64,000 bases of DNA from Trichostrongylus colubriformis (taxonomy: Eukaryota; Nematoda; Chromadorea; Rhabditida; Trichostrongylidae). The stretch lies in assembly GCA_963978905.1 (NCBI GenBank), contig OZ022258.1, positions 57,582,591 through 57,646,590 of the forward strand, given 5' to 3'. The notes below the pieces were generated by a model. It was not told the origin of the DNA. It worked only from the letters and a program-made list of their open reading frames with translations, and ran no database searches. The stretch's first letter is position 1; every line of letters starts with the position of its first letter. The position numbers and the translations under genes were made by a program. This document shows, piece by piece, positions 1 to 64,000 of this stretch.

Positions 1-3000
1 CAATAGGAAGTAGTTTCACATACACGGTAAGTGCAAACTTCAAAATGAATTTTTGGAATTGATAGCGTGGAGCCGATACGGTAGCCTTTCTGTGGTTTCT
101 TCATCTCTAGTCTAGTATAGTCTTCACTTCCAGCTTTTTTTTTTAATAAATCCGGAAAATCCTTTGACATGCGGAATCCAGAGGTGGTAGCAGGGTCATG
201 TCATGTGGACGGAAGTGTGACTCGATTGGGGAGAACTGGAATCGTTCACATATCGAGTGTCAAGATCTCTTGGACGAACACGATTCTAAAACTCTTCAGA
301 CTGCCTCAGTCAAACGAGAAGCATGTCTTAAACAGATTTCCAAAACGGAACCGAAGGAGCTTGGGAGGGCATCAAAGTTGTGCGATTTGACAAGTTTTCT
401 TTTCAGCTCCATAAGCCTTTTTCACTATCCTACCATCTTTTTGAACTCTTTGAAAAAAATTTGCTTTCAAAGTTGGTTCTCTAAAAATCCCGAAAAAATT
501 CAGCGTTGTTCTTCTCCTCTCAATTTTTACGCTCCTCTCCTTTATCCGGAGCCACCATGGAACACAGCTCGTTGACAAATTGTGCGCAGGTTCCAACTGC
601 TACGGCTGAGATCACAGAAAGTTCTAGATTTTCCCGAAAATTCTATTGATAGTCAACTAAAGACAGGAATTCCTGTAATTACTCGATAAAAGGTGGTGAG
701 AAATGAAAAGTGGATACAGTGCAGTGAAATCTTCTGGGCTTATCGGGCTTCAGAGCGCCCGGTAACAAGCAGGCCAGGTCTACCAGGTACTGGGTCACAT
801 CGAAACCGGTAGCTGTATCCTTTGCGATGCGAATGGCAACAAGATTGCATGGGGTCAGGATTGATGGCATGAGCGCGAGAAGCACTAATTGTTGCAGTAG
901 TACCGGAATTACATGAAGAGTAACACGTTACCGATATATTCTCGGCAATGTCTGAGGAAGGATCACCTAAAGCCCATCTGTGCCCGGAATTAAAAAGGGA
1001 TCGAGGGATCAGTTAAAAAATTTCTTTCATTTCAAATCCTTTTCAGATCTGTGTGCACCCATTTCTATTGAATTTGTTCCGGAAAATGGTGCATGCATTA
1101 CACGCGATAGTATGTTAATTGGTTTTCCTGTTGGAAAACCCAGCTGAGCACATAAACAGTGACTGAACAGGGAGCTCTTTTCCCTGCCTGGGTATTGCTA
1201 GCGCAATCGTTCACCTTGCTAATGAAGTTCTTCGTGCATTTATCAGTTGCATCCCCAACCACAATGTGCATGATGGGCTACTCCAAAATCCATAAACACT
1301 ACGAGTTTATCGCCAGAGGATGGTAATTCCGGTTTTGAATGCCTCCGCTCAAAGTCCAAGCAGCAGCAACAGCAGCGTCCGTGGCTGTTCTTACTCGAAT
1401 ACACATAAAGCGCTTATACGTATGATCAGAATAAGCTCCTACATACTGGTTCGCGGGAAGCTATTTCTGTATGCGAATTGGGCACTTCATTGGCAGGTGC
1501 ATTGTGAATGCTGCAAATCAGATGTGTGGGAGGCCGGCCCAGCAAAGTACATTGCAGTACATCTCATTTGAAGGCACATTTCGGGATAATCAGATGAGTC
1601 GACTTACTTTCTTGGAACAGTAGATCCTTGGGTGCGTTTCACTTGCTTGAACCCACTCCGACGCCACACACTTGAGCTCCCTTATTGGTTGACTGAGCAA
1701 AATGGGTGACGTCGAAGTGGATTCGAGCAGGTGTAGCGCCATGATAACCCACCGTGGCGACGCGAAAAAGGTGCAGCCTTTCTAGTTACTGAAGTCTGCT
1801 GTTCCAAAAAGGTAAGTCGACCCATGTGATTACCGTGGAATGTGCCTCAAAGCATGATAACAAAGTGATTTGTTAGTACACTTGGACTTGCCGTGCACGC
1901 CTCTCGCAGATATCATAGGATGTCAACTTTACTGAGGTGTTCTTGATGTACATATGCTATTGGATCTGTGATTTCACCATGTATGAGGAATCAGGAACTT
2001 TGTATGGTATAGATCCCTTCCCCGAGCCATGTGGTCCTTTGGGCCGCAGTTTACAAGTGGGACGGACCTCCTCTAGACTGCTAACTGTCGCCCTCCTAGG
2101 CGTCGTACCAGCTGATTATTTGTGGAATGATTGCATTTTTCAGGCTTCTAATTCGGTCTTTTCGGAGCTTTGAAAATGGCAGTTGCTCTTTTTCATCTTT
2201 TTAGGGGCACTATGGGTATGAAAAAAGTGAGAACCGCGGAAACATGCTCTCTGAAAATAGGCATACCACTTGGGAAGACGCGATCTGGACAATTTCGATT
2301 GGGAAAGCGTGCTTGGGGTCTTATCACGATCCCGCTACACTGCGAATAGCGCTGCCACTCATCAGCCTGGGAGTTGCCATCGTTCGCGGCCGGCTGACTT
2401 AGCCCCTCGCCCGTCTGCAATATACACCAGCTGTTAGTGACGCAGAGAGGCGCAAAAGACAAGCAGTTTTCGCCGCCATATTGCCCGAGTTTTTCGCCGC
2501 TTTGCTTCGTGCTTTCGCTACTGTTACACTGCCGAGCGCCCCTATTTTCATATGCCAAATTTACCCTTCCAGTATTTTTAACAATCCACTCACTTAGTTT
2601 CTGGACGGATGTAGTGGACAGCACACCCTCTGGGGTAGGCTATTAGGGCATTTGCCCACTTGGCCATGCTCGCTCCCCTCTCTAGACTATATTGTAAAGC
2701 AATCAGGGAAGAAGCTCGGGAGTGAGATCAATCTTCACACGTTTTTTTCTGCCAACTCACTGAAAGGGAGATTTTTTTGATGGGTATATTTGATCGCTGA
2801 TGAAAAACCAGTAAAAGAGTGCGCTAGAACTAGTCATTGGGTAATCGCCAGCATCAGCGATAATCCGACCAGTTACATAATCCCACACTAACCTCTTGCT
2901 GATGTCCAGCAACGTTGACAAAAAACAGTTCAGCACTGGTACAAACTAACACCGTCAAAACGAAGTCCTCAATGTTAGAGAAGGATTAGTGTGGCTCCGA

Positions 3001-3672
3001 AGGGCAATGTACTGACCAGGGTTGTTTGGAGCACTCCGCCTGGGTGGAGAGCTGGGAACTAATTTGTAATCCCCAATAAGAGTGGGCTATCTTCGCCTTG
3101 TCACACTATTACGACTTTATTGTTAGAGAGAGCGAGCAAAAATTGATAAATCATTTTACCAAAGCTGGGAATGTCAATCCCAGAAAGTCCTCGATGAATC
3201 TGGTCAAACGTCTAATCGCCTCTATCCTTTTTTGCCATTTTGGGTGGCATACCTCCAGATGGCTCTCTCCTCCCCAAATACTTTCTCTTTTTAATTTCGT
3301 TTTCAGCTGAGTTTCTGTTAGCGGAGCCGCAATTTTGCGAACCTAATGGCACCTTGACTGCGTTTTGAATTTCAAGACCATGTCGTTAGACAGAAAAATA
3401 AGGTCCGGTTCATGATGTTCCCCCGTAGTAAAACAGTAATATGATGGCACAAGCGGATACCGTGCCGACCGATCAGTAGTAGTGCAACGACCTGTCAAAC
3501 TGGGATGGCAATTAGTGCTGTGGTTCCCATGTGCCCATGTCCTGTCCTTCTTATCTCTCGACGATTTCAATTATTATATACGTTTGCCTAAGTTCTGGAT
3601 TTACGTTCTAGAGAGTTTTCCTGCTGGTAAACTCTCAAGAATCTCAAGAATCTGAAAAAGTTCGATATACAG
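1..3672. other. No supported gene in the first 3.7 kb
   Basis: I found no chain of exons with matching phases here. The longest open frames (minus 2193-2624, plus 198-575) have no convincing splice partners or recognisable motifs. A short plus-strand frame after the acceptor TTCGTTTTCAG at 3305 runs about 19 codons to a stop and might be a terminal exon, but I could not link it to anything. The 5' exons of the membrane-protein gene that starts in view at 3673 should lie in this stretch or further left. Confidence 0.5.
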
Positions 3673-4320
3673 TCGAACCGTGTTGAATTACAGCAACTTT
3701 TCGCTTCGGGAATCGCATTGATCGCATTTCTAGTATGTGGAGGTGTAGAAACGTGGTATGCCACAGGATTCGACCATATGTCATTTTTCATTATGGTAAG
3801 TTCCATGAGCATCCGTAATCAGCCAGAGCCTTCCATGCTATATCGGTCTTTTTCAGGCTGTCGGTAATGGAGTAGTGTCCGGGTGCGCGGGGTTACCCGG
3901 ATGTCAAATTCAGTTTGTTGTGAAAGGATGGGCAGTGGCAGCGGTGAGCTTTCCATAAAGCCATAATTAACTCTTTGCTTTTAGAGGTGCTATCGCAATG
4001 GGGGGAGGGCATCTTATAAAAAGTTGCTAATCTAAGCATCGTAGAGAGATCCCCAAGGGGTCAATCTGCACATTTAGGAGTACACTTTTGCCTAAGCCTT
4101 AATGGAGGAAAACTGGAGTTCCTTTATTCCTTCAGGCTTAGGTAAAAATAATGTTCTTGGTGGGATGCCCCCCCCCCCCCCTCATTGCAATAGCACCCTT
4201 CTGTAATTTGTTCGAATCACTTTGTGATTGTGATAACCATCGATTCAGGCATTTTACTTCCTATCCGGCCTGCTCTACTTACTCGACATGGGACTTGTGT
4301 TTGCGAACAGAGACAAGTAG
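3673..4320 (+). CDS. Multi-pass (tetraspan/MARVEL-like) membrane protein, 3' part of gene
   Basis: Three consecutive exons join in phase 0: 3673-3795 (41 codons), 3857-3943 (29 codons) and 4249-4320 (23 codons plus TAG). Acceptors are GATATACAG, TTTTTCAG and CGATTCAG; donors are GTAAGT and GTGAGC. The visible 93 residues hold a strongly hydrophobic segment in the first exon (after QQLFASGIALIAFLVCGG), a small-residue hydrophobic stretch with two cysteines (GCAGLPGC) in the second, and a last membrane segment spanning the final junction (AFYFLSGLLYLLDMGLVF), ending in a short charged tail NRDK. This layout resembles the last three spans of a small four-span protein of MARVEL or claudin type; the family is inferred from topology only. 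The 5' exons with the start codon were not found. The last intron contains a MITE at 3986-4196. Confidence 0.62.
3986..4196. repeat. MITE family 1 copy (GGTGCTATCGCAATG ends)
   Basis: A 211-bp element begins GGTGCTATCGCAATGGGG and ends CTCATTGCAATAGCACC, imperfect terminal inverted repeats. It includes a run of 13 C and an inner fold-back (GCCTAAGCCTTAAT against TTCAGGCTTAGGT). It sits in the last intron of the membrane-protein gene. The same ends recur at 8175, 10546, 14140 and 50193. No coding capacity. Confidence 0.75.
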
Positions 4321-4573
4321 GTGTTACCTCTATGTACGCTACCGTCTGTACCTTTCCTCTCGCTCTAACTCATTGCTTGCGAGTCACAGTAACGGAGCAG
4401 TAGTGGAATTAGCATATATCACGTTCAAAGTTCGCGGTGTGAAGGTCCTTGGTTCGTGGCGTCAGAAAGGAATTTCGTCCATCGACTCAGCTGCTCGCAG
4501 CTTCACTGCTGCTTCCACTTCTCCTTCTCTTCCTTCTTCCTTCCCTACATAGTAATCAGGGATGTCCGCTGCT

Positions 4574-4807
4574 GGGGCGTGTGCCATCAGCACAAAAAAT
4601 TCGCGTGACCGCGTTTGACGCGCGACGAAATGGTGCGCGATAGGGCGGCGTACTTGTTCAGTCCTGAAGCGATTACGCCTTGAATAAGGCATAGAGCACT
4701 ACTCACCCGATGACCCGCCCGAGAAGGCGCGCGTAACTCGCCCTATCGCGCCGCATGCCGGATGCCGCCATGCGAATTTTCTGTCCTGATGGCACACATT
4801 CTCCCCG
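4574..4807. repeat. Inverted-repeat element, GC-rich core
   Basis: The ends GGGGCGTGTGCCATCAGCAC and GTCCTGATGGCACACATTCT are approximate inverted repeats, and the flanking AAAAAATTCGCG/CGAATTTT motifs also match inverted. The core is rich in CGCG. It resembles the inner part of the repeat at 9540-9780. I read it as a non-autonomous DNA element; family unknown. Confidence 0.5.
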
Positions 4808-4929
4808 CTACAGTCAGATATCTCCTCCACTGCAAGGCACTTAGCTTCATTCTACTAATTGTGAGCATTACTTGCCTACAAGTTGATTATCCAAGATATG
4901 TATATAGGCACAACTGTTGTCACTATATC

Positions 4930-5875
4930 TTCTTCACATGATCAGAGCTGTAACGCCTGGGGATTTCGAGGATAAGCGCCGAAAAGAGAAAAACTTCGCG
5001 TTGCTTGGCGTGCGGCATGCGACGGGATTCGTGCTAGCTAAGGTGTTGGGTCCCAAATCAATTACCGTGCCCTCCTTCTAGGTTCGGGATACCGTAGCCG
5101 TCTAGAGCCCGCCTTAAAGGCACATTCGACGCTCGCTGATGGGTGGAGTACAGCTGACTCTCCATTGGTTGTCGGCGGCTGGGGGGCGGTCTCTCCACGT
5201 CCTATTGCCTGCAGTGCGGCGTGGTCGATCCGCCCCTAATGCCCGACAATCAATGGAGAGTCAACTGTTACTCCACCCATCAGCGAGTGCGGAATGGACC
5301 TTTAATACGTCACTACAGCTAGCACCCCGCGTCGCATGCCGTGTGCCACAGCGTGAACTTCCTGTCCTAAAAGGTCTCATCAGGGTTATCAGTAGTGGCT
5401 CAGTGGAATTTTCTCGCATCTCCCAATAGTCCCAAGTAAATAAGTAAGTTCTACGCTTCCCCACCAATCTAAGCCCAATGACTCCCATGCCTATGTTTTG
5501 TGCTGAAATGTGGTGCAACAGCGACCGTTTACAGATATGTCAGTGACAACTACCCTGTCTCACGGCCACAGCACTACTAACCGAGCCGGGCTACGGTAGG
5601 TTCATATACGCTCAAATATTGCCTTTTCTAAGCCTACCGTGCTTGACAGCTTTCTAACCGCAATCACACCTACTAATTTGTGGATCAAGACACTCGAATT
5701 GGGTCACAGCGCTCAAAAAAGTGCCTCACTGCTTCCGCTGTGAAGTGGTGCAGCCTGAAGGGTGTGACGGCTGCGACCTCATGCAATCTGTGACCCATTT
5801 CGAATTTCCTGACCTACACCCCTAACTTATTTATTATTGTGAGCGGCTTATTATCTGTGAAGTTTCAGTGTTTCT
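4930..5875. repeat. Duplicated segment D1 (partner at 9480-10250)
   Basis: Long stretches match 9480-10250 in the same orientation, for example the run through CACGGCCACAGCACTACTAA near 5562 and 9957 and the following block to CTGACCTACACC. No gene was found in it. The copy differs from its partner by the inserted element at 5131-5290. Together with units A, B and C it shows that the first 16 kb was built by segmental duplication. Confidence 0.75.
5131..5290. repeat. Nested fold-back element inside D1
   Basis: The left arm GCTCGCTGATGGGTGGAGTA is matched by the right arm TACTCCACCCATCAGCGAGT, with the match continuing inward through TGACTCTCCATTG and CAATGGAGAGTCA. The partner segment near 9690 lacks it, so it probably inserted after the duplication. 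About 160 bp, no open frame. Confidence 0.7.
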
Positions 5876-7543
5876 AGTGACGATCGACCAGATGTGGTGA
5901 TGACGGGCACCCGACGTCTGAGGTCTACGCGATAAAATTCGCCTTCAATCTCCGTCGAGATTCTCCTTTACTCATGATCTGCACCTCTGCTTCACCTGTA
6001 TACACTTACCTTTCCAAGTATCTTGGCGATATGCCGAACATCCATCTACTCCAAATCCTTTTCTGCTGTAACCCAATCGCACATACCCTAACAGTGTTCC
6101 CATCGCAGCGTTTTCGCTGCTGATCGGTGGATGATGGTCCCGCTGTGATGTTTGTAAAGGACCGTCGTGGTCCAAAAATATATCCGCTCAAATTCAGCAT
6201 TATAACTGTATATGTATATTGTTCGACGTACGATTTAATGAATACTGAGTGAGATTTGTGTTTTCACGGCTGATATTATCAATATTACGGCATTCTTTGC
6301 TATATTGTCTCCTGACAATATTATCAGTCATACAAAACCTTGTTCTTTCGAACCGCTGACTGAAAAGAGAATGCCTGCGGTATTAGAAGAAATGCGACTG
6401 AAAGCTTTATGAAGAATATGCCTTGGTGAGCGGTGCAGGGGAAGCCGATGCGTCATCGCCAACGGGACGCGGGCGACATTTTGCGATGGCGGCGGAGAAG
6501 CCGCGCGGAATAACGCCGCATCGGCCCTCTCTGAACCACACCATTGTGATTAAGTTTGCCATAGTTGGCAGGACGTTTTTGAAATCTCAACAGCTGTGGG
6601 TTGATGAATAGGCTGTCATAAAGGCTTTCAACTTCCTTTTAGTGTTAACTTGTCTTGCCAATTACATGCGCGTAAAATCGATAATTACGCGAGTGCATCT
6701 GAGATATCTGAAATGTGGAAGATAATGAGATGGAGAGTTATGTCCTACCAATTGAGCCAAGCTCACACTTGACCACGTGTGGTGATGGTGAGCAGGACAT
6801 GTATACGTCGGTTGGATCAGGCGTTTTGCCCACGATATCTGGAGCTCGCATTCAAAGACCTTATCATTTGTCTCCAGTGCCTTTCAATGAAGTTCTAAGG
6901 AGGACCAGCGAAGTGCACGAGACACTTGCGTACTTTCTATCTCTATTTGACCTTGTCCTTTGAAGTGCAAGTTGAATTACGCTGATAAAGGAGCTTTCCG
7001 AAAATAATCGGACCATCTGTGTCATACGACCAGTGAGTAAAGTAAACTCAAGAAACATGTTTTCCGGCACATTTGGACTACTTTTTCAGCATAAAACATA
7101 CTTGATTGCACTCTATTGTGTGTGGTGTCACTTCTTTGCTACTATCTCCTTGACATTTTCTTAATTTTTCAAGTCGTCATCTGACCTTAAAACCCGTCAT
7201 CTCCTGGTTTTTGGGTGAATTTATGTTAGCAGTGGGATAGGTTTGTCATGTGGGTGGTGTTTGTACGGTGCGACGAATTTGTGGCCTCTTGGTCGACACA
7301 GAACTTGCTATCCTCCAACAAGCTCCGCACACCTTTTCACCCAGGAATTGATTGACGTGCTATAAGCTCAGACCGTTCAGGCGATAGGCGTGGTTTGTAT
7401 TATGGGAGGGTGTAATTCTGTTGTTTATACCGCACAACGGAAAATAGGGCTTTTTGTTCGCCGTAGAGAACTTGCTAATCACCAACAACCCCGCACAATA
7501 TTAGAGCTTACTTAAGAAGTGCTAAGCTTATGCTGAGAAGACA

Positions 7544-7601
7544 CCTGCAAATACTGGATGGTGATAAGATTCTGATATCTCATCCCATCCAGTACTGCAG
7601 G
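7544..7601 (+). promoter_or_regulatory. Palindrome and candidate trans-splice acceptor before peptide gene A
   Basis: CCTGCAAATACTGGATGG and CCATCCAGTACTGCAGG form a near-perfect hairpin about 29 bases before the ATG at 7630. Its right arm ends in CTGCAG, a possible spliced-leader acceptor giving a 29-base 5' UTR. The intact palindrome also lies upstream of gene B; gene C keeps only the inner part and the right arm. Function (trans-splicing, promoter or neither) is inference. Confidence 0.45.
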
Positions 7602-7629
7602 CGTGATAAGAGAGTAAGGTTCATTAGAC

Positions 7630-7981
7630 ATGAAATCGTTCCTTGTACTGCTTGCGGTATGTGCCATTATTAGTGATTGCGCCATATGGCGTAGATCAGC
7701 ACCATGGAGGGATTCAGGCGAGTTTCCAAAAAGTTTTTTGTGAATTTAACAATTTAACAATGATTTATTAGGCATAAGACATTTTAAATCTGTTTCTGTC
7801 TAGATGATCAAGAGAACAATGTGTACCCAAGTGATTTTCAGAAGTCACTTTTTCGAAAAGGGTAATTTTTTGGCGCGATGGATGCTAGAATAGATGGTAC
7901 AGTTGAATTTCTGAAATTTCCAGCTCCCCATGTACCAGAATTTGTCCAACTCCACATGACTGTCATATGGAATGCACATGA
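7630..7981 (+). CDS. Small secreted four-cysteine peptide precursor, copy A
   Basis: Three exons: 7630-7717, 7804-7861 and 7924-7981, with coding lengths 88, 58 and 58 and 67 residues in total. Intron 1 is GC-AG (donor TCAG|GCGAGT, acceptor CTGTCTAG); intron 2 is GT-AG (donor GTAATT, acceptor TTTCCAG). Residues 1-18 are a typical signal peptide (MKSF followed by a hydrophobic core). Residues 19-48 are a polar pro-region with RR at 21-22 and RK at 47-48. The C-terminal 19 residues carry C52, C56, C62 and C66, spacing C-x3-C-x5-C-x3-C, with CPTP and CHMEC shared by all copies. The most likely product is a secreted disulfide-stabilised peptide released at the dibasic site. The CX3C...CX3C spacing recalls helical hairpinin-type antimicrobial or channel-acting peptides, but that is only a pattern resemblance. 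Copies B and C have identical exon phases and lengths. Confidence 0.8.
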
Positions 7982-8062
7982 TGGATGTAGCACGTTTTTG
8001 CTGTACGAAACCTACACGGGCCGCTGAATCCGTCGAATGGTTCACTATGCTTTTTTTAGTTT

Positions 8063-8068
8063 AATAAA
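8063..8068 (+). terminator. AATAAA poly(A) signal of peptide gene A
   Basis: AATAAA lies 82 bases after the stop codon of peptide gene A. The same signal follows at the matching place in copies B (10996-11001, minus) and C (14030-14035). Confidence 0.65.
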
Positions 8069-8174
8069 GAGAGAAAAGAAAATATAAAAAGGATTGCTGT
8101 CTGTTCAGAGCGTAACTCTGCAAAGTTTGCATCTTTCCTTTGAACTGAAGATGAAAAATCAGAAACACTTCTAC

Positions 8175-8432
8175 GGCGCTATCGCTGGGGAGGATAGCGC
8201 AACCTGTAAAAAGTTGCATATCTAACAAAAGCATGTTGTAGGAATCTTGAAGGGCTCAATCCGCCCACTTCGCCGTATATCTTTTTGCCTGAGCATATTA
8301 CTCTACTTATGTTAGTGGAGGAAAGATGGCCGCGTTCATACTTCGCGCGCCGGTGGCGGTGTCAGTGCGCAAAGTATGAACGCGGCCGAAATGTCCATAA
8401 TGGGTATGCCCCACTCTCATTGCGATAGCACC
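8175..8432. repeat. MITE family 1 copy in unit A, with 7-bp target duplication
   Basis: Starts GGCGCTATCGC, ends GCGATAGCACC, and is flanked by CTTCTAC at 8168-8174 and 8433-8439. The same duplication can be read at the unit B and unit C copies, so one insertion predates the amplification of the block. A second hairpin element (8328-8387) is nested inside. Confidence 0.75.
8328..8387. repeat. Hairpin element family 2 (GGCCGCGTTCATACTT)
   Basis: GGCCGCGTTCATACTTCGCG and CGCAAAGTATGAACGCGGCC are terminal inverted repeats around a short GC-rich loop. Further copies are at about 10623-10738, 14288-14408, 26700-26763 and 60008-60164, with core sequence differing in length and composition. Non-coding, probably a very short MITE. 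Confidence 0.7.
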
Positions 8433-9359
8433 CTTCTACTTGGTGGTGAGAATGTCGGCAATGAAAAGCATTCGTAGGCAGAGATTGCAATCGAGTTATT
8501 CGCCGAGGCTTTGAAACCGTACGAGACTCAGCCCAGCAACTGAGTGAGACCTGAAGGAATGGAATTTGCTGTTTGATTGTAGTCGAAATGAAAGTAAACT
8601 GCGAGAGGAACCGATGCGACGTAGGTGCCGAGAGTAGAGCAATGCAAGTCGCATATTTTATTTTTGCACCCTACCCAAATAGTGATATCCCTTCCACTGA
8701 AAATATGGCTTCCTGTTCGATATCTTCAGGAATTGTCCAGAGTTGGCGAATCGAGCAATTACATAGGCGATCAGGCAATCACGTGAAAAGGATCAGATGA
8801 GTTTCGATCGAACGAAAGGGATGAGATGCGTATCGACCAAAACTTGATACGCCTGGTCTTCTGACACGCATGTGCGCTCGCCAACTGTAAACACTACTTT
8901 ATGAAGAACAGTGACTCGCTCAACTGTCTTGGATAAGGATATGGAATCGATCTGAAGACCGTGTAAATGATACCGGTGCCTTTATAGCTGCTTCACCTCA
9001 CTGATACAGACGTACCAAACAAAATAAGAAACCCTATAAACATTCCAAAAAACACTTGATGCTCATATGCTCAATTCACTCGATACTTTTTTCTCATTGT
9101 ATTCGAGCCACCCGGTTAGATCACTGCCCACTGAAAGCCGTTTCACGCTGATGGTCAGCCGCCAGTGCCAACACCAGGAACTCTCTCTCTCGAACTTGTC
9201 ACTTAATCACTAATATACTTGCTACTGATGTTTAGTTCGCCAGGGAAGCGTAACAGTCCCAATTCACACTCGCAGTGAACTCCCGGGAGCACAGCTGCTC
9301 TTTTCACACTCATGAAGACCTCTTCAACCACAACTGGACGCTCTTGATGACGTCCCTAC

Positions 9360-9480
9360 ATCCCTTTCTTAGGGCTCCACGTGGTCGCTTCCCTTGCGTT
9401 TCAAACTCCAGTGCTCCCCTTGAGGGATGATTCTCTGGTGCTCTCAGTACGTGTCCATACCATCGCAGCCATTGCTCTCT
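9360..9480 (-). mobile_element. RTE-type retrotransposon 3' fragment in unit A
   Basis: The minus strand gives broken reading frames that match, block for block, the fragment at 15590-15990 in unit C, where the reverse-transcriptase C-terminal tail is recognisable. Too short and frameshifted to name by itself. Confidence 0.4.
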
Positions 9481-10250
9481 CAACTTCTGTCTTCACTATG
9501 TCTTGTTCACATGATCGGAACTGTGACGGCTGGGAATATCAAGGGCGTGTGCCAGAAAGGCAAAAAGTTCGCGTTGCTCGGCGTGCGGCATGCGATCGTA
9601 TTCGTGCAAGCTTGGGTCGCCTAGTTGGGTCCCAAATCGATTGCCGTGTCCTCGTTTAGGTTCGGTATACTGTAGCGGTCTAGAGCCCGCCTTAATACGG
9701 CAACTACAGCTACACTTACAACTAGCACCCCGCGTCGCATGCCGGGTGCCACAGCGTAAGCTTTCTGTCCAAATGGGCCTTATACGGGATATCAACAGTG
9801 GCCCAGTAGAATTTTCTCGCATCTCCTGATAGTCCTAAGTAAATAAGTGAGTTCTGCGCTTCTCCGAGCCCAACGACTCCCTGCCTATGTTGTGTGCTGA
9901 AATGTGGTGCAACAGCGACCGTTACAGATATGTCAGTGACAACTACCCTGTCTCACGGCCACAGCACTACTAACCGAGCCGGGCTACGGTAGGTTCATAT
10001 ACGCTCAAATGCTGCCTTTTCTAAGCCTACCGTGCTTGAAAGCTTTCTGACCTCAATCACACCTGCTAATTTGTGGGTGTGGGTCAAAACACTCGAGTAG
10101 GGTCACAGCGTTCAAAAAGTGCCTCACTGCTTCCGCTGCGGATTCATGGCGTTTGCAAGGTGTGACGGCAGCGAGCTCCTGCAACCTGACCCAATTCGAA
10201 CGTCCTGACCTACACCTCTGACATTTATTGTGATCGGTTTACTACCTGTG
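9480..10250. repeat. Duplicated segment D2 (partner at 4930-5875)
   Basis: Same-orientation match to D1. It lacks the fold-back element found in D1 at 5131-5290. It ends where inverted unit B begins. No gene seen. Confidence 0.7.
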
Positions 10251-10545
10251 AAGACCCCCTCATTGCGATAGTACCGAGCCATATTTTGAGTGGGATGAAA
10301 CATAACATCACACTGCTCTACTCTCGGCACCGACGTCGCATCGGTTCCTCTCGCGGTTTACTTTTATTTCAACTACAATCAACTAGCAAATTTCATTCTC
10401 TCAGGTCTCACTTGACTGCCCAGTTCGTAGAGACATGGAAAACACTGAGTCTCGTACGGCTTCGAGGTCTCGACGAATAACTCGATTGCAATCTCTGCTT
10501 ACGAATGCTTTTCATTGCCGACATTCTCACCACCACTAGTAGAAC

Positions 10546-10885
10546 GGTGCTATCGCAATGAGAGGGGGCATCCCATTATGGACATTATGTTCACCAAAGC
10601 TTGGAAGGGAAAAGTAAACCCTTCGACCACGTTCATACTTTGCGCACCGACGCCGGCAATTTCACGTCGTCGCTGCCAGTGCTCGAGTCAAATTGCAGCA
10701 GCCGCTGGTGGCGGCAAGCGCAAATTATGAACGCGGCCTTCTTCCGTCCACTAAGTGGAGTTATATGTTAAGCAAAAAATATACGACCAAGTGTGCGAAT
10801 TGACCCCTTCAAGATCTCTCTAAGATGCTTTTACTGGATGTGCAACTTTTTATAGGATGCGCCCCCTCTCCACTGTGATAGCACC
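10546..10885. repeat. MITE family 1 copy in unit B
   Basis: Starts GGTGCTATCGCAATG and ends with a degenerate GTGATAGCACC. Flanks GTAGAAC and GTAGAAG are the reverse complement of the CTTCTAC target duplication in unit A. Contains the nested family 2 hairpin at about 10623-10738. Confidence 0.7.
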
Positions 10886-11083
10886 GTAGAAGTATTTCTG
10901 TTTTTTCATATTCAATTCAAGTACATAAAAGATGCAAACTATGCAGAGTTACGCTCTGAACAGACAGCAATCTTTTTTATATTTTCTTTTCTCTCTTTAT
11001 TAGACAAAAAAAACACAGCAAGCCATTCGACAGAGATCAGCGGCCCGTGTGAGTTCCTTACAGCAAAAACGTGCCATCGTCCA

Positions 11084-11443
11084 TCATGTGCATTCCATAT
11101 GACAGTCATTCGGAGTTGGACAAATCATGACACATGGGGAGCTGGAAATTTGAGAAATTCAACTGTGCCGTTTATCCTAGCATCCATCGCGCCAAAACCT
11201 TTCTTGACCTTTTTTCAAGGGATGACTTTTGAGGATCGCCCGGGTTCACATTGTTCTCCTGATCATCTAGACAGAAACAATGATTCAAAATGTCTTATGC
11301 CTATGATTTCATAGTTAAATTGTTGAATTCACAAAAAATCTTTTGGTAAACTCGCCTGAATCCCTTGATGGTATGGACCTACGCCATATGGCACAATCAC
11401 TTATAATGGCACAAATCGCAAGCAGTACGACGAACGATTTCAT
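11084..11443 (-). CDS. Small secreted four-cysteine peptide precursor, copy B
   Basis: Minus-strand exons 11443-11356, 11266-11209 and 11141-11084 (88, 58 and 58 bases, 67 residues). Intron 1 is GC-AG (GCGAGT), intron 2 uses donor GTCAAG and acceptor TTTCCAG. The signal peptide and the four cysteines at 52, 56, 62 and 66 are as in copy A. Unlike A and C there is no dibasic pair just before the cysteine segment: residues 46-48 read L-E-K. A different or absent processing step is therefore likely. If intron 2 were retained the frame would run to a stop at 11172, giving a 60-residue form without the cysteine segment. An AATAAA signal lies at 10996-11001 on this strand. Confidence 0.75.
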
Positions 11444-11471
11444 GTTTAATGAACCCTACTCTCTTATCACG

Positions 11472-11530
11472 CCTGCAAATACTGGATGGTGATAAGATAT
11501 CGAATTTTATCACCATCCAGTGTTTGCAGG
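11472..11530 (-). promoter_or_regulatory. Palindrome and candidate trans-splice acceptor before peptide gene B
   Basis: The CCTGCAAATACTGGATGG hairpin is repeated here on the minus strand, ending in ATTTGCAG, a good nematode acceptor, with the exon starting at 11472, 29 bases before the ATG. Confidence 0.45.
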
Positions 11531-12200
11531 TGTCTTCTCAGCATATGCTTAGCACCCTCTCGAGTAAGCTGTAATATCGTGCAGGGTCCTTGGAGAATAG
11601 CGCGTTCTCTACGGCGAGCAAAAGGTCCCATTTTCCGTTGGGCGGTATAAATATCAGAATTACACCCTCCCATAATACAAACCGAGCCTATCTCCTGAAC
11701 AGTGTGAGCACATAGCCATCAACCGAACTCTGAGTAAAGAGGGGTGCTGAGTTTGCTGGAGAATAGCAAGCTTTCTCTGGTCGGCTAAAGACCACAGTTT
11801 CATTACACTGTACTAACACCTCCCACATGACAAATCCTGCCCACTGCTAACATAAACGCACACAAAAACTACTAGAGACGGGTTTTGATGTCAGATGACG
11901 ACTTGAAAAATGAGGAAAGAGTCAAAAGATTGTAGCAAAGAAGTAACTCCAGACACAATAGAGTGCTATCAAGTCTGTTTTATGCTGACGAAGTAGTCCG
12001 AATGGGCCGGAAAATATATTTTTTTTTGAATTAGTTTACTCACTGGTCGTACAACATAGATGGTCCGATTACTTTCTAAAAGCTCTCGCATTTATTCTGA
12101 TACAGCTAGAAATTTCTTTTCACTTAGCGGTTCGAAAGAACAAGGCTTTCTATGACTGATAATATTGTTAGGAGATAATACTATAGCAAAGACTGCCGTA

Positions 12201-12246
12201 ATATTGATAACATTGGCCGCGAATACACAAGTAATGTCATCAATAT
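12201..12246. repeat. Head-to-head junction of units B and C
   Basis: ATATTGATAACATT (12201-12214) and AATGTCATCAATAT (12233-12246) are the innermost parts of inverted arms that extend about 2 kb each way. The spacer 12215-12232 is 18 bases and unique. This is an inverted-duplication breakpoint. Confidence 0.75.
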
Positions 12247-13522
12247 TACGTCAGTCTTTGCTATATTATCTCCTAACAATGTTATCAGGCATAAAAAACC
12301 TTGTTTTTTCGAACCGATGGCTGGAAAAAAGAATTCCTGCTGTATCAGAAAAAATGCGACTGAAAAATTTATGAAAAATAAGCTTTGGTGAGCGGTGCAG
12401 GGGGAGCAGATGCGCCGTCGCCAACGGGACGCGGACGGCATTTTGCGATGGCGGCGGAGAAGCCGCGCGTAATAACGCCGCATCGGCCCTCTCTGAACCA
12501 CACCATTGTGATTAAGTTTGCCATAGCTGGCAGGACGTTTTTGAGATTACCGTAGCTGTGGGTTGATGAATAGGCTGTTATAAGGGCTCCCGACTTCTTT
12601 TCAGTGTTTACTTGCCTTGCCAATTACATGCGCGTAAAGTCGATAATTGTGCGGGTGCATCTGAGAAATCTCTGAAATGTGGAAAGCAAGACCATTTCGC
12701 TAGAAGTTAATTAGTATTATGAGATGGAGAGATTTGCCCTATCAATTAGCCAAGCTCACACTTGACCACGTGTGGTGATGGTGAGCAGGACATGTATACG
12801 TCGGTTGGATTGGGCGTTTTGCTCACGATATGTGGAGCACACATTTGGCGACCCTATCATCTGTTGCCAACACCTTTTAAGGAAGTTCTTAGGAAGGACC
12901 AGCGAAGTGCACGAGACACTTGCGTACTTTCTATCTCTATTTGACCCTGTTCGTTAAGGTGTAAGTTGAATTACGCTGATGAAGGAGCTTTCGAAAGTAA
13001 TCGGACCAATCGCGTCATACGACCATTGAGCAAATTAGTTTGAAAAATATATTTTCCGGCACATTCGGACTACTTTGTCAGATTGAAACAGACTTGATGG
13101 CACTCTATTGTGTCTGGACTCACTTCCTTGCTACAATGTTCTTGACCCTTTTTTTCATTTTTCAAGTCGTCTTCTGGGATCAAAACCCGTCTTTTTCAGT
13201 GGTTTTTGTGTGCATTTATGTGAGCAGTGGGCAGGATTCGGGGTGGTGTTTGTACGGTGCAATGAAACTGTCGTCTTTTGTTGGACACAGAGAACTTGTT
13301 ATCCTTCAACAAACTACGCACACCTCTTTAATCATAATTCGAACGATATGCTATGTGCTCACACTGTTCAAGCGATAGGCGTGGTTTGTATTATGGGCGG
13401 GTGTAATTCTGTTATTTATACCGTCCAACGGAAAATGGGACCTTCTATTCACCGTATAGAGCTTGCTATTCTCCAAAAATCCCGCACGATATCAGAGCTT
13501 ACTTGAGAAGGTGCTACGCTTA

Positions 13523-13563
13523 TGATAAGATTCTGATATCTTATCACCATCCAGCATTTGCAG
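13523..13563 (+). promoter_or_regulatory. Partial palindrome and candidate trans-splice acceptor before peptide gene C
   Basis: The inner palindrome GATAAGATTCTGATATCTTATC and the right arm ending ATTTGCAG are kept; the outer left arm is gone. The acceptor leaves a 29-base 5' UTR (13564-13592) before the ATG at 13593. Confidence 0.45.
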
Positions 13564-13592
13564 GCGTGATAAGAGAGAAAGGTTCATTCAAC

Positions 13593-13941
13593 ATGAAATC
13601 GTTCGTCGTACTGCTTGCGATTTGTGTCATTATCAGTGATTGCGCCATATGGCGTAGGTCCGTACCCTCGACAAATTCAGGCAAGTTTTCCAAAAGATTT
13701 TTGTGTTTATAACAATTTAACGATGCACTCATTGGCAAGTCTAAAATCGAATGTCCTGTCTAGATGATCAGCAGAACAATGTGAACCCGAGCGATCCTCA
13801 GAAGTCATCCCGTCGAAAAAGGTAATTTTTTGGCGCGATGGATGCTAGAATAGATGGCACAGTTGAATTTCTGAAATTTCCAGCGCCCCATGTATCAGAA
13901 TTTGTCCAACTCCGAATCGTTGTCATATGGAATGCATGTGA
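13593..13941 (+). CDS. Small secreted four-cysteine peptide precursor, copy C
   Basis: Exons 13593-13680, 13764-13821 and 13884-13941 (88, 58 and 58 bases, 67 residues). The first intron starts AG|GCAAGT, the classical strong GC donor, and ends CTGTCTAG; the second runs GTAATT to TTTCCAG. Residues 1-18 are a signal peptide; the pro-region ends R46-R47-K48, a strong proprotein-convertase site. The C-terminal segment has C52, C56, C62 and C66 with the same CPTP and CHMEC blocks. Against copy A, the last exon changes residues 50, 53, 60, 61 and 67 and keeps all cysteines. An AATAAA signal follows at 14030-14035. Confidence 0.8.
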
Positions 13942-14139
13942 TGGACAGGAGCACTTTTTTGCTGTAAGGAACGTACACGGGCCGCTGATCTCTCTGTCAA
14001 ATGGCTCACTGTGTTTTTTTTATTAGTTTAATAAAGAGATAAAAGAAAGTATAAAAAGGTTCGCTGTCTGTTCAAAGCCAAACTCTGCATAGTTTGCAGT
14101 TTTTCCTCGAATTTAAGAAGAAAAAACTAACACTTCTAC

Positions 14140-14476
14140 GGCGCTATCGCAATGGGGAGGGGGCGCATCTTATAAAAAGTTGCCCATCTAACGAAAGCAT
14201 CTCGAAGGGATCTTGGAGGGGTCAATCCGCACATTTGAGCGTATGTTTTTTGCCTAAGCATATTACTCTACGTAGTGGAGGAAAGAGGGCCGCGTTCATA
14301 CTTCACGCGCCGACGCCGCCACCGGCGGCGACTTCGGCAATTTGACGCCGGCACTGTAAGCGACGGCGTCAATTTGTCGGCGTCGGTGCGCCAAGTATGA
14401 ACGGGACCACTTTTCCCTACTAGGCTTTGGTAAAAGAAGGTCCATAGTGGGATGCTCCTCTCATTGCAACAGTATT
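14140..14476. repeat. MITE family 1 copy in unit C
   Basis: Starts GGCGCTATCGCAATGGGG. The right terminus is mutated (CATTGCAACAGTATT). Flanks CTTCTAC (14133-14139) and GTTCTAC (14477-14483) are the inherited target duplication. Contains the family 2 hairpin at 14288-14408. Confidence 0.65.
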
Positions 14477-15589
14477 GTTCTACTATCGGTGGTGAGAATG
14501 TTGGCAGCGAAAAGCATTCGTAAGCAGAGATTGCAATCGAGTTATTCGCCGAGGCTTTGGAGCCATACAGTCTCAGCAAGTGTTTTCTATGTCTCCACGA
14601 TTTAGGCAGCCAAGTGAGACCTGAGAAAATGGAATTTGCTGGTTGATTGTAGTTGAAATGAAAGTAACCGACGAGAGGAACCGATGCGACGTCGGTGCCG
14701 AGAGTAGAGCGATTTTGTTCTTGCACCCCACCCAAATGGTGATATCCCTTACACTGAAAATACGGCTACCCTTTCGGTATCATTGTCCAGAGTTGGCTTC
14801 CAGCAACTACGCGACCAGAAAATCACGTGAAAAGGATTAGATGAGTATCGATCAGACGAAAGGGATAACATGCGTATCGATCGAGTTTTGATACGCCTGA
14901 TCTCCTGAAACGCATGTGCGTTCGCCAACTGTGAACACTGCCATATGGAGAACAACGACTTCGCTAAACTGTCGCGGCAAAGAAAATGGAATCGATTCAA
15001 AGACCGTGCAAGTGATACCGCTGCCTTTTATAGCTGCTTCATCATCACTGATACACACGTGCCGAACGAAATTAGAAACCCTATGAGCATTCCAACAAGA
15101 TTAGAACTCATTTGATACTTTTTCGCACTGTATTCAAGCCACCCGGTTGGATCAGTGTTTAACTGAAGGGCGTTACACGCTGATGGTCTTCCGCAAGTAC
15201 CAACACCAGGAATTTTCTCGAACTTGTCACTAAATCACTGATATCCATGTCACGGATGTTTAGTGCTCCAGGTAAGCGTAGTAGTTCCATTTCACACTCG
15301 TAGTGAACTCCCGGGAACGCAACTGCTCTTTTCGCACGCATAAAGACCACTTCAACCACAACTGTCCCTGGCGGGCAAATAGATTTTCTTCTGTTGCACT
15401 GGTTCTCATGTTTCATACATCTGCTGCCTACATTCATATCTTCCACTCATGAATAGCAGTATCCCCAAATTTGGATTTGCACAGGAATCGAGATGCCATC
15501 TATAGGCTGAAATGTTTCGAATGTATTGTTACACCCTGACATATCCAACGATGTGCAGTACCCGTCTTGCTATTGCTATTCGGTATGTG

Positions 15590-15990
15590 AAGTTAGATCT
15601 CTTGATTATAGGTCATCCGAGACAAACGTTTTTCCCAGGACACATCTGGATAGCTTCTATGGCTACTTTTTCCTAAAACCTCTCTTCTTCTCCTCAGCGT
15701 TAGTGCCGCGCCGTCGCAGGGTCTGCTGTTCTTGTCAGACGTTGCCATTTGATTCCATCCATGACATGCTCCGTCGCGCCCTTCAGTTCGATGAGGTCGC
15801 TTCTGATAACGACCTCTTCTTTGGGACTCCACGTGGTCGTTTGCCTTGCGCTTGGAATTGCTTTTCCTTGCGGGATGATCCTCTGGTCTTCCCGGTATAT
15901 GTACATAATCGCAGTCGCTGCTCTCTCAAATTCAGCTGAACAGGAGCCGTCTGCGTGAACGCTCTCATGTCCTCATTCATCACTCCGAAA
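15590..15990 (-). mobile_element. RTE-type non-LTR retrotransposon, reverse-transcriptase C-terminal fragment
   Basis: Two overlapping minus-strand frames give the usual tail of this retrotransposon class: LREQRLRL, then KRPRGVPKKRS, then after a frameshift DGIKWQRLTRTADPATARH. The order basic stretch, (K/R)RPRGxPKKR, MDxxKWxRLTRTADPAT is the established C-terminal signature of RTE-like elements in nematodes. Frameshifted and truncated, so inactive. Confidence 0.72.
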
Positions 15991-16020
15991 TCCATAGCAG
16001 CCTTCCACTGCTGTCTTAAT

Positions 16021-16364
16021 GACAGTGATAGGGGTAATGTAAGAAACGAGAACTCCTAAAATGAGTCACGCGATGAAAGCTAGGGGTCTAAGAAGACTAT
16101 ATATGGCTAAATTTCCGTTGAGAAAGAGTGCCCTCGGGCTTCATAAGAGCCGTCTTCTTCAACACCTCCCACTTGTTTTATGCCAGCCCGCCCCTTTTTG
16201 GCCTAACCCGCCCCTTTCAAGAATGAAAGGCGGTCAGGAGGTCTTCCTTCTCAGGTTTTTGACCATTTCATTCCGTTTATTCTTTACTTTCGCACTAATG
16301 AGCACGTCTACCTTCATACTTGATGATCTTTCCATATTGGGCCCGAATTACCCCTATCACTGCC
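16021..16364. repeat. Inverted-repeat element (CAGTGATAGGGGTAAT ends)
   Basis: The left end CAGTGATAGGGGTAATG is matched by the right end ATTACCCCTATCACTG. The same ends bound 63332-63686. About 344 bp, with no transposase-like frame. Confidence 0.65.
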
Positions 16365-17714
16365 TTTGATTCCGAGAATACCTATCTCTTCATGAAATCG
16401 CCATTAGGCGCACATTCCATCGCCGTACTCGGCGGTCCTTTGGCAACCACCATGAGAGGCTTATTTATGACTTGCGAGCCGATTTGCAATAAATAAACTG
16501 TCGCTTTGAGCAGCGACCGTGTACTGCAATTTGAATTCTGCGAAAATTACCGCTTAACGCCCCTCATTCGATTGAGTCAGATGGCCTCTACGCAGTTTTT
16601 CCGCGTGCTCACGTCCTTCACGACCGACTTTCAGGGCACACGTGCGAAGCGCTTTTTTCCATGTGGAACTGGGCCAGACTCCTCCGTCTAGCCCAGTTGA
16701 CGTAACGACTTGTCATCCAGCGAATCACCAGCCTGCTTTCTGATCCCATATTTTCGATTCGCAAGAGAGCTGCTAGTAGGTGAATGGGTACTTAACTTAA
16801 CACAGGTAATCAGTTGTTATTCACTTCCTGCACTCATCATTACCAGTTTTCGTGAAGAGCTCTCGTGTACTCGAACTTTGTTTGTTTACCCTGTGAGGTA
16901 TGCGAGTAGTTCCAGCAAATGCGATTAGCAAACAATGACAATGAGTACAAACACTGCTTGTTCCCTTCCGTTCTAAGCTGTCAATCTCCATGGATAGTAG
17001 GTGTAATGACTTCATACGCGCAATTTGACGTTTCCATGGAAGTTGAGCAGATTTCATGCTGATGTAGACGGTTGATCCACTGAAGCGCTATCATCATTCC
17101 TTATTACACTCACTAGAGGCGTACTAATCTCTCTGAGCGTAAGGCTTCGATGAAAGAACGGCTTCATATGGGCTTCTTCCTGATGCATTCTCGACAAATA
17201 TATCCCAGTTTTCAGTTATTTACTGTGGTACAGCACTAATATATACATCCTATTTACATCCTCACTTTATATTTTTAGAATGATTACATATTCAGTTAGA
17301 GCTTACCATATTGCTTCCCACAAATCCGCGAAGTATTTAGGGATTCTTCTAGACGATTTGAGCGCTTTCCATTTATGTTATTAAATATTTCCAGAAATTT
17401 TCGATAGTCAAGCTAACACTATTGACTACTAACCAGAATAAGTTGGTTTCAAGAGAAAATGGAACAATTGCGAAAAATTTTAATTTGAATCAAAAGAATT
17501 GTAAATGGGAAAAAACTGAAAATGAGAAGAAAAGAGAAAAAAAGATGGCCAATGTTTTGGAATGACCTTGTATGTAGCTAGGCAGTCCTGCTTTGAAAAT
17601 TTGAAGAAAAAACATATAACATTAGAGGTTCCATCAACACGGATTTTCACATGGCTCTCTTCCTTGCCAAAGCTTCCAAACAGAATTTTTGCCACGCCCC
17701 TTTCGAATCACCCA
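16365..17714. other. Gene-free stretch
   Basis: Only short unlinked open frames, AT-rich around 17200-17550. I see no exon pairs, RNA gene or named repeat. Confidence 0.5.
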
Positions 17715-17807
17715 TGTCACTGGGGTGTATATCGTAAGGACAGAAACGTCGCGTGGCCGTGTTCGGCACGCGACGTTTCTGTCCTAGCGATATACACCCT
17801 GTCACTG
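17715..17807. mobile_element. 77-bp perfect-hairpin MITE with 8-bp target duplication
   Basis: The element 17723-17799 starts GGGTGTATATCG and ends CGATATACACCC and is palindromic almost throughout (AGGACAGAAACGTCGCGTG against CACGCGACGTTTCTGTCCT). It is flanked by TGTCACTG at 17715-17722 and 17800-17807. An 8-bp duplication fits hAT or Merlin-type transposition. No coding capacity. Confidence 0.8.
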
Positions 17808-18515
17808 TGGTGTGCACGAGCGATTATTACATAGCGATTTCTTCTTCGAAATCCTGAATAATATTGTGCGAACACCCACACATACCCTACAAATTCTATA
17901 GAAACATTTTTATTTATTATAAGTGGGTACGGTATATACGGAAATCATCTTTACATCATGCTCCATAGCTCAAGCGCTTTTCTTCTTTTTTTCTTTGTTT
18001 TTTTTGTTTTTTTTGTTTGGTTTTTTAACTTCTGTGTTTATTTCAAAGTGTTTTTCTGAGCTTTGTTTGCTGACTGTCGCTGTAGGTGCACACGTCCGCA
18101 CTTTATTATTTGCGATTTGGATAGAGTTGACGGCAGAGGAATCTGCCTGCGGAACCATTCAACGCATAATATGCACCTATTCCAGCGATTACCTCATGCG
18201 AGAAAACCGTGATAGGGGCTTTTTCGACTTATCTAACTTCTCTATAGCTAGATCTACTGTGTGCGTTTCAAAGGCGGTTATACCTATGTGAAATTTTTAT
18301 ACCCTAATTTTTAACAACATTACATATGGATTAAAGTCCCATTTTCGATGAGCGAAGTTACTGCCTATCTCTCATATGATGATAGGATACACAGGTCGCA
18401 AGGAATTAGGATACACTGGTCGCAAGGAATAGAAAGAAATCAAAACAGCAACAGATCAACAGCTGTGACACAGATCTTACATTTAAACTTGCTGCATTTA
18501 TTACTTAAGTATATT

Positions 18516-18600
18516 TATTATTATGATATATATTATTATATTTATTATTATTACCTCTATTATTATGATATTATTATATTTATTATTTGGGATATCATAT
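18516..18600. repeat. AT-rich TTA/TTAT microsatellite
   Basis: Interrupted repeats of TTATTA and TATTATTATA. Confidence 0.8.
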
Positions 18601-18639
18601 TTATTACACTATGTATTCTCCCCTTAGCCCTATTTTACC

Positions 18640-18860
18640 AAATCTAGCCATCCTAGCTCAATCGGGAAGACTCCACTTCCCAGAAAAAACCAGGAATCTA
18701 TGCGATGACGAATTTGGTAGCTCACCACTTGACCTTTTTCGAATTTTTCAGACCATTTGTCATTCCATAGGCGACGAATGGCCCGTACCGAATGGCCATC
18801 GGATGGCGCCAGGTCAAAGTTCATGGCTGAGGGACCAAAAAACTCCGAGCGCACTTTTAC
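18640..18860 (-). mobile_element. Probable mariner-type transposase relic
   Basis: The minus-strand frame contains NFDLAPSDGHSVRAIRRLWN; DLAPSD is the conserved mariner transposase motif holding the final catalytic aspartate. What follows only loosely resembles the C-terminal helices and the upstream catalytic motifs are not recognisable. The frame also reads through in antisense. Most likely a decayed fragment. Confidence 0.4.
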
Positions 18861-19012
18861 AGTCCTTTGCCGACGCAGCCTTGCCCTATATAACGCAAAG
18901 GGATTTCGAAGACGTTGCGCTTACTTCTCTTGATGCAGCACCGTGAGTCATAATTTGTTTCCAAACCTAATCATTTTCTCACAGAGCCGGATTATGCCTT
19001 TATACTGAATAG

Positions 19013-20078
19013 GTTCATCATCAGCATAGGTACTCGTTGGGGGGCTTAGCATGGTCTTTGTAGCTGAAGAAATCTTTGAATGAATATATCTTCGAAGCAG
19101 AAATTCACGAGTGTAGTGTGAGCGGCTATGTGAAACTGTTGGACCTTCTATAAGACCTGGTCCCGGACTTAGGTTTCCCGGACACTATGTTCATCCACGA
19201 AAGTAGCAAGGCTCCATGCCTTCATCCAGTCTATCATAGCTTCCAGCACTCGCTAGGATAACCAGGTGATAAGTGATAGAAACGGGTCCCCAGCGTCTGT
19301 CACTTTCACCCCTTGCCCATTTTAACATATCAAATATCAGTCACTCCTGATTCTCCCAAAGGAAGTGCATTGCCACCCGGCTCATAAATCAAGTGTTGGC
19401 GTGTCCGTGAAGCGAAGATTAACGATGTCAATTTCTCGTAGGCGCGCCGATTACCCTTTGAACCTGACTGCTTTTATAAGTCTCTACAGCCCCTTGGACG
19501 AAACGTAAAGGTGGTGAATACGGCGACAAATTCCACCGAAACTACGGTTATGCTTTATAATTTTGATGGTACTACCAAAATCTGTAATAATTTCGGTTAA
19601 CGCCTTTCCCTGCCGCTTCAGACGTGCTACCGTAAATTAGTGCATTGCGGACTTTTCAGGCTACTGACTCCTTAAATTCATTTGCATCAGCGCTCCTATT
19701 TCACACTCGTCATTTTCCTTTTCAGTGCTAGGTTTAATGACGTATCTCACTTGACTAATGCCTTCAGCCTAGTCATTATCCTATTTAGAAGAAGTTGAAA
19801 GATCTTACTATATCGTTCGCTCACTGAGAGCTATGATAATGGAAGCTCCTCAGTTTCACGGGGATATTGACACAGTGTCATATTACGCTTGTCAGATTGC
19901 ATGTCATTTAATCGCTGTTTGATTGCATTGCTATTTCATTTCCATCAGCCAACTTGGAACTTTCTACACCTGTAGCTTTTTAGCCTTTTCACTTTTCCAG
20001 TATTTATTTCGAAACCAATATGCACCATTAAATCAGGAATTGTCTACTTGTTTATTTATTTCATTCACAATACTTCTA
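19013..20078. other. Gene-free stretch
   Basis: No exon chain, RNA gene or repeat structure recognised. Confidence 0.45.
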
Positions 20079-20137
20079 TTTCGTCTCCGATACTCTACGA
20101 CGAAACCTACGTTTTGTCCATCACGCAACAACAACGG
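20079..20137. repeat. 59-bp direct repeat, copy 1
   Basis: Identical to 21514-21572, starting TTTCGTCTCCGATACTCTAC and ending CAACAACAACGG. Contains the inverted pair TTTCGTC/GACGAAA. In copy 2 it directly follows the 188-bp hairpin-rich segment; here it is alone. Confidence 0.8.
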
Positions 20138-21325
20138 GGGGGGTATAGGCTTTATCGTTATACTTCGTGTCGCACAAGGTCATATGAATGACCATAACCA
20201 TACGAACTATGCATATAAAGATAGATATCAATGACAACATACGTCAAAAACAGAATCTGCTACTGTATTGATATTTGAAAAGAGGTTACTAAAGCATGTA
20301 TAATATGAATATGCCTTATAGCGTGACTGAACGCTTTACAGTATGACAAAAATATAGGGTGACAACCTAACGCAGGTTAACAGGAAAAACCAATTATACT
20401 GGTCTGGTAATGAACCGATGTTTCACTGCACCCGAGATTTACAGCGAATATGCTAATTACACCGAACGAATCAATCTCAAAGCCTGGGGGAGCTTGATAA
20501 CGGCATTTACAATGATCACCTTAACATAGTAATACATAAATACATGCATCTGACTCGATAAATATGCCGTTTTCTGGAGAGTATATGCACTCTAGCGTTA
20601 CTAAATGCCCTATGATATGTCAAAAAGACAGTGAACAATTTGACGAAGGATAGTGGGAGAACAGCTGGTTGAACTAACATGACACTGAACCAAGCGCCTT
20701 GCTGGCGAACAGGAAACGGAGCCACTCGACACAGCGGATAGAAGCGATTTCTAATTATCGAAATAGGCATGAAAGAGCAGAATAAAAAGAGCAGGCGTTA
20801 CGTATTATTCACAATCTGGTCTGACGATTATAACTAATGCAACTTATCTTAACACTAACGATCTCCCATGATTACACCCTGATTACATTGAACGGAAGTT
20901 ACTTAATGTTGTGTATCACCGATACAGTCTTGTATGTACATTGAGTATCAACGATCCTGATGTTGCGAGAGCAAAGGAAATGAGTTTCCGAAGACGATTC
21001 TGCTTCCATGGGTCGGATTTAGCCACCGCGAGACCGCATCGTACGGTATCCCATCACAGTTGAATCTGAATACACTACATGGCGACTATTGACACGCGTT
21101 CTCTTTACCTGAAATCACAACAATAGCATGTTGTTAAAGCTGAGTAAGAGAAGGAATGTAGCTTTCAGGGAACCCTATTCCCGAAAACGATGCTCACTGA
21201 GAGCACGGCAGTGTCCTCCTGTGTAGTCGCTGAGATCCATGAAACTGCCTGAAAATCTTGAGTGATGAGAAAAAACATGCGACAAACTGATTCCTACCCT
21301 TGTTGACGTGGGAGGGATGGGCGGG

Positions 21326-21513
21326 AGTCAACAAGTATTACGAAAGCCGGAATGGGGGACATTCTCCGAGAATGTCCGGGTCAGAGCTGCCGCGACGCAA
21401 ACGCGTCGCCGTGACTTCGGCATTCGCCTAGTCACGCTGACCCGTTCTACAGCTCCCGTCCGTACGGGAGCCCGCCTTGCCAGGCGGCCGTTGCGTGAGC
21501 TACAAAACTCCAC
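21326..21513. repeat. 188-bp hairpin-rich GC-rich segment, copy 1
   Basis: Identical base for base to 25360-25547. It holds consecutive perfect or near-perfect stems: GGACATTCTC/GAGAATGTCC, GCGACG/CGTCGC, GTGAC/GTCAC enclosed by GGGTCAG/CTGACCC, CTCCCGT/ACGGGAG and CCGCCT/AGGCGG. GC content is far above its surroundings. I do not recognise it as rRNA, tRNA, snRNA or SL RNA. Candidate structured RNA or recently copied repeat. Confidence 0.7.
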
Positions 21514-21572
21514 TTTCGTCTCCGATACTCTACGACGAAACCTACGTTTTGTCCATCACGCAACAACAACGG
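21514..21572. repeat. 59-bp direct repeat, copy 2
   Basis: Identical to 20079-20137; abuts the 188-bp segment. Confidence 0.8.
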
Positions 21573-23479
21573 AACAAGTTTAAAGCCCGGAGGGGGACGA
21601 TGAGAATGTAAGATGCTAAGTAACAATTGCACTGCAAAAGCCAACAGAAGGGCACATACTTTTACGTGGTCGCAAGTGCACTAGGTCTGTTGAGGTATGG
21701 TGCCTAATGGCCGACCTATAACGCGCGAAACGACCCTCATGCTAGACGCTACTCAGTTTATAAAAAACGCTTTGTGAACTGGTCTCAGCTATCGCTCTTG
21801 CATTTCGAGAGGAGATTATCCGAACGGTCTGAAGTGAACCTTTCCACCCAAGTTTTCTATGAGGTGATGAACGAAAGTTGAAAGGACATAGAACGTTAGC
21901 GGAACGTGCTATGTGAAGTTGAACTATTCCCAATGACTCTTGCTCATTCAAAAGGAGAACATTAGCGCTTACCAATGTGTAAGAGAAAACTCTGAATCAG
22001 CGTCCAGTCCTGGTTTTTTTGGTGACTTACGACGCAGACGTCGACCAAATAATAATACGCTTCGGGACCACTAGCGACTCTTCGCTCAACTGGAGTATCG
22101 GCCAGTACAATAGGCAGGTAGTACACGTAGGAATCCTGCCGGATCTTGGCTCACGTCGCGAATCTTAAGAAACGGTAACAGTTAGCGATGCCAGGTAAAA
22201 AGCTGGACCTTGTGACATGGTGCGAGTTATCTGAGCCGAAAAGTAAGCATTTACATCATATAAACAGAACAAGTTGACAAACATTGATCACACTTGAAAT
22301 AACCCCCTGCCCGAAGGACATTGATCGAACTCCGGATCAACTCGCCGGTCAGCGTCCTTTGCCAGTATCCTAGCGAGACCAAACTCTACTCATGAAACCC
22401 ACAGAAAATTCGCATGGACACAGTAAAGATAAAATAGCGAGTTCTCGACCTATACGCTCCACCTTGTGTGCGAACGACCGCACAGTAATCGAACAGTACG
22501 ATACATGAACAAATATGGAATGCGGTAGATTGAACGCATTCTGCGCAAAACAGGACCGCATCGGGGCGTAAATAAGGGTATTAAGGATAGTGAGTTTATA
22601 ACGTCTTACAGCTGACGGTGCCGCCTTGAATGGAATGCAGAGGATTGGAAATAACGAGATAATCCGAACCACGAATAAGACCGGTGCACTTAATCTATGC
22701 GGTGGTGGCATAGAATGCTGTGAAGCGCGTAACTGAAATCACCCAATATTCTTAGTATTAGATAACCTTCTTTGAGGTAGCCCTCGAAGAAAACTTTTCG
22801 CAGCGACTAGTGTAACCTTTGCTGAAATTGAGCACCAATGCCTTTCAAGACGAGCGCGAGAACCTGCACGAAATGGAATGGAATGTTGGAGTCAGAAATC
22901 TGACTGCAGTACGTCAACAACAAAAATACAATCGTGCACGAACTACAAAAGTAGCTGATGGACGACCACCCGTCCGATCATATTATCGTGCGTTGCGCGA
23001 ACCAAGTGAATATTTGCGTCTTGAACCTAACGAAACACTTTGACAAATACAGACCTAACCGCAGTCTCTTTCTAACAGACAGCTGGCAAACGGTGGTACA
23101 AGGTACCTTCACTGGGCGTCCCACCGAGACCATGTACCTTCGCATAAACGACACAAATCCTAATATGAGAGATCTACATACAATGCTTGAACCGCTACGA
23201 CACAATTTACCCAAACCGGCACGTCGTATCTAACAAGAAGGTACCATGTCCTTCTCTGTAGTGGTACAACGTACCTACGCTGTATAGTGGATGTCCGCCC
23301 AGGGCGTTAGCAGCGCCCAGCGTTAACGGAGAACACTGATACGCTGTAAATTATAAGTTATGCGATGTCTTACCTCGACCTACAAAGCCCAGCCGGTACC
23401 TAGCGATACACCCAATCGAACCCACTGAACCTTGAGTGCTGCACGTTCCTCCGCTGTATGAGGTTGTAATATAGGATAC
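21573..23479. other. Gene-free stretch between the two 188-bp repeats, left part
   Basis: Only overlapping open frames without splice support (for example plus 22819-23043 and 22958-23233). No motif recognised. Composition differs from the flanking region, with few long AT tracts. Confidence 0.4.
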
Positions 23480-24240
23480 AAAACTACATCAACTTTCCGA
23501 TAGCACTGATCGCTATGACATGAGCTCTGTTCGACAAACACCGATCGAACGCACTGAATCGAATATGTGTCATGCGTACCCGCGCCGCATAGCTACTAGT
23601 AAAGGATCTTGAGTGATATGGTACAAACTCATCAAATTTTTCGGAAACGCCGATCGAAATAACCTAGACTCTGTTCGACATCGATCGAACGCACTCCAAG
23701 CTCTGTTTGACGAACACCGATCGAACGCCCTTAATCGAATATATATCATGGGACCCAGAGAGGATAAGAATATCGAATTTTTCCGCTTAACCTTATCGTA
23801 ATAACGTAAGTTCTGTTCGACGAGCACTGATCGAATGCACTCTACGCTCTGTTTAGGATCACTGTGCACTGAACCGAATGTCATGCGTACCTGTGCCGCT
23901 GAGCTACTAGTATAGGAAACCATCGAACTTTTCGATAATGCTGATCGAGATAACATAAGCTCATCGACGGACACCGATCGAATACACTCTACGCTCTGTT
24001 CGACGAACACCGATCGAAGGCACTGAGCAGAATATCATGCGTACCTACGCCGCATGCTGTATTATCTTATGTAATACGATAGAGGATACGAAGCCATCGA
24101 AATTCTCGATAACGCTGATCGAGATAACATAAGCTCTGTTCGACGAACACCGATCGAACGCACTGAAACGAATGCCTATGCTGACGCTGATTGAATGACT
24201 TAAGCTATGTTCGTCTAACACCGACTTATTAAACACCGAT
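23480..24240. repeat. Degenerate tandem repeat (CGACGAACACCGATCGAACG units)
   Basis: The phrases GTTCGACGAACACCGATCGA and TCGATAACGCTGATCGAGAT recur with variation at least six times, in units of roughly 100 bases. The long minus-strand frame at 23570-24010 is a by-product of the repeat. Confidence 0.75.
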
Positions 24241-24257
24241 TAACAAAGGCACAACGT

Positions 24258-24495
24258 ACTCTTATTAAGCGCTCAACAGGTACCGCGTACCTTCACTCAG
24301 CGTTCGGCAAGTACCGCGTACCTTCACATAGCGCTCAACAAGTACCGCGTACCTTCACTCAGCTTTCACTCAACAGGAACCGCATACCTTCACTCAGCAC
24401 TCACTCAACAGGTACCGCGTACCTTCATTCAGCACTCAACAGGTACCGCGTACCTTTACTCAGCGCTCAACAGGTACCGCGTACCTTCACTTGAA
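24258..24495. repeat. Satellite-like tandem repeat of about 33 bp
   Basis: At least seven copies of GCTCAACAGGTACCGCGTAC followed by CTTCACTCA. GGTACCGCGTACC is itself palindromic. Confidence 0.85.
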
Positions 24496-24529
24496 CCCCA
24501 ATTTTTTTTTTTTTTTTGAACTCCGGATG

Positions 24530-24561
<32 letters not shown>
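24530..24561. repeat. Poly(T) tract
   Basis: About 31 consecutive T, with a shorter T run at 24494-24508. Could mark the reverse-strand poly(A) tail of a retroposed sequence, but no such sequence is recognisable beside it. Confidence 0.7.
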
Positions 24562-24562
<1 letters not shown>

Positions 24563-24601
24563 ATGATGCCCCAACTTCAAATCAAATGACGCCATGTATC
24601 C

Positions 24602-24735
24602 TACTTTAGGGAGTAATAGTAGCACTTTAGCTACATCTTAGAATTTGTCCCACTTTAGGGAGTAATAGTAGCACTTTGGCTACATCTTGGAACTTGTCCC
24701 ACTTTAGGGAGTAATGGCAGCACTTTAGCTCTTGG
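24602..24735. repeat. Three tandem copies of a 49-bp unit
   Basis: The unit CACTTTAGGGAGTAATAGTA followed by GCACTTTAGCTACATCTT occurs nearly identically three times, the last copy truncated. Confidence 0.8.
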
Positions 24736-25359
24736 AACTTGACTTGCATGGCAATGGTTAGCCGATAATAGAAGCTAACTATGGAAGGATGCCTAACAAA
24801 ATCTGCCGAAAAATATAAAAACGAGTCGTTTGTTAAGTGAAAGAGGCAGTGATACAGCACTCCCTCTAAATACGAAATTGCTGTGAATAGTAGAAATGAG
24901 AAGCCTGATAGCTCAAAAAGCGAGAATTTTGAACCGGAAAACATTGTTGGTACACTAATGCCACCTTTATACCAATATGGCCTTATTAGCTGCTGACAGC
25001 CCCTCCTAGTCAATGCACAATAATAAAGCTCAATAAAGCATGGCACCAATATATTCCCCACAAAAAGATTGGAAACGAAGAAACGTCTACGGACGAACCG
25101 TCCAAATGTGTACATATGCTACGAACTGGGGGATAATGTGTTGTACCGAACAATGCTAACAACATGAGAGAAAATGAGGTTCCGCCACCTTAAGGCCAAA
25201 ATGGCGAATGAGGAGGCTATACTGAACTAACGAAAGGTTATAAGCCCGACTGAATGTGAGAATGCCGACAATACAACGATGACATTTACTTATTGGTGTA
25301 ATATTGAAAGCTTGTAACAAAATGGAAACTTTTACTGCAACCAGATGTGCGACACGACC

Positions 25360-25547
25360 AGTCAACAAGTATTACGAAAGCCGGAATGGGGGACATTCTC
25401 CGAGAATGTCCGGGTCAGAGCTGCCGCGACGCAAACGCGTCGCCGTGACTTCGGCATTCGCCTAGTCACGCTGACCCGTTCTACAGCTCCCGTCCGTACG
25501 GGAGCCCGCCTTGCCAGGCGGCCGTTGCGTGAGCTACAAAACTCCAC
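25360..25547. repeat. 188-bp hairpin-rich GC-rich segment, copy 2
   Basis: Identical to 21326-21513, same orientation. The flanking bases differ immediately on both sides, and no target duplication is evident. Confidence 0.7.
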
Positions 25548-27269
25548 ATTCGTGGCTACTGTTTATCGCTAATTTCGTTTTCAACTATTTTTCGTCCAGT
25601 TCGAGTACTTTTAACTCTTGCACTGAGACCAATCGTCCGTAATACATTGACCTTGGGTTTACCAGGCGTGCAACAGAAATATATCACTGACTGGAATTCC
25701 ATTCGGCACTCACGTGCACAAATTAGTCTTTTTAACTTAAAGGCAACGTAGTTTACCGTTTTTGATGGAAATTTCTCTCAGCTGTCCACTTACATCTGAA
25801 CACTTATCAAACCCTGTTCTTTAATTACAAATAAATAGGCAAACGCTGCCATTGCAACAATCGCCTATTTGCAGAGCTGTCCTCGAATCGATCGACTAGA
25901 GTGCAGCCGCGGTTCGATTCTTCACATTTTTTCGTTCTGCTGCATGAACACAATTGTTCGAGAAGCTTATGCGCTCAGTCTGTGTTTATGTCTTTCTACC
26001 AGCAGTTTGCATTATATTAACAAAGTGATCCTTGCAGTCTGCTTGAAATATTGCGAAACTGCCTTATAAGCCCACGATAATGCGTCATGATAAGCATAGG
26101 CAAGGTATTTCTTCAAGTTTTAGGTTTATGCGGGCTTGAATTTCCATGTTGAGTGTTACTTTGGTGCGGTGAATTGTAAACTAGCGTTTGAATAGCCGGT
26201 CCTTTTAGGTTTTTTTTTCTTCAGCGACTAGCTACTTGGCTTTTTGTGTGTCACTGTCACTTGTTTTTCGCGCCGCTGTTTTTTATCGCTTACATACCAC
26301 TTCTGTAAGTGTAGCTACTCACATGGCTTCCAATGAACTGTTCTTTGCTGTTTTATCTAATTCCTTCGGGAATGAGCACTAGTCCATATGCTCTAGGCGG
26401 ATCGAAAAAAAGACTGGAAGGCGTCGTGATTATAGGATTGTTTTCTTGTTTTGAGCATTCGTCGCTGTTCTTGTTAGCGGCCTGCACTCTTCCCTACCAA
26501 AGCGACCCTTTTATTTGCACACATATTCATTGACCTTCACGAAGTCCCTTTTATGATTCTGAAGATATGCCGTCGTCAGCCCGCTGAGCTAGTTTACCGT
26601 CAGCTTCCGGTCTTCTTCATTTTTTGTTTGTTGCTGTCAGTCAGAGCTTTATAAATGTATGGCTCGCTCATTGAGTTGGGCCGTTCTTCGGTTTTCTTAG
26701 GCCGTTGGCACTTTGCGCAGCGACGCCGGTACCGGCGTCAGTGCGCAAAGTATGGACGCGGCCGTAGTCATTTCTTCTTTTCCAGATTAGCATTTCTTCG
26801 CCCCGCCCTCCACCCACCTACCCTCCCACTTTATGAATTCCATGCAGCAGGTTTCATGCTTTTCATCCTTGCTTTCTGTTCATTCATCTAAGTCTTCTCA
26901 GTTTCTTCTCACGTCCACCTGCACTTTTGCATACACCGTAGCATGAGTCATCGTCTTCCCTCGCCCCTTAATTTCGTCACCTTCCCAAGGGTAAACGGTG
27001 ATGAGTTGCGGTGTAGTTGCTTGGTGGACAGGAATGCGTGTTCATGTTCCTATACGTCAGAGCCTCTCATTCGAGTTGAGATGCCAGAGTGTATTGGATG
27101 ATTTGTTGTCACACAACCCCTTATGTTTTTTGAATAACGCCGCTTTGGTACCTGCGGTACCGGCGAAGCACGGCGGCAGTCTGGCGCCAGCCGTAAAGTG
27201 TGAAAACGGCCTATGCATTCAATTGAAAGCAGCTTTAGTTCTATAAAGGTGTTGATTGATGCATACAAG
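25548..27269. other. Mostly non-coding stretch upstream of the SRD5A3 gene
   Basis: No phase-consistent exon chain. A family 2 hairpin lies at 26700-26763 and a GC-rich fold near 27133-27212. Short plus-strand frames at 26333-26533 and 26655-26891 lack support. Confidence 0.45.
26700..26763. repeat. Hairpin element family 2, dispersed copy
   Basis: GGCCGTTGGCACTTTGCGC and GCGCAAAGTATGGACGCGGCC are imperfect inverted ends around CGACGCCGGTACCGGCGTC, itself palindromic. Confidence 0.6.
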
Positions 27270-27468
27270 AACGAATATCCAGGACGGTCACCCGATTCCC
27301 GTTGCTCTAGCCGTCTGGGGCTCTCCCAAATTTGCCTAAGCCCTTCTAGGGGAGGAGCCTTTTGATGGGAGGAGCGTGCCCTGTGGCCGTCTGGGGCTTT
27401 CCAAAATTACATTCTCTTTGGTGTCAGGGTGACGTCAGGGAAACGGGTGACCGTCCTGAATTTTCGTT
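27270..27468. repeat. Inverted-repeat element about 200 bp (CCAGGACGGTCACCCG)
   Basis: The left end AACGAATATCCAGGACGGTC is matched by the right end GACCGTCCTGAATTTTCGTT. The core has two direct copies of GCCGTCTGGGGCT. Both flanks contain TGATGCAT at slightly different distances, so no exact target duplication can be read. Confidence 0.65.
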
Positions 27469-27840
27469 TCTGTTTGATGCATCCAGCACATTAGGATTCT
27501 TTACACCCGCACTGTCGAATGGCTGGCACTATACGTGATCCATGCGTAGTCCGCGAGTAGTTCTTCGCCCCGTCCGTGTCGCGAGGTCCAAAAAAGCGTC
27601 ATCCGATAACGTCAGCCGTGGTTGGAGGCCTTGGTAATCTATCTTCCAAACAGAATGAATGCATGGTTGTGCCACGTGATCGTATTTTTCTCTGCGTGTT
27701 TGATCTCCTTACTCTGTTTCAATTGAATTTTCTAGTATATTTTGCTCGTTATGCCATGAATTTCTTTCTGTGCTTTGTTTCTTCCACCGCTTTTGCCTCT
27801 TCGCTTCTACTATTTAAATGATTCAGACGATGACAACAGT

Positions 27841-27849
27841 TTGTTTCAG
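27841..27849 (+). promoter_or_regulatory. Probable spliced-leader acceptor of the SRD5A3 gene
   Basis: TTGTTTCAG lies three bases before the ATG at 27853. With no upstream coding exon in phase, this is the usual arrangement for spliced-leader addition in nematodes. Confidence 0.65.
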
Positions 27850-27852
27850 ATA

Positions 27853-30800
27853 ATGGTGCCATTGCTGCCGTTTTATTTGGTATCACTCACGCTGGGACTC
27901 TCTTTGGCATGCATATTAACTCTATTCTTCCCATCATGCCCTACCATCATACCTGCACTGACAACCTATGGTGTTTCAGCTCTTTATCTCAGGGATAAGA
28001 TTCAGTTTATACGGGCGATTTCTGTACCAAAAAAGTTTGTATTTTCTTTTTGATTGAGTCACTTTTACAGATGATGGCTTTATTTCAGGTGGTTTTGGCA
28101 CTTCTATCTGTTAGGATCGTTTTGGGCTGCATCATGGCTGCTCTTCTGTGGTGCTGTTTCGTATGACATGACAGCCCCTACGGACTCCTTGAAAAAGTTT
28201 CTTCGTCTTTTCACTCCAATAAAACCGCAACGTGGGTCGAATTTGCTTGCTACATTTTACTTGGTTCGGATTCTACTTTTGCTTGGCGATATTGAGAAAT
28301 ACGAGTGTCCTTGATTTTTTTCAGACAACTGGTCCACTACACTACTTGCTTCGGGTCTTGTTCTCTTCCATGTTGTGCGAAGACTTTGGGAGTCTGTAGG
28401 TTTCTAACCTATCACTCTTATGATGATTGTTGAAGTCTTTTTTTTTTGTTTTGTTTTTGTTTTGTTTTGTTTTGTTATATCTCAGTTTTTAGCTATGCAT
28501 TTCTGTTTACTCGGACACTACGATGAATTTATTTCATTATGTGGTAGGACTTATTCATTACACTATACTTCCACTCACTATCGTATGTGAATCGAAAGGC
28601 ATTGCCGACAGCAGATACGGTAAGAAGATACTAATTTTATCTGCAACCGGCTGCTAATCTGCCACCATGAACAAGACCGTTGTGGTAGCCCACATCAAGG
28701 ACAGATTTTGATCGAAATTTTGATACTATTAGATTTGTTGGAACTATCCGGCTATTACAACCTCAGTGGGGGTCGATTGGGGCAAAAAAATTTTTTTGCT
28801 AAAACTTTGCCTACAGGGGTAATTGAGGCCCCTGATCACGAATGTCACATTGGTTTTTAACGTTGGCGCCATTTTGGTGCAAAATGGCATAGCGCCAACG
28901 TTCAAAACCAATGTGATATTCGTGATCAGGGGCCTCAATTACTCCTGTAGGCAAAGTTTTAGCAAAAAAAATTTTTTTGCCCCAATCGACCCCCACTGGG
29001 GTTGTAATAGCCGAATAGTTCCGATTTGTTCTGATTAATGCAAAAGCAGCAGCATGTCTGAAAACGGCAGGAAACGGCTCCGCTTGTGAAAGGAGACGGC
29101 TGACTCGATCTTACTAAAGGAGCCTAGTTTATGGATGGTTATAGGTCTGGTATTTACTACGTCTGCGATATCACCTTCTCAGTGGTTTGGAGTGGCGCTC
29201 TTCCTTTTTTGTAATCGAGAACAGCACTCCATTTCCAGGGATATAGCTGCACTGAGGAAAGCACCAGATGGTTAGTTAGTTTCGTATTTCACTATTTATT
29301 ACTCCATATCATGTTTCTCTACAGCAATGCTGTTTCGATAGGTTCAGGACTTATTCACAATTACGCTCATGGAATTTGTTATGGAGGCTGGTTTGATTAC
29401 GTGTCATGCCCTCACTTTCTATTCGAAATCGGCATATATCTCTCACTTTGGATGGTACTTCCAGGCGCCTATACTTTCAAGGTTTGTTTTTCACTTCGTT
29501 GAAAATTGGTACTGTTTTCTTAGAGTGAACTCTTCCAGCGCTTTCCATGCATCTTTCCAATCGGTACCCCATTTGCACTAACTGCCTTCCCAGTCTTCAT
29601 CCTCCCTAGCATGAGGCGGACCTCTCCATCCGTCCAAGAAAAGATTGGTCCAGCCGTGGCCTCACTTTCTGGGTTTTCGTTACGGGGAAACTATTCATTT
29701 AGAAGCCCATCGAAGTATTTCTGCCATCTCCTTTGCTTCCTCGGGATTACACCGGCACTGCATTTCTCGAGTGTGGCTTTGGCCAGCCTGAAGACGATTT
29801 TCTGCCTCCTGTTCTTTAACTTCTCGTACAAGGCATCCATTTCCGTGTGCTTGGCTTTGACTATGGTCATGACGAGCCTCTTGCAACTTCTAATGTGACG
29901 AGGTCTTCTGGGCTCCGCGTTTTATGTCAGGGTTTCTATGTTTCTTTCCGTTTCGCTGAACCTCCTCGTTCCAGAACCACGCCGCTGCCTTTCCTCTGAA
30001 TCCACCTCGAGTTCACCCAGTGTTTCTTTCGCGCATCGCAGGATGACCTTTAAGGCCCTGTTTCTGGTTTATAGGGGTCTAGAAGACCAGCCCATACTGG
30101 TCCTTTTTAGGGTCATCCCTCTCCATTATGTGTAGATTCCACCATCGTATCCTATGCTCAGTTTTTACCTTTGGTTTCTTGGGAAGCTCTATGACAACGT
30201 CCACTGGGAGAGGCCTGGATAGCCGATTCCTCACCAGGTAATACCAGGTAGTACCTATGTTCTTCATACTTTTGAGGAACGGTTTCCTCACGAGCATATG
30301 GTCTATTCCCGTCTGCCTTCGACCGCTGCTGTAGGTTATTTTCTGAGGTCCCCTTTTGCAAAGAGTACTAAGATAGCCAGGTCATGATTTGTAGTCAAGT
30401 CAATGAAGGTAGTCATTTTGCGGATTTGCCCTGATCTTCATCGAGGCTCAGATAGAACTTGTCTTTTACGTTTTCGGCGCAGCCAGCTCGAGGTGCGTAA
30501 ACTCCTCCGTGTCTATCTTTACGGCCATGGTCGTCGATCCTGTCCATTGAAGAGACACAGTCCCCAGAAGACTACTACGGCTGGGGCTACGCCGTTTCGT
30601 TTGGTGTCTTCTCCGCAGTGGAAGGGTTTGATTTCATCACCGAGTTCCTTAGCAGCCCCTTTCCACTATGTTCCCTGGAGGCATGGGACTTGGATACTCC
30701 TGCGTTTCATTAGGTCAGCTACCTCTATGAACTTGCCAGAGCATTAAGAGTTCCGATTCGAACATACTTCTTTGGCCGAGGTGGTTCACCCCTTGGCAGT

Positions 30801-31183
30801 CCTCGCATACTGAACGCAGGCTCAGGCGAGGGTTCTGCTGTCGTTTTTGTTTCAAGCGGTAAGCAGTGCTGAGACGCGCTGAAACAGATCGTAGGATTGA
30901 ATTCTGTGTATGCTAGGGGACTAAAAGTGCAAAGTGGGTGCTCCGTAATACGTTGCATCCGCAGATTCTGCCTTATGCACCGACGACCGCCTCTCCCAAA
31001 TCCTCTACATTTGCATTTTTGTCTTCTATTTTATTACATTCATAGTTATTCATATTTCAGTTCTTAGTGGTATTCGTTTTCATCAACCAAATATTCGCTG
31101 GTCTTATTACTCACCGATGGTACCGACGGACTTTCAAAGCCTATCCACTTGAACGGAAAGCTGTGATACCGTATATTTTATAG
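27853..31183 (+). CDS. SRD5A3: Polyprenol/steroid 5-alpha-reductase family protein (SRD5A3 homologue)
   Basis: Seven exons join in phase to 301 residues: 27853-28034, 28089-28231, 28325-28395, 28493-28619, 29145-29270, 29348-29481 and 31061-31183. This is close to the roughly 318 residues of human SRD5A3. Recognisable family blocks are VPKKWFWHFY (about 59-68), VRRLWES then LCISVYS at the exon 3/4 join (about 126-139), [18 protein letters not shown] (143-160), [10 protein letters not shown] (231-240) and the C-terminal HRWYRR...YP...RKAVIPYIL typical of the 5-alpha-reductase C-terminal domain. Several membrane spans are evident. The family is an ER membrane NADPH-dependent reductase making dolichol for N-glycosylation. 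The exon 6 start could also be 29342 (two extra residues). Intron 4 contains a palindromic MITE and intron 6 an antisense RTE relic. The gene converges on the minus-strand gene ending at 32523. Confidence 0.93.
28732..29030. mobile_element. 283-bp palindromic MITE with 8-bp target duplication
   Basis: The element 28740-29022 is a near-perfect fold-back over its whole length, from GGAACTATCCGGCTATTACA to TGTAATAGCCGAATAGTTCC, with a short loop near 28880. It is flanked by identical GATTTGTT at 28732-28739 and 29023-29030. An 8-bp duplication fits hAT or Merlin-type insertion. It lies in intron 4 of the SRD5A3 gene. Confidence 0.88.
29590..30770 (-). mobile_element. RTE-type non-LTR retrotransposon relic in SRD5A3 intron 6
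   Basis: On the minus strand, frames near 30760 give [20 protein letters not shown], matching the start of RTE endonucleases. After several stops and frameshifts come [15 protein letters not shown], [20 protein letters not shown] and HRIRWWNL blocks from the endonuclease/RT linker of the same class. It is antisense to the host gene, degenerate, and lacks a recognisable reverse-transcriptase core. Confidence 0.78.
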
Positions 31184-31640
31184 CTACTGTGCATAAATTT
31201 CACTCAAATGTCTATTTTTACTCATCTGTTGTTATACTTTTAATTCGATGTGAGTTTTAACATTTTCTTTGCTATTCATGCTTTTTGCGGTTGATCCTTC
31301 ATCATCTCATTGAACTTTGTAGAAACTTTGTCGTAGCTTAACGCATCTGCGTAAATTTTTCCACTTTAGTCGCTCTAGTCAGGACTATCCACAATAGTAT
31401 TGAGGTCTTTTGTGATGTTGCTGAGAGATATATAATTAGTGCCGGTGCTTTGTCAGAACTCTTTCTCATTCCATCGCTTACGCTGTAGTATTCGTAGTAT
31501 GTTCAGTTCAAACCTCGCAGTAGATTACCGACGTCATAAGAGTTTCTTGGTGAATTATGAGATGTCTATCCTTTTGTTTTCTTGTTCTGTTGAGAAACTT
31601 TGTTTTGTTTTTAGTGGGCTCAATATTGCGAGCTCATCGG

Positions 31641-31646
31641 AATAAA
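31641..31646 (+). terminator. Candidate poly(A) signal of the SRD5A3 gene
   Basis: AATAAA 458 bases after the stop codon at 31183; I noticed no earlier AATAAA on this strand. Confidence 0.4.
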
Positions 31647-32057
31647 ATGGATCCCAGCCTGTGTATTCATGGCAAAAGTATTCGTGGTTAGCTAAAACAG
31701 TCATTTTTTGTAATAACTGATTGAACCACTCTTTGAAACCATGCTAAGCCTTTGTCCAGCTAGGACATAATTTTATTAGTTTTTCTGAGATTTTTGTTTT
31801 ACGGTCGGTAAATGTAAGACTGTATCAGAGGCTCATATGAGAATTCGAACATATACGCACCACATACGCTGATATTATATATTGATTATAACATTAGATA
31901 CGCTAACCCATTCTGTATCACTGTTCAATGCGCTGGTAGCAAAACGCACCCTACGCGACCGCTCGCTCGATTTCTTTGTACTGTGGCTTTTCTATTGTAA
32001 CAGATTGGTGTAATAGAAGCACAACGTTGAATAATCAAACTTATAAGGGAAAAATAA

Positions 32058-32063
32058 TTTATT
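32058..32063 (-). terminator. Candidate poly(A) signal of the secreted coiled-coil gene
   Basis: TTTATT on the plus strand (AATAAA on the minus strand) lies about 460 bases beyond the stop codon at 32523. Confidence 0.4.
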
Positions 32064-32522
32064 AAACAAAGACGTCACAATTAGTGGCTATATGAGCCGT
32101 AATATTTACAATACACAGGACACATTAAGCGAAGTAGTAGCACAATCTTCGGAAGGGGAATCAATCCGTCTTGATGATCAGATCTCTTTTTATGAAAGCT
32201 GAAATTGTGAATTTCGGTTGGATACTGTTGCAATACTATCGATTTCAGTATGGTGCAAGGGAAATTATGAAACTTCTGGGGAGCCAGCTAGCTAAAAGAT
32301 GACTTTATATGGTCTGGTTCCTGCATCTGCTCCCGAAAAGGGATATGATAAACTCAAAGAGGCACATATTTTTATGGAAAATTTTTTTAATTCAATTTTT
32401 TTCTATTTTTCATCCCTACGAAAACTTTTATATTTGAATTGTTCGAATCCACAGGAACTGTTCGACTCAAAAGCCAATACAAAAGGAGCTGTAGCAATAC
32501 GGGGCAAATCACACGGAACGCG

Positions 32523-35500
32523 TCAATGATATTCTGCTATAATTTCTGAGAGCTGTGCAGAAAGAATACGCTATGCGTTCGCCTGGACTATATCCCAGTA
32601 CTCGACCTATATGATGACACACTAACCTCTTCTAAAACCTTCGTCTGAATAGGAGCGGTACGCTTTCGTTCGTTCAACTCTTCAATCTTCTCGTTCAGTC
32701 GACTTCTCTTCTTTAACAATTTTGCTTCTTTTTTGTCTGCTTCATCATCGTCCTTCGCTTTAGCATCTTTATCATCTTGTTTTTGTTGTTGCTGTTGTTG
32801 TTTCCGAGTGAGCTTTTTCTTAAATTCATAGAATCTTCAAGAGACATCGAAAGGAACTTTCTAGTTGTGCGAATAGTTGAGCTAGTGGGACATGCTTCTT
32901 AAAACGCTTTTTCAGACGTTCAGTCTCCACCTGTCGTTTTTCATCACAAGCTTCCATGAGACTAATCGTCTGAAGAAGCGTTTATGGTCACTGCTTGACC
33001 TATCGGCTTTGTTGACCGTGTGTTCCAACCGTCAGCCGTAGATGAAAGGGCTGATAGATATCAGTATAAAGGCCGAGAAAACCATATGGGCGAAAACATT
33101 GAGAATCTCTCAAACCGACCATGGAAATAGACTGTAGATCCGCTTTGGAAGGACGCAAATCATAGGAAGCAGCGATGAGGCCATACTGTATGGGAGTCAT
33201 GGCACTCGAACTGGGTCAGGTCACGCGTGGGAAGGCAGTGATTGCGTCCCTTGGCGTGTGATCAGTTGCCAACGGGACCAGCATTTTGCACTTCTCGCAT
33301 GCGACACAGTTCGTACGAGGTGGGGGGAGGAGAGGGTGTGACACAGTTCGGGCGTCCTGACGTCCAGCCAGGTTATCCATAGACGTTTCTGCATCAGCGC
33401 AAATTTGAATGTCTATAGGCCCTAGACGAGCGCAATAGTTCTCGGAACTGCAGCATGCTAGCGTCAACCAGTAAGGTGAATTTTTAGTGCATGTGTCACG
33501 ACAACCGAATTGAGACAGGGTAAGAAAGGCGACGCCCTGGTCCATTAGCTCCTTGGCGGTTCACTACGGAACCAGTAAGGCACCTATTGCGCGCGTTGAT
33601 CCAGTTCGAGTGCCTTGGTACACTTGGAATTTTTCGAGAGGTTGAAGTCAGATCTAATGCCTCTTCCTGTAGAAAGTAGCTGATGTTCAAAAACAAAAAG
33701 AGAGTAAAAATGTAACGAACCTTTCGTAATTCGATATGGCACACGTCGTAAAGTCTCTTCAATTGTTTCTTTTTCGCAACTATCTCATTTCTTCGTACAG
33801 CACGGTCTTGGCAGCTGAAACAAGTCAGACCACCACTCTCCAATTCTCCCGTTGGGCTGAGTAATAGCGACAACTCACGTTTTGACCGCTCCACAGCACT
33901 TGGCTATCTTTGCACATTGCAAACGTTGTTTTTTCGCCTCTTTGACACAACTTTTCGGTTTTTCCTTTCGCTCCTTCGTTCGGTCTTTTCGCTTCGATCG
34001 GCGCTCTAATGAGTCAGCTGAGCGTTTTGACTGTAAGTTCAAGTTCCTTTCAAGGATAGACTCAACTGAATTAAAATAATCCCATTCATCATTCTATCAT
34101 CTACCTTTTGATCATTTTACTCTTAACAGTGAATTATGATTGAGCTGAGGAGATTCATTCTGAAGTGGCCTATTTGAATGTCTCTTTGCAGGCCACCCAC
34201 TTTTTCCAACGCTTGTTAACCCTTCAATTTGGGCGACCCGAGACGGCATATATTGACATCGCAGACCAAAAAAGGGTCACAAAGCTCACACGCGACCACA
34301 CCTTCACCGAGGGTGAGGGGTAGAAGCTTTTCAGCCTTTTCAAGCAGATGTTCTTCTACGATGCGCCGTACCAAATCCACTGGTAATGCAAGGTACAGAA
34401 CAATCAACAGTGAACGGGAACGCCAATGCTCCAACTGGAGCGATGCTGACGAAGACCTTCGACTGGAGGCGATTGCTCGAAGAGCGAATGCTCTTCGGAC
34501 CCAGAGGCATTCTTTCTGCCCAGTTACTACCACTTCACATATCATTTTCTTTTGAACACTGTATTGATCTCTCTCTGTTGAACCAATTTATTTCTTCGCA
34601 TACACTTTTCGTGATCGATCTCCTTCTTACTCCCTTTGAATTGCGGTTAGGTTGTGAAATTGTCGTTTTTTTTTCTTGGAACGTTCTTGCATTCACATCT
34701 GCCTTTTCCACCGAAAATCAGACCTTATTTTTCGGAAGACATTTTGTCATTTGTAGCTGATTATAGTCAATTAATCGATTAAAGTGGGGAGGGGGAGGGA
34801 GATGCATATTTCACGCGTCCTTCCCCTCCTAGGCTTAGACTAAAATTTGAATCCCCTTTTCACATGAAAAAGCATCTGCCAAAGCATCTGTCTCATTTGC
34901 TCTAGCCTAAGCCTAGGAAGGGGAAGAAGCTTCGACGTCGAAACTTTTGTGTCTTCTCCCCCCCCCCCCCTACTTTGATTGACCCAAAAACTGTACAAGC
35001 CAAAGCAAAATTTCGCCGAGGAATGCTGAGAGTAAGGGCACTAGCTGCCGAGGAACGTACAAATTGAAATTTGGCTGGAAAACGAACATCGAAAAAATGA
35101 GATTTGCCGGATTTTTCAAGAAAATTTTGGAAAAAAAACAATTTTTCACTACAATATAGCATATAACTAGGAATATTGTTACAAGACACGAGATGTCTAT
35201 ATGCAGGTACTTCAGGTTACTGCATCTTGCATCTGAATTCACATCACAGCGGAACCGAAACAGTCCAGTGAAAGTTTTGGGGCCGGAGGTGGATTCAGTG
35301 AAATCCAGGAGGAGTACCTTTTGAAGTGAGTGAACCATCTCTGTTTTCGTGTTACCTAGCGCCAAGAACACAAATTTTCCATAAGGTGATTTTAGGCTAC
35401 GACTCACGATTACGTGTGTAAATGTACCAACTGGCTCATCAAACAACAGCTACTTGATCTTCTTGTTTCCAAAATTTTCGGTATGTTTTCTTTTTCAATT

Positions 35501-38322
35501 ACCCATCCCTTTCATATTCGTACTATGTGTCTTACTGCACACCCTAGACAATACCGTGACTGATTCTGTCCTCCCCCTCCTATCTGTTCATGGTCTAACC
35601 CTCTCGCTGGTTTGAGTACGTAGATGAATACACTCCAAGGTGCGAAAGATGTCAGCGGGTACAGTAAAGTGTCAAGTGTGGATTATGAAAATACATTTGA
35701 AATATTTGTTTAGTGCTAATATAGTAAGAGGGGTCAACTCTGTTGAGCCTTGAACTTTGACATGCTCTTACAAGTTTACTGTCATTAACAAGTCCCCAAA
35801 TTTATCACGCCAATAAATTTATCATGCCATTTCTTGAAACAACGCATTCTACCACGTGTCCCCCCCCCATTCATTAAAGTGGCTTCGTTTTTTGACTGGC
35901 TTCCTTGGTGCTGTGTCGAAGTGCCAGTTATAGTGAAAACCAATTGTGTCTTCTGAAAACTGTGTTGCTTGAGTTGAAAAAGGGATAGGGAAGATGCTGG
36001 GGCGGTATTCAACGTCAGATATTAACTTTAGCGCAATTTTGATTTTTTGGAAAAAGAAAAGAAACGACGAACAGCAAAAAAATCTAACAGCGATTGAATT
36101 TATCGGCTTGAAAGCGACAATTCCACCAAAAACGTGTTCGAGAAAAAATTGGCTTTGAAAAAGTGCGGACAACTCACCTTCTTGAGTGCCATTTTACATT
36201 TTTCGATCTTTCGTGGGCTGAACACAGAGGTGCTCTCGGCTTGCTCACGGACACACGACTCCACTTCCGCATTCCTCTGAAACGACGCTAGTCATGAATC
36301 GCTTCTTGCGTCATTGTCTAAAGCGGAAGCCGCTGGTTTTGAGAAAAGCGTGAATTCCTAAAAAAACACAATATCTAGGAACTTTTAGGGCTACGTAACA
36401 GTAACATTCAGAAGCAGCTTTCGCGAGAACCGAGGTGAATCAATACCCGTGGGAGTTGACTAGGTGCCAAGTGAACGGTGGTTTGACTGCGAGACGCTTT
36501 TGTTTCTACTAGGATGCAGAGAATTTTTGGGACTTTTTGCCTCGGCTCATTTTTTTTTGCACCGAAAGCTAGACTCAGAGAACAAGTGGTCATTTGTGTT
36601 TATTTATATCCAATTTTCAAGAAACAGCTGATATTTGGAGAAGATCTTTTCGAAGGTAGATTCTTCTATCGGAAGAAAAATGGGGTATAACTGTGAAATC
36701 AGCCTACTGCGGCTTACAATGCCTCATCCCTTCGTTGGAGTCCAAACTGTACCCGAATGAGTAATCGAAATTTACGTTGAGAAATCATCATTTTTCGAGA
36801 GGATAGAGACAGCAAAATTCAAATGTACTGTTCAACTTCAGAGTTCTCTTTGCCTACCATATTCATAGAAAAGGTTGCGGAAACTTGTAGAAAATTTCGG
36901 AACAAAGTGGCGAAAATTAGACTACAGCCTGGTATAATTTGAAAAGATCGAGAACCAGATTCTTAGCCTCTTTGGTCTTTCGTTCCAGAAATTGTGCAGC
37001 AGAGCCAGCACTCATCGATATTTCTGAGGGGTTCCCAGCGAGTCACATCAGACACCTACGAACTGCTGTTAGAAAAATGAGCACGGGGAGACTTCGGGGT
37101 ACACAACACTTTCTGCAGGCGGACTATCTGACCGCCCTACCACTCCGTTTTCGTGCGTCTAACCGTTCGCAGCGACTGTTTTTGATGAAGTGTGGTGGCT
37201 CTACTTCTTCCCCCTGTCCCTCTATGCTACACAACATCTGACTGATTCTCTAATCAACGGATTGAATTGCTAAAAAATTGGGTACCTGGTCGTAGAGCGC
37301 TTGCAGTTGGGTGTGCAGCTCAGCAGCACCTGCACAACGTTTTCTGCCGTTTTGAACGATTGCTGTGGTGTTCTCTTGGAGACATTCGGCCGACTTCTCA
37401 TTAGCTTTTGCCAAACAATTGGCGTACTCCTCGCAGAACAACGGCTGAAAATTCAAGCCGTGATATTGAATGTGATCTTCTTGCGTCATCTCATTAGAGT
37501 TTTTATATAATAGTATGTTGTCTTTAGGTGGATGATTACACCAGCGCACACTACAGAAACATTCAGCGTAATGAATAAATAAAAGATAAAGGACAAAGTT
37601 GTTGACGATAATCAATCTCTTCTGTGGGATGCGCCGCGCATTATATTTCCATTGAGAATCGTGGTGGCGAATGCGACTTGGCCTATACAATGTGTTGCCG
37701 AGGCCAGCCGATGTACAAGTCAGTGCTTTTAATCCTGTCAGACAGTATGGTACCAATTCACCTACCCCGGCAGGACGGAAGGCTTGAATGGCTTTGCGGG
37801 CGTTGACGTGGGATTTGATCATGAGAGTGGGGTGCGCGCCACCTGTCACTACTCCACTTCCGCCAATCACTTTCTTTGCAGTTTTTCCTTCTACTAGTCT
37901 TTGGCAAAACCCGCATAACTTTTCCGATACACAAAAAAATTGCAGATGTTCGGGGGTAGGAATTAGGCCGTTTCTCTTCACAACTTTACATCTGAACGAT
38001 ATCACAATCAAATGATGTTACGTCATTCGTTGAGGAACGTTAATGTTCAACATGGAACCTGTTGCCCCCCCCCCCATCCTTCTCAAATAAAATAGCCGTA
38101 GTAATTATAATGGTCACAAGACTCCATGGGAAGCAGGGTGCATGGCACATACTGAGAAGACGATCGACAGCTAACACTAATTCCTCGCTGTCTCTCGCTG
38201 AATTTAGGGTAGCCCTTGGAGTTTGATCCAGCAAAGCAGTAACTCACCACATCTGTCTCATTTCGCTTTGCTACACATTGAGCCAAACCGATGCAAAACA
38301 AAACGACTATCAATCGGTTCAT
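32523..38322 (-). CDS. Secreted Cys-rich, lysine-rich coiled-coil protein (family unknown)
   Basis: Eight minus-strand exons join without a phase break to 292 residues: 38322-38248, 37444-37286, 36276-36178, 34030-33879, 33814-33721, 32969-32892, 32818-32627 and 32552-32523. Most acceptors are strong (GAATTTTCAG, CGTTTCAG, CTTACAG, TTGTTTCAG, TCTTCAG, CTGCACAG); the exon 6/7 boundary (donor CAT|GTCCCA, acceptor TTTAAG) is weakest. Residues 1-18 form a signal peptide (MNRLIVVLFCIGLAQC). Thirteen cysteines follow at about 29, 35, 46, 62, 86, 105, 139, 150, 156, 157, 163, 187 and 201. N-glycosylation sequons are NET near 22 and NTT near 51. From about 112 the chain is very basic and helical; it ends with six glutamines (226-231), an acidic DDKDAKAKDDD stretch and a predicted coiled coil. 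I do not recognise the family. Extracellular location is inferred from the signal peptide and disulfide potential. Confidence 0.78.
33200..33615. repeat. Inverted-repeat element in intron 5 of the coiled-coil gene
   Basis: GGCACTCGAACTGGGTCA at the left and TGATCCAGTTCGAGTGCC at the right are inverted matches about 400 bp apart. The right arm by chance translates to a segment resembling ribosomal protein S14; see rejected items. Confidence 0.5.
34831..34925. repeat. Fold-back in intron 3 of the coiled-coil gene
   Basis: CCTTCCCCTCCTAGGCTTAG and CTAAGCCTAGGAAGGGGAAG are inverted. The motif CCTAGGCTTAG recalls the inner hairpin of MITE family 1. Confidence 0.5.
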
Positions 38323-38324
38323 AC

Positions 38325-38333
38325 CTGCAAATA
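38325..38333 (-). promoter_or_regulatory. Probable spliced-leader acceptor of the coiled-coil gene
   Basis: On the minus strand TATTTGCAG is followed by GT and then the ATG at 38322, so the acceptor is two bases before the start codon and no upstream exon is needed. Confidence 0.6.
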
Positions 38334-41300
38334 TATTCACTTCAGTATCCAGAGTTCAAAATTCGTTGAATCCCAAGAACATCTCATAAACAACGAGAGA
38401 AATCATTACAAATATAACTATTACTCAGTGGAGAAAAATGAGTTGGATTGAGAAATGTTTTATTCGATCAATGTTGCATGTTTCTCAAAAAACAATATGA
38501 GAATCAGTAGAGGTGGTTGGATGAAACAGCTGTGCGTATATGAAAACTGCTGTGCTTGAGAAAACAATAATTTTTATGTCGTCATGACTAGCGTTTTGGG
38601 GACAATGTGCACTTTTGAGATGTGTTCTTACAAAATCGTGAAATTGCCAATCGTTTAGGATCTATCCCTTGACAGATATCAATGTCCAAAAGCGTTTTAT
38701 CGATAGGACACCGCAAATGGACGATCGACCGACCATGAGGAACAAAGGTAAGCACTTTAAATCCGTCAGGATTCATTTAGCAGTAGATCGGTTTGCCGGC
38801 ACCAGCTCATTTGTGAGTGAGCTCAGCTTTGTTACAGACATTTATTTTCCATTTATTTATTTAGTCAATTGTTATTCTTTATTTATTTAATTATTTACAT
38901 TTGAGTCCACTAGCCGCATTGAAATCAAAAACAGAAGCAGTACATGACAATCTATGCCCTAAGATCAATTAAAACAGTCGACCCCGTACATCCTGTCAAG
39001 CCGTGATAAATTCAAAAAAAAAACGAAGGAATTTTTATAAAAAAAGCAGGTGTCTTATAAAAAATAGAGCACGTAGTGTGCTAACAAAACATGATTTTCT
39101 GGATGATAGAGATGATATGGAGTCTAGCAATGCCTACTGTAAACTTCTGTTCCATAAATTTTTCTGTAAGACGCAGAAAGAGTGTGGAAGAAGCAGGAGG
39201 GGGGGGGGATGGGGGGGCGGATAGCGAGTGCTTCTTTAATGCCTGGTGTTCTGAATTAGCAGAGGCAGCGCAACAGACACGAGTCATAAAGTAGTCTCAG
39301 TGATTCTTGGCCATGCCCAGTCCGCTCTCTCCCACGGACGAAGTGACATTCTCAAATTTCACCTATACGGCTAAGAACTGGCATGGGACCCAGAAGGATC
39401 ACAGAGGGACTGGAGCAAGATGTCAGTTACCTTCAAACCTACAAAAGTGAAAGACGACGTGTTGAAGCTTGTGAGTGGGAATGAAACGATCAAACAATAT
39501 AGGAAGCAGGTCTTCGACCTAGTCGAAAGGCATGGCTCAAACCAATGCCTGTATGTGTGGTTTTCGGAGGCTCTGACTAACAGTAATTGTAGAGCGTCCG
39601 GAGAAAAGCCCCCCTTGCTCTGAAATCACCGAGCCGCGCCAGAAAATCCAAAGCGACGGGATGACTGTTGACTGACTTAGACTGCCTTATAGGTTATGCA
39701 TAGAAGGCCAGAAACTGACAGCTGTCCATCGAGAACGTGAGGCTAAGGCAAATATACAATTTATGGGCCGCCGAAGGAAACAAGTCGCTGAGAGGACACT
39801 TCGGGAGTTTTTGCGCTGCCCTACATTTTGTATCGCTTCCATTCACATTTAGAGAATGATATCCCCGGATGGAAATGGCCGAAAATCTACAGATGGTTGA
39901 CATTTTGGTGTGAGCCGCGTATTCGCTCTTATGTGAGAGTTTTGGGTAGCTGAGACTTCAGCAAAATCAAAAAGTGAAACAAATCATTTCAAAATCAAAG
40001 CTCAGCATGCGTTCAGAGCCACTCATGGGTTTAAGCAAATAAAAGTGGAAAGACAGGGGTAAGCTGGGTAATGTTTCAGCGATACTCGAAAGTTCATGCT
40101 ATTAATTCCCACTTGTGCCGAACGTACCGCAGAAAAAAGAACCATTTCGGCACGTCTGGTCACACGCATACTTCCAGTTTTCAAGAGGACGGCCCAGTAA
40201 TTAAAGTAAACAAATACGAGTTCTTTACGAAACGCAGGTGTTCGTCAGCAGCAGTGACGGAATCAAAAGTTTGAAATTCCACGGCTGTTTTTTATTCGTC
40301 GGAAAGAGCGCTTGATGAAAAGCTGTAATGCCAGTTGAAGGACGAATCCACTAAGCTTACCGCCGCTCCTTGAGTTATTCGCTAGTGATTGGCAGACAAA
40401 GACCTACAGAAAAAGTACACGATTCGCACGAAATCTGGATTGAATGGGAAGCCATTAAAGCGAGAAAGAGGACGTGAACAGCTAAAAGGACTCGAATGAG
40501 ACAGCAAGGCTTTGAGAGGAAAAGACGGCAGGCATCCAGAAGACAAGATGAGTAAGTCCATCTCCCAATGTGCTTCATACCGCTGAGTTCGTCCAATATT
40601 CAGTAATACAAGCATGAGTTATTTGGCGTTGACCAATCCCTGGGGATGCGCCATGCATTCTACTCACGTTCTTAATTGCGGCATGGAAATGCGACTCGTC
40701 CTACCATGGCTTGCGGATGCTAGTCGAGAAAGTATAGTGTTTCCATTTTCATGGATGCGTATGGTAGGGGTTTACTGAGTCGCAGAAATGGAAGGCTTGG
40801 TGGGCGTAGGCTAGCATTAATGGGGAGGAGCGGGACTAATCGCGGGACCATGGCAGCTACTTACCATCACCGGCTTTCACCTCAGTGTGGAAGAATCTCC
40901 GGGAACAATGGTCCACAATTTTTCCCATAACCAGTCTGGTCATTAATTTGCGGATAGGTACCAGATAATGTAAAGCAGTAAATAAGCTCATGAATTGGAA
41001 GGCGGTCCCCCGATTGTCCCGAAATTCGTCAGAAGAGCCAATAGCTCACTCGAAAGGTGATGGGGTAACCATATGTACTTGATGAAAAGGGTAAGAGTAG
41101 CAGCAAGGTTGCTTATAAGCACGTCCTGAAAAAAGATCGTGACATAAGAATCGTAAGATTCTTTCGCCACGAAAGTTGAATGAAGCTTAAAAGGAATAGT
41201 GGAAAAATATTCGCTAGAAAGTCCCATAGGACGATGTGATTAGCAGAATTCTCATTAGGGAACTGACAAACATTGTCAGCGTGGGGAAAACAACGGCTAG

Positions 41301-42597
41301 ACACCCATTAAAGGAGAATAAACAGGAAGCGTCCTACAAGACATATGCATATCCATTCCAAGAATGAAACTCGACATTCGTCCTGGGGATTTCAACACAA
41401 CGAACCAAGCAGGATGTTTTTATGTATGAGAATTCATTGGCTAGCGTAATGAGAATGGCATGTATTCGATTTGCAAAGGAAAAAGTTGATGAGTGGATCG
41501 GACACCGGTTTTCGGCTAATGATAGACGAATTACCACGCTGTTGTACTGAAAATTTGCTGTTCAGTGGATATAAGGGTTTTATTGAATTTATTAAACTAA
41601 TATTAGGAAATATCCTAAGGATAGGTTCAGATAAAAAAGTCATGGGACGAAAGAGAAATCTCCAGAGAGCTGTTGTTTGTGATTTGGATTCAGAAGACAC
41701 CCAATATGCTAGTGTATGTAACAACCATGACCAGATGGCCAAGGGTCATGGGAGCCGATCCCATCTTAAGCAATCTCAGCTAGGATCGCAAGCGCCTCGA
41801 ATGACTTATTGCTCCGATATTGCAGCAAGAGCATTCCCGAATCGGATTTGGATAGTCTCAACTGAGAAATGAAAAATTAGATAGATATAATACATTACAC
41901 TTTTCAAAAATTGAAAAAATGGAATTAGACCTTTTAGAACAATAGTCACTTTCAAATGAGCTTTCAAGAATGGATTTAATAATTTGAGGGCTAGATTCCT
42001 TCTAAAAAAGCTCCTAGAAACCAGCCATGAGAGTTACTATATCTGCTACTAAATGTCAGAGGGACACCGTATTTCCCCAATGCGTTTGAATTTGAATAAG
42101 ACTAGATGTATCAAAGAAGCTCTGTTCCCTGTGAGGAATGCTATGAGAAAAATGCTAAGGAATGATTTGGTTTTATGGTGGCTGGTGCAAGCCAACCACT
42201 TAGGCCATCTCATTGCATATGACTACCAGAAATGGATTGCACGGCCCCAAAAGAAGAAGGCGGAGGGGGAGGGAGCAGCTTGTGGCATCGCCGCTGTGTG
42301 AGTAATGAAATGCTTCCGGCTGCCCGGCTGACGGCTTTTGGCCAGCACCGCCTCCATTTGGTAATAAAGACTTTGTATCTAGACTAGTGCTTTGTCAGTT
42401 GTTCGGGTACTTTTATTGTGAATACTGTACTGCCGCTGGAGTACCAACTTCACCTTGACAGTTCTATACTCAAATGCTCCATCCCGTAAAAAGTAGGGTG
42501 CTAGGCCAACCAGGGTTAAGTCTTTCACAATGGACCGAACAAGTATGTGTAACCAAAATCCGTGTTATACAACTACAGTGAGCTATGAAGCCTTTTG
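38334..42597. other. Gene-free stretch
   Basis: No phase-consistent exon chain. The longest frames (plus 41471-41872, minus 41434-41742) overlap in antisense and lack motifs. A dispersed repeat phrase GGATGCGCCATGCATTCTA at 40645 is shared with 37628, 55665 and 55924. AT-rich tract at 38840-38890; G runs near 39200. Confidence 0.45.
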
Positions 42598-42843
42598 GGG
42601 TGTGTACCTTTATGTCAGGATTTCGCACCACGGCATGTCGCAAGCGAAGCAATGCGGACGAGCTAAAGGCGCCATCTTGTTGGGCCCCGAAGCGATTGCA
42701 AGTCAACTGCGTATCGCGCCCCTAGCATTATCGTGTACTCGCTCCAATTGTAAGACCCAACCCTAGCCGCGGGCATAGCTCGCAGACAAGACGTCGCACG
42801 CCGCTCGTCGTCGAGCGAAATCCTGACATAAGGGTACACACCC
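42598..42843. mobile_element. MITE family 3 copy (GGGTGTGTACCTTTATGTCAGG ends)
   Basis: The left end GGGTGTGTACCTTTATGTCA matches the right end TGACATAAGGGTACACACCC, with inner ATTTCGC/GCGAAAT continuing the inverted repeat. 246 bp, closely related to 45266-45496. No clear target duplication here. Confidence 0.8.
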
Positions 42844-45256
42844 AATATTGTGAAACTTGTAAGAGGTCTGCGGGGCAAGAAGTACGAGCAGGATCAAGTA
42901 GTGGCTGTGAATTCTCTCTTACTCAAAGAGAAGGGTCATATTTGTTCTAAAAGAGGGTAAGGGGCACACATCCGGCGACAAGGTCCTTCCCAGTGAGTCG
43001 CAATCGATGAGTGCCGAGAATTTTCAGGGGTAGAAGTACGAAATATAACTATGAATCAGCGATCTTTTTCACCAATTTCGAAACATTACCACCTCAGCCT
43101 ATAATAACCAGTCATCACTGGTAGGTCAATGGTAGAGGGGGGGTCCTATCTTCCCAAAATTCCCTCGAACATAATATCTGAGCTCAAATAAAAGTATACT
43201 ATCATGGATCCACTCGCTAATTGGAGTACAGTGGCACAAGAGCCTCAAAGTCTGTAAGGGCTTCGAAACGCCCAATAGCAGCTCCCCTTAGCTGTCCCTG
43301 CACTCTACGAGGCATAGAATGGGCGAAAGGCCCGATACCGATGAGAGAGGGGAAGAGCGGAGATCCACATCAAACTACGATAAAAGGCTACCATACCATA
43401 TATTCCCTCTCAAACCTGAATTAGAGCAGATCAGTTAATTACAGAGGCATAAAAAGTTAGTTGCAATGTGTGGAACGGACATTTATATAGTGATTATGCA
43501 CCGGGAACTATCCCGAAGTACGTCAATCTGCTCATAATCTCATTTAGTCTGCTAAATATTCACTTAATCCACCTCGAAATTTGGATCGAAGTTCATGCGT
43601 GTACGTTCCCAATTTCGGTAGTGATGACTAACTCTAGTAAACTATGCATTCCATGTAAACGGTCGAAAGGATTTGCTTAATGTGAGAACCTTCAAAATGT
43701 AATGAGATTAGAGGACAAACGCAAAGCTAATGGATTTGTACACTGCTACTATTTTCGGGTATATTCACATCCCCAAATATCTATAGATCCGCCTTTTTGC
43801 AGATCTGCCCTTTATAAGAGTGCCCTTTTGCAAGTCCACTCTTAATGAAATGAAGAAATCGTTCACGGAATTCAAATTTTCTTCAGCTATATTATGTTGT
43901 TTTTGCCTATTAACGACAGCACGCAAAAAGTTCCACGGAAAAATACAAAACCCGAATAAGATAAAGCTTAAAATGACTTCCGACGGGGTGGGCCGGCTTA
44001 GGGGGCGCAGCCATATGGGCTCCACGAGCAGATGATATGTTCACGTCATGGACGCAGAGTGAGAAGTAAATCAACATTGGGCGCGAAAATTTGAAGTGCA
44101 CGGTGCCCGCTGACGGCTGTTCGAATATTGCTTGGCGGGAATTTGAACGAAGTTGCTCTCCTTCCAATTTTCGATTTTTGCTTTGGGATGAAGGAAATTT
44201 CCGGTTTTTCGTATTTCTAAAGATTGTCTGTATCTAGTAGAGTGATTTTAAGAGGAAAGGTGATCATGGTTCCGTACAAAAATCTTTTAGCATTGCACTT
44301 CTAAAACAATTAAAAACTTCCAAATAGTAAAAAAACAAAAAAATTGAGGTAAAATATGACTAAATAGGTCTTCTCCGTATCTAATTGAATTATGAACAAT
44401 TAGACCCACTATGCGAGAAGGGCGAAAGCTTTCTTCAATCTTGAACTCAGACGTTAGGCAGATTGCCTTTATATGGTCCTTTGTTAAAAAGTCCTCAAGG
44501 GAGAAGCAGGCCGAGAGAGCTTCATAACCGTTCATTGGATCGGATCTAGGTCGAACCAGAAAACTGCCTCATTCCTGGAGGCCGGTTAATTGGTTCAATA
44601 GCAAAGAAGTCATCAATTAAAACTTCATTCGCATGCACTCATTATTAGCCCATTAGCGACCGCGCTTTGAAGCTGTCTGGCGCGCTACCACGCACCTTTT
44701 TCTTGACCTGGCTGTAAACCTAATTGATGCTCAAAAAGCCTAAAAGTGAACGACGGTCGATGAAACTTTAAAATATAGTCCGCCGACTTGCCACGCAGCC
44801 GCAAATAATATAGTAAAAAGATTAACTCCACAATTCTGAGTGGAAGTGGAACGCATTATCTCACGTTCTCCTAAGGTTCCTGTGAAAACTGGGAAGGTCA
44901 TATGATTCTTCGATTGAAGAAGGAGAAAGGGCAAAGCTATCCGGTTTTCTCCCGGTTGCAAAAAAGTCCATCAACTTTGGTCTTAGCTCCGGCAATGTGA
45001 GTGCTCCGTGAGCCATCAAGCTGATGAAGCCAAAAAAAAGCAATTACGGGACGTGAAATGGCCGTGTCTGTGTGCGGCACGAGGTGAGTGCAATGAGAAT
45101 GGAATGGCCGGCGATTGCTTTTGCAATCAAAACATTCGGACGTATGGCCTCGTTCTCAGGGGAATCCATAAGTGATGCCAATGGATTTCATGAGTAGTAC
45201 AGGGTGACTGAACCGGGTGAGATGTGTGAGTGTTCAGGTTGTTCTTTCTTACTAGT
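42844..45256. other. Gene-free stretch
   Basis: Only short frames in both strands with no splice chain; no RNA gene seen. Confidence 0.45.
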
Positions 45257-45505
45257 TGATATGTAGGATGTGTACCTTAATGTCAGGATGCCGCACTGCG
45301 GAATGTCGCAAGCGAAGCAATGCGGACGAGCTAAATTGTTGGGTCCCGAAGCGATTAGAAGTCAACTGCGTATCGCACTCCTAGCATTACGTTGTAATCG
45401 TTTTGAGACCCAACTACCGCGACGCGCATAGCTCGCACACACTGTGTCGCACGCCGCTCGCCATCGTGCGGCATCCTGACATTAGGGTACATATCCTGAT
45501 ATGTA
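45257..45505. mobile_element. MITE family 3 copy with 9-bp target duplication
   Basis: The element 45266-45496 begins GGATGTGTACCTTAATGTCA and ends TGACATTAGGGTACATATCC. It is flanked by TGATATGTA at 45257-45265 and 45497-45505. A 9-bp duplication suggests Mutator-like (MULE) or Merlin-type transposition. The right duplication abuts the next element at 45506. Confidence 0.85.
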
Positions 45506-46011
45506 CAGTAGCGCTCAAAAGTCTTCGGCGAAATGGTCTTTCACCTGGGGTTTTTCACTTGTAACTTTTTTGCAACTGCACCGATCTGAGAGAAATTTTA
45601 GTATGTTGTACTTGGATACACTGCATACTTAATATACTATTTTGGCGCTCAACGGTATAGGTTACGCGGTTATATGAAATTTTTTGTATTTGGAGTGCCA
45701 TTGCTGTGCCGTCCCCCTGTGCCGCTGTCATCAAAAGTCGTGGTTTTTTAACAGAATATTAATGTTCTCTGAGGCTTGCTCTTTTTGTTTTTGTAAAGAA
45801 AGCCGTTCCCCTTGACCAAGCCTTTTACTTTTTTTGGGTGGTCTTGTAGTAAATTCTTGTAAAAAATCATGAAAAGAGTCAAGCGGCACTCAAGTAGAAG
45901 GAAATGTTAACAATAGGTTCAGGCATCACAGATTAAAATTTTGTCAAATTTGGTCAAGTAGAAAAAAAGTTATGACAAAAGAGTTTTGGCCGAAGACTTT
46001 TGAGCGCTACT
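45506..46011 (+). mobile_element. Tc1/mariner-type non-autonomous element, copy 1
   Basis: Starts CAGTAGCGCTCAAAAGTC and ends GACTTTTGAGCGCTACT, with TA at 45504-45505 and 46012-46013. 506 bp, no transposase. An inverted relative follows at 46018. Confidence 0.85.
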
Positions 46012-46017
46012 TATATA

Positions 46018-46527
46018 CAGTAGCGCTCAAAAGTATTCGGCCAAACCTTTTTTTTTTTGTCATAACTTTTCTCTACTTGACCAAATTTGACAAAATTTTG
46101 ATATGTGGTGCCTAAACCTATTGTTAACATTTCCTTCTACTTGAGTGCCGCTTGACTCTTTTTATGGTTTTTTACAAGAATTTACTACAAGACCACCCAA
46201 AAAAAGAAAAAGGCTCGGTCAAAAAACGGCTTTCTTCACAAAAACAAAACGAGCAAGCCTCAGAGAACATCAATATTTTGTAGAGAGACCACGACTTGTG
46301 ATGACAGCGGCACAGCGAGACGGCATAGGGATGGCACTCCGAAAACAAAAAAAAATTCATTCAACCACGTAACCTACACCGTTGAGCGCCAAAATAGTAT
46401 ATTTAGTATGCAGTGTCTCCAAGTACAACATACTAAAATTTCCCTTGAATCGGTCCAGTCGCAAAAACGTTACAAGAGAAAAACCCAAGTGAAAGACCAT
46501 TTGGCCGAATACTTTTGAGCGCTACTG
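46018..46527 (-). mobile_element. Tc1/mariner-type non-autonomous element, copy 2 (inverted)
   Basis: Starts CAGTAGCGCTCAAAAGTA, ends TACTTTTGAGCGCTACTG, with TA flanks. Aligns along its length with the reverse complement of copy 1, giving a 1.02-kb inverted repeat with only TATATA between. The plus-strand frame at 46145-46372 lies inside it and is not a gene. Confidence 0.85.
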
Positions 46528-46864
46528 TAGGTTACAAAAGAGCCATAAACATAGTTTCCTCTGCACCCGCTTTCGTCGCCGGAGCCAATACGTGCTCTGC
46601 TTCACTCAATGTCTCTCTTTCCGTGACAAGTAAGGAACACTTTCAAAAACGATAAGCCGCCCTAGAATAGCTAAAGATGTGACTGTTTCAAATGCTTGTC
46701 ACTTACAATATTATGGCTGAGAACTCGAGCGAAAAATATTGGGTGGGTTGTTTGAATGATTATTCGGGAGCGTTTCGATCATCACAATCAAAGTCTGCTT
46801 TCTATTCGGTAGTCATCAAAACGTCAATTTTCACTGCAGAAAAATGCAACAATAATAAGCCGCA

Positions 46865-48001
46865 TTAATTATGCACCAACCTATTATTAATTGTTCCTTG
46901 AAAATTCATAAGAGCAGACGTTCGTTGCTCTTGTGAATCTCCAGTGGATATTTCCCACGATGCTCTATCGGGAAGCATTGACTTCACTATATCCCTAATT
47001 ATGAGACTGAAATAGAAACGATGGTGTAATTCACCGTACGTGAAGGAGCGGGAATCATGAAATGAGACCTGCGCGACGAGTTTTCGTATTGCTACATTAT
47101 AATCATACAAGTTATGATTACTATTTCATATTACTGTTATTCATTTGTATTTATTTTGTTTATAGTTATTGAATATAAGCATCGGTGCTCTTGAGGTTAA
47201 ATGAATAGGAACAGATTTAACGCTCGGCGTAAGCAGATCGTACCCGACATTGTCACTAGTAGGATCGTTCCAAACATTGTCATTGGTGGGAGGAATCGTG
47301 TCGGGCACACCTCCAGGGGTGGAGAAGGGTAGAGAAGACACGTCACCGATAATCCAGTAAACGCTTCCTTGTATTCGCCTTTGAGGAGAGTGTGTCTGAA
47401 GGGGAGGGAGGTTTGATACATCTAGATAATCGCAAAAGAGGAATAAAGGCGGTTAATTTTTTATTTATTGAAAATTAAAATTCGAATTAATCCAGCCAGC
47501 TAAAGAAAGTTAAATGAAATTGAAAGTCGAGCAATAAGAAAAATTCTGTCGAATACATACTAGATGAATTCCATCAAAAACCGGGCTACTGTCAGAGAGG
47601 GAGAGCTTCCAAATTTTCGTATGTATCAAATGGGCATTTACCGATAATAACGAGGCATTAACGTCATATTTCCTTTTTTTATGGCGTAGCGGAAGCAGTA
47701 ATATTTCGCAATGGTGGATTTGTTTTCGTGGTGGAAGAGATGAAAGAAAAAAGGGATGAAGTTACTGACACAGATTTATTTCTAGGATATGCCACTTCTC
47801 TTTCAAATCCGAGAAGACAAACAGACGCAAACCGATAGGTAGAAAAAGAAGCAAATAAACAGACAGACAACAGACCACTCACGAGGTTGAAACGTTTTTC
47901 AGCTCTTTCCTTTTTGTTGGTTGCCCGACACAGAGGTCATAGGCGCTTTGATGTCCCATGAAGAGATCCGATCCCTGGTTGTACCAGTGCGCAATGACGC
48001 C
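46865..48001 (-). CDS. Candidate multi-exon gene, function unknown
   Basis: The clearest exon is 48001-47883 (acceptor GTTTAG, donor GTGAGT), 39 codons reading GVIAHWYNQGSDLFMGHQSA and on, phase 2 at its end. The next acceptor CCCCTTCAG opens an exon at 47395 whose in-phase frame reads HTLLKGEYKEAFTG up to a possible donor near 47346. A third block ends at a stop at 46865 and reads DIVKSMLPDRASWEISTGDS. From the acceptor at 47395 a second frame is also open to a stop at 47141, so which is used is unresolved. The 5' end was not found and I do not recognise the protein. The donor region of the first exon has decayed copies near 48960-49030 and 49110-49170. Confidence 0.35.
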
Positions 48002-50186
48002 CTAAACAACACCCCTTTGTAACTTCTACGCCTCTCTCTCCACTCGCATTTTGATAGTCCCTGTGATTTTTCTTCTGTTTATGCTCTCCTAAATTTTGAT
48101 GTAACTTTCTGGGAAACTCTGTATCAGATCCTGAAGAGCGTTGATTTTAAAGGGAATCATGAATCTCGTCACAGCCAAGCAACCTACACTCCATTTCACA
48201 GCGCTAGTCAGGGCGTGGTCTGAGGGCGAGAGTGAGGGTGCGTGGCGAATGTGAGAGTGTGTGCCGTGGTGAAAGAGTTTGATACACTCTCATCTGAGTT
48301 CGTTGGCCACGCCCTATCATGGGCTCCGAAATGGAGTGTAAGTACACCTCTCGCGTGTTGGTGTTCTGACAGGAGGTTTTATGAAATGCAAACTGGGGCA
48401 ATCTACAGCTGTTTTGTAGGAACCGTTTCTGTATGAGTTGTGTTCGTCCTCGCTGTGCTCGGCATCCAGGGCAAGAAGAAGTTCTAAGAAGAAAGATATC
48501 TTTTTCCACTCCCATTAACATTGGACAAAAAGAGGACAAGCTCGAGTGCGCAGATCGGCGCAGATTTGATCAATATGTAGTTTTCAGGAGCCCCCCCCCC
48601 AACCTCGTAAGTGTAGTGCCCAGTAGTCTAAAAACAGTCTAATTACTACAGCGCTACTAGATATGGGTTAAAGGTTTTTGACATGATGGACGACAACAAT
48701 TTCAGAGGTTCGTGTTTCACAGCGTATAAGCTCCTCGAGACATGAAAGAAGTCCTATGTCCCCTAGACTCAGCATTATTCAACTGATGAACCTTATCCAA
48801 GGAAAAAGGACTACCCACGATTTGTTTTGGAACACGTGACAGGAAGCCAAGTACCGGCACGGGGTGGTTTGTCTACAAAAAGTCCCACGCATATCACCTT
48901 TATGTTGTCCCACTGACGTCACGTCTCATCTTTGAGATATCAGGCGTCACGCGGTTTTAAAATTGAGGTAGAAAAAGAACGGCAGATAAACAAACAGACA
49001 ACAGACCGCCTACGAAATTTAGAAATTTTTAGAGTTTAGAGTTTTGGAGGTGGTCCTAGTAATTAGGTAGAAAAAAGAAAGATCAGGCTGTCACGCGATG
49101 GTTTTAGAGTTAAGATAGAAAAAGAAAATTAGGCAGACAACAGACCGCTCACGAGATTGAAAAATCCTTCAAAACGATAGGCTAGGCTAACATTTCCGTT
49201 TGAACCCACCGAGAGCAACTGTTGCATTTCTACGGGCATTTGATACTTAACAGGTCTTTATAGATAAAACCACATCAATGAATGAGAGGATTATTCATTT
49301 GTTTGTTTTTATTCATTGTTTTTTATTATTTATGTCTTCTTATGCAATATAATATTATTATCCACACGATATAATATTGCTATTTATGTGTTATCATATT
49401 GCTTTCGTTTTTTTTTATTTTTTTATTTTGCGTTATTGTTTCCATTTTCATTTATGTATGTTACTTATTTGTTAGGTAATGTGTTTATTTAGCCGTAGAA
49501 AGACGAGAATGAATTGTTAAGAAAAGTTGGGTGCGTGGCGCATTCGGAATGTGTTTCTTTTCAACCGAATTCCTACCCTTTTAGTTTATGATTTCGATGA
49601 GAAGAGAAACAATAAATAATAACATATATTATTGCAGCAGTTTACTGCCGAAATGAGCCCCCAACCACAGCTGCTGTTCAGTTATAAATCGTATTAATGA
49701 GTAATTAGACATCGCCGGGTGCCTCGCGATTATAGGCCAAAACCACTATTGCATTTGAAATCGAGTCGGGTAAATTATAGGGCTGCCCAACCAGAAGAGT
49801 GTATGATAGAGAATCCGATGATACTAATTTATTTATATATTCGAATGCCGTATGGATATGTGAGAGCTCTGTAAAATAATATATAAAACAAAAGATTTAT
49901 TTTTTTGTGCAAGCATTAGAAAGTATAAGAAAAGAGATCGTCAACGAATGATCAACTCAATTATTCAATTTAAATGACGTGTTTCAGAATATGAGGGGAA
50001 ATTAGAAGGACCAAATGGACAGAGCGAGTTCCAACCCTGGAGTGCTATGTATTAATCTAGAAACTCTGCAAATTCAAATATTGGCTGGTTTGAACTCGCC
50101 AAGGTGGGTGATTAATTTTATCGTCCAATGGTGTTATAGGGAAAGTTCCGTTGGAAAGTTGCCAAGTAGTGCGCTTAAAATACAAA
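48002..50186. other. Gene-free stretch with short repeats
   Basis: Contains an inverted pair (GTCAGGGCGTGGTC near 48208 and GGCCACGCCCTATC near 48305), two decayed copies of the 47840-47900 sequence (ACAGACAACAGACCGC), and a strongly AT-rich stretch at 49280-49500. No supported exon chain. Confidence 0.4.
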
Positions 50187-50402
50187 ATATTAGGGTGCTA
50201 TCGCAATAGGGGGCGTCTCATAAAAGGTTGCCCATATAAGCATCTCGGAGTGATTTTTGAGGGATCAGTCTGCACACTCAAGCGTATGTTTTTGTCCAAG
50301 CTTTAGTGGAGAAAGGAAGAGGTTGCTCTTTCGTCCTCTTGGCTTAGGCAAAAATAACGTCCATAGTGAGATGCTCCCTTCATTGCAATAACACCCATAT
50401 TA
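50187..50402. mobile_element. MITE family 1 copy with 6-bp target duplication
   Basis: The element 50193-50396 starts GGGTGCTATCGCAAT and ends ATTGCAATAACACCC. Direct repeats ATATTA lie at 50187-50192 and 50397-50402. It lacks the nested hairpin found in the copies at 8-14 kb. Confidence 0.75.
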
Positions 50403-53400
50403 GCTATCGCCTGTACTGATACGAGACGGAGAGCTACGAGAAGAGCGGTAAGAAACGGATGCTGACCTTCTCTCGCAGACAATGGGCGGTACTGATGGGA
50501 GGAAAAAAGCTCAACTGGTGGCTAAAGTAATTAATGATGAGCAATCACAAAAAGTGTTCGCGTAGAACAAACTATGTCCTTCAATGCTGTCACAGGATTC
50601 ATGGGAAAAACAAAAGGCAGAAAAAAAGGAAAAAGAATTTTTCAGCAAACAAGGGAAAGTGAACAAAGAAAAGCGATATTTTGATCTGAGTTCAATTAAA
50701 TAATATTTTTTAGTTATCAAGGAAAAGTAGAACTTTTCAGAGTCAATAAAGTAATTTGTATCAATGGCTGATCAGAGCTAGAGAAAATGAATTTAGGTTT
50801 AGGTAGTGTGGTCGAGACGTTCTGCTGGGACAGCTTTCCAACATAAACGTGTCAGGTGGGTGTCGACTAAAGCGTGAAAATGATAGATATGTGGGGAGGC
50901 GAGGAAACTCGACACAAGTCGTCCCACGCAGGGTTTGTGTGGGATGCATGGAAAAACGTGCGTAATTGGGGATCCGTTGACATGAAGTCAGTCGAACTTT
51001 GAACTCACAGAGTCTCCAAGTTATGAAATGCACTCATTTTTAAGGGCGAAACTAAATCCTGTCCAAATGGATCTTATAAATTCCTTCTGATAACGTGACA
51101 GTTGTGAGTGTAAAAAATGACGTAATTTCATCGGTCGCTGAAATTCGAGTTCCCCGTCAGAACTTCCGCATTTTGATCCTTTTTTGTTTGAGCTTTTCTC
51201 CCTTCAAGCCGCTTCCAATCGCGTAACGTAACCATAACGTAATTGACGTGAATTAATGCCTTCATGGCTGCATTTAAATCAGTTGACGCTCCTGAGCCGG
51301 TGTACATACGGTAGTACCTGATCCCGGTACTCAGAAATAAACTGGGGCCAGTGATGCGTACCAAAAGTGCCTAATTTTATTTGAGCAAACCCTGAACTTT
51401 GAGGAAATTGATTCTCCTACGTGGATTCAATCTGTGAGAACTATAAGCTATCGGCGCTTTTTTCCACTGCTCCACTGGAGTCCTACAACCAATTGTTCCC
51501 TCATCTTATCAATAGCCTAATAGAAAAGGCATAGTTTAGGTTGGGAGAGAATTCCAAATGTCCTGTGAGGTGTTACTTTGGCGCCAATGCTGCTCGCGTG
51601 ATCGAATGACTAAGATCTGAATCAAGCCATATGAAGACGGAAGTAGAGATTACAAGTGAAGTGAAAAAAAAGATGAACTAGCTAAAATCCTAAGCGACAA
51701 CACCTGTTCCAATGCCATCACTGCTGCATCGATTGGAGCGGCGTAAACCTGTGGTGTTGAGCGGTCATGCGCAGCAGGTGAGATTCTCACTTGTTGAAGA
51801 TGCGGAGGGCTCCGCACCTGCGCAGCGGGGAAAAGGGCCGTTTAAGGAGCCGGAGTGCACATTCCTCCTAGATTTGCGCTACACACGGCCTGCTTGCCTC
51901 CCCCCCCCCCTTATTGCTTTCAAAGAAAACCGCATTCACACTGCCTGAATATCCATCGTTATGTTTCGTGATGTCTTTTACATTAAGCGACCAACTTGAA
52001 ATAAACTTCTTCTATGAGTGTGGCTAAAAAAAATCGGCTATAAGTTTTTTAGGCTCCAGTTACTGTTATCATCTAATTTAATTACCTCTAACAAGGGAAA
52101 TACACCACGTCAATCACAATGAGACATCACTCGACGTCCTTTTAGATGATGGTTCAAAATCTGCAGTCAAAATCTGCCAAACAATTCTCTTAAGGGAGTT
52201 ATGGAGGTTTTTCTTGATGCATCGGTTCCGCATGCATCTGCATGTTCATCGCTTACTTGTGTATAAATATAAGGGAAGTTCATGACATAACATAATATCG
52301 GCACAGTTAGAGGTAGTCATGGCGATTCGCGTGGGGTGGGACCATGGATGGAATCCTCATGAGGGCAGTTTTTGCTTTTTATGAGGTCTTCTCTTTTACG
52401 AGTCTAGGAAACAACCCCAAAAACATTGCCATGTTATGAATTCCGTCAAACCGTTTCCTGGCTGCCTCATTATCCCCTCCACAAGTTCGAAGAGAATTCT
52501 GTGATCCAGCTCCTTTAACAATTATGATATTGCTGCTCAGGAGGTCGAATTACCCCTCTGTACAACTTTTCAGCCAAATCGAGTTTTTGGCCCAAATTCG
52601 GAAAATTAGGGGTGACCATGGGGTGAGTAATAGTTTTTCTGATTTTTGTAAAGGAGCCTGCAACCATGACAAAAATAACCTAAAAGTGCCCTTTATGGGT
52701 GCCCACCACAATGACCGTATGTAACCAGCGCCAAATAAGCGCGTTTGGTCGGCAGGGGTCATCGAGTTTTCCTATGCTTGAGGTGTTCCAACCCAATAGC
52801 CCATAAATTTTGCAATTGTCGTCAAATTCTGGAACCGGCTGGAAAACTGTTCTATGGGGTGACTCGATCCCTGAACAAGAAATCATGGTGGTTTTCCGTA
52901 AGACTGCCTGGCTCGCGCCTACCAATTTGCCATGTGGTAGCATAATTTATTCAGAAAAAAACTATTTCTACGCTCATTGTTAGGGAGTCGTCTGGCAGAT
53001 TTGAACGCAAATTTGAAATCAGCTTCCATAAGAGCGTCGAATGATGTGTGTCTCATTGCAAATGGCCAGATCGACCTGGTTTTTTGTACTCGTATGAACT
53101 TTATCACCTTACTACCGTGACGTTTTTCAGCGTTTTCCCCAGCATGATCATCAGTTCCGCCATGAGTTCCACATTCCTTTCGTGGATTCCGGAAATTATT
53201 AACGTTCCCCTACAAGTAGTTTCCATTAAACGACTTGTTGTTCCGTCTGTGGATATGTACATATTTCCTTATGCATGCCAGGGGATGCATTCCATCAGGG
53301 AATGCTTGTTTTCCTTTCTCAGCCATTTTGATGAATGCTGAACTTTTCAGCTGGGCAGAGGCCGGCTGAGGTGTAATGCTGAGTGCTGATCAATAATTTC

Positions 53401-55037
53401 AAATTCTCAGATCGGAAAACATCAATTTAAATGATTCGACACAAAAAATAATCTCTCAATAGTTGCACTTTGTAGAGAACTGCGATACGGCCTGTTGAGT
53501 GAAGGTCATTTAATAAGATTTACGTCGTTGAAGTTGAGAGAGCAATGGTATTGCTAAATGTGTGCAACCAGTCAGATTTAGCTGTAAGGAGGAGATCAAT
53601 GGCGTTGGTCATATACGGTAGGTAGGTAAGGGAAATAAGTCTTATATGCCCCTCATCTCGTTATCAGATTAACAGAAACCGCATAGTTCAGTTTAGGCAG
53701 ATCTGCGAACATTCCACAAGGAAGGAATGACTCACTGGCCTTCCATTCGCGCCAATACTGCACGCAGGTTCGATAATCGAGTTTTGGTTCAACCGATACC
53801 GAAAATATTATAAGTGGAGACTCCAATTGGGCCCTGAAAAAAAAAGATCAAGTAGCCAAAGCCCTAAGCAGCAGCACCTGTTCTTTGTAAATTGAGTTGG
53901 ATTCGTGGACGAATCGGCGAATCCCATACTGTAGTATCGATTGTGGCGGCGTAGACCTGTGATGTGTGGTGATCATGTTCAGCAGGGTGTATGTCGAATC
54001 TATCGTGACCCAGGCCGGGACGTCGCGCCCGTCACGGCCGTCTTGGCAGAAAACGGATTTGAATCTTCAAGGGACGTGAGTCAGTAGCGTCAGCTATCAT
54101 TTATGGTTGCACATTAGGGATGTTAATGGTATGCTAATGATTTTTGATTCGCTATGCTTCACTAACAGAGAGGAGGGAGATCTTGGACTTCTCTCTGTGA
54201 ATTAAAGGTCTGTGTTTTCCTTGCGATAGTGAATTTTTGGGAATAAAGAGCTACTTCTACTTTTGGGCTTTTCTCATAAGTGACCTGCAAAGTTTTTCTG
54301 CGTCCTATAAAGTTGTTTAACAATTCCATATTGGTCCATTCTATAGTTTCACGGCAATAGTTTCAGGTTGAGAAGGATTTATTTGATGAATTTCGGTGGC
54401 GTCATTTCAGTGCAAAGTACAGGGGTCCGAAGGCGAATTATGATAGTGACGGAGTTGATGAGCTCGTTGAAGTTATCATTTCGATCAAATTTAATCCAGA
54501 CAGACGGCGTATCATTCTAAGTGCGCGACACTCACTTAGTTGTTACCGACATTCGACTGCGACGGCGTGCCTGACTCGACGCGTCACCTGCCGCGCAGTG
54601 CGCCGTGTGCGGCGCTGGGCTGCCGGGTCACGATAGAATCGAGCGCCCCTCGAGGCACACGGATTTTGACCTAGGCCTATGACCCTGTGACAGCCTGCGG
54701 CCTTTGCCTGTGACATAATTTACTCAGACAATTTGTTCATGTAAATCCTATCCTCCTTGCACAATGCTCCACTTACTTTTCAAAATATCTCTAGAGAAAA
54801 CTGTCATAGAGAACAACTGTGAGAAATGTCCATGGCCACCGCGTGACCTGAAGGGCCTACTGACCGTGTGTCTCAACCGTCAACCGTAGTGTTTACAGTG
54901 GTGACAGATAAATGTGGTTTATCAAATATCGATGTTTTTGCTCTTTATCTAAGTAGGTACCTTCATTTTTATACTAATATTTTTGCAAAACAACACTGGA
55001 GTATATAGTCAACGTTCAAAGATACACCTAGTTATGA
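50403..55037. other. Repeat-rich stretch without a supported gene
   Basis: 51480-51790 and 53640-53990 share an ordered series of phrases (for example CATAGTTTAGG/CATAGTTCAGT, GCGCCAATGCTGC/GCGCCAATACTGC, GGCGGCGTAGACCTGTG), so a dispersed repeat is present twice. 54861-54960 resembles 32990-33070 (GACCGTGTGTCTCAACCGTC). The minus frame 51128-51364 is coding-like at its 3' end but has no clear splice partner. Confidence 0.4.
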
Positions 55038-55277
55038 GCGGATTATCAGATTTATCTCCTTGGAGCAGATAGATTCTTGAATAACTATTCAGGTTGCATC
55101 ATGCGTCGCGACGCTTGCCCCACTTGGACCCACACTAACCACGCCTATTAACTCAACTGAACTATAAAGAGCTCAAGTGGGCGTGGCTAGCGTGGACTGG
55201 AGTGGGTGTAGCGTCTTAATGGCGCACTGTTGGGGGACTACTGCCCCAAGGAGTTAAATCGTCTATCTGATTGTCGC
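55038..55277. repeat. Inverted-repeat element about 240 bp
   Basis: The left arm GCGGATTATCAGATTTATCT is approximately inverted in CGTCTATCTGATTGTCGC at the right. Inner arms CCACTTGGACCCACACTAAC and TAGCGTGGACTGGAGTGGG also pair. Non-coding. Confidence 0.55.
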
Positions 55278-55400
55278 AAAATGTGCCTTCGAGAAAAGAT
55301 ACAGTGAGAACTATAAGGTGCTCCCATTATTCCGTAATGCTTTTCCCTTCGTTTTGTTCCAAGAAGCAATGGCATCTGACACTTCTTTTACATGATTCAG

Positions 55401-55506
55401 CTGACTTCTGATGGTCTCGAGTCTCCGTCGACAGTGCTCATAAACTGCGATCCACTGAAATGGCTACTTGGAAAGGGAGAACAGCAAGAAGTGGAAATCA
55501 CATTAG
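55401..55506 (+). CDS. Isolated candidate exon
   Basis: Between the acceptor CATGATTCAG and the donor GTAGGT is an open frame of 35 codons reading LTSDGLESPSTVLINCDPLK and on, ending in phase 1. No partner exon found. It may belong to the lost paralogue that left the pseudogene next to it, or be chance. Confidence 0.25.
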
Positions 55507-55639
55507 GTAGGTTCTTTGTTCGACAAGAAATTGAAAAGAAAGGCCACTTCACGGAGTATCATCTCACAGTAGCTAAGAAAACGATTCTGATCTTCAAATA
55601 TTTTCCCTACTTTTCTGATGAAGTCGAAGAAAGAGGTGG

Positions 55640-55945
55640 AAGGGGCGTTAATCACCCCCTGCTGGGATGCGCCGCGCATTCTAATTCCAAATCGCTAAAC
55701 AATTGCCAAATTTGGCAGACAACTGGCGTACTTCTCGCAGAACAGTGGCTGAAAATGCAAGCCTTGTAGTTGAATCTAATCTGCTTGCGGCATCTCACTG
55801 AAGTTTTTATAGTATCTTTCTCAGAGGAATGAATACACAAGCACACGCTACAGGAAGATGCAGCGTAATGTAAAAAATGAAGGGTAAAGGATGAAGTTTT
55901 TGGCTTCAATCAGTCCTTTCTGTGGGATGCGCCACGCATTCTATT
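55640..55945 (-). pseudogene. Truncated copy of intron 1/exon 2 of the secreted coiled-coil gene
   Basis: About 280 bases align with 37401-37680 in the same orientation, including the intron end and the first codons of exon 2. The exon part (55748 downwards) keeps the splice acceptor GCATTTTCAG and reads PLFCEKYASC, against PLFCEEYANC in the intact gene, then runs into a stop at 55695. A decayed partial duplicate lying 18 kb from its source. Confidence 0.75.
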
Positions 55946-56476
55946 TCTATTTGGGATCGTGATGCTAGGAGAATGCATAAGTCACGAAGTGGAGCTATGT
56001 AAAAGTATGGTTGGGGCGATGTCATCTTTGGAATAATATCAGAAATGACAGAAAGATGCAATTTTCTCGAAGAGAGTCCCGTATGGTACCTTGGCCGCTC
56101 TTTTCTCCGTTTTCTTGACAGATTCCTCAGTGTCATTCAGGACACGTGTGACCAACCCTTTGTTTAGTGGCTGAAATTCTTTATTTTCGTATTAGAATCT
56201 GGGATTAAAGAAGGGATGTCGGGTGAAATGTTGGAGATGTTTCAACGGCTTATTAGCCTGTATATTCGCTCGCGCAGCCAAAGTCAAAGTGAATTCATTC
56301 AATATGATTTAGAGTTCACGATTCTGGCGATCAGGTGATCACGCGCAAAGGAAAAGATACCGGTATCGATTGGGACGTCAGGCGTTCAGGCAATCGAATA
56401 ATCGGTAGGTATCTTTGTCTTTCCGCCTGATCGTCTGATTATAGTACTCTGATCACCTCATCAAAATGTATCTTTT

Positions 56477-57470
56477 TATTGGGTCATTCCATAAGCAGTG
56501 TCGTTTTTTTTCAAACCAAAATTTTTTCTATAAAGTTACGAGTTGTTGCAGCATTTCAAAACATCATTCGGACGCGATTTTTTTGCTCTACAAAATGGTC
56601 TATTTAGTTTTTGCAATTAAAACACTATATTTCACTTCAAGAAAATCAACCAATCATGTGTCCCCTACTTGGCCTCTACCTCTTCTACAAATTCCAATAA
56701 CTGATTGATCGAGTACTCACGTCGCTCTTTTTTAAAGTCCTTTTTCTGAAAGCATTCATGTCAGAAAGGAGTTTTCCTTTCGAATTCATTGTTCGGCATT
56801 GCTTGTTGAACCATTCGAAAGGATTTTTTCTGTTCCATCGGAAGGATGTTTCGATTCCATTCTGGCAGCCATTCATTTTGGATTTCAAAACCATGTCATA
56901 GGGGCCCAGGTGACATTATTTCACATATTATTTTTTCAACAGATATCCAAGGAATCCGGTCAGTAATGTTTCCTCGTCCCTACTCATTACCTCTCCTTGA
57001 CGTTTCACCACTCTTTCAACTGATTGGTTGAGAAAATTTTCTTGCCTTGATTTGAAGAAATTGTCAAAAATCATCGAGTAGTGGCGGAAAAATCAAAGTT
57101 GGAAAAAAAAGTGAGGCTGCTTCTCAGGCAACCAACTGGTGGAACTCATAGAAGAGGTCGGGGTTAGGTACGAGACACATGATTGATCGACTTTTCCTAA
57201 GTGAAAGGTAGTGTAACTGCCGGTCTGGTTAATTTTTGTCTACTGAACCAACCATTTTGCCAGCCCGAAGATCGGCTCGGTTATGCTTATTTATTGTGTA
57301 ATTTTTTGTTGTTAAAAAATTTTTTTTATTGTTAAAAAAACTTATTGTGTCATTTTGTGATGCAGAGAAATCTCTTTCGAATGGCATATAAAATGCCACA
57401 CGAACATGTAGCTTTATATGAGAAAATTTTGTTTGAAAAAAAGCGACATTACTTATGGGATGACCCAATA
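56477..57470. mobile_element. Mariner-type element, 990 bp, degenerate
   Basis: The element 56479-57468 begins TTGGGTCATTCCATAAG and ends CTTATGGGATGACCCAA, with TA on both sides (56477-56478 and 57469-57470). The termini match the mariner consensus type (TTGGGTCATxCCATAAGTAATGTCG) known from nematodes, including hookworms. The inner sequence has no intact transposase; frames are short and broken. Confidence 0.82.
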
Positions 57471-58258
57471 CTTTTCACCTGGACTAATCGCCAGAATCAC
57501 AAACTTTGAATGCCGTACATGGAATGGAAGGGTGTCGCAAAATTACGGGCACCAATGTATTGCAATATTTTGTTGCCGTCGGTAGAGTGAATGAGAAATC
57601 AACGCATTCACAACTTTACCCCCTTCCTGTGTTTAAGGCACAACAGTCATATCATATGCTGTCCACCCCCGACGAGGATACAAGCTCAAAGTCTCTGCAT
57701 ACCAAACCGCACTTGACACGCAAGTTTTTCAATACATTCTCTCCCAAATCTTTCCCAGGGTTACCTAATGTGACCCCATACTATGATGACTGGCTCGTCA
57801 GACCCTACTTTTAGTTGAGAAACCCGCCAGGAGATCAAAGGAATCAAGTTTTAAGAGGTCCGACGAACGCCTCAGAAAGTGATGAAATCGGACAGAGCGG
57901 GTCAGAAGCACTTTTGGATCAGTTTGCTTCTATAAACTGAAGCGGCATGCTGCTAAACTCACCAGGTTTTGTTCCGAAGTACTAGTGAGGCCAATCTCGC
58001 AAGCTTTACGCCGAATGTCAGCATTGAACCCCAAATCATTAGTGGGACCCGAACTGGTACCCGAACATGCTATCTGCATAGTAAACTCTATCATCGCCAG
58101 ATGCGATGATTCCTCACAACCTGCGTCTGGCGGGGGCGGGGCATAAACTGTATGGCAGACCTGAAGGTCGAAGCCTCAATACCTTCTCCTGTAAGCGTTC
58201 AATAAAAGCGTTCTGCTTGCTCTGATCTGTTTCTACTGTACTAAGCATTCTTATTCAC
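57471..58258. other. Gene-free stretch
   Basis: A plus frame at 57506-57814 (102 codons) is open but has no splice or motif support. Confidence 0.4.
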
Positions 58259-58286
58259 TACAATACCACTGAACCACCGTATCACG
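58259..58286 (-). pseudogene. Partial tRNA-Gly-like remnant
   Basis: The minus strand reads CGGTGGTTCAGTGGTATTG, the D-arm region of the tRNA-Gly-like sequence at 58340-58410. The sequence between the two copies (GGTAAATAGAGGTAAATTAA and on to CCCACAACA) recurs at 59404, so a tRNA-containing unit was duplicated. Confidence 0.55.
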
Positions 58287-58339
58287 GTAAATAGAGGTAA
58301 ATTAACCTCTACAGTCTCTAGCGCCCACAACAGTTTTGG

Positions 58340-58410
58340 TGCATCGGCCGGGAATCGAAGCCGGGCCGCCCGCGTGGCAGGCGGGAATTCTACCACTGAA
58401 CCACCGTGTC
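58340..58410 (-). tRNA. Degenerate tRNA-Gly(GCC), probably a pseudogene
   Basis: The minus strand gives TGGTTCAGTGGTAGAATTC (D arm), CGCCTGCCACGCGGG (anticodon arm, anticodon GCC at 58376-58378) and TTCGATTCCCGGCCGATGCA (T arm and acceptor 3' strand). The 5' acceptor strand is GACACGG instead of one pairing with CCGATGC, so three of seven acceptor pairs are lost. The T stem also has a G-to-C change before TTCGATT. These defects argue against function. Confidence 0.75.
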
Positions 58411-58412
58411 AC

Positions 58413-59412
58413 GTTAAATAGGGGTGTGTACAAAGTGCTACGACTGGAAATTTTCGCACTTAAGGTGCAAACCCTTCGCACCTATAGTGCGAGGAAACAA
58501 TTACGAGGTGCGGGATCAAGGGGTCACCTGTCGCCCAAAACTTGCATTAACAGTAAGTAAGGTCAAATAATTAAAGAATAACTGACTAGAAAAGGAAAGT
58601 AATAAGCGGAACAAACATATATTTGTAACATAATCATAACATACCCACATATCATATGTATGAGAATATTTGTTAATATACAATATTTATCACCCGGAAA
58701 TGCACGAAGTAAAACGTGCAAATATACCTACATCAGAGATATTTGCAAAATTGATAAAACAACTTCACAAAGCCTTAAGCAAGCCAAATTCGACTTGATT
58801 TATGCATATGCGCACAGACAAAAATTTGAGGCAATTCACGGAATGCCTAGTTATATTCACAAGACTCGGTCCATACATTAATCTGGCAATGTATTAAACG
58901 TTCTACGACAACTCTACCTCGAGATCAAAATTTTTCTGATAAACAAAGCTTCCAACTCTGCTTCCAACCCAACTTTCTGAACAGGATGAGAGGCAGCTCC
59001 CCACAATGTGCGGGACTTAATCCCAATAAGCGGTGCTACCAGATGAAATCACAACTTAACTCCTGATAGATCTCAGAAATCGAGAAATAGTGGGCATGAG
59101 CAATATCCAGGCTCTACTAAGCATACATCATATAGCAAATAACGAATTATTATTAAATTATTACTATTAGCAGTATTAAAATTTATAACTGAAATCATTC
59201 GATCCCTTCTTCTACTTTGATACTTCCCTTTTCTAGTCACTTTATTCCTTAATTACTTGACCTTTCTTGCAGTTAGTGCAAGTTTTGGGCAACAGATGAC
59301 CCCTTGATTCTCGCACCTCGTAATTGTTTCCTCGCACCATATGTGCGAAGGATTCGCACCATATGTGCGAAAATTTCCATTCGTACCACTTTGTACCCAC
59401 CCCGGTAAATAG
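58413..59412. mobile_element. MULE-like element with long terminal inverted repeats
   Basis: The element 58422-59403 has inverted ends of about 180 bp: GGGTGTGTACAAAGTGCTAC at the left and GTACCACTTTGTACCCACCC at the right, with AACAATTACGAGGTGCG and its inverse further in. Flanks GTTAAATAG (58413-58421) and GGTAAATAG (59404-59412) are a 9-bp target duplication with one mismatch. Long inverted repeats plus 9-bp duplication are typical of Mutator-like elements. The 600-bp core has no transposase frame. Confidence 0.75.
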
Positions 59413-59487
59413 AGGTAAATTAACCTCTACAGTCTCTAGCGCCCACAACAAAGTCTACCAGATGCTGTTGAGCGCAATGGGTTGCCT

Positions 59488-60597
59488 TTAGCTGTTCAGG
59501 TCGTAAAATTTTTTTGTTTGAACAGAAGTACGGTGAGGTGCGTGTAACTGTTGAAGCAATTGACCGCGAAGTGCGTTGAAAAGTTTTGGAAGTCTCAAAA
59601 ATATCATGAGTTTCATACGACAAGGACGCACCTCGGTAGAAGGAGATCCTGTGCACTCACTGAGCAACAAATGAAAGAAAAAGAAGCGATACAATTCGTG
59701 TAGAGGTGTACAAAGAAACATGCGCTTCGGAGTCCATAATTTTAGGATGCTCTGTATATCAACAGCACAATTCGATCTGCGGATCGCTCGTGGTAGCGAC
59801 CCCTGGTGCTACTAAACCTGGTTCGAAAGCAGCGCCAGTATTGTGTGGCCGTGCGGCTAACTCATTAATATGTTCGAGTCGAGCAGATTTTACCTGTTCA
59901 GATTTCGGTTTATTTCGAATTTGTTCTATTTTTTTCAGTAATTCCGTACCTTCGAAGAGTTCGGCCGACAGTATCTGAACACTGATTACAGGCAAAGTTC
60001 TGAGTGAACCACTCATACTTTGCGCCTTCAGGGCGTGTAGTCCACAGGCCGCCAGGCAGAGTGGGATGGGGGGACGACGCAGGCAATGAGGATAGGCTGG
60101 CACAGGTGGAGACGCAGAGACACGTGGCCACGCCTTGCCGCCGGCACCGCAAAGTATGAAGGCGGCCTTGAATGTTTCGCGCCAGTGTGGTAGAAGGGTG
60201 GCTGCTGATCGAACACCACAGAGAAAAAAGATATCTGTGGTGCAGATCTTCTTAGAACCCTTTTTGCATCAGAAAGCTGTTCCACCCACTTTGGAGCTTC
60301 TTGCCACACTGGACTCAAGTCACTGCTTCACAATACGTACTGCCGCCCCTTCTTCATAGTGACCCTGTTTTTAAATCCTACCGTATCACCACCGGCATGT
60401 TGCTCATTGCCTCCAACTACGGTATTTTGGCCGTCATTGGTGTGTGATGTCTCCTGTTGTAGTCTGCTGAGCTCTTCGAAATACGCATTGCTCCGCTGGA
60501 GACAGTTCAGAAGGCCACTTCCGCGGAGCACTGTCTCGTTACGAAGTAGGTGGTGCACGAAAATCCATTGCATGTCGGAATGTGTGATTGTCGTCAT
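59488..60597 (-). CDS. Five-exon gene of unknown function, about 180 residues
   Basis: Minus-strand exons: 60597-60390, 60308-60259, 59974-59894, 59751-59720 and 59659-59488; 543 coding bases with every phase consistent (208, 50, 81, 32, 172). Exon 1 reads MTTITHSDMQWIFVHHLLRN and on; the last exon ends KKFYDLNS. Donors are GTGATA, GTTCTA, GTAAAA and GTTTCT; acceptors GAGTCCAG, GTGTTCAG, GATATACAG and TTGCTCAG. Exon 2 could extend 42 bases to another phase-0 donor. The 32-base exon 4 is the least certain. A family 2 hairpin element (60008-60164) lies in intron 2. The exon 1 start vaguely recalls Nse1-type winged-helix proteins, but no RING-type cysteines follow, so I do not assign it. No AATAAA was seen before the neighbouring transposon arm. 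Confidence 0.5.
60008..60164. repeat. Hairpin element family 2 copy in intron 2
   Basis: CTCATACTTTGCGCC and GCAAAGTATGAAGGCGGCC are the inverted ends; the core is longer than in other copies. Confidence 0.55.
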
Positions 60598-60605
60598 GAC
60601 CAGTG

Positions 60606-60614
60606 CTGAAAAGG
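60606..60614 (-). promoter_or_regulatory. Probable spliced-leader acceptor of the 60-kb gene
   Basis: The minus strand reads TCCTTTTCAG, then CACTGGTC and the ATG at 60597, an acceptor eight bases before the start codon with no upstream exon evident. Confidence 0.5.
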
Positions 60615-60900
60615 ACCTTTTTGCTGATGGTAAACAGAGTTCTCATTTATGGTTACGTTATGATTGCCCTTATGGAGAAAGGCTGGCAGAAGTTAAAATG
60701 ATGCGATATTTTAAGGAGAAGAAGTCCCGGGGCAGTAGGGTACTCGGTCGAAGGAAACTTTAGAGAAGTACGACCGCCGCCCGATTTTCTTGACTGATGT
60801 TGTTGGTACCTCTTTTGCAGAACATCTAGTGGTCACTCTTCACATTTTCAGAAACCACTGATCATTTTAAAAGGAACACAACCCTTCCCTCTCTCTCCAA

Positions 60901-60986
60901 GTTAGAATGAGAAGCTCTCTTTGAAGGGTCCTCAGGCAGCGCTGTTAGAATGAGAAGCTCTCTTTGAGAGGTCCTCAGGCAGCGCT
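60901..60986. repeat. 43-bp tandem duplication
   Basis: GTTAGAATGAGAAGCTCTCT and on to CAGGCAGCGCT occurs twice in direct succession (60901-60943 and 60944-60986) with two mismatches. The second copy overlaps the left end of the next element. Confidence 0.85.
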
Positions 60987-61273
60987 CATAGTTTTGGAAT
61001 TCGCGGAATTGCAGAATTGCGGAATTTGCGGGCGGAAAAGCATTAGATACGTATCGATGGGGAGAACTGCGGAATTTGCGGAATTGTGGAAAGAAGAATA
61101 GATATGTATCGATCGGTAGAACTGTGGAATTTGCGGAAATGGCACTTCCCGCTTCTTGGTTTCCCTACTCCTCTCGTCCCATCGTAGCATGAAAACCAAT
61201 ACGTACCTAATGCTTTTTCGCAGACCGCAGTTCTGCAATTCCGCGAATTCCAAATTCCAATGTGAACGCTGCC
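60978..61273. repeat. Inverted-repeat element (GGCAGCGCTCATAGTTTTGG)
   Basis: The left part GGAATTCGCGGAATTGCAGAA is inverted at the right as TTCTGCAATTCCGCGAATTCC, and the outermost GGCAGCG pairs with CGCTGCC. The core carries repeats of GCGGAATTTGCGGAA. About 296 bp, non-coding. Confidence 0.7.
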
Positions 61274-63331
61274 TAATTTTTCCCACCATCATGGCTTTAA
61301 TATGTACAATGAAGGACAAAATTTATAAACTTGATCTAATGTCAACATGGTGCTCCACGCCCTCTGGGCGCAACAGTGTACACGCTCTGCCCCACAGCTA
61401 GAAGAAAAGCATCATGAGGGGTACGCGGGCATCCAAAACGTGTAGCAGCCCATATAAGCTCGGGTGGGTGGCGTTATCAACCGCGTTCCATTACGGGTCT
61501 CGTAATGGGTTAATCCCATTACGAGAAAATTCCTTCTCAAGTTCACATATGGCAGTTCATTCCAACACACAAAGAAAACCAACTCACAACGAGGCCGGCC
61601 AGTCGTGAAATGAAACACAGACCTCAAAGAAGAGCATATGATAGATGGCTATGGGAATCAACGGAATGTAACGAGATAAGATATGGCCAAACGTGAGTTA
61701 AAGGCTATTACAGAAGCAATTTTGGTTGTTGTTGGAGATATTTTGATTACCAATGTTTTAATTACTTTAATTTTTGACTACTGATGTTTTCCAAAAAACA
61801 GTTTGGTTTTAAGGACCTTCAGTGAAAAATGTGCTCACGTAGTTGATCAAATCACTTGAAAAGTTAGAGAAATTGTTGAATGGAGTGAACGGGTTCAATA
61901 ATATTGAGGTTGTCTATCTGTCGTGGGACTCATTGAACATTATTTTTATCTTATTACCCTTCATCGCTCAGTTTATCTCGCCATTCGGCTTATCATTGTA
62001 ACCTGTTTGCTAGTCCCCTCGATAATCTTTTGGGGATGAGTTTCAGTAGTTTGGGTGACCTAAGTGGCGCGCAACAATTCAGTTGCCAAACGGCCACTGA
62101 ATTATGTTTTTCTTGCCACGTTGTTTCACGTGCTACCTGCAGATCTGTAACCACTGTCATCGTTTGTTGGAATTGATTTTGTAAACGTGTCGATTTGTAT
62201 TGACTGCTCTTGTTTCCTTTATCATAGACCAGTTTTGGCTACCCTCGCACCTTACACGGCATTGGCAACTTCATCGAGTCCACACTCATCCACACGTCCA
62301 TTGGTGCTACCCATTAGGTACTGAAAGTGTGCTCTGTGATGATAAGGTCTACCATCCGCTTCCGACCCTCTACGCATTTTATGATAGCTGTCTGAGCCGG
62401 CCATGGCTTGTGAAAATGATTGCAATCGTTTTTGTTTACACAATTACTCACTCTGTGATCGGTTTACTTCGATCGGTACTGCTCCTGCGGTAACACAACA
62501 TACCTGCACGTCATCCCACCTTGTGCGACGTCAGCACACCGCAGAATGGTGGCGAGAATATCAAATATGTGTTTATATAAGTAGGAAGTGCTATCACGGC
62601 GAGAATATCAAGTATGTGTCTATATAAGCAGAAAGTGCTATCACAATGCTTATATGGTCTTACAATGATACTCCAACATTCATCAGTTTCACCCTACTTG
62701 AAGCGGGCTTTGCTCTATCATTCCCTAATTTAAATCACTCTCTTGCGGACGCCTAGACATACTGACAAACCCACAGGCAAAGTTAGTGGTTTATGTAATA
62801 GAAGATATCCCTCTATTATATAAACCATTACCTTTGTGTATCGACTTGTACTTCGGTCTGAATGCTGTTCGTCTGCAAGTGAGGGGTGACGTGCAAGTGT
62901 TCTGACCAGTGCTCGAAAAGGTCGGGTGTGTGCGCCTATGATAGATCTTTGCGCTGCGTGCGCGAAGAGCGGCTCGGCGGGTGCGAGTACCAGTGGCAGG
63001 GCATGGCAGCCTTCAAGCGAGGCAGGGAGGCCTGGGTGAGTGCAGAAGTGACGCAGCCACGCTCTGCCGGGCTCACAAGGGCAATCGATCCGGCAAGTCG
63101 TACTGATGGCGCCGCGAAGCGATTTTCCGTCATAAGTGCACACACTCGGAAGTGTCAGGTCAGCAGTGTTGAGTGGAAGGCGGTCTACCGTAGAAACGAC
63201 GAATTTGACAATCTCATGAGACTAGAACGTTATATTATGGGCTATTACAGTAACCAGCTTCTACTTTTTATATAGATCCTATCTTATTTCAGTTGGATAT
63301 TTTACTCAAATGGAAGATGTAACGTTTTAAA
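61274..63331. other. No supported gene
   Basis: A plus frame 62226-62488 follows the acceptor-like TTTATCATAG, reads a hydrophobic segment near its end and stops at a donor-like GTAACA; a minus frame over the same bases is equally open. I could not choose between them or find partners. GC-rich inverted phrases at 62950-63110. A short direct repeat (GGCGAGAATATCAA and on) occurs at 62553 and 62599. Confidence 0.4.
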
Positions 63332-63686
63332 GGCAGTGGTAGGGGTAATTCGGTCGTATCATTTACTCCAATCTTTGATACTGACCGGTGGACATGTTCA
63401 CCAAGAAAGCTGGCACGTCAATCGATACGGCATCAATACGATACGATAAGTATCATTCTGCTATCATGCTCATCACTCTAACCTCAGTCATTCCTCGGTA
63501 AAGTCAACCATAGGAGGCGGGCCGGCATATGAATGACGGCTTGACCTGATGAGGCCGCCTCTGCCACAGCTCAAGGAGCGCCTTCCGCGGAATATTTCGA
63601 TGTACATAAGCCTTTCAGATCCGTAATTTTTCAGTGAATAACTCCTTTCGGGATCCCTTGTCACCCACATTACCCCTATCACTGCC
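63332..63686. repeat. Inverted-repeat element, relative of 16021-16364
   Basis: Starts GGCAGTGGTAGGGGTAAT and ends ATTACCCCTATCACTGCC. 355 bp; the minus frame inside it has no support. Confidence 0.7.
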
Positions 63687-64000
63687 ATTAACTGTTTACA
63701 TTATACACACCCGACTTTGTTACGTATTTAATTTCACAGATATCAGCCTCCAGTCTCTGGCTTGTATCTTTCACAAAAGTAGACCAGCTACATAGTAAAA
63801 ATCTTGATATCGGTGGCGAATCAGTTGTCTTTCAAGGCAAAGGCACTCATGGGCGACTTGGCCTCTCACTAATTAGCGGAACACTTGCCACACCCCCACA
63901 TGTCAGCACACTACGATGGCATGCAGATATGTTGGGTTGTCGCAGGAGTAGTGCCGTTTTGTACTAGATCGATCAAAGGTGGTTAATTGTGTGAATGAAA

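Follow-up and report, generated by a model that had tools for sequence, protein, structure and literature searches.

Three small genes clustered within 64 kb of DNA from a probable parasitic nematode (C5:57582591-57646590 of the assembly; GC content 43.7%), the stretch analysed here and hereafter called the window, are intact, old duplicates that share a conserved three-exon structure, reading frame, four C-terminal cysteines, and promoter. They lie at 7630-7981 (copy 1, forward strand), 11443-11084 (copy 2, reverse strand), and 13593-13941 (copy 3, forward strand), and their product is very probably secreted, judging from its predicted signal peptide. To an earlier, sequence-only reading of this locus we add a set of promoter GATA sites and a palindrome pointing to intestinal expression.

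Gene structure and origin of the cluster

In all three copies, exons of 88, 58, and 58 nt encode a 67-residue product in which an N-terminal hydrophobic segment is followed by a pro-region and then by a C-terminal C-x3-C-x5-C-x3-C arrangement. The sequence-only reading had proposed these exon sizes, this protein length, a hydrophobic N-terminus, and this cysteine spacing, and each was borne out in every copy. The proteins are 73-81% identical in pairwise comparison. Intron 1 (83-89 nt) is of the GC-AG type in all three copies, not having a GT donor, and its donor context is CAG/GCGAGT in two copies and CAG/GCAAGT in one, while intron 2 (62-67 nt) is GT-AG throughout. The features are as follows.

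6278-15364: duplicated block, comprising the copy 1 unit (6278-9336), the inverted copy 2 unit (10311-12085), and the copy 3 unit (12239-15364)
7630-7717, forward strand: copy 1 exon 1 (88 nt), predicted signal peptide and start of the pro-region; GC donor next
7804-7861, forward strand: copy 1 exon 2 (58 nt), pro-region
7924-7981, forward strand: copy 1 exon 3 (58 nt including stop), four-cysteine part
8063-8068, forward strand: AATAAA of copy 1, 81 bases past the stop codon
11356-11443, reverse strand: copy 2 exon 1; GC donor next
11209-11266, reverse strand: copy 2 exon 2
11084-11141, reverse strand: copy 2 exon 3
10996-11001, reverse strand: AATAAA of copy 2, 82 bases past the stop codon
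13593-13680, forward strand: copy 3 exon 1; GC donor next
13764-13821, forward strand: copy 3 exon 2
13884-13941, forward strand: copy 3 exon 3
14030-14035, forward strand: AATAAA of copy 3, 88 bases past the stop codon

The cluster originated by duplication of a unit that included the flanks, with the middle copy inverted. Aligned pieces of the duplicated units are 78-84% identical across gene and flanks, and the age of the duplicates corresponds to an NG86 dS of 0.22-0.41. Intron 2 is nearly identical between copies 1 and 3 (61 of 62 positions), perhaps as a result of gene conversion. A DNA search of the genome (331-Mb assembly, 52 contigs) gave three matches, all in this cluster. Protein searches of the genome, which work exon by exon, so that distant relatives can escape, gave seven matches with copy 1 as the query, all seven within the three genes, and ten with copy 2, eight of them within the three genes; the two matches outside the cluster, on C7 (E 0.37 and 9.9), look like chance. 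In the searched genome, the peptide family is confined to this cluster, bar these two chance-like matches.

The three copies are very probably real genes. We applied a simple gene finder to the three-way alignment (about 1.3 kb), requiring shared columns for the ATG, donor, and acceptor, a frame open in all three copies, three exons, and at least 60 residues. Its output was two models, i.e., the 67-residue model and a variant with an earlier exon-2 donor. The reverse strand of the alignment yielded no conserved three-exon model, and neither did any of 300 column shuffles, which preserve columns, not neighbouring-base composition; the donor and acceptor rules of the gene finder were set after the model was known. 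That the frame is open by chance and represents no gene at all would fit the shortness of the exons and the lack of a database relative, but these controls, together with a signal peptide, a promoter cluster, and AATAAA motifs at the right places, make this highly improbable.

Substitutions, indels, and coding constraint

The sequence-only reading had held that the gene was kept while the surrounding non-coding DNA differed, and had attributed this to purifying selection on a secreted, disulfide-bonded peptide. For substitutions the first claim fails: the minimum number in the three-way alignment was 47 over 204 coding columns (23.0%) and 266 over 1029 ungapped non-coding columns (25.9%; Fisher p 0.43), the density in exon 2 (29%) exceeded the non-coding mean, and the best conserved part of the alignment was intron 2 (11%). 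Since the coding density is about that of the non-coding DNA, identity alone is no argument for selection. The claim stands with respect to indels, with 29 events in non-coding and none in coding sequence, where 5.7 would be expected (Poisson P 0.003, a figure partly ascertained), and with respect to the protein, which departs from the majority sequence by 24 amino-acid changes, compared with a neutral mean of 33.4 (P 0.0009; 8000 simulations). Neutral simulation kept the start, stop, and open frame in 0.059 of runs, all four cysteines in 0.092, and both together in 0.006, but these three figures are ascertained, since the finding was picked for being open, which partly affects the frame, stop, and cysteine statistics.

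Pairwise dN/dS values were only mildly below 1 by NG86 (0.34, 0.38, and 0.50) and 0.68 by YN00, which yielded a value solely for the pairing of copies 2 and 3. The residues that vary number 3 of 17 in the signal peptide, 13 of 33 in the pro-region, and, in the cysteine part, 5 of 17. We read this as coding selection that is real but relaxed. What survives of the second claim is a real, moderately constrained, secreted, and probably disulfide-bonded family. A rival interpretation is that an old gene was copied with its flanks and that the copies are now mostly neutral and decaying, alike through common descent only. The equal substitution densities, the similarity of the flanks, the better conservation of intron 2 than of the exons, and the YN00 value would all suit such decay; however, the coding part has neither indels nor premature stops, all cysteines and splice sites are retained in each copy, and amino-acid changes are fewer than under neutrality, and we consider decay quite unlikely.

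Promoter sites and palindrome

Each promoter contains two or three TGATAA-type sites in the last 70 bp before the ATG. All three copies have TGATAA at -26 and again between -68 and -70, and two of them also have TTATCA at -52, copy 1 being without it.

7562-7609, forward strand: copy 1 proximal promoter, TGATAA at 7562-7567 (-68) and 7604-7609 (-26)
11464-11512, reverse strand: copy 2 proximal promoter, TGATAA at -69 and -26, TTATCA at -52
13523-13572, forward strand: copy 3 proximal promoter, TGATAA at -70 and -26, TTATCA at -52
7544-7601, forward strand: copy 1 promoter palindrome, diverged
11472-11530, reverse strand: palindrome of the copy 2 promoter, with an 11-nt loop between arms that pair at 23 bases and mismatch at one

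The background frequency of TGATAA/TTATCA is 51 sites in 64 kb, counting both strands, or 0.12 per 150 bp. At least three sites occur in 0.38% of 150-bp intervals, all of which overlap the copy 2 or copy 3 promoter or positions 12140-12300, and at least two occur in 1.6%; the copy 1 promoter holds two. The site cluster at 12140-12300 itself sits within another palindrome. The copy 2 palindrome has a DNA fold of -23.6 kcal/mol (z -9.5) and encloses the sites at -69 and -52 but leaves out the one at -26, while in copy 3 the left arm has been lost. In the searched genome, the promoter palindrome was found only at these three genes.

TGATAA is described as the ELT-2 site enriched in promoters of C. 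elegans intestinal genes, although the same source states that just a small part of these sites is occupied by ELT-2 (PMC10411582), and the complement of TGATAA matches the motif ranked first for the intestine of Ascaris (PMC3916258). Because the TGATAA clusters match these intestinal motifs, gut expression is the best guess for the three genes, and we regard it as probable.

Predicted peptide and possible role

AlphaFold2 was run twice on three sequences only, once led by copy 2 and once by copy 1. Both runs predicted a helix at residues 2-22 spanning the signal peptide, pLDDT below 50 across most of residues 23-49, and strands at 52-58 and 61-66 forming a β-hairpin, with block-mean pLDDT of 77-83 and pTM of 0.26 and 0.25. 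The cysteine part is thus rather likely a β-hairpin, in which the strand register would place disulfides at C52-C66 and C56-C62. The suggestion in the sequence-only reading that the spacing recalls helical-hairpin peptides is not supported by these predictions, within the limits of three sequences and low pTM.

No family, structure, or protein relative of the peptide was found in the Pfam, NCBIfam, PDB, and fold searches. Pfam and NCBIfam had no profile above cut-off for any copy. The only matches, each with copies 2 and 3, were to DUF3481 (Pfam, residues 5-34; best E 0.006, 16.8 bits where the cut-off is 28.5) and LpqB (NCBIfam, residues 3-45; best E 0.0017, 17 bits where the cut-off is 881); both fall outside the cysteine part, and copy 1 had no match. 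A PDB sequence search with copy 3 gave no match. The predicted strands fit a two-disulfide β-hairpin, and a fold search against solved structures, made with the copy 2 model (one of two), gave nothing beyond one match at E 9.6.

The motif given for the alpha-hairpinins of plants, C-x3-C-x4-20-C-x3-C (PMC11591084), accommodates the spacing in all three copies; in contrast to their helix-loop-helix, however, the present peptide is predicted by AlphaFold2 (three sequences) as strands, its loop holds two prolines, and the genome appears to be that of an animal. The nematode ABF (defensin-like) peptides are likewise small, secreted, and cysteine-bearing, whereas the secreted part here has four cysteines only and no Pfam match above cut-off. 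ABF peptides have more than four cysteines. Species reported to have them include Ancylostoma duodenale (PMC6780910).

The account we favour, which we hold at about even confidence as a whole, is that of a gut-expressed, secreted, two-disulfide hairpin peptide that binds a protein target. In intestinal cells, an ELT-2-like GATA factor acting on the TGATAA sites would drive transcription of each copy, and the signal peptide would direct secretion of the product. The polar linker would be disordered and possibly cut off, leaving the last 17 residues to form the two-disulfide β-hairpin. A constant scaffold, consisting of the C-P-T-P turn and the C-H-M-E-C strand, would carry varying residues (53, 54, 60, and 61) flanking the turn. 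The peptide could enter the gut lumen or the secretions and there bind a protein of the host, food, or microbes. Since a fixed frame bearing a variable face is more in keeping with a protein-binding than with a membrane-lytic peptide, we tentatively propose a lumenal protein-binding role, although the function of the peptide is something we can only infer. More doubtful is the fullest version, i.e., a lineage-restricted, non-cationic, two-disulfide β-hairpin family that is gut-made, has a palindromic GATA promoter exclusive to its genes, and turns a diversifying face toward a host or microbial protein. Gene prediction easily overlooks short multi-exon peptide genes such as these. Should they prove to be gut-transcribed and secreted, they would constitute an orphan peptide family whose binding or inhibitory action could be tested and which might serve as a marker or vaccine candidate. 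Otherwise, they would offer a clean example of relaxed duplicates.

Two other roles for a secreted peptide have to be weighed, and both seem unlikely to about the same degree. One is a gut antimicrobial family of tachyplesin/gomesin-like β-hairpins controlling intestinal microbes. Two C-x3-C pairs, four cysteines placed for two disulfides, a predicted antiparallel hairpin, and a promoter of gut type would suit this role. The tachyplesin/gomesin spacing is C-x3-C-x4-C-x3-C, and the loop is x5, not x4, in all three copies; our sequence comparison with this type consisted of the PDB search with copy 3. The x4 spacing can also be read from a peptide quoted in PMC11728142, a source in which a tachyplesin-type precursor has a similar layout of signal peptide, pro-region, and short C-terminal peptide, and in which a tachyplesin-like spider peptide of near-identical cysteine pattern is reported as alpha-helical, so that the cysteine pattern does not fix the fold. 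Tachyplesins and polyphemusins are stated to have a net charge of +6 or +7 (PMC4410394), whereas the C-terminal 19 residues of copies 1, 2, and 3 carry -1, -2, and +1, respectively, and the peptide has no known activity. The antimicrobial function suggested in the sequence-only reading is accordingly disfavoured in its membrane-lytic form by this near-neutral charge. The other role is an internal, hormone- or neuropeptide-like signal cut from the precursor at basic residues. In its favour are the signal peptide, RR at residues 21-22 in all three copies, and the basic FRK and RRK ahead of the cysteine part in copies 1 and 3, respectively. Against it, the promoter sites point to the gut rather than to neurons, and the second basic site is not conserved: copy 2 has LEK in its place, making cleavage at this point uncertain.

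Second intron in copies 1 and 3

Comparison of the first and third four-cysteine peptide genes (copies 1 and 3) showed that intron 2, which separates exons 2 and 3, differed at only 1 of 62 bases (7862-7923 in copy 1, 13822-13883 in copy 3), whereas the exons of the same two genes differed by 16-22%. The near-identity of this intron perhaps reflects either gene conversion or a hidden constraint.

Repeats at the gene units and elsewhere in the window

A near-palindrome of 274 bases (12086-12359; 80.6%) starts immediately after the end, at 12085, of the inverted copy 2 unit, i.e., the duplicated unit carrying the second gene, and extends past position 12239, where the copy 3 unit begins. This near-palindrome may have been what drove the rearrangement. 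Adjoining the units is also a direct repeat pair (5314-5862 and 9717-10253; 85%), and its members share the same orientation despite the inversion of the neighboring copy 2 unit.

Elsewhere, self-inverse repeats were observed at 45504-46529 (~1 kb, 88% identity) and at 28740-29022 (91%). At 24219-24589, three frames are open and units with serine, tyrosine, and leucine recur; this stretch looks like a tandem repeat.

Other open frames and a tRNA gene

Two open frames with several cysteines lie on the minus strand at 37250-38355, one of which begins with a signal-peptide-like start; a Pfam search with these frames gave no match at E 1. Across the whole window, a single feature matched Rfam above the gathering score:

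58340-58410, minus strand, tRNA gene
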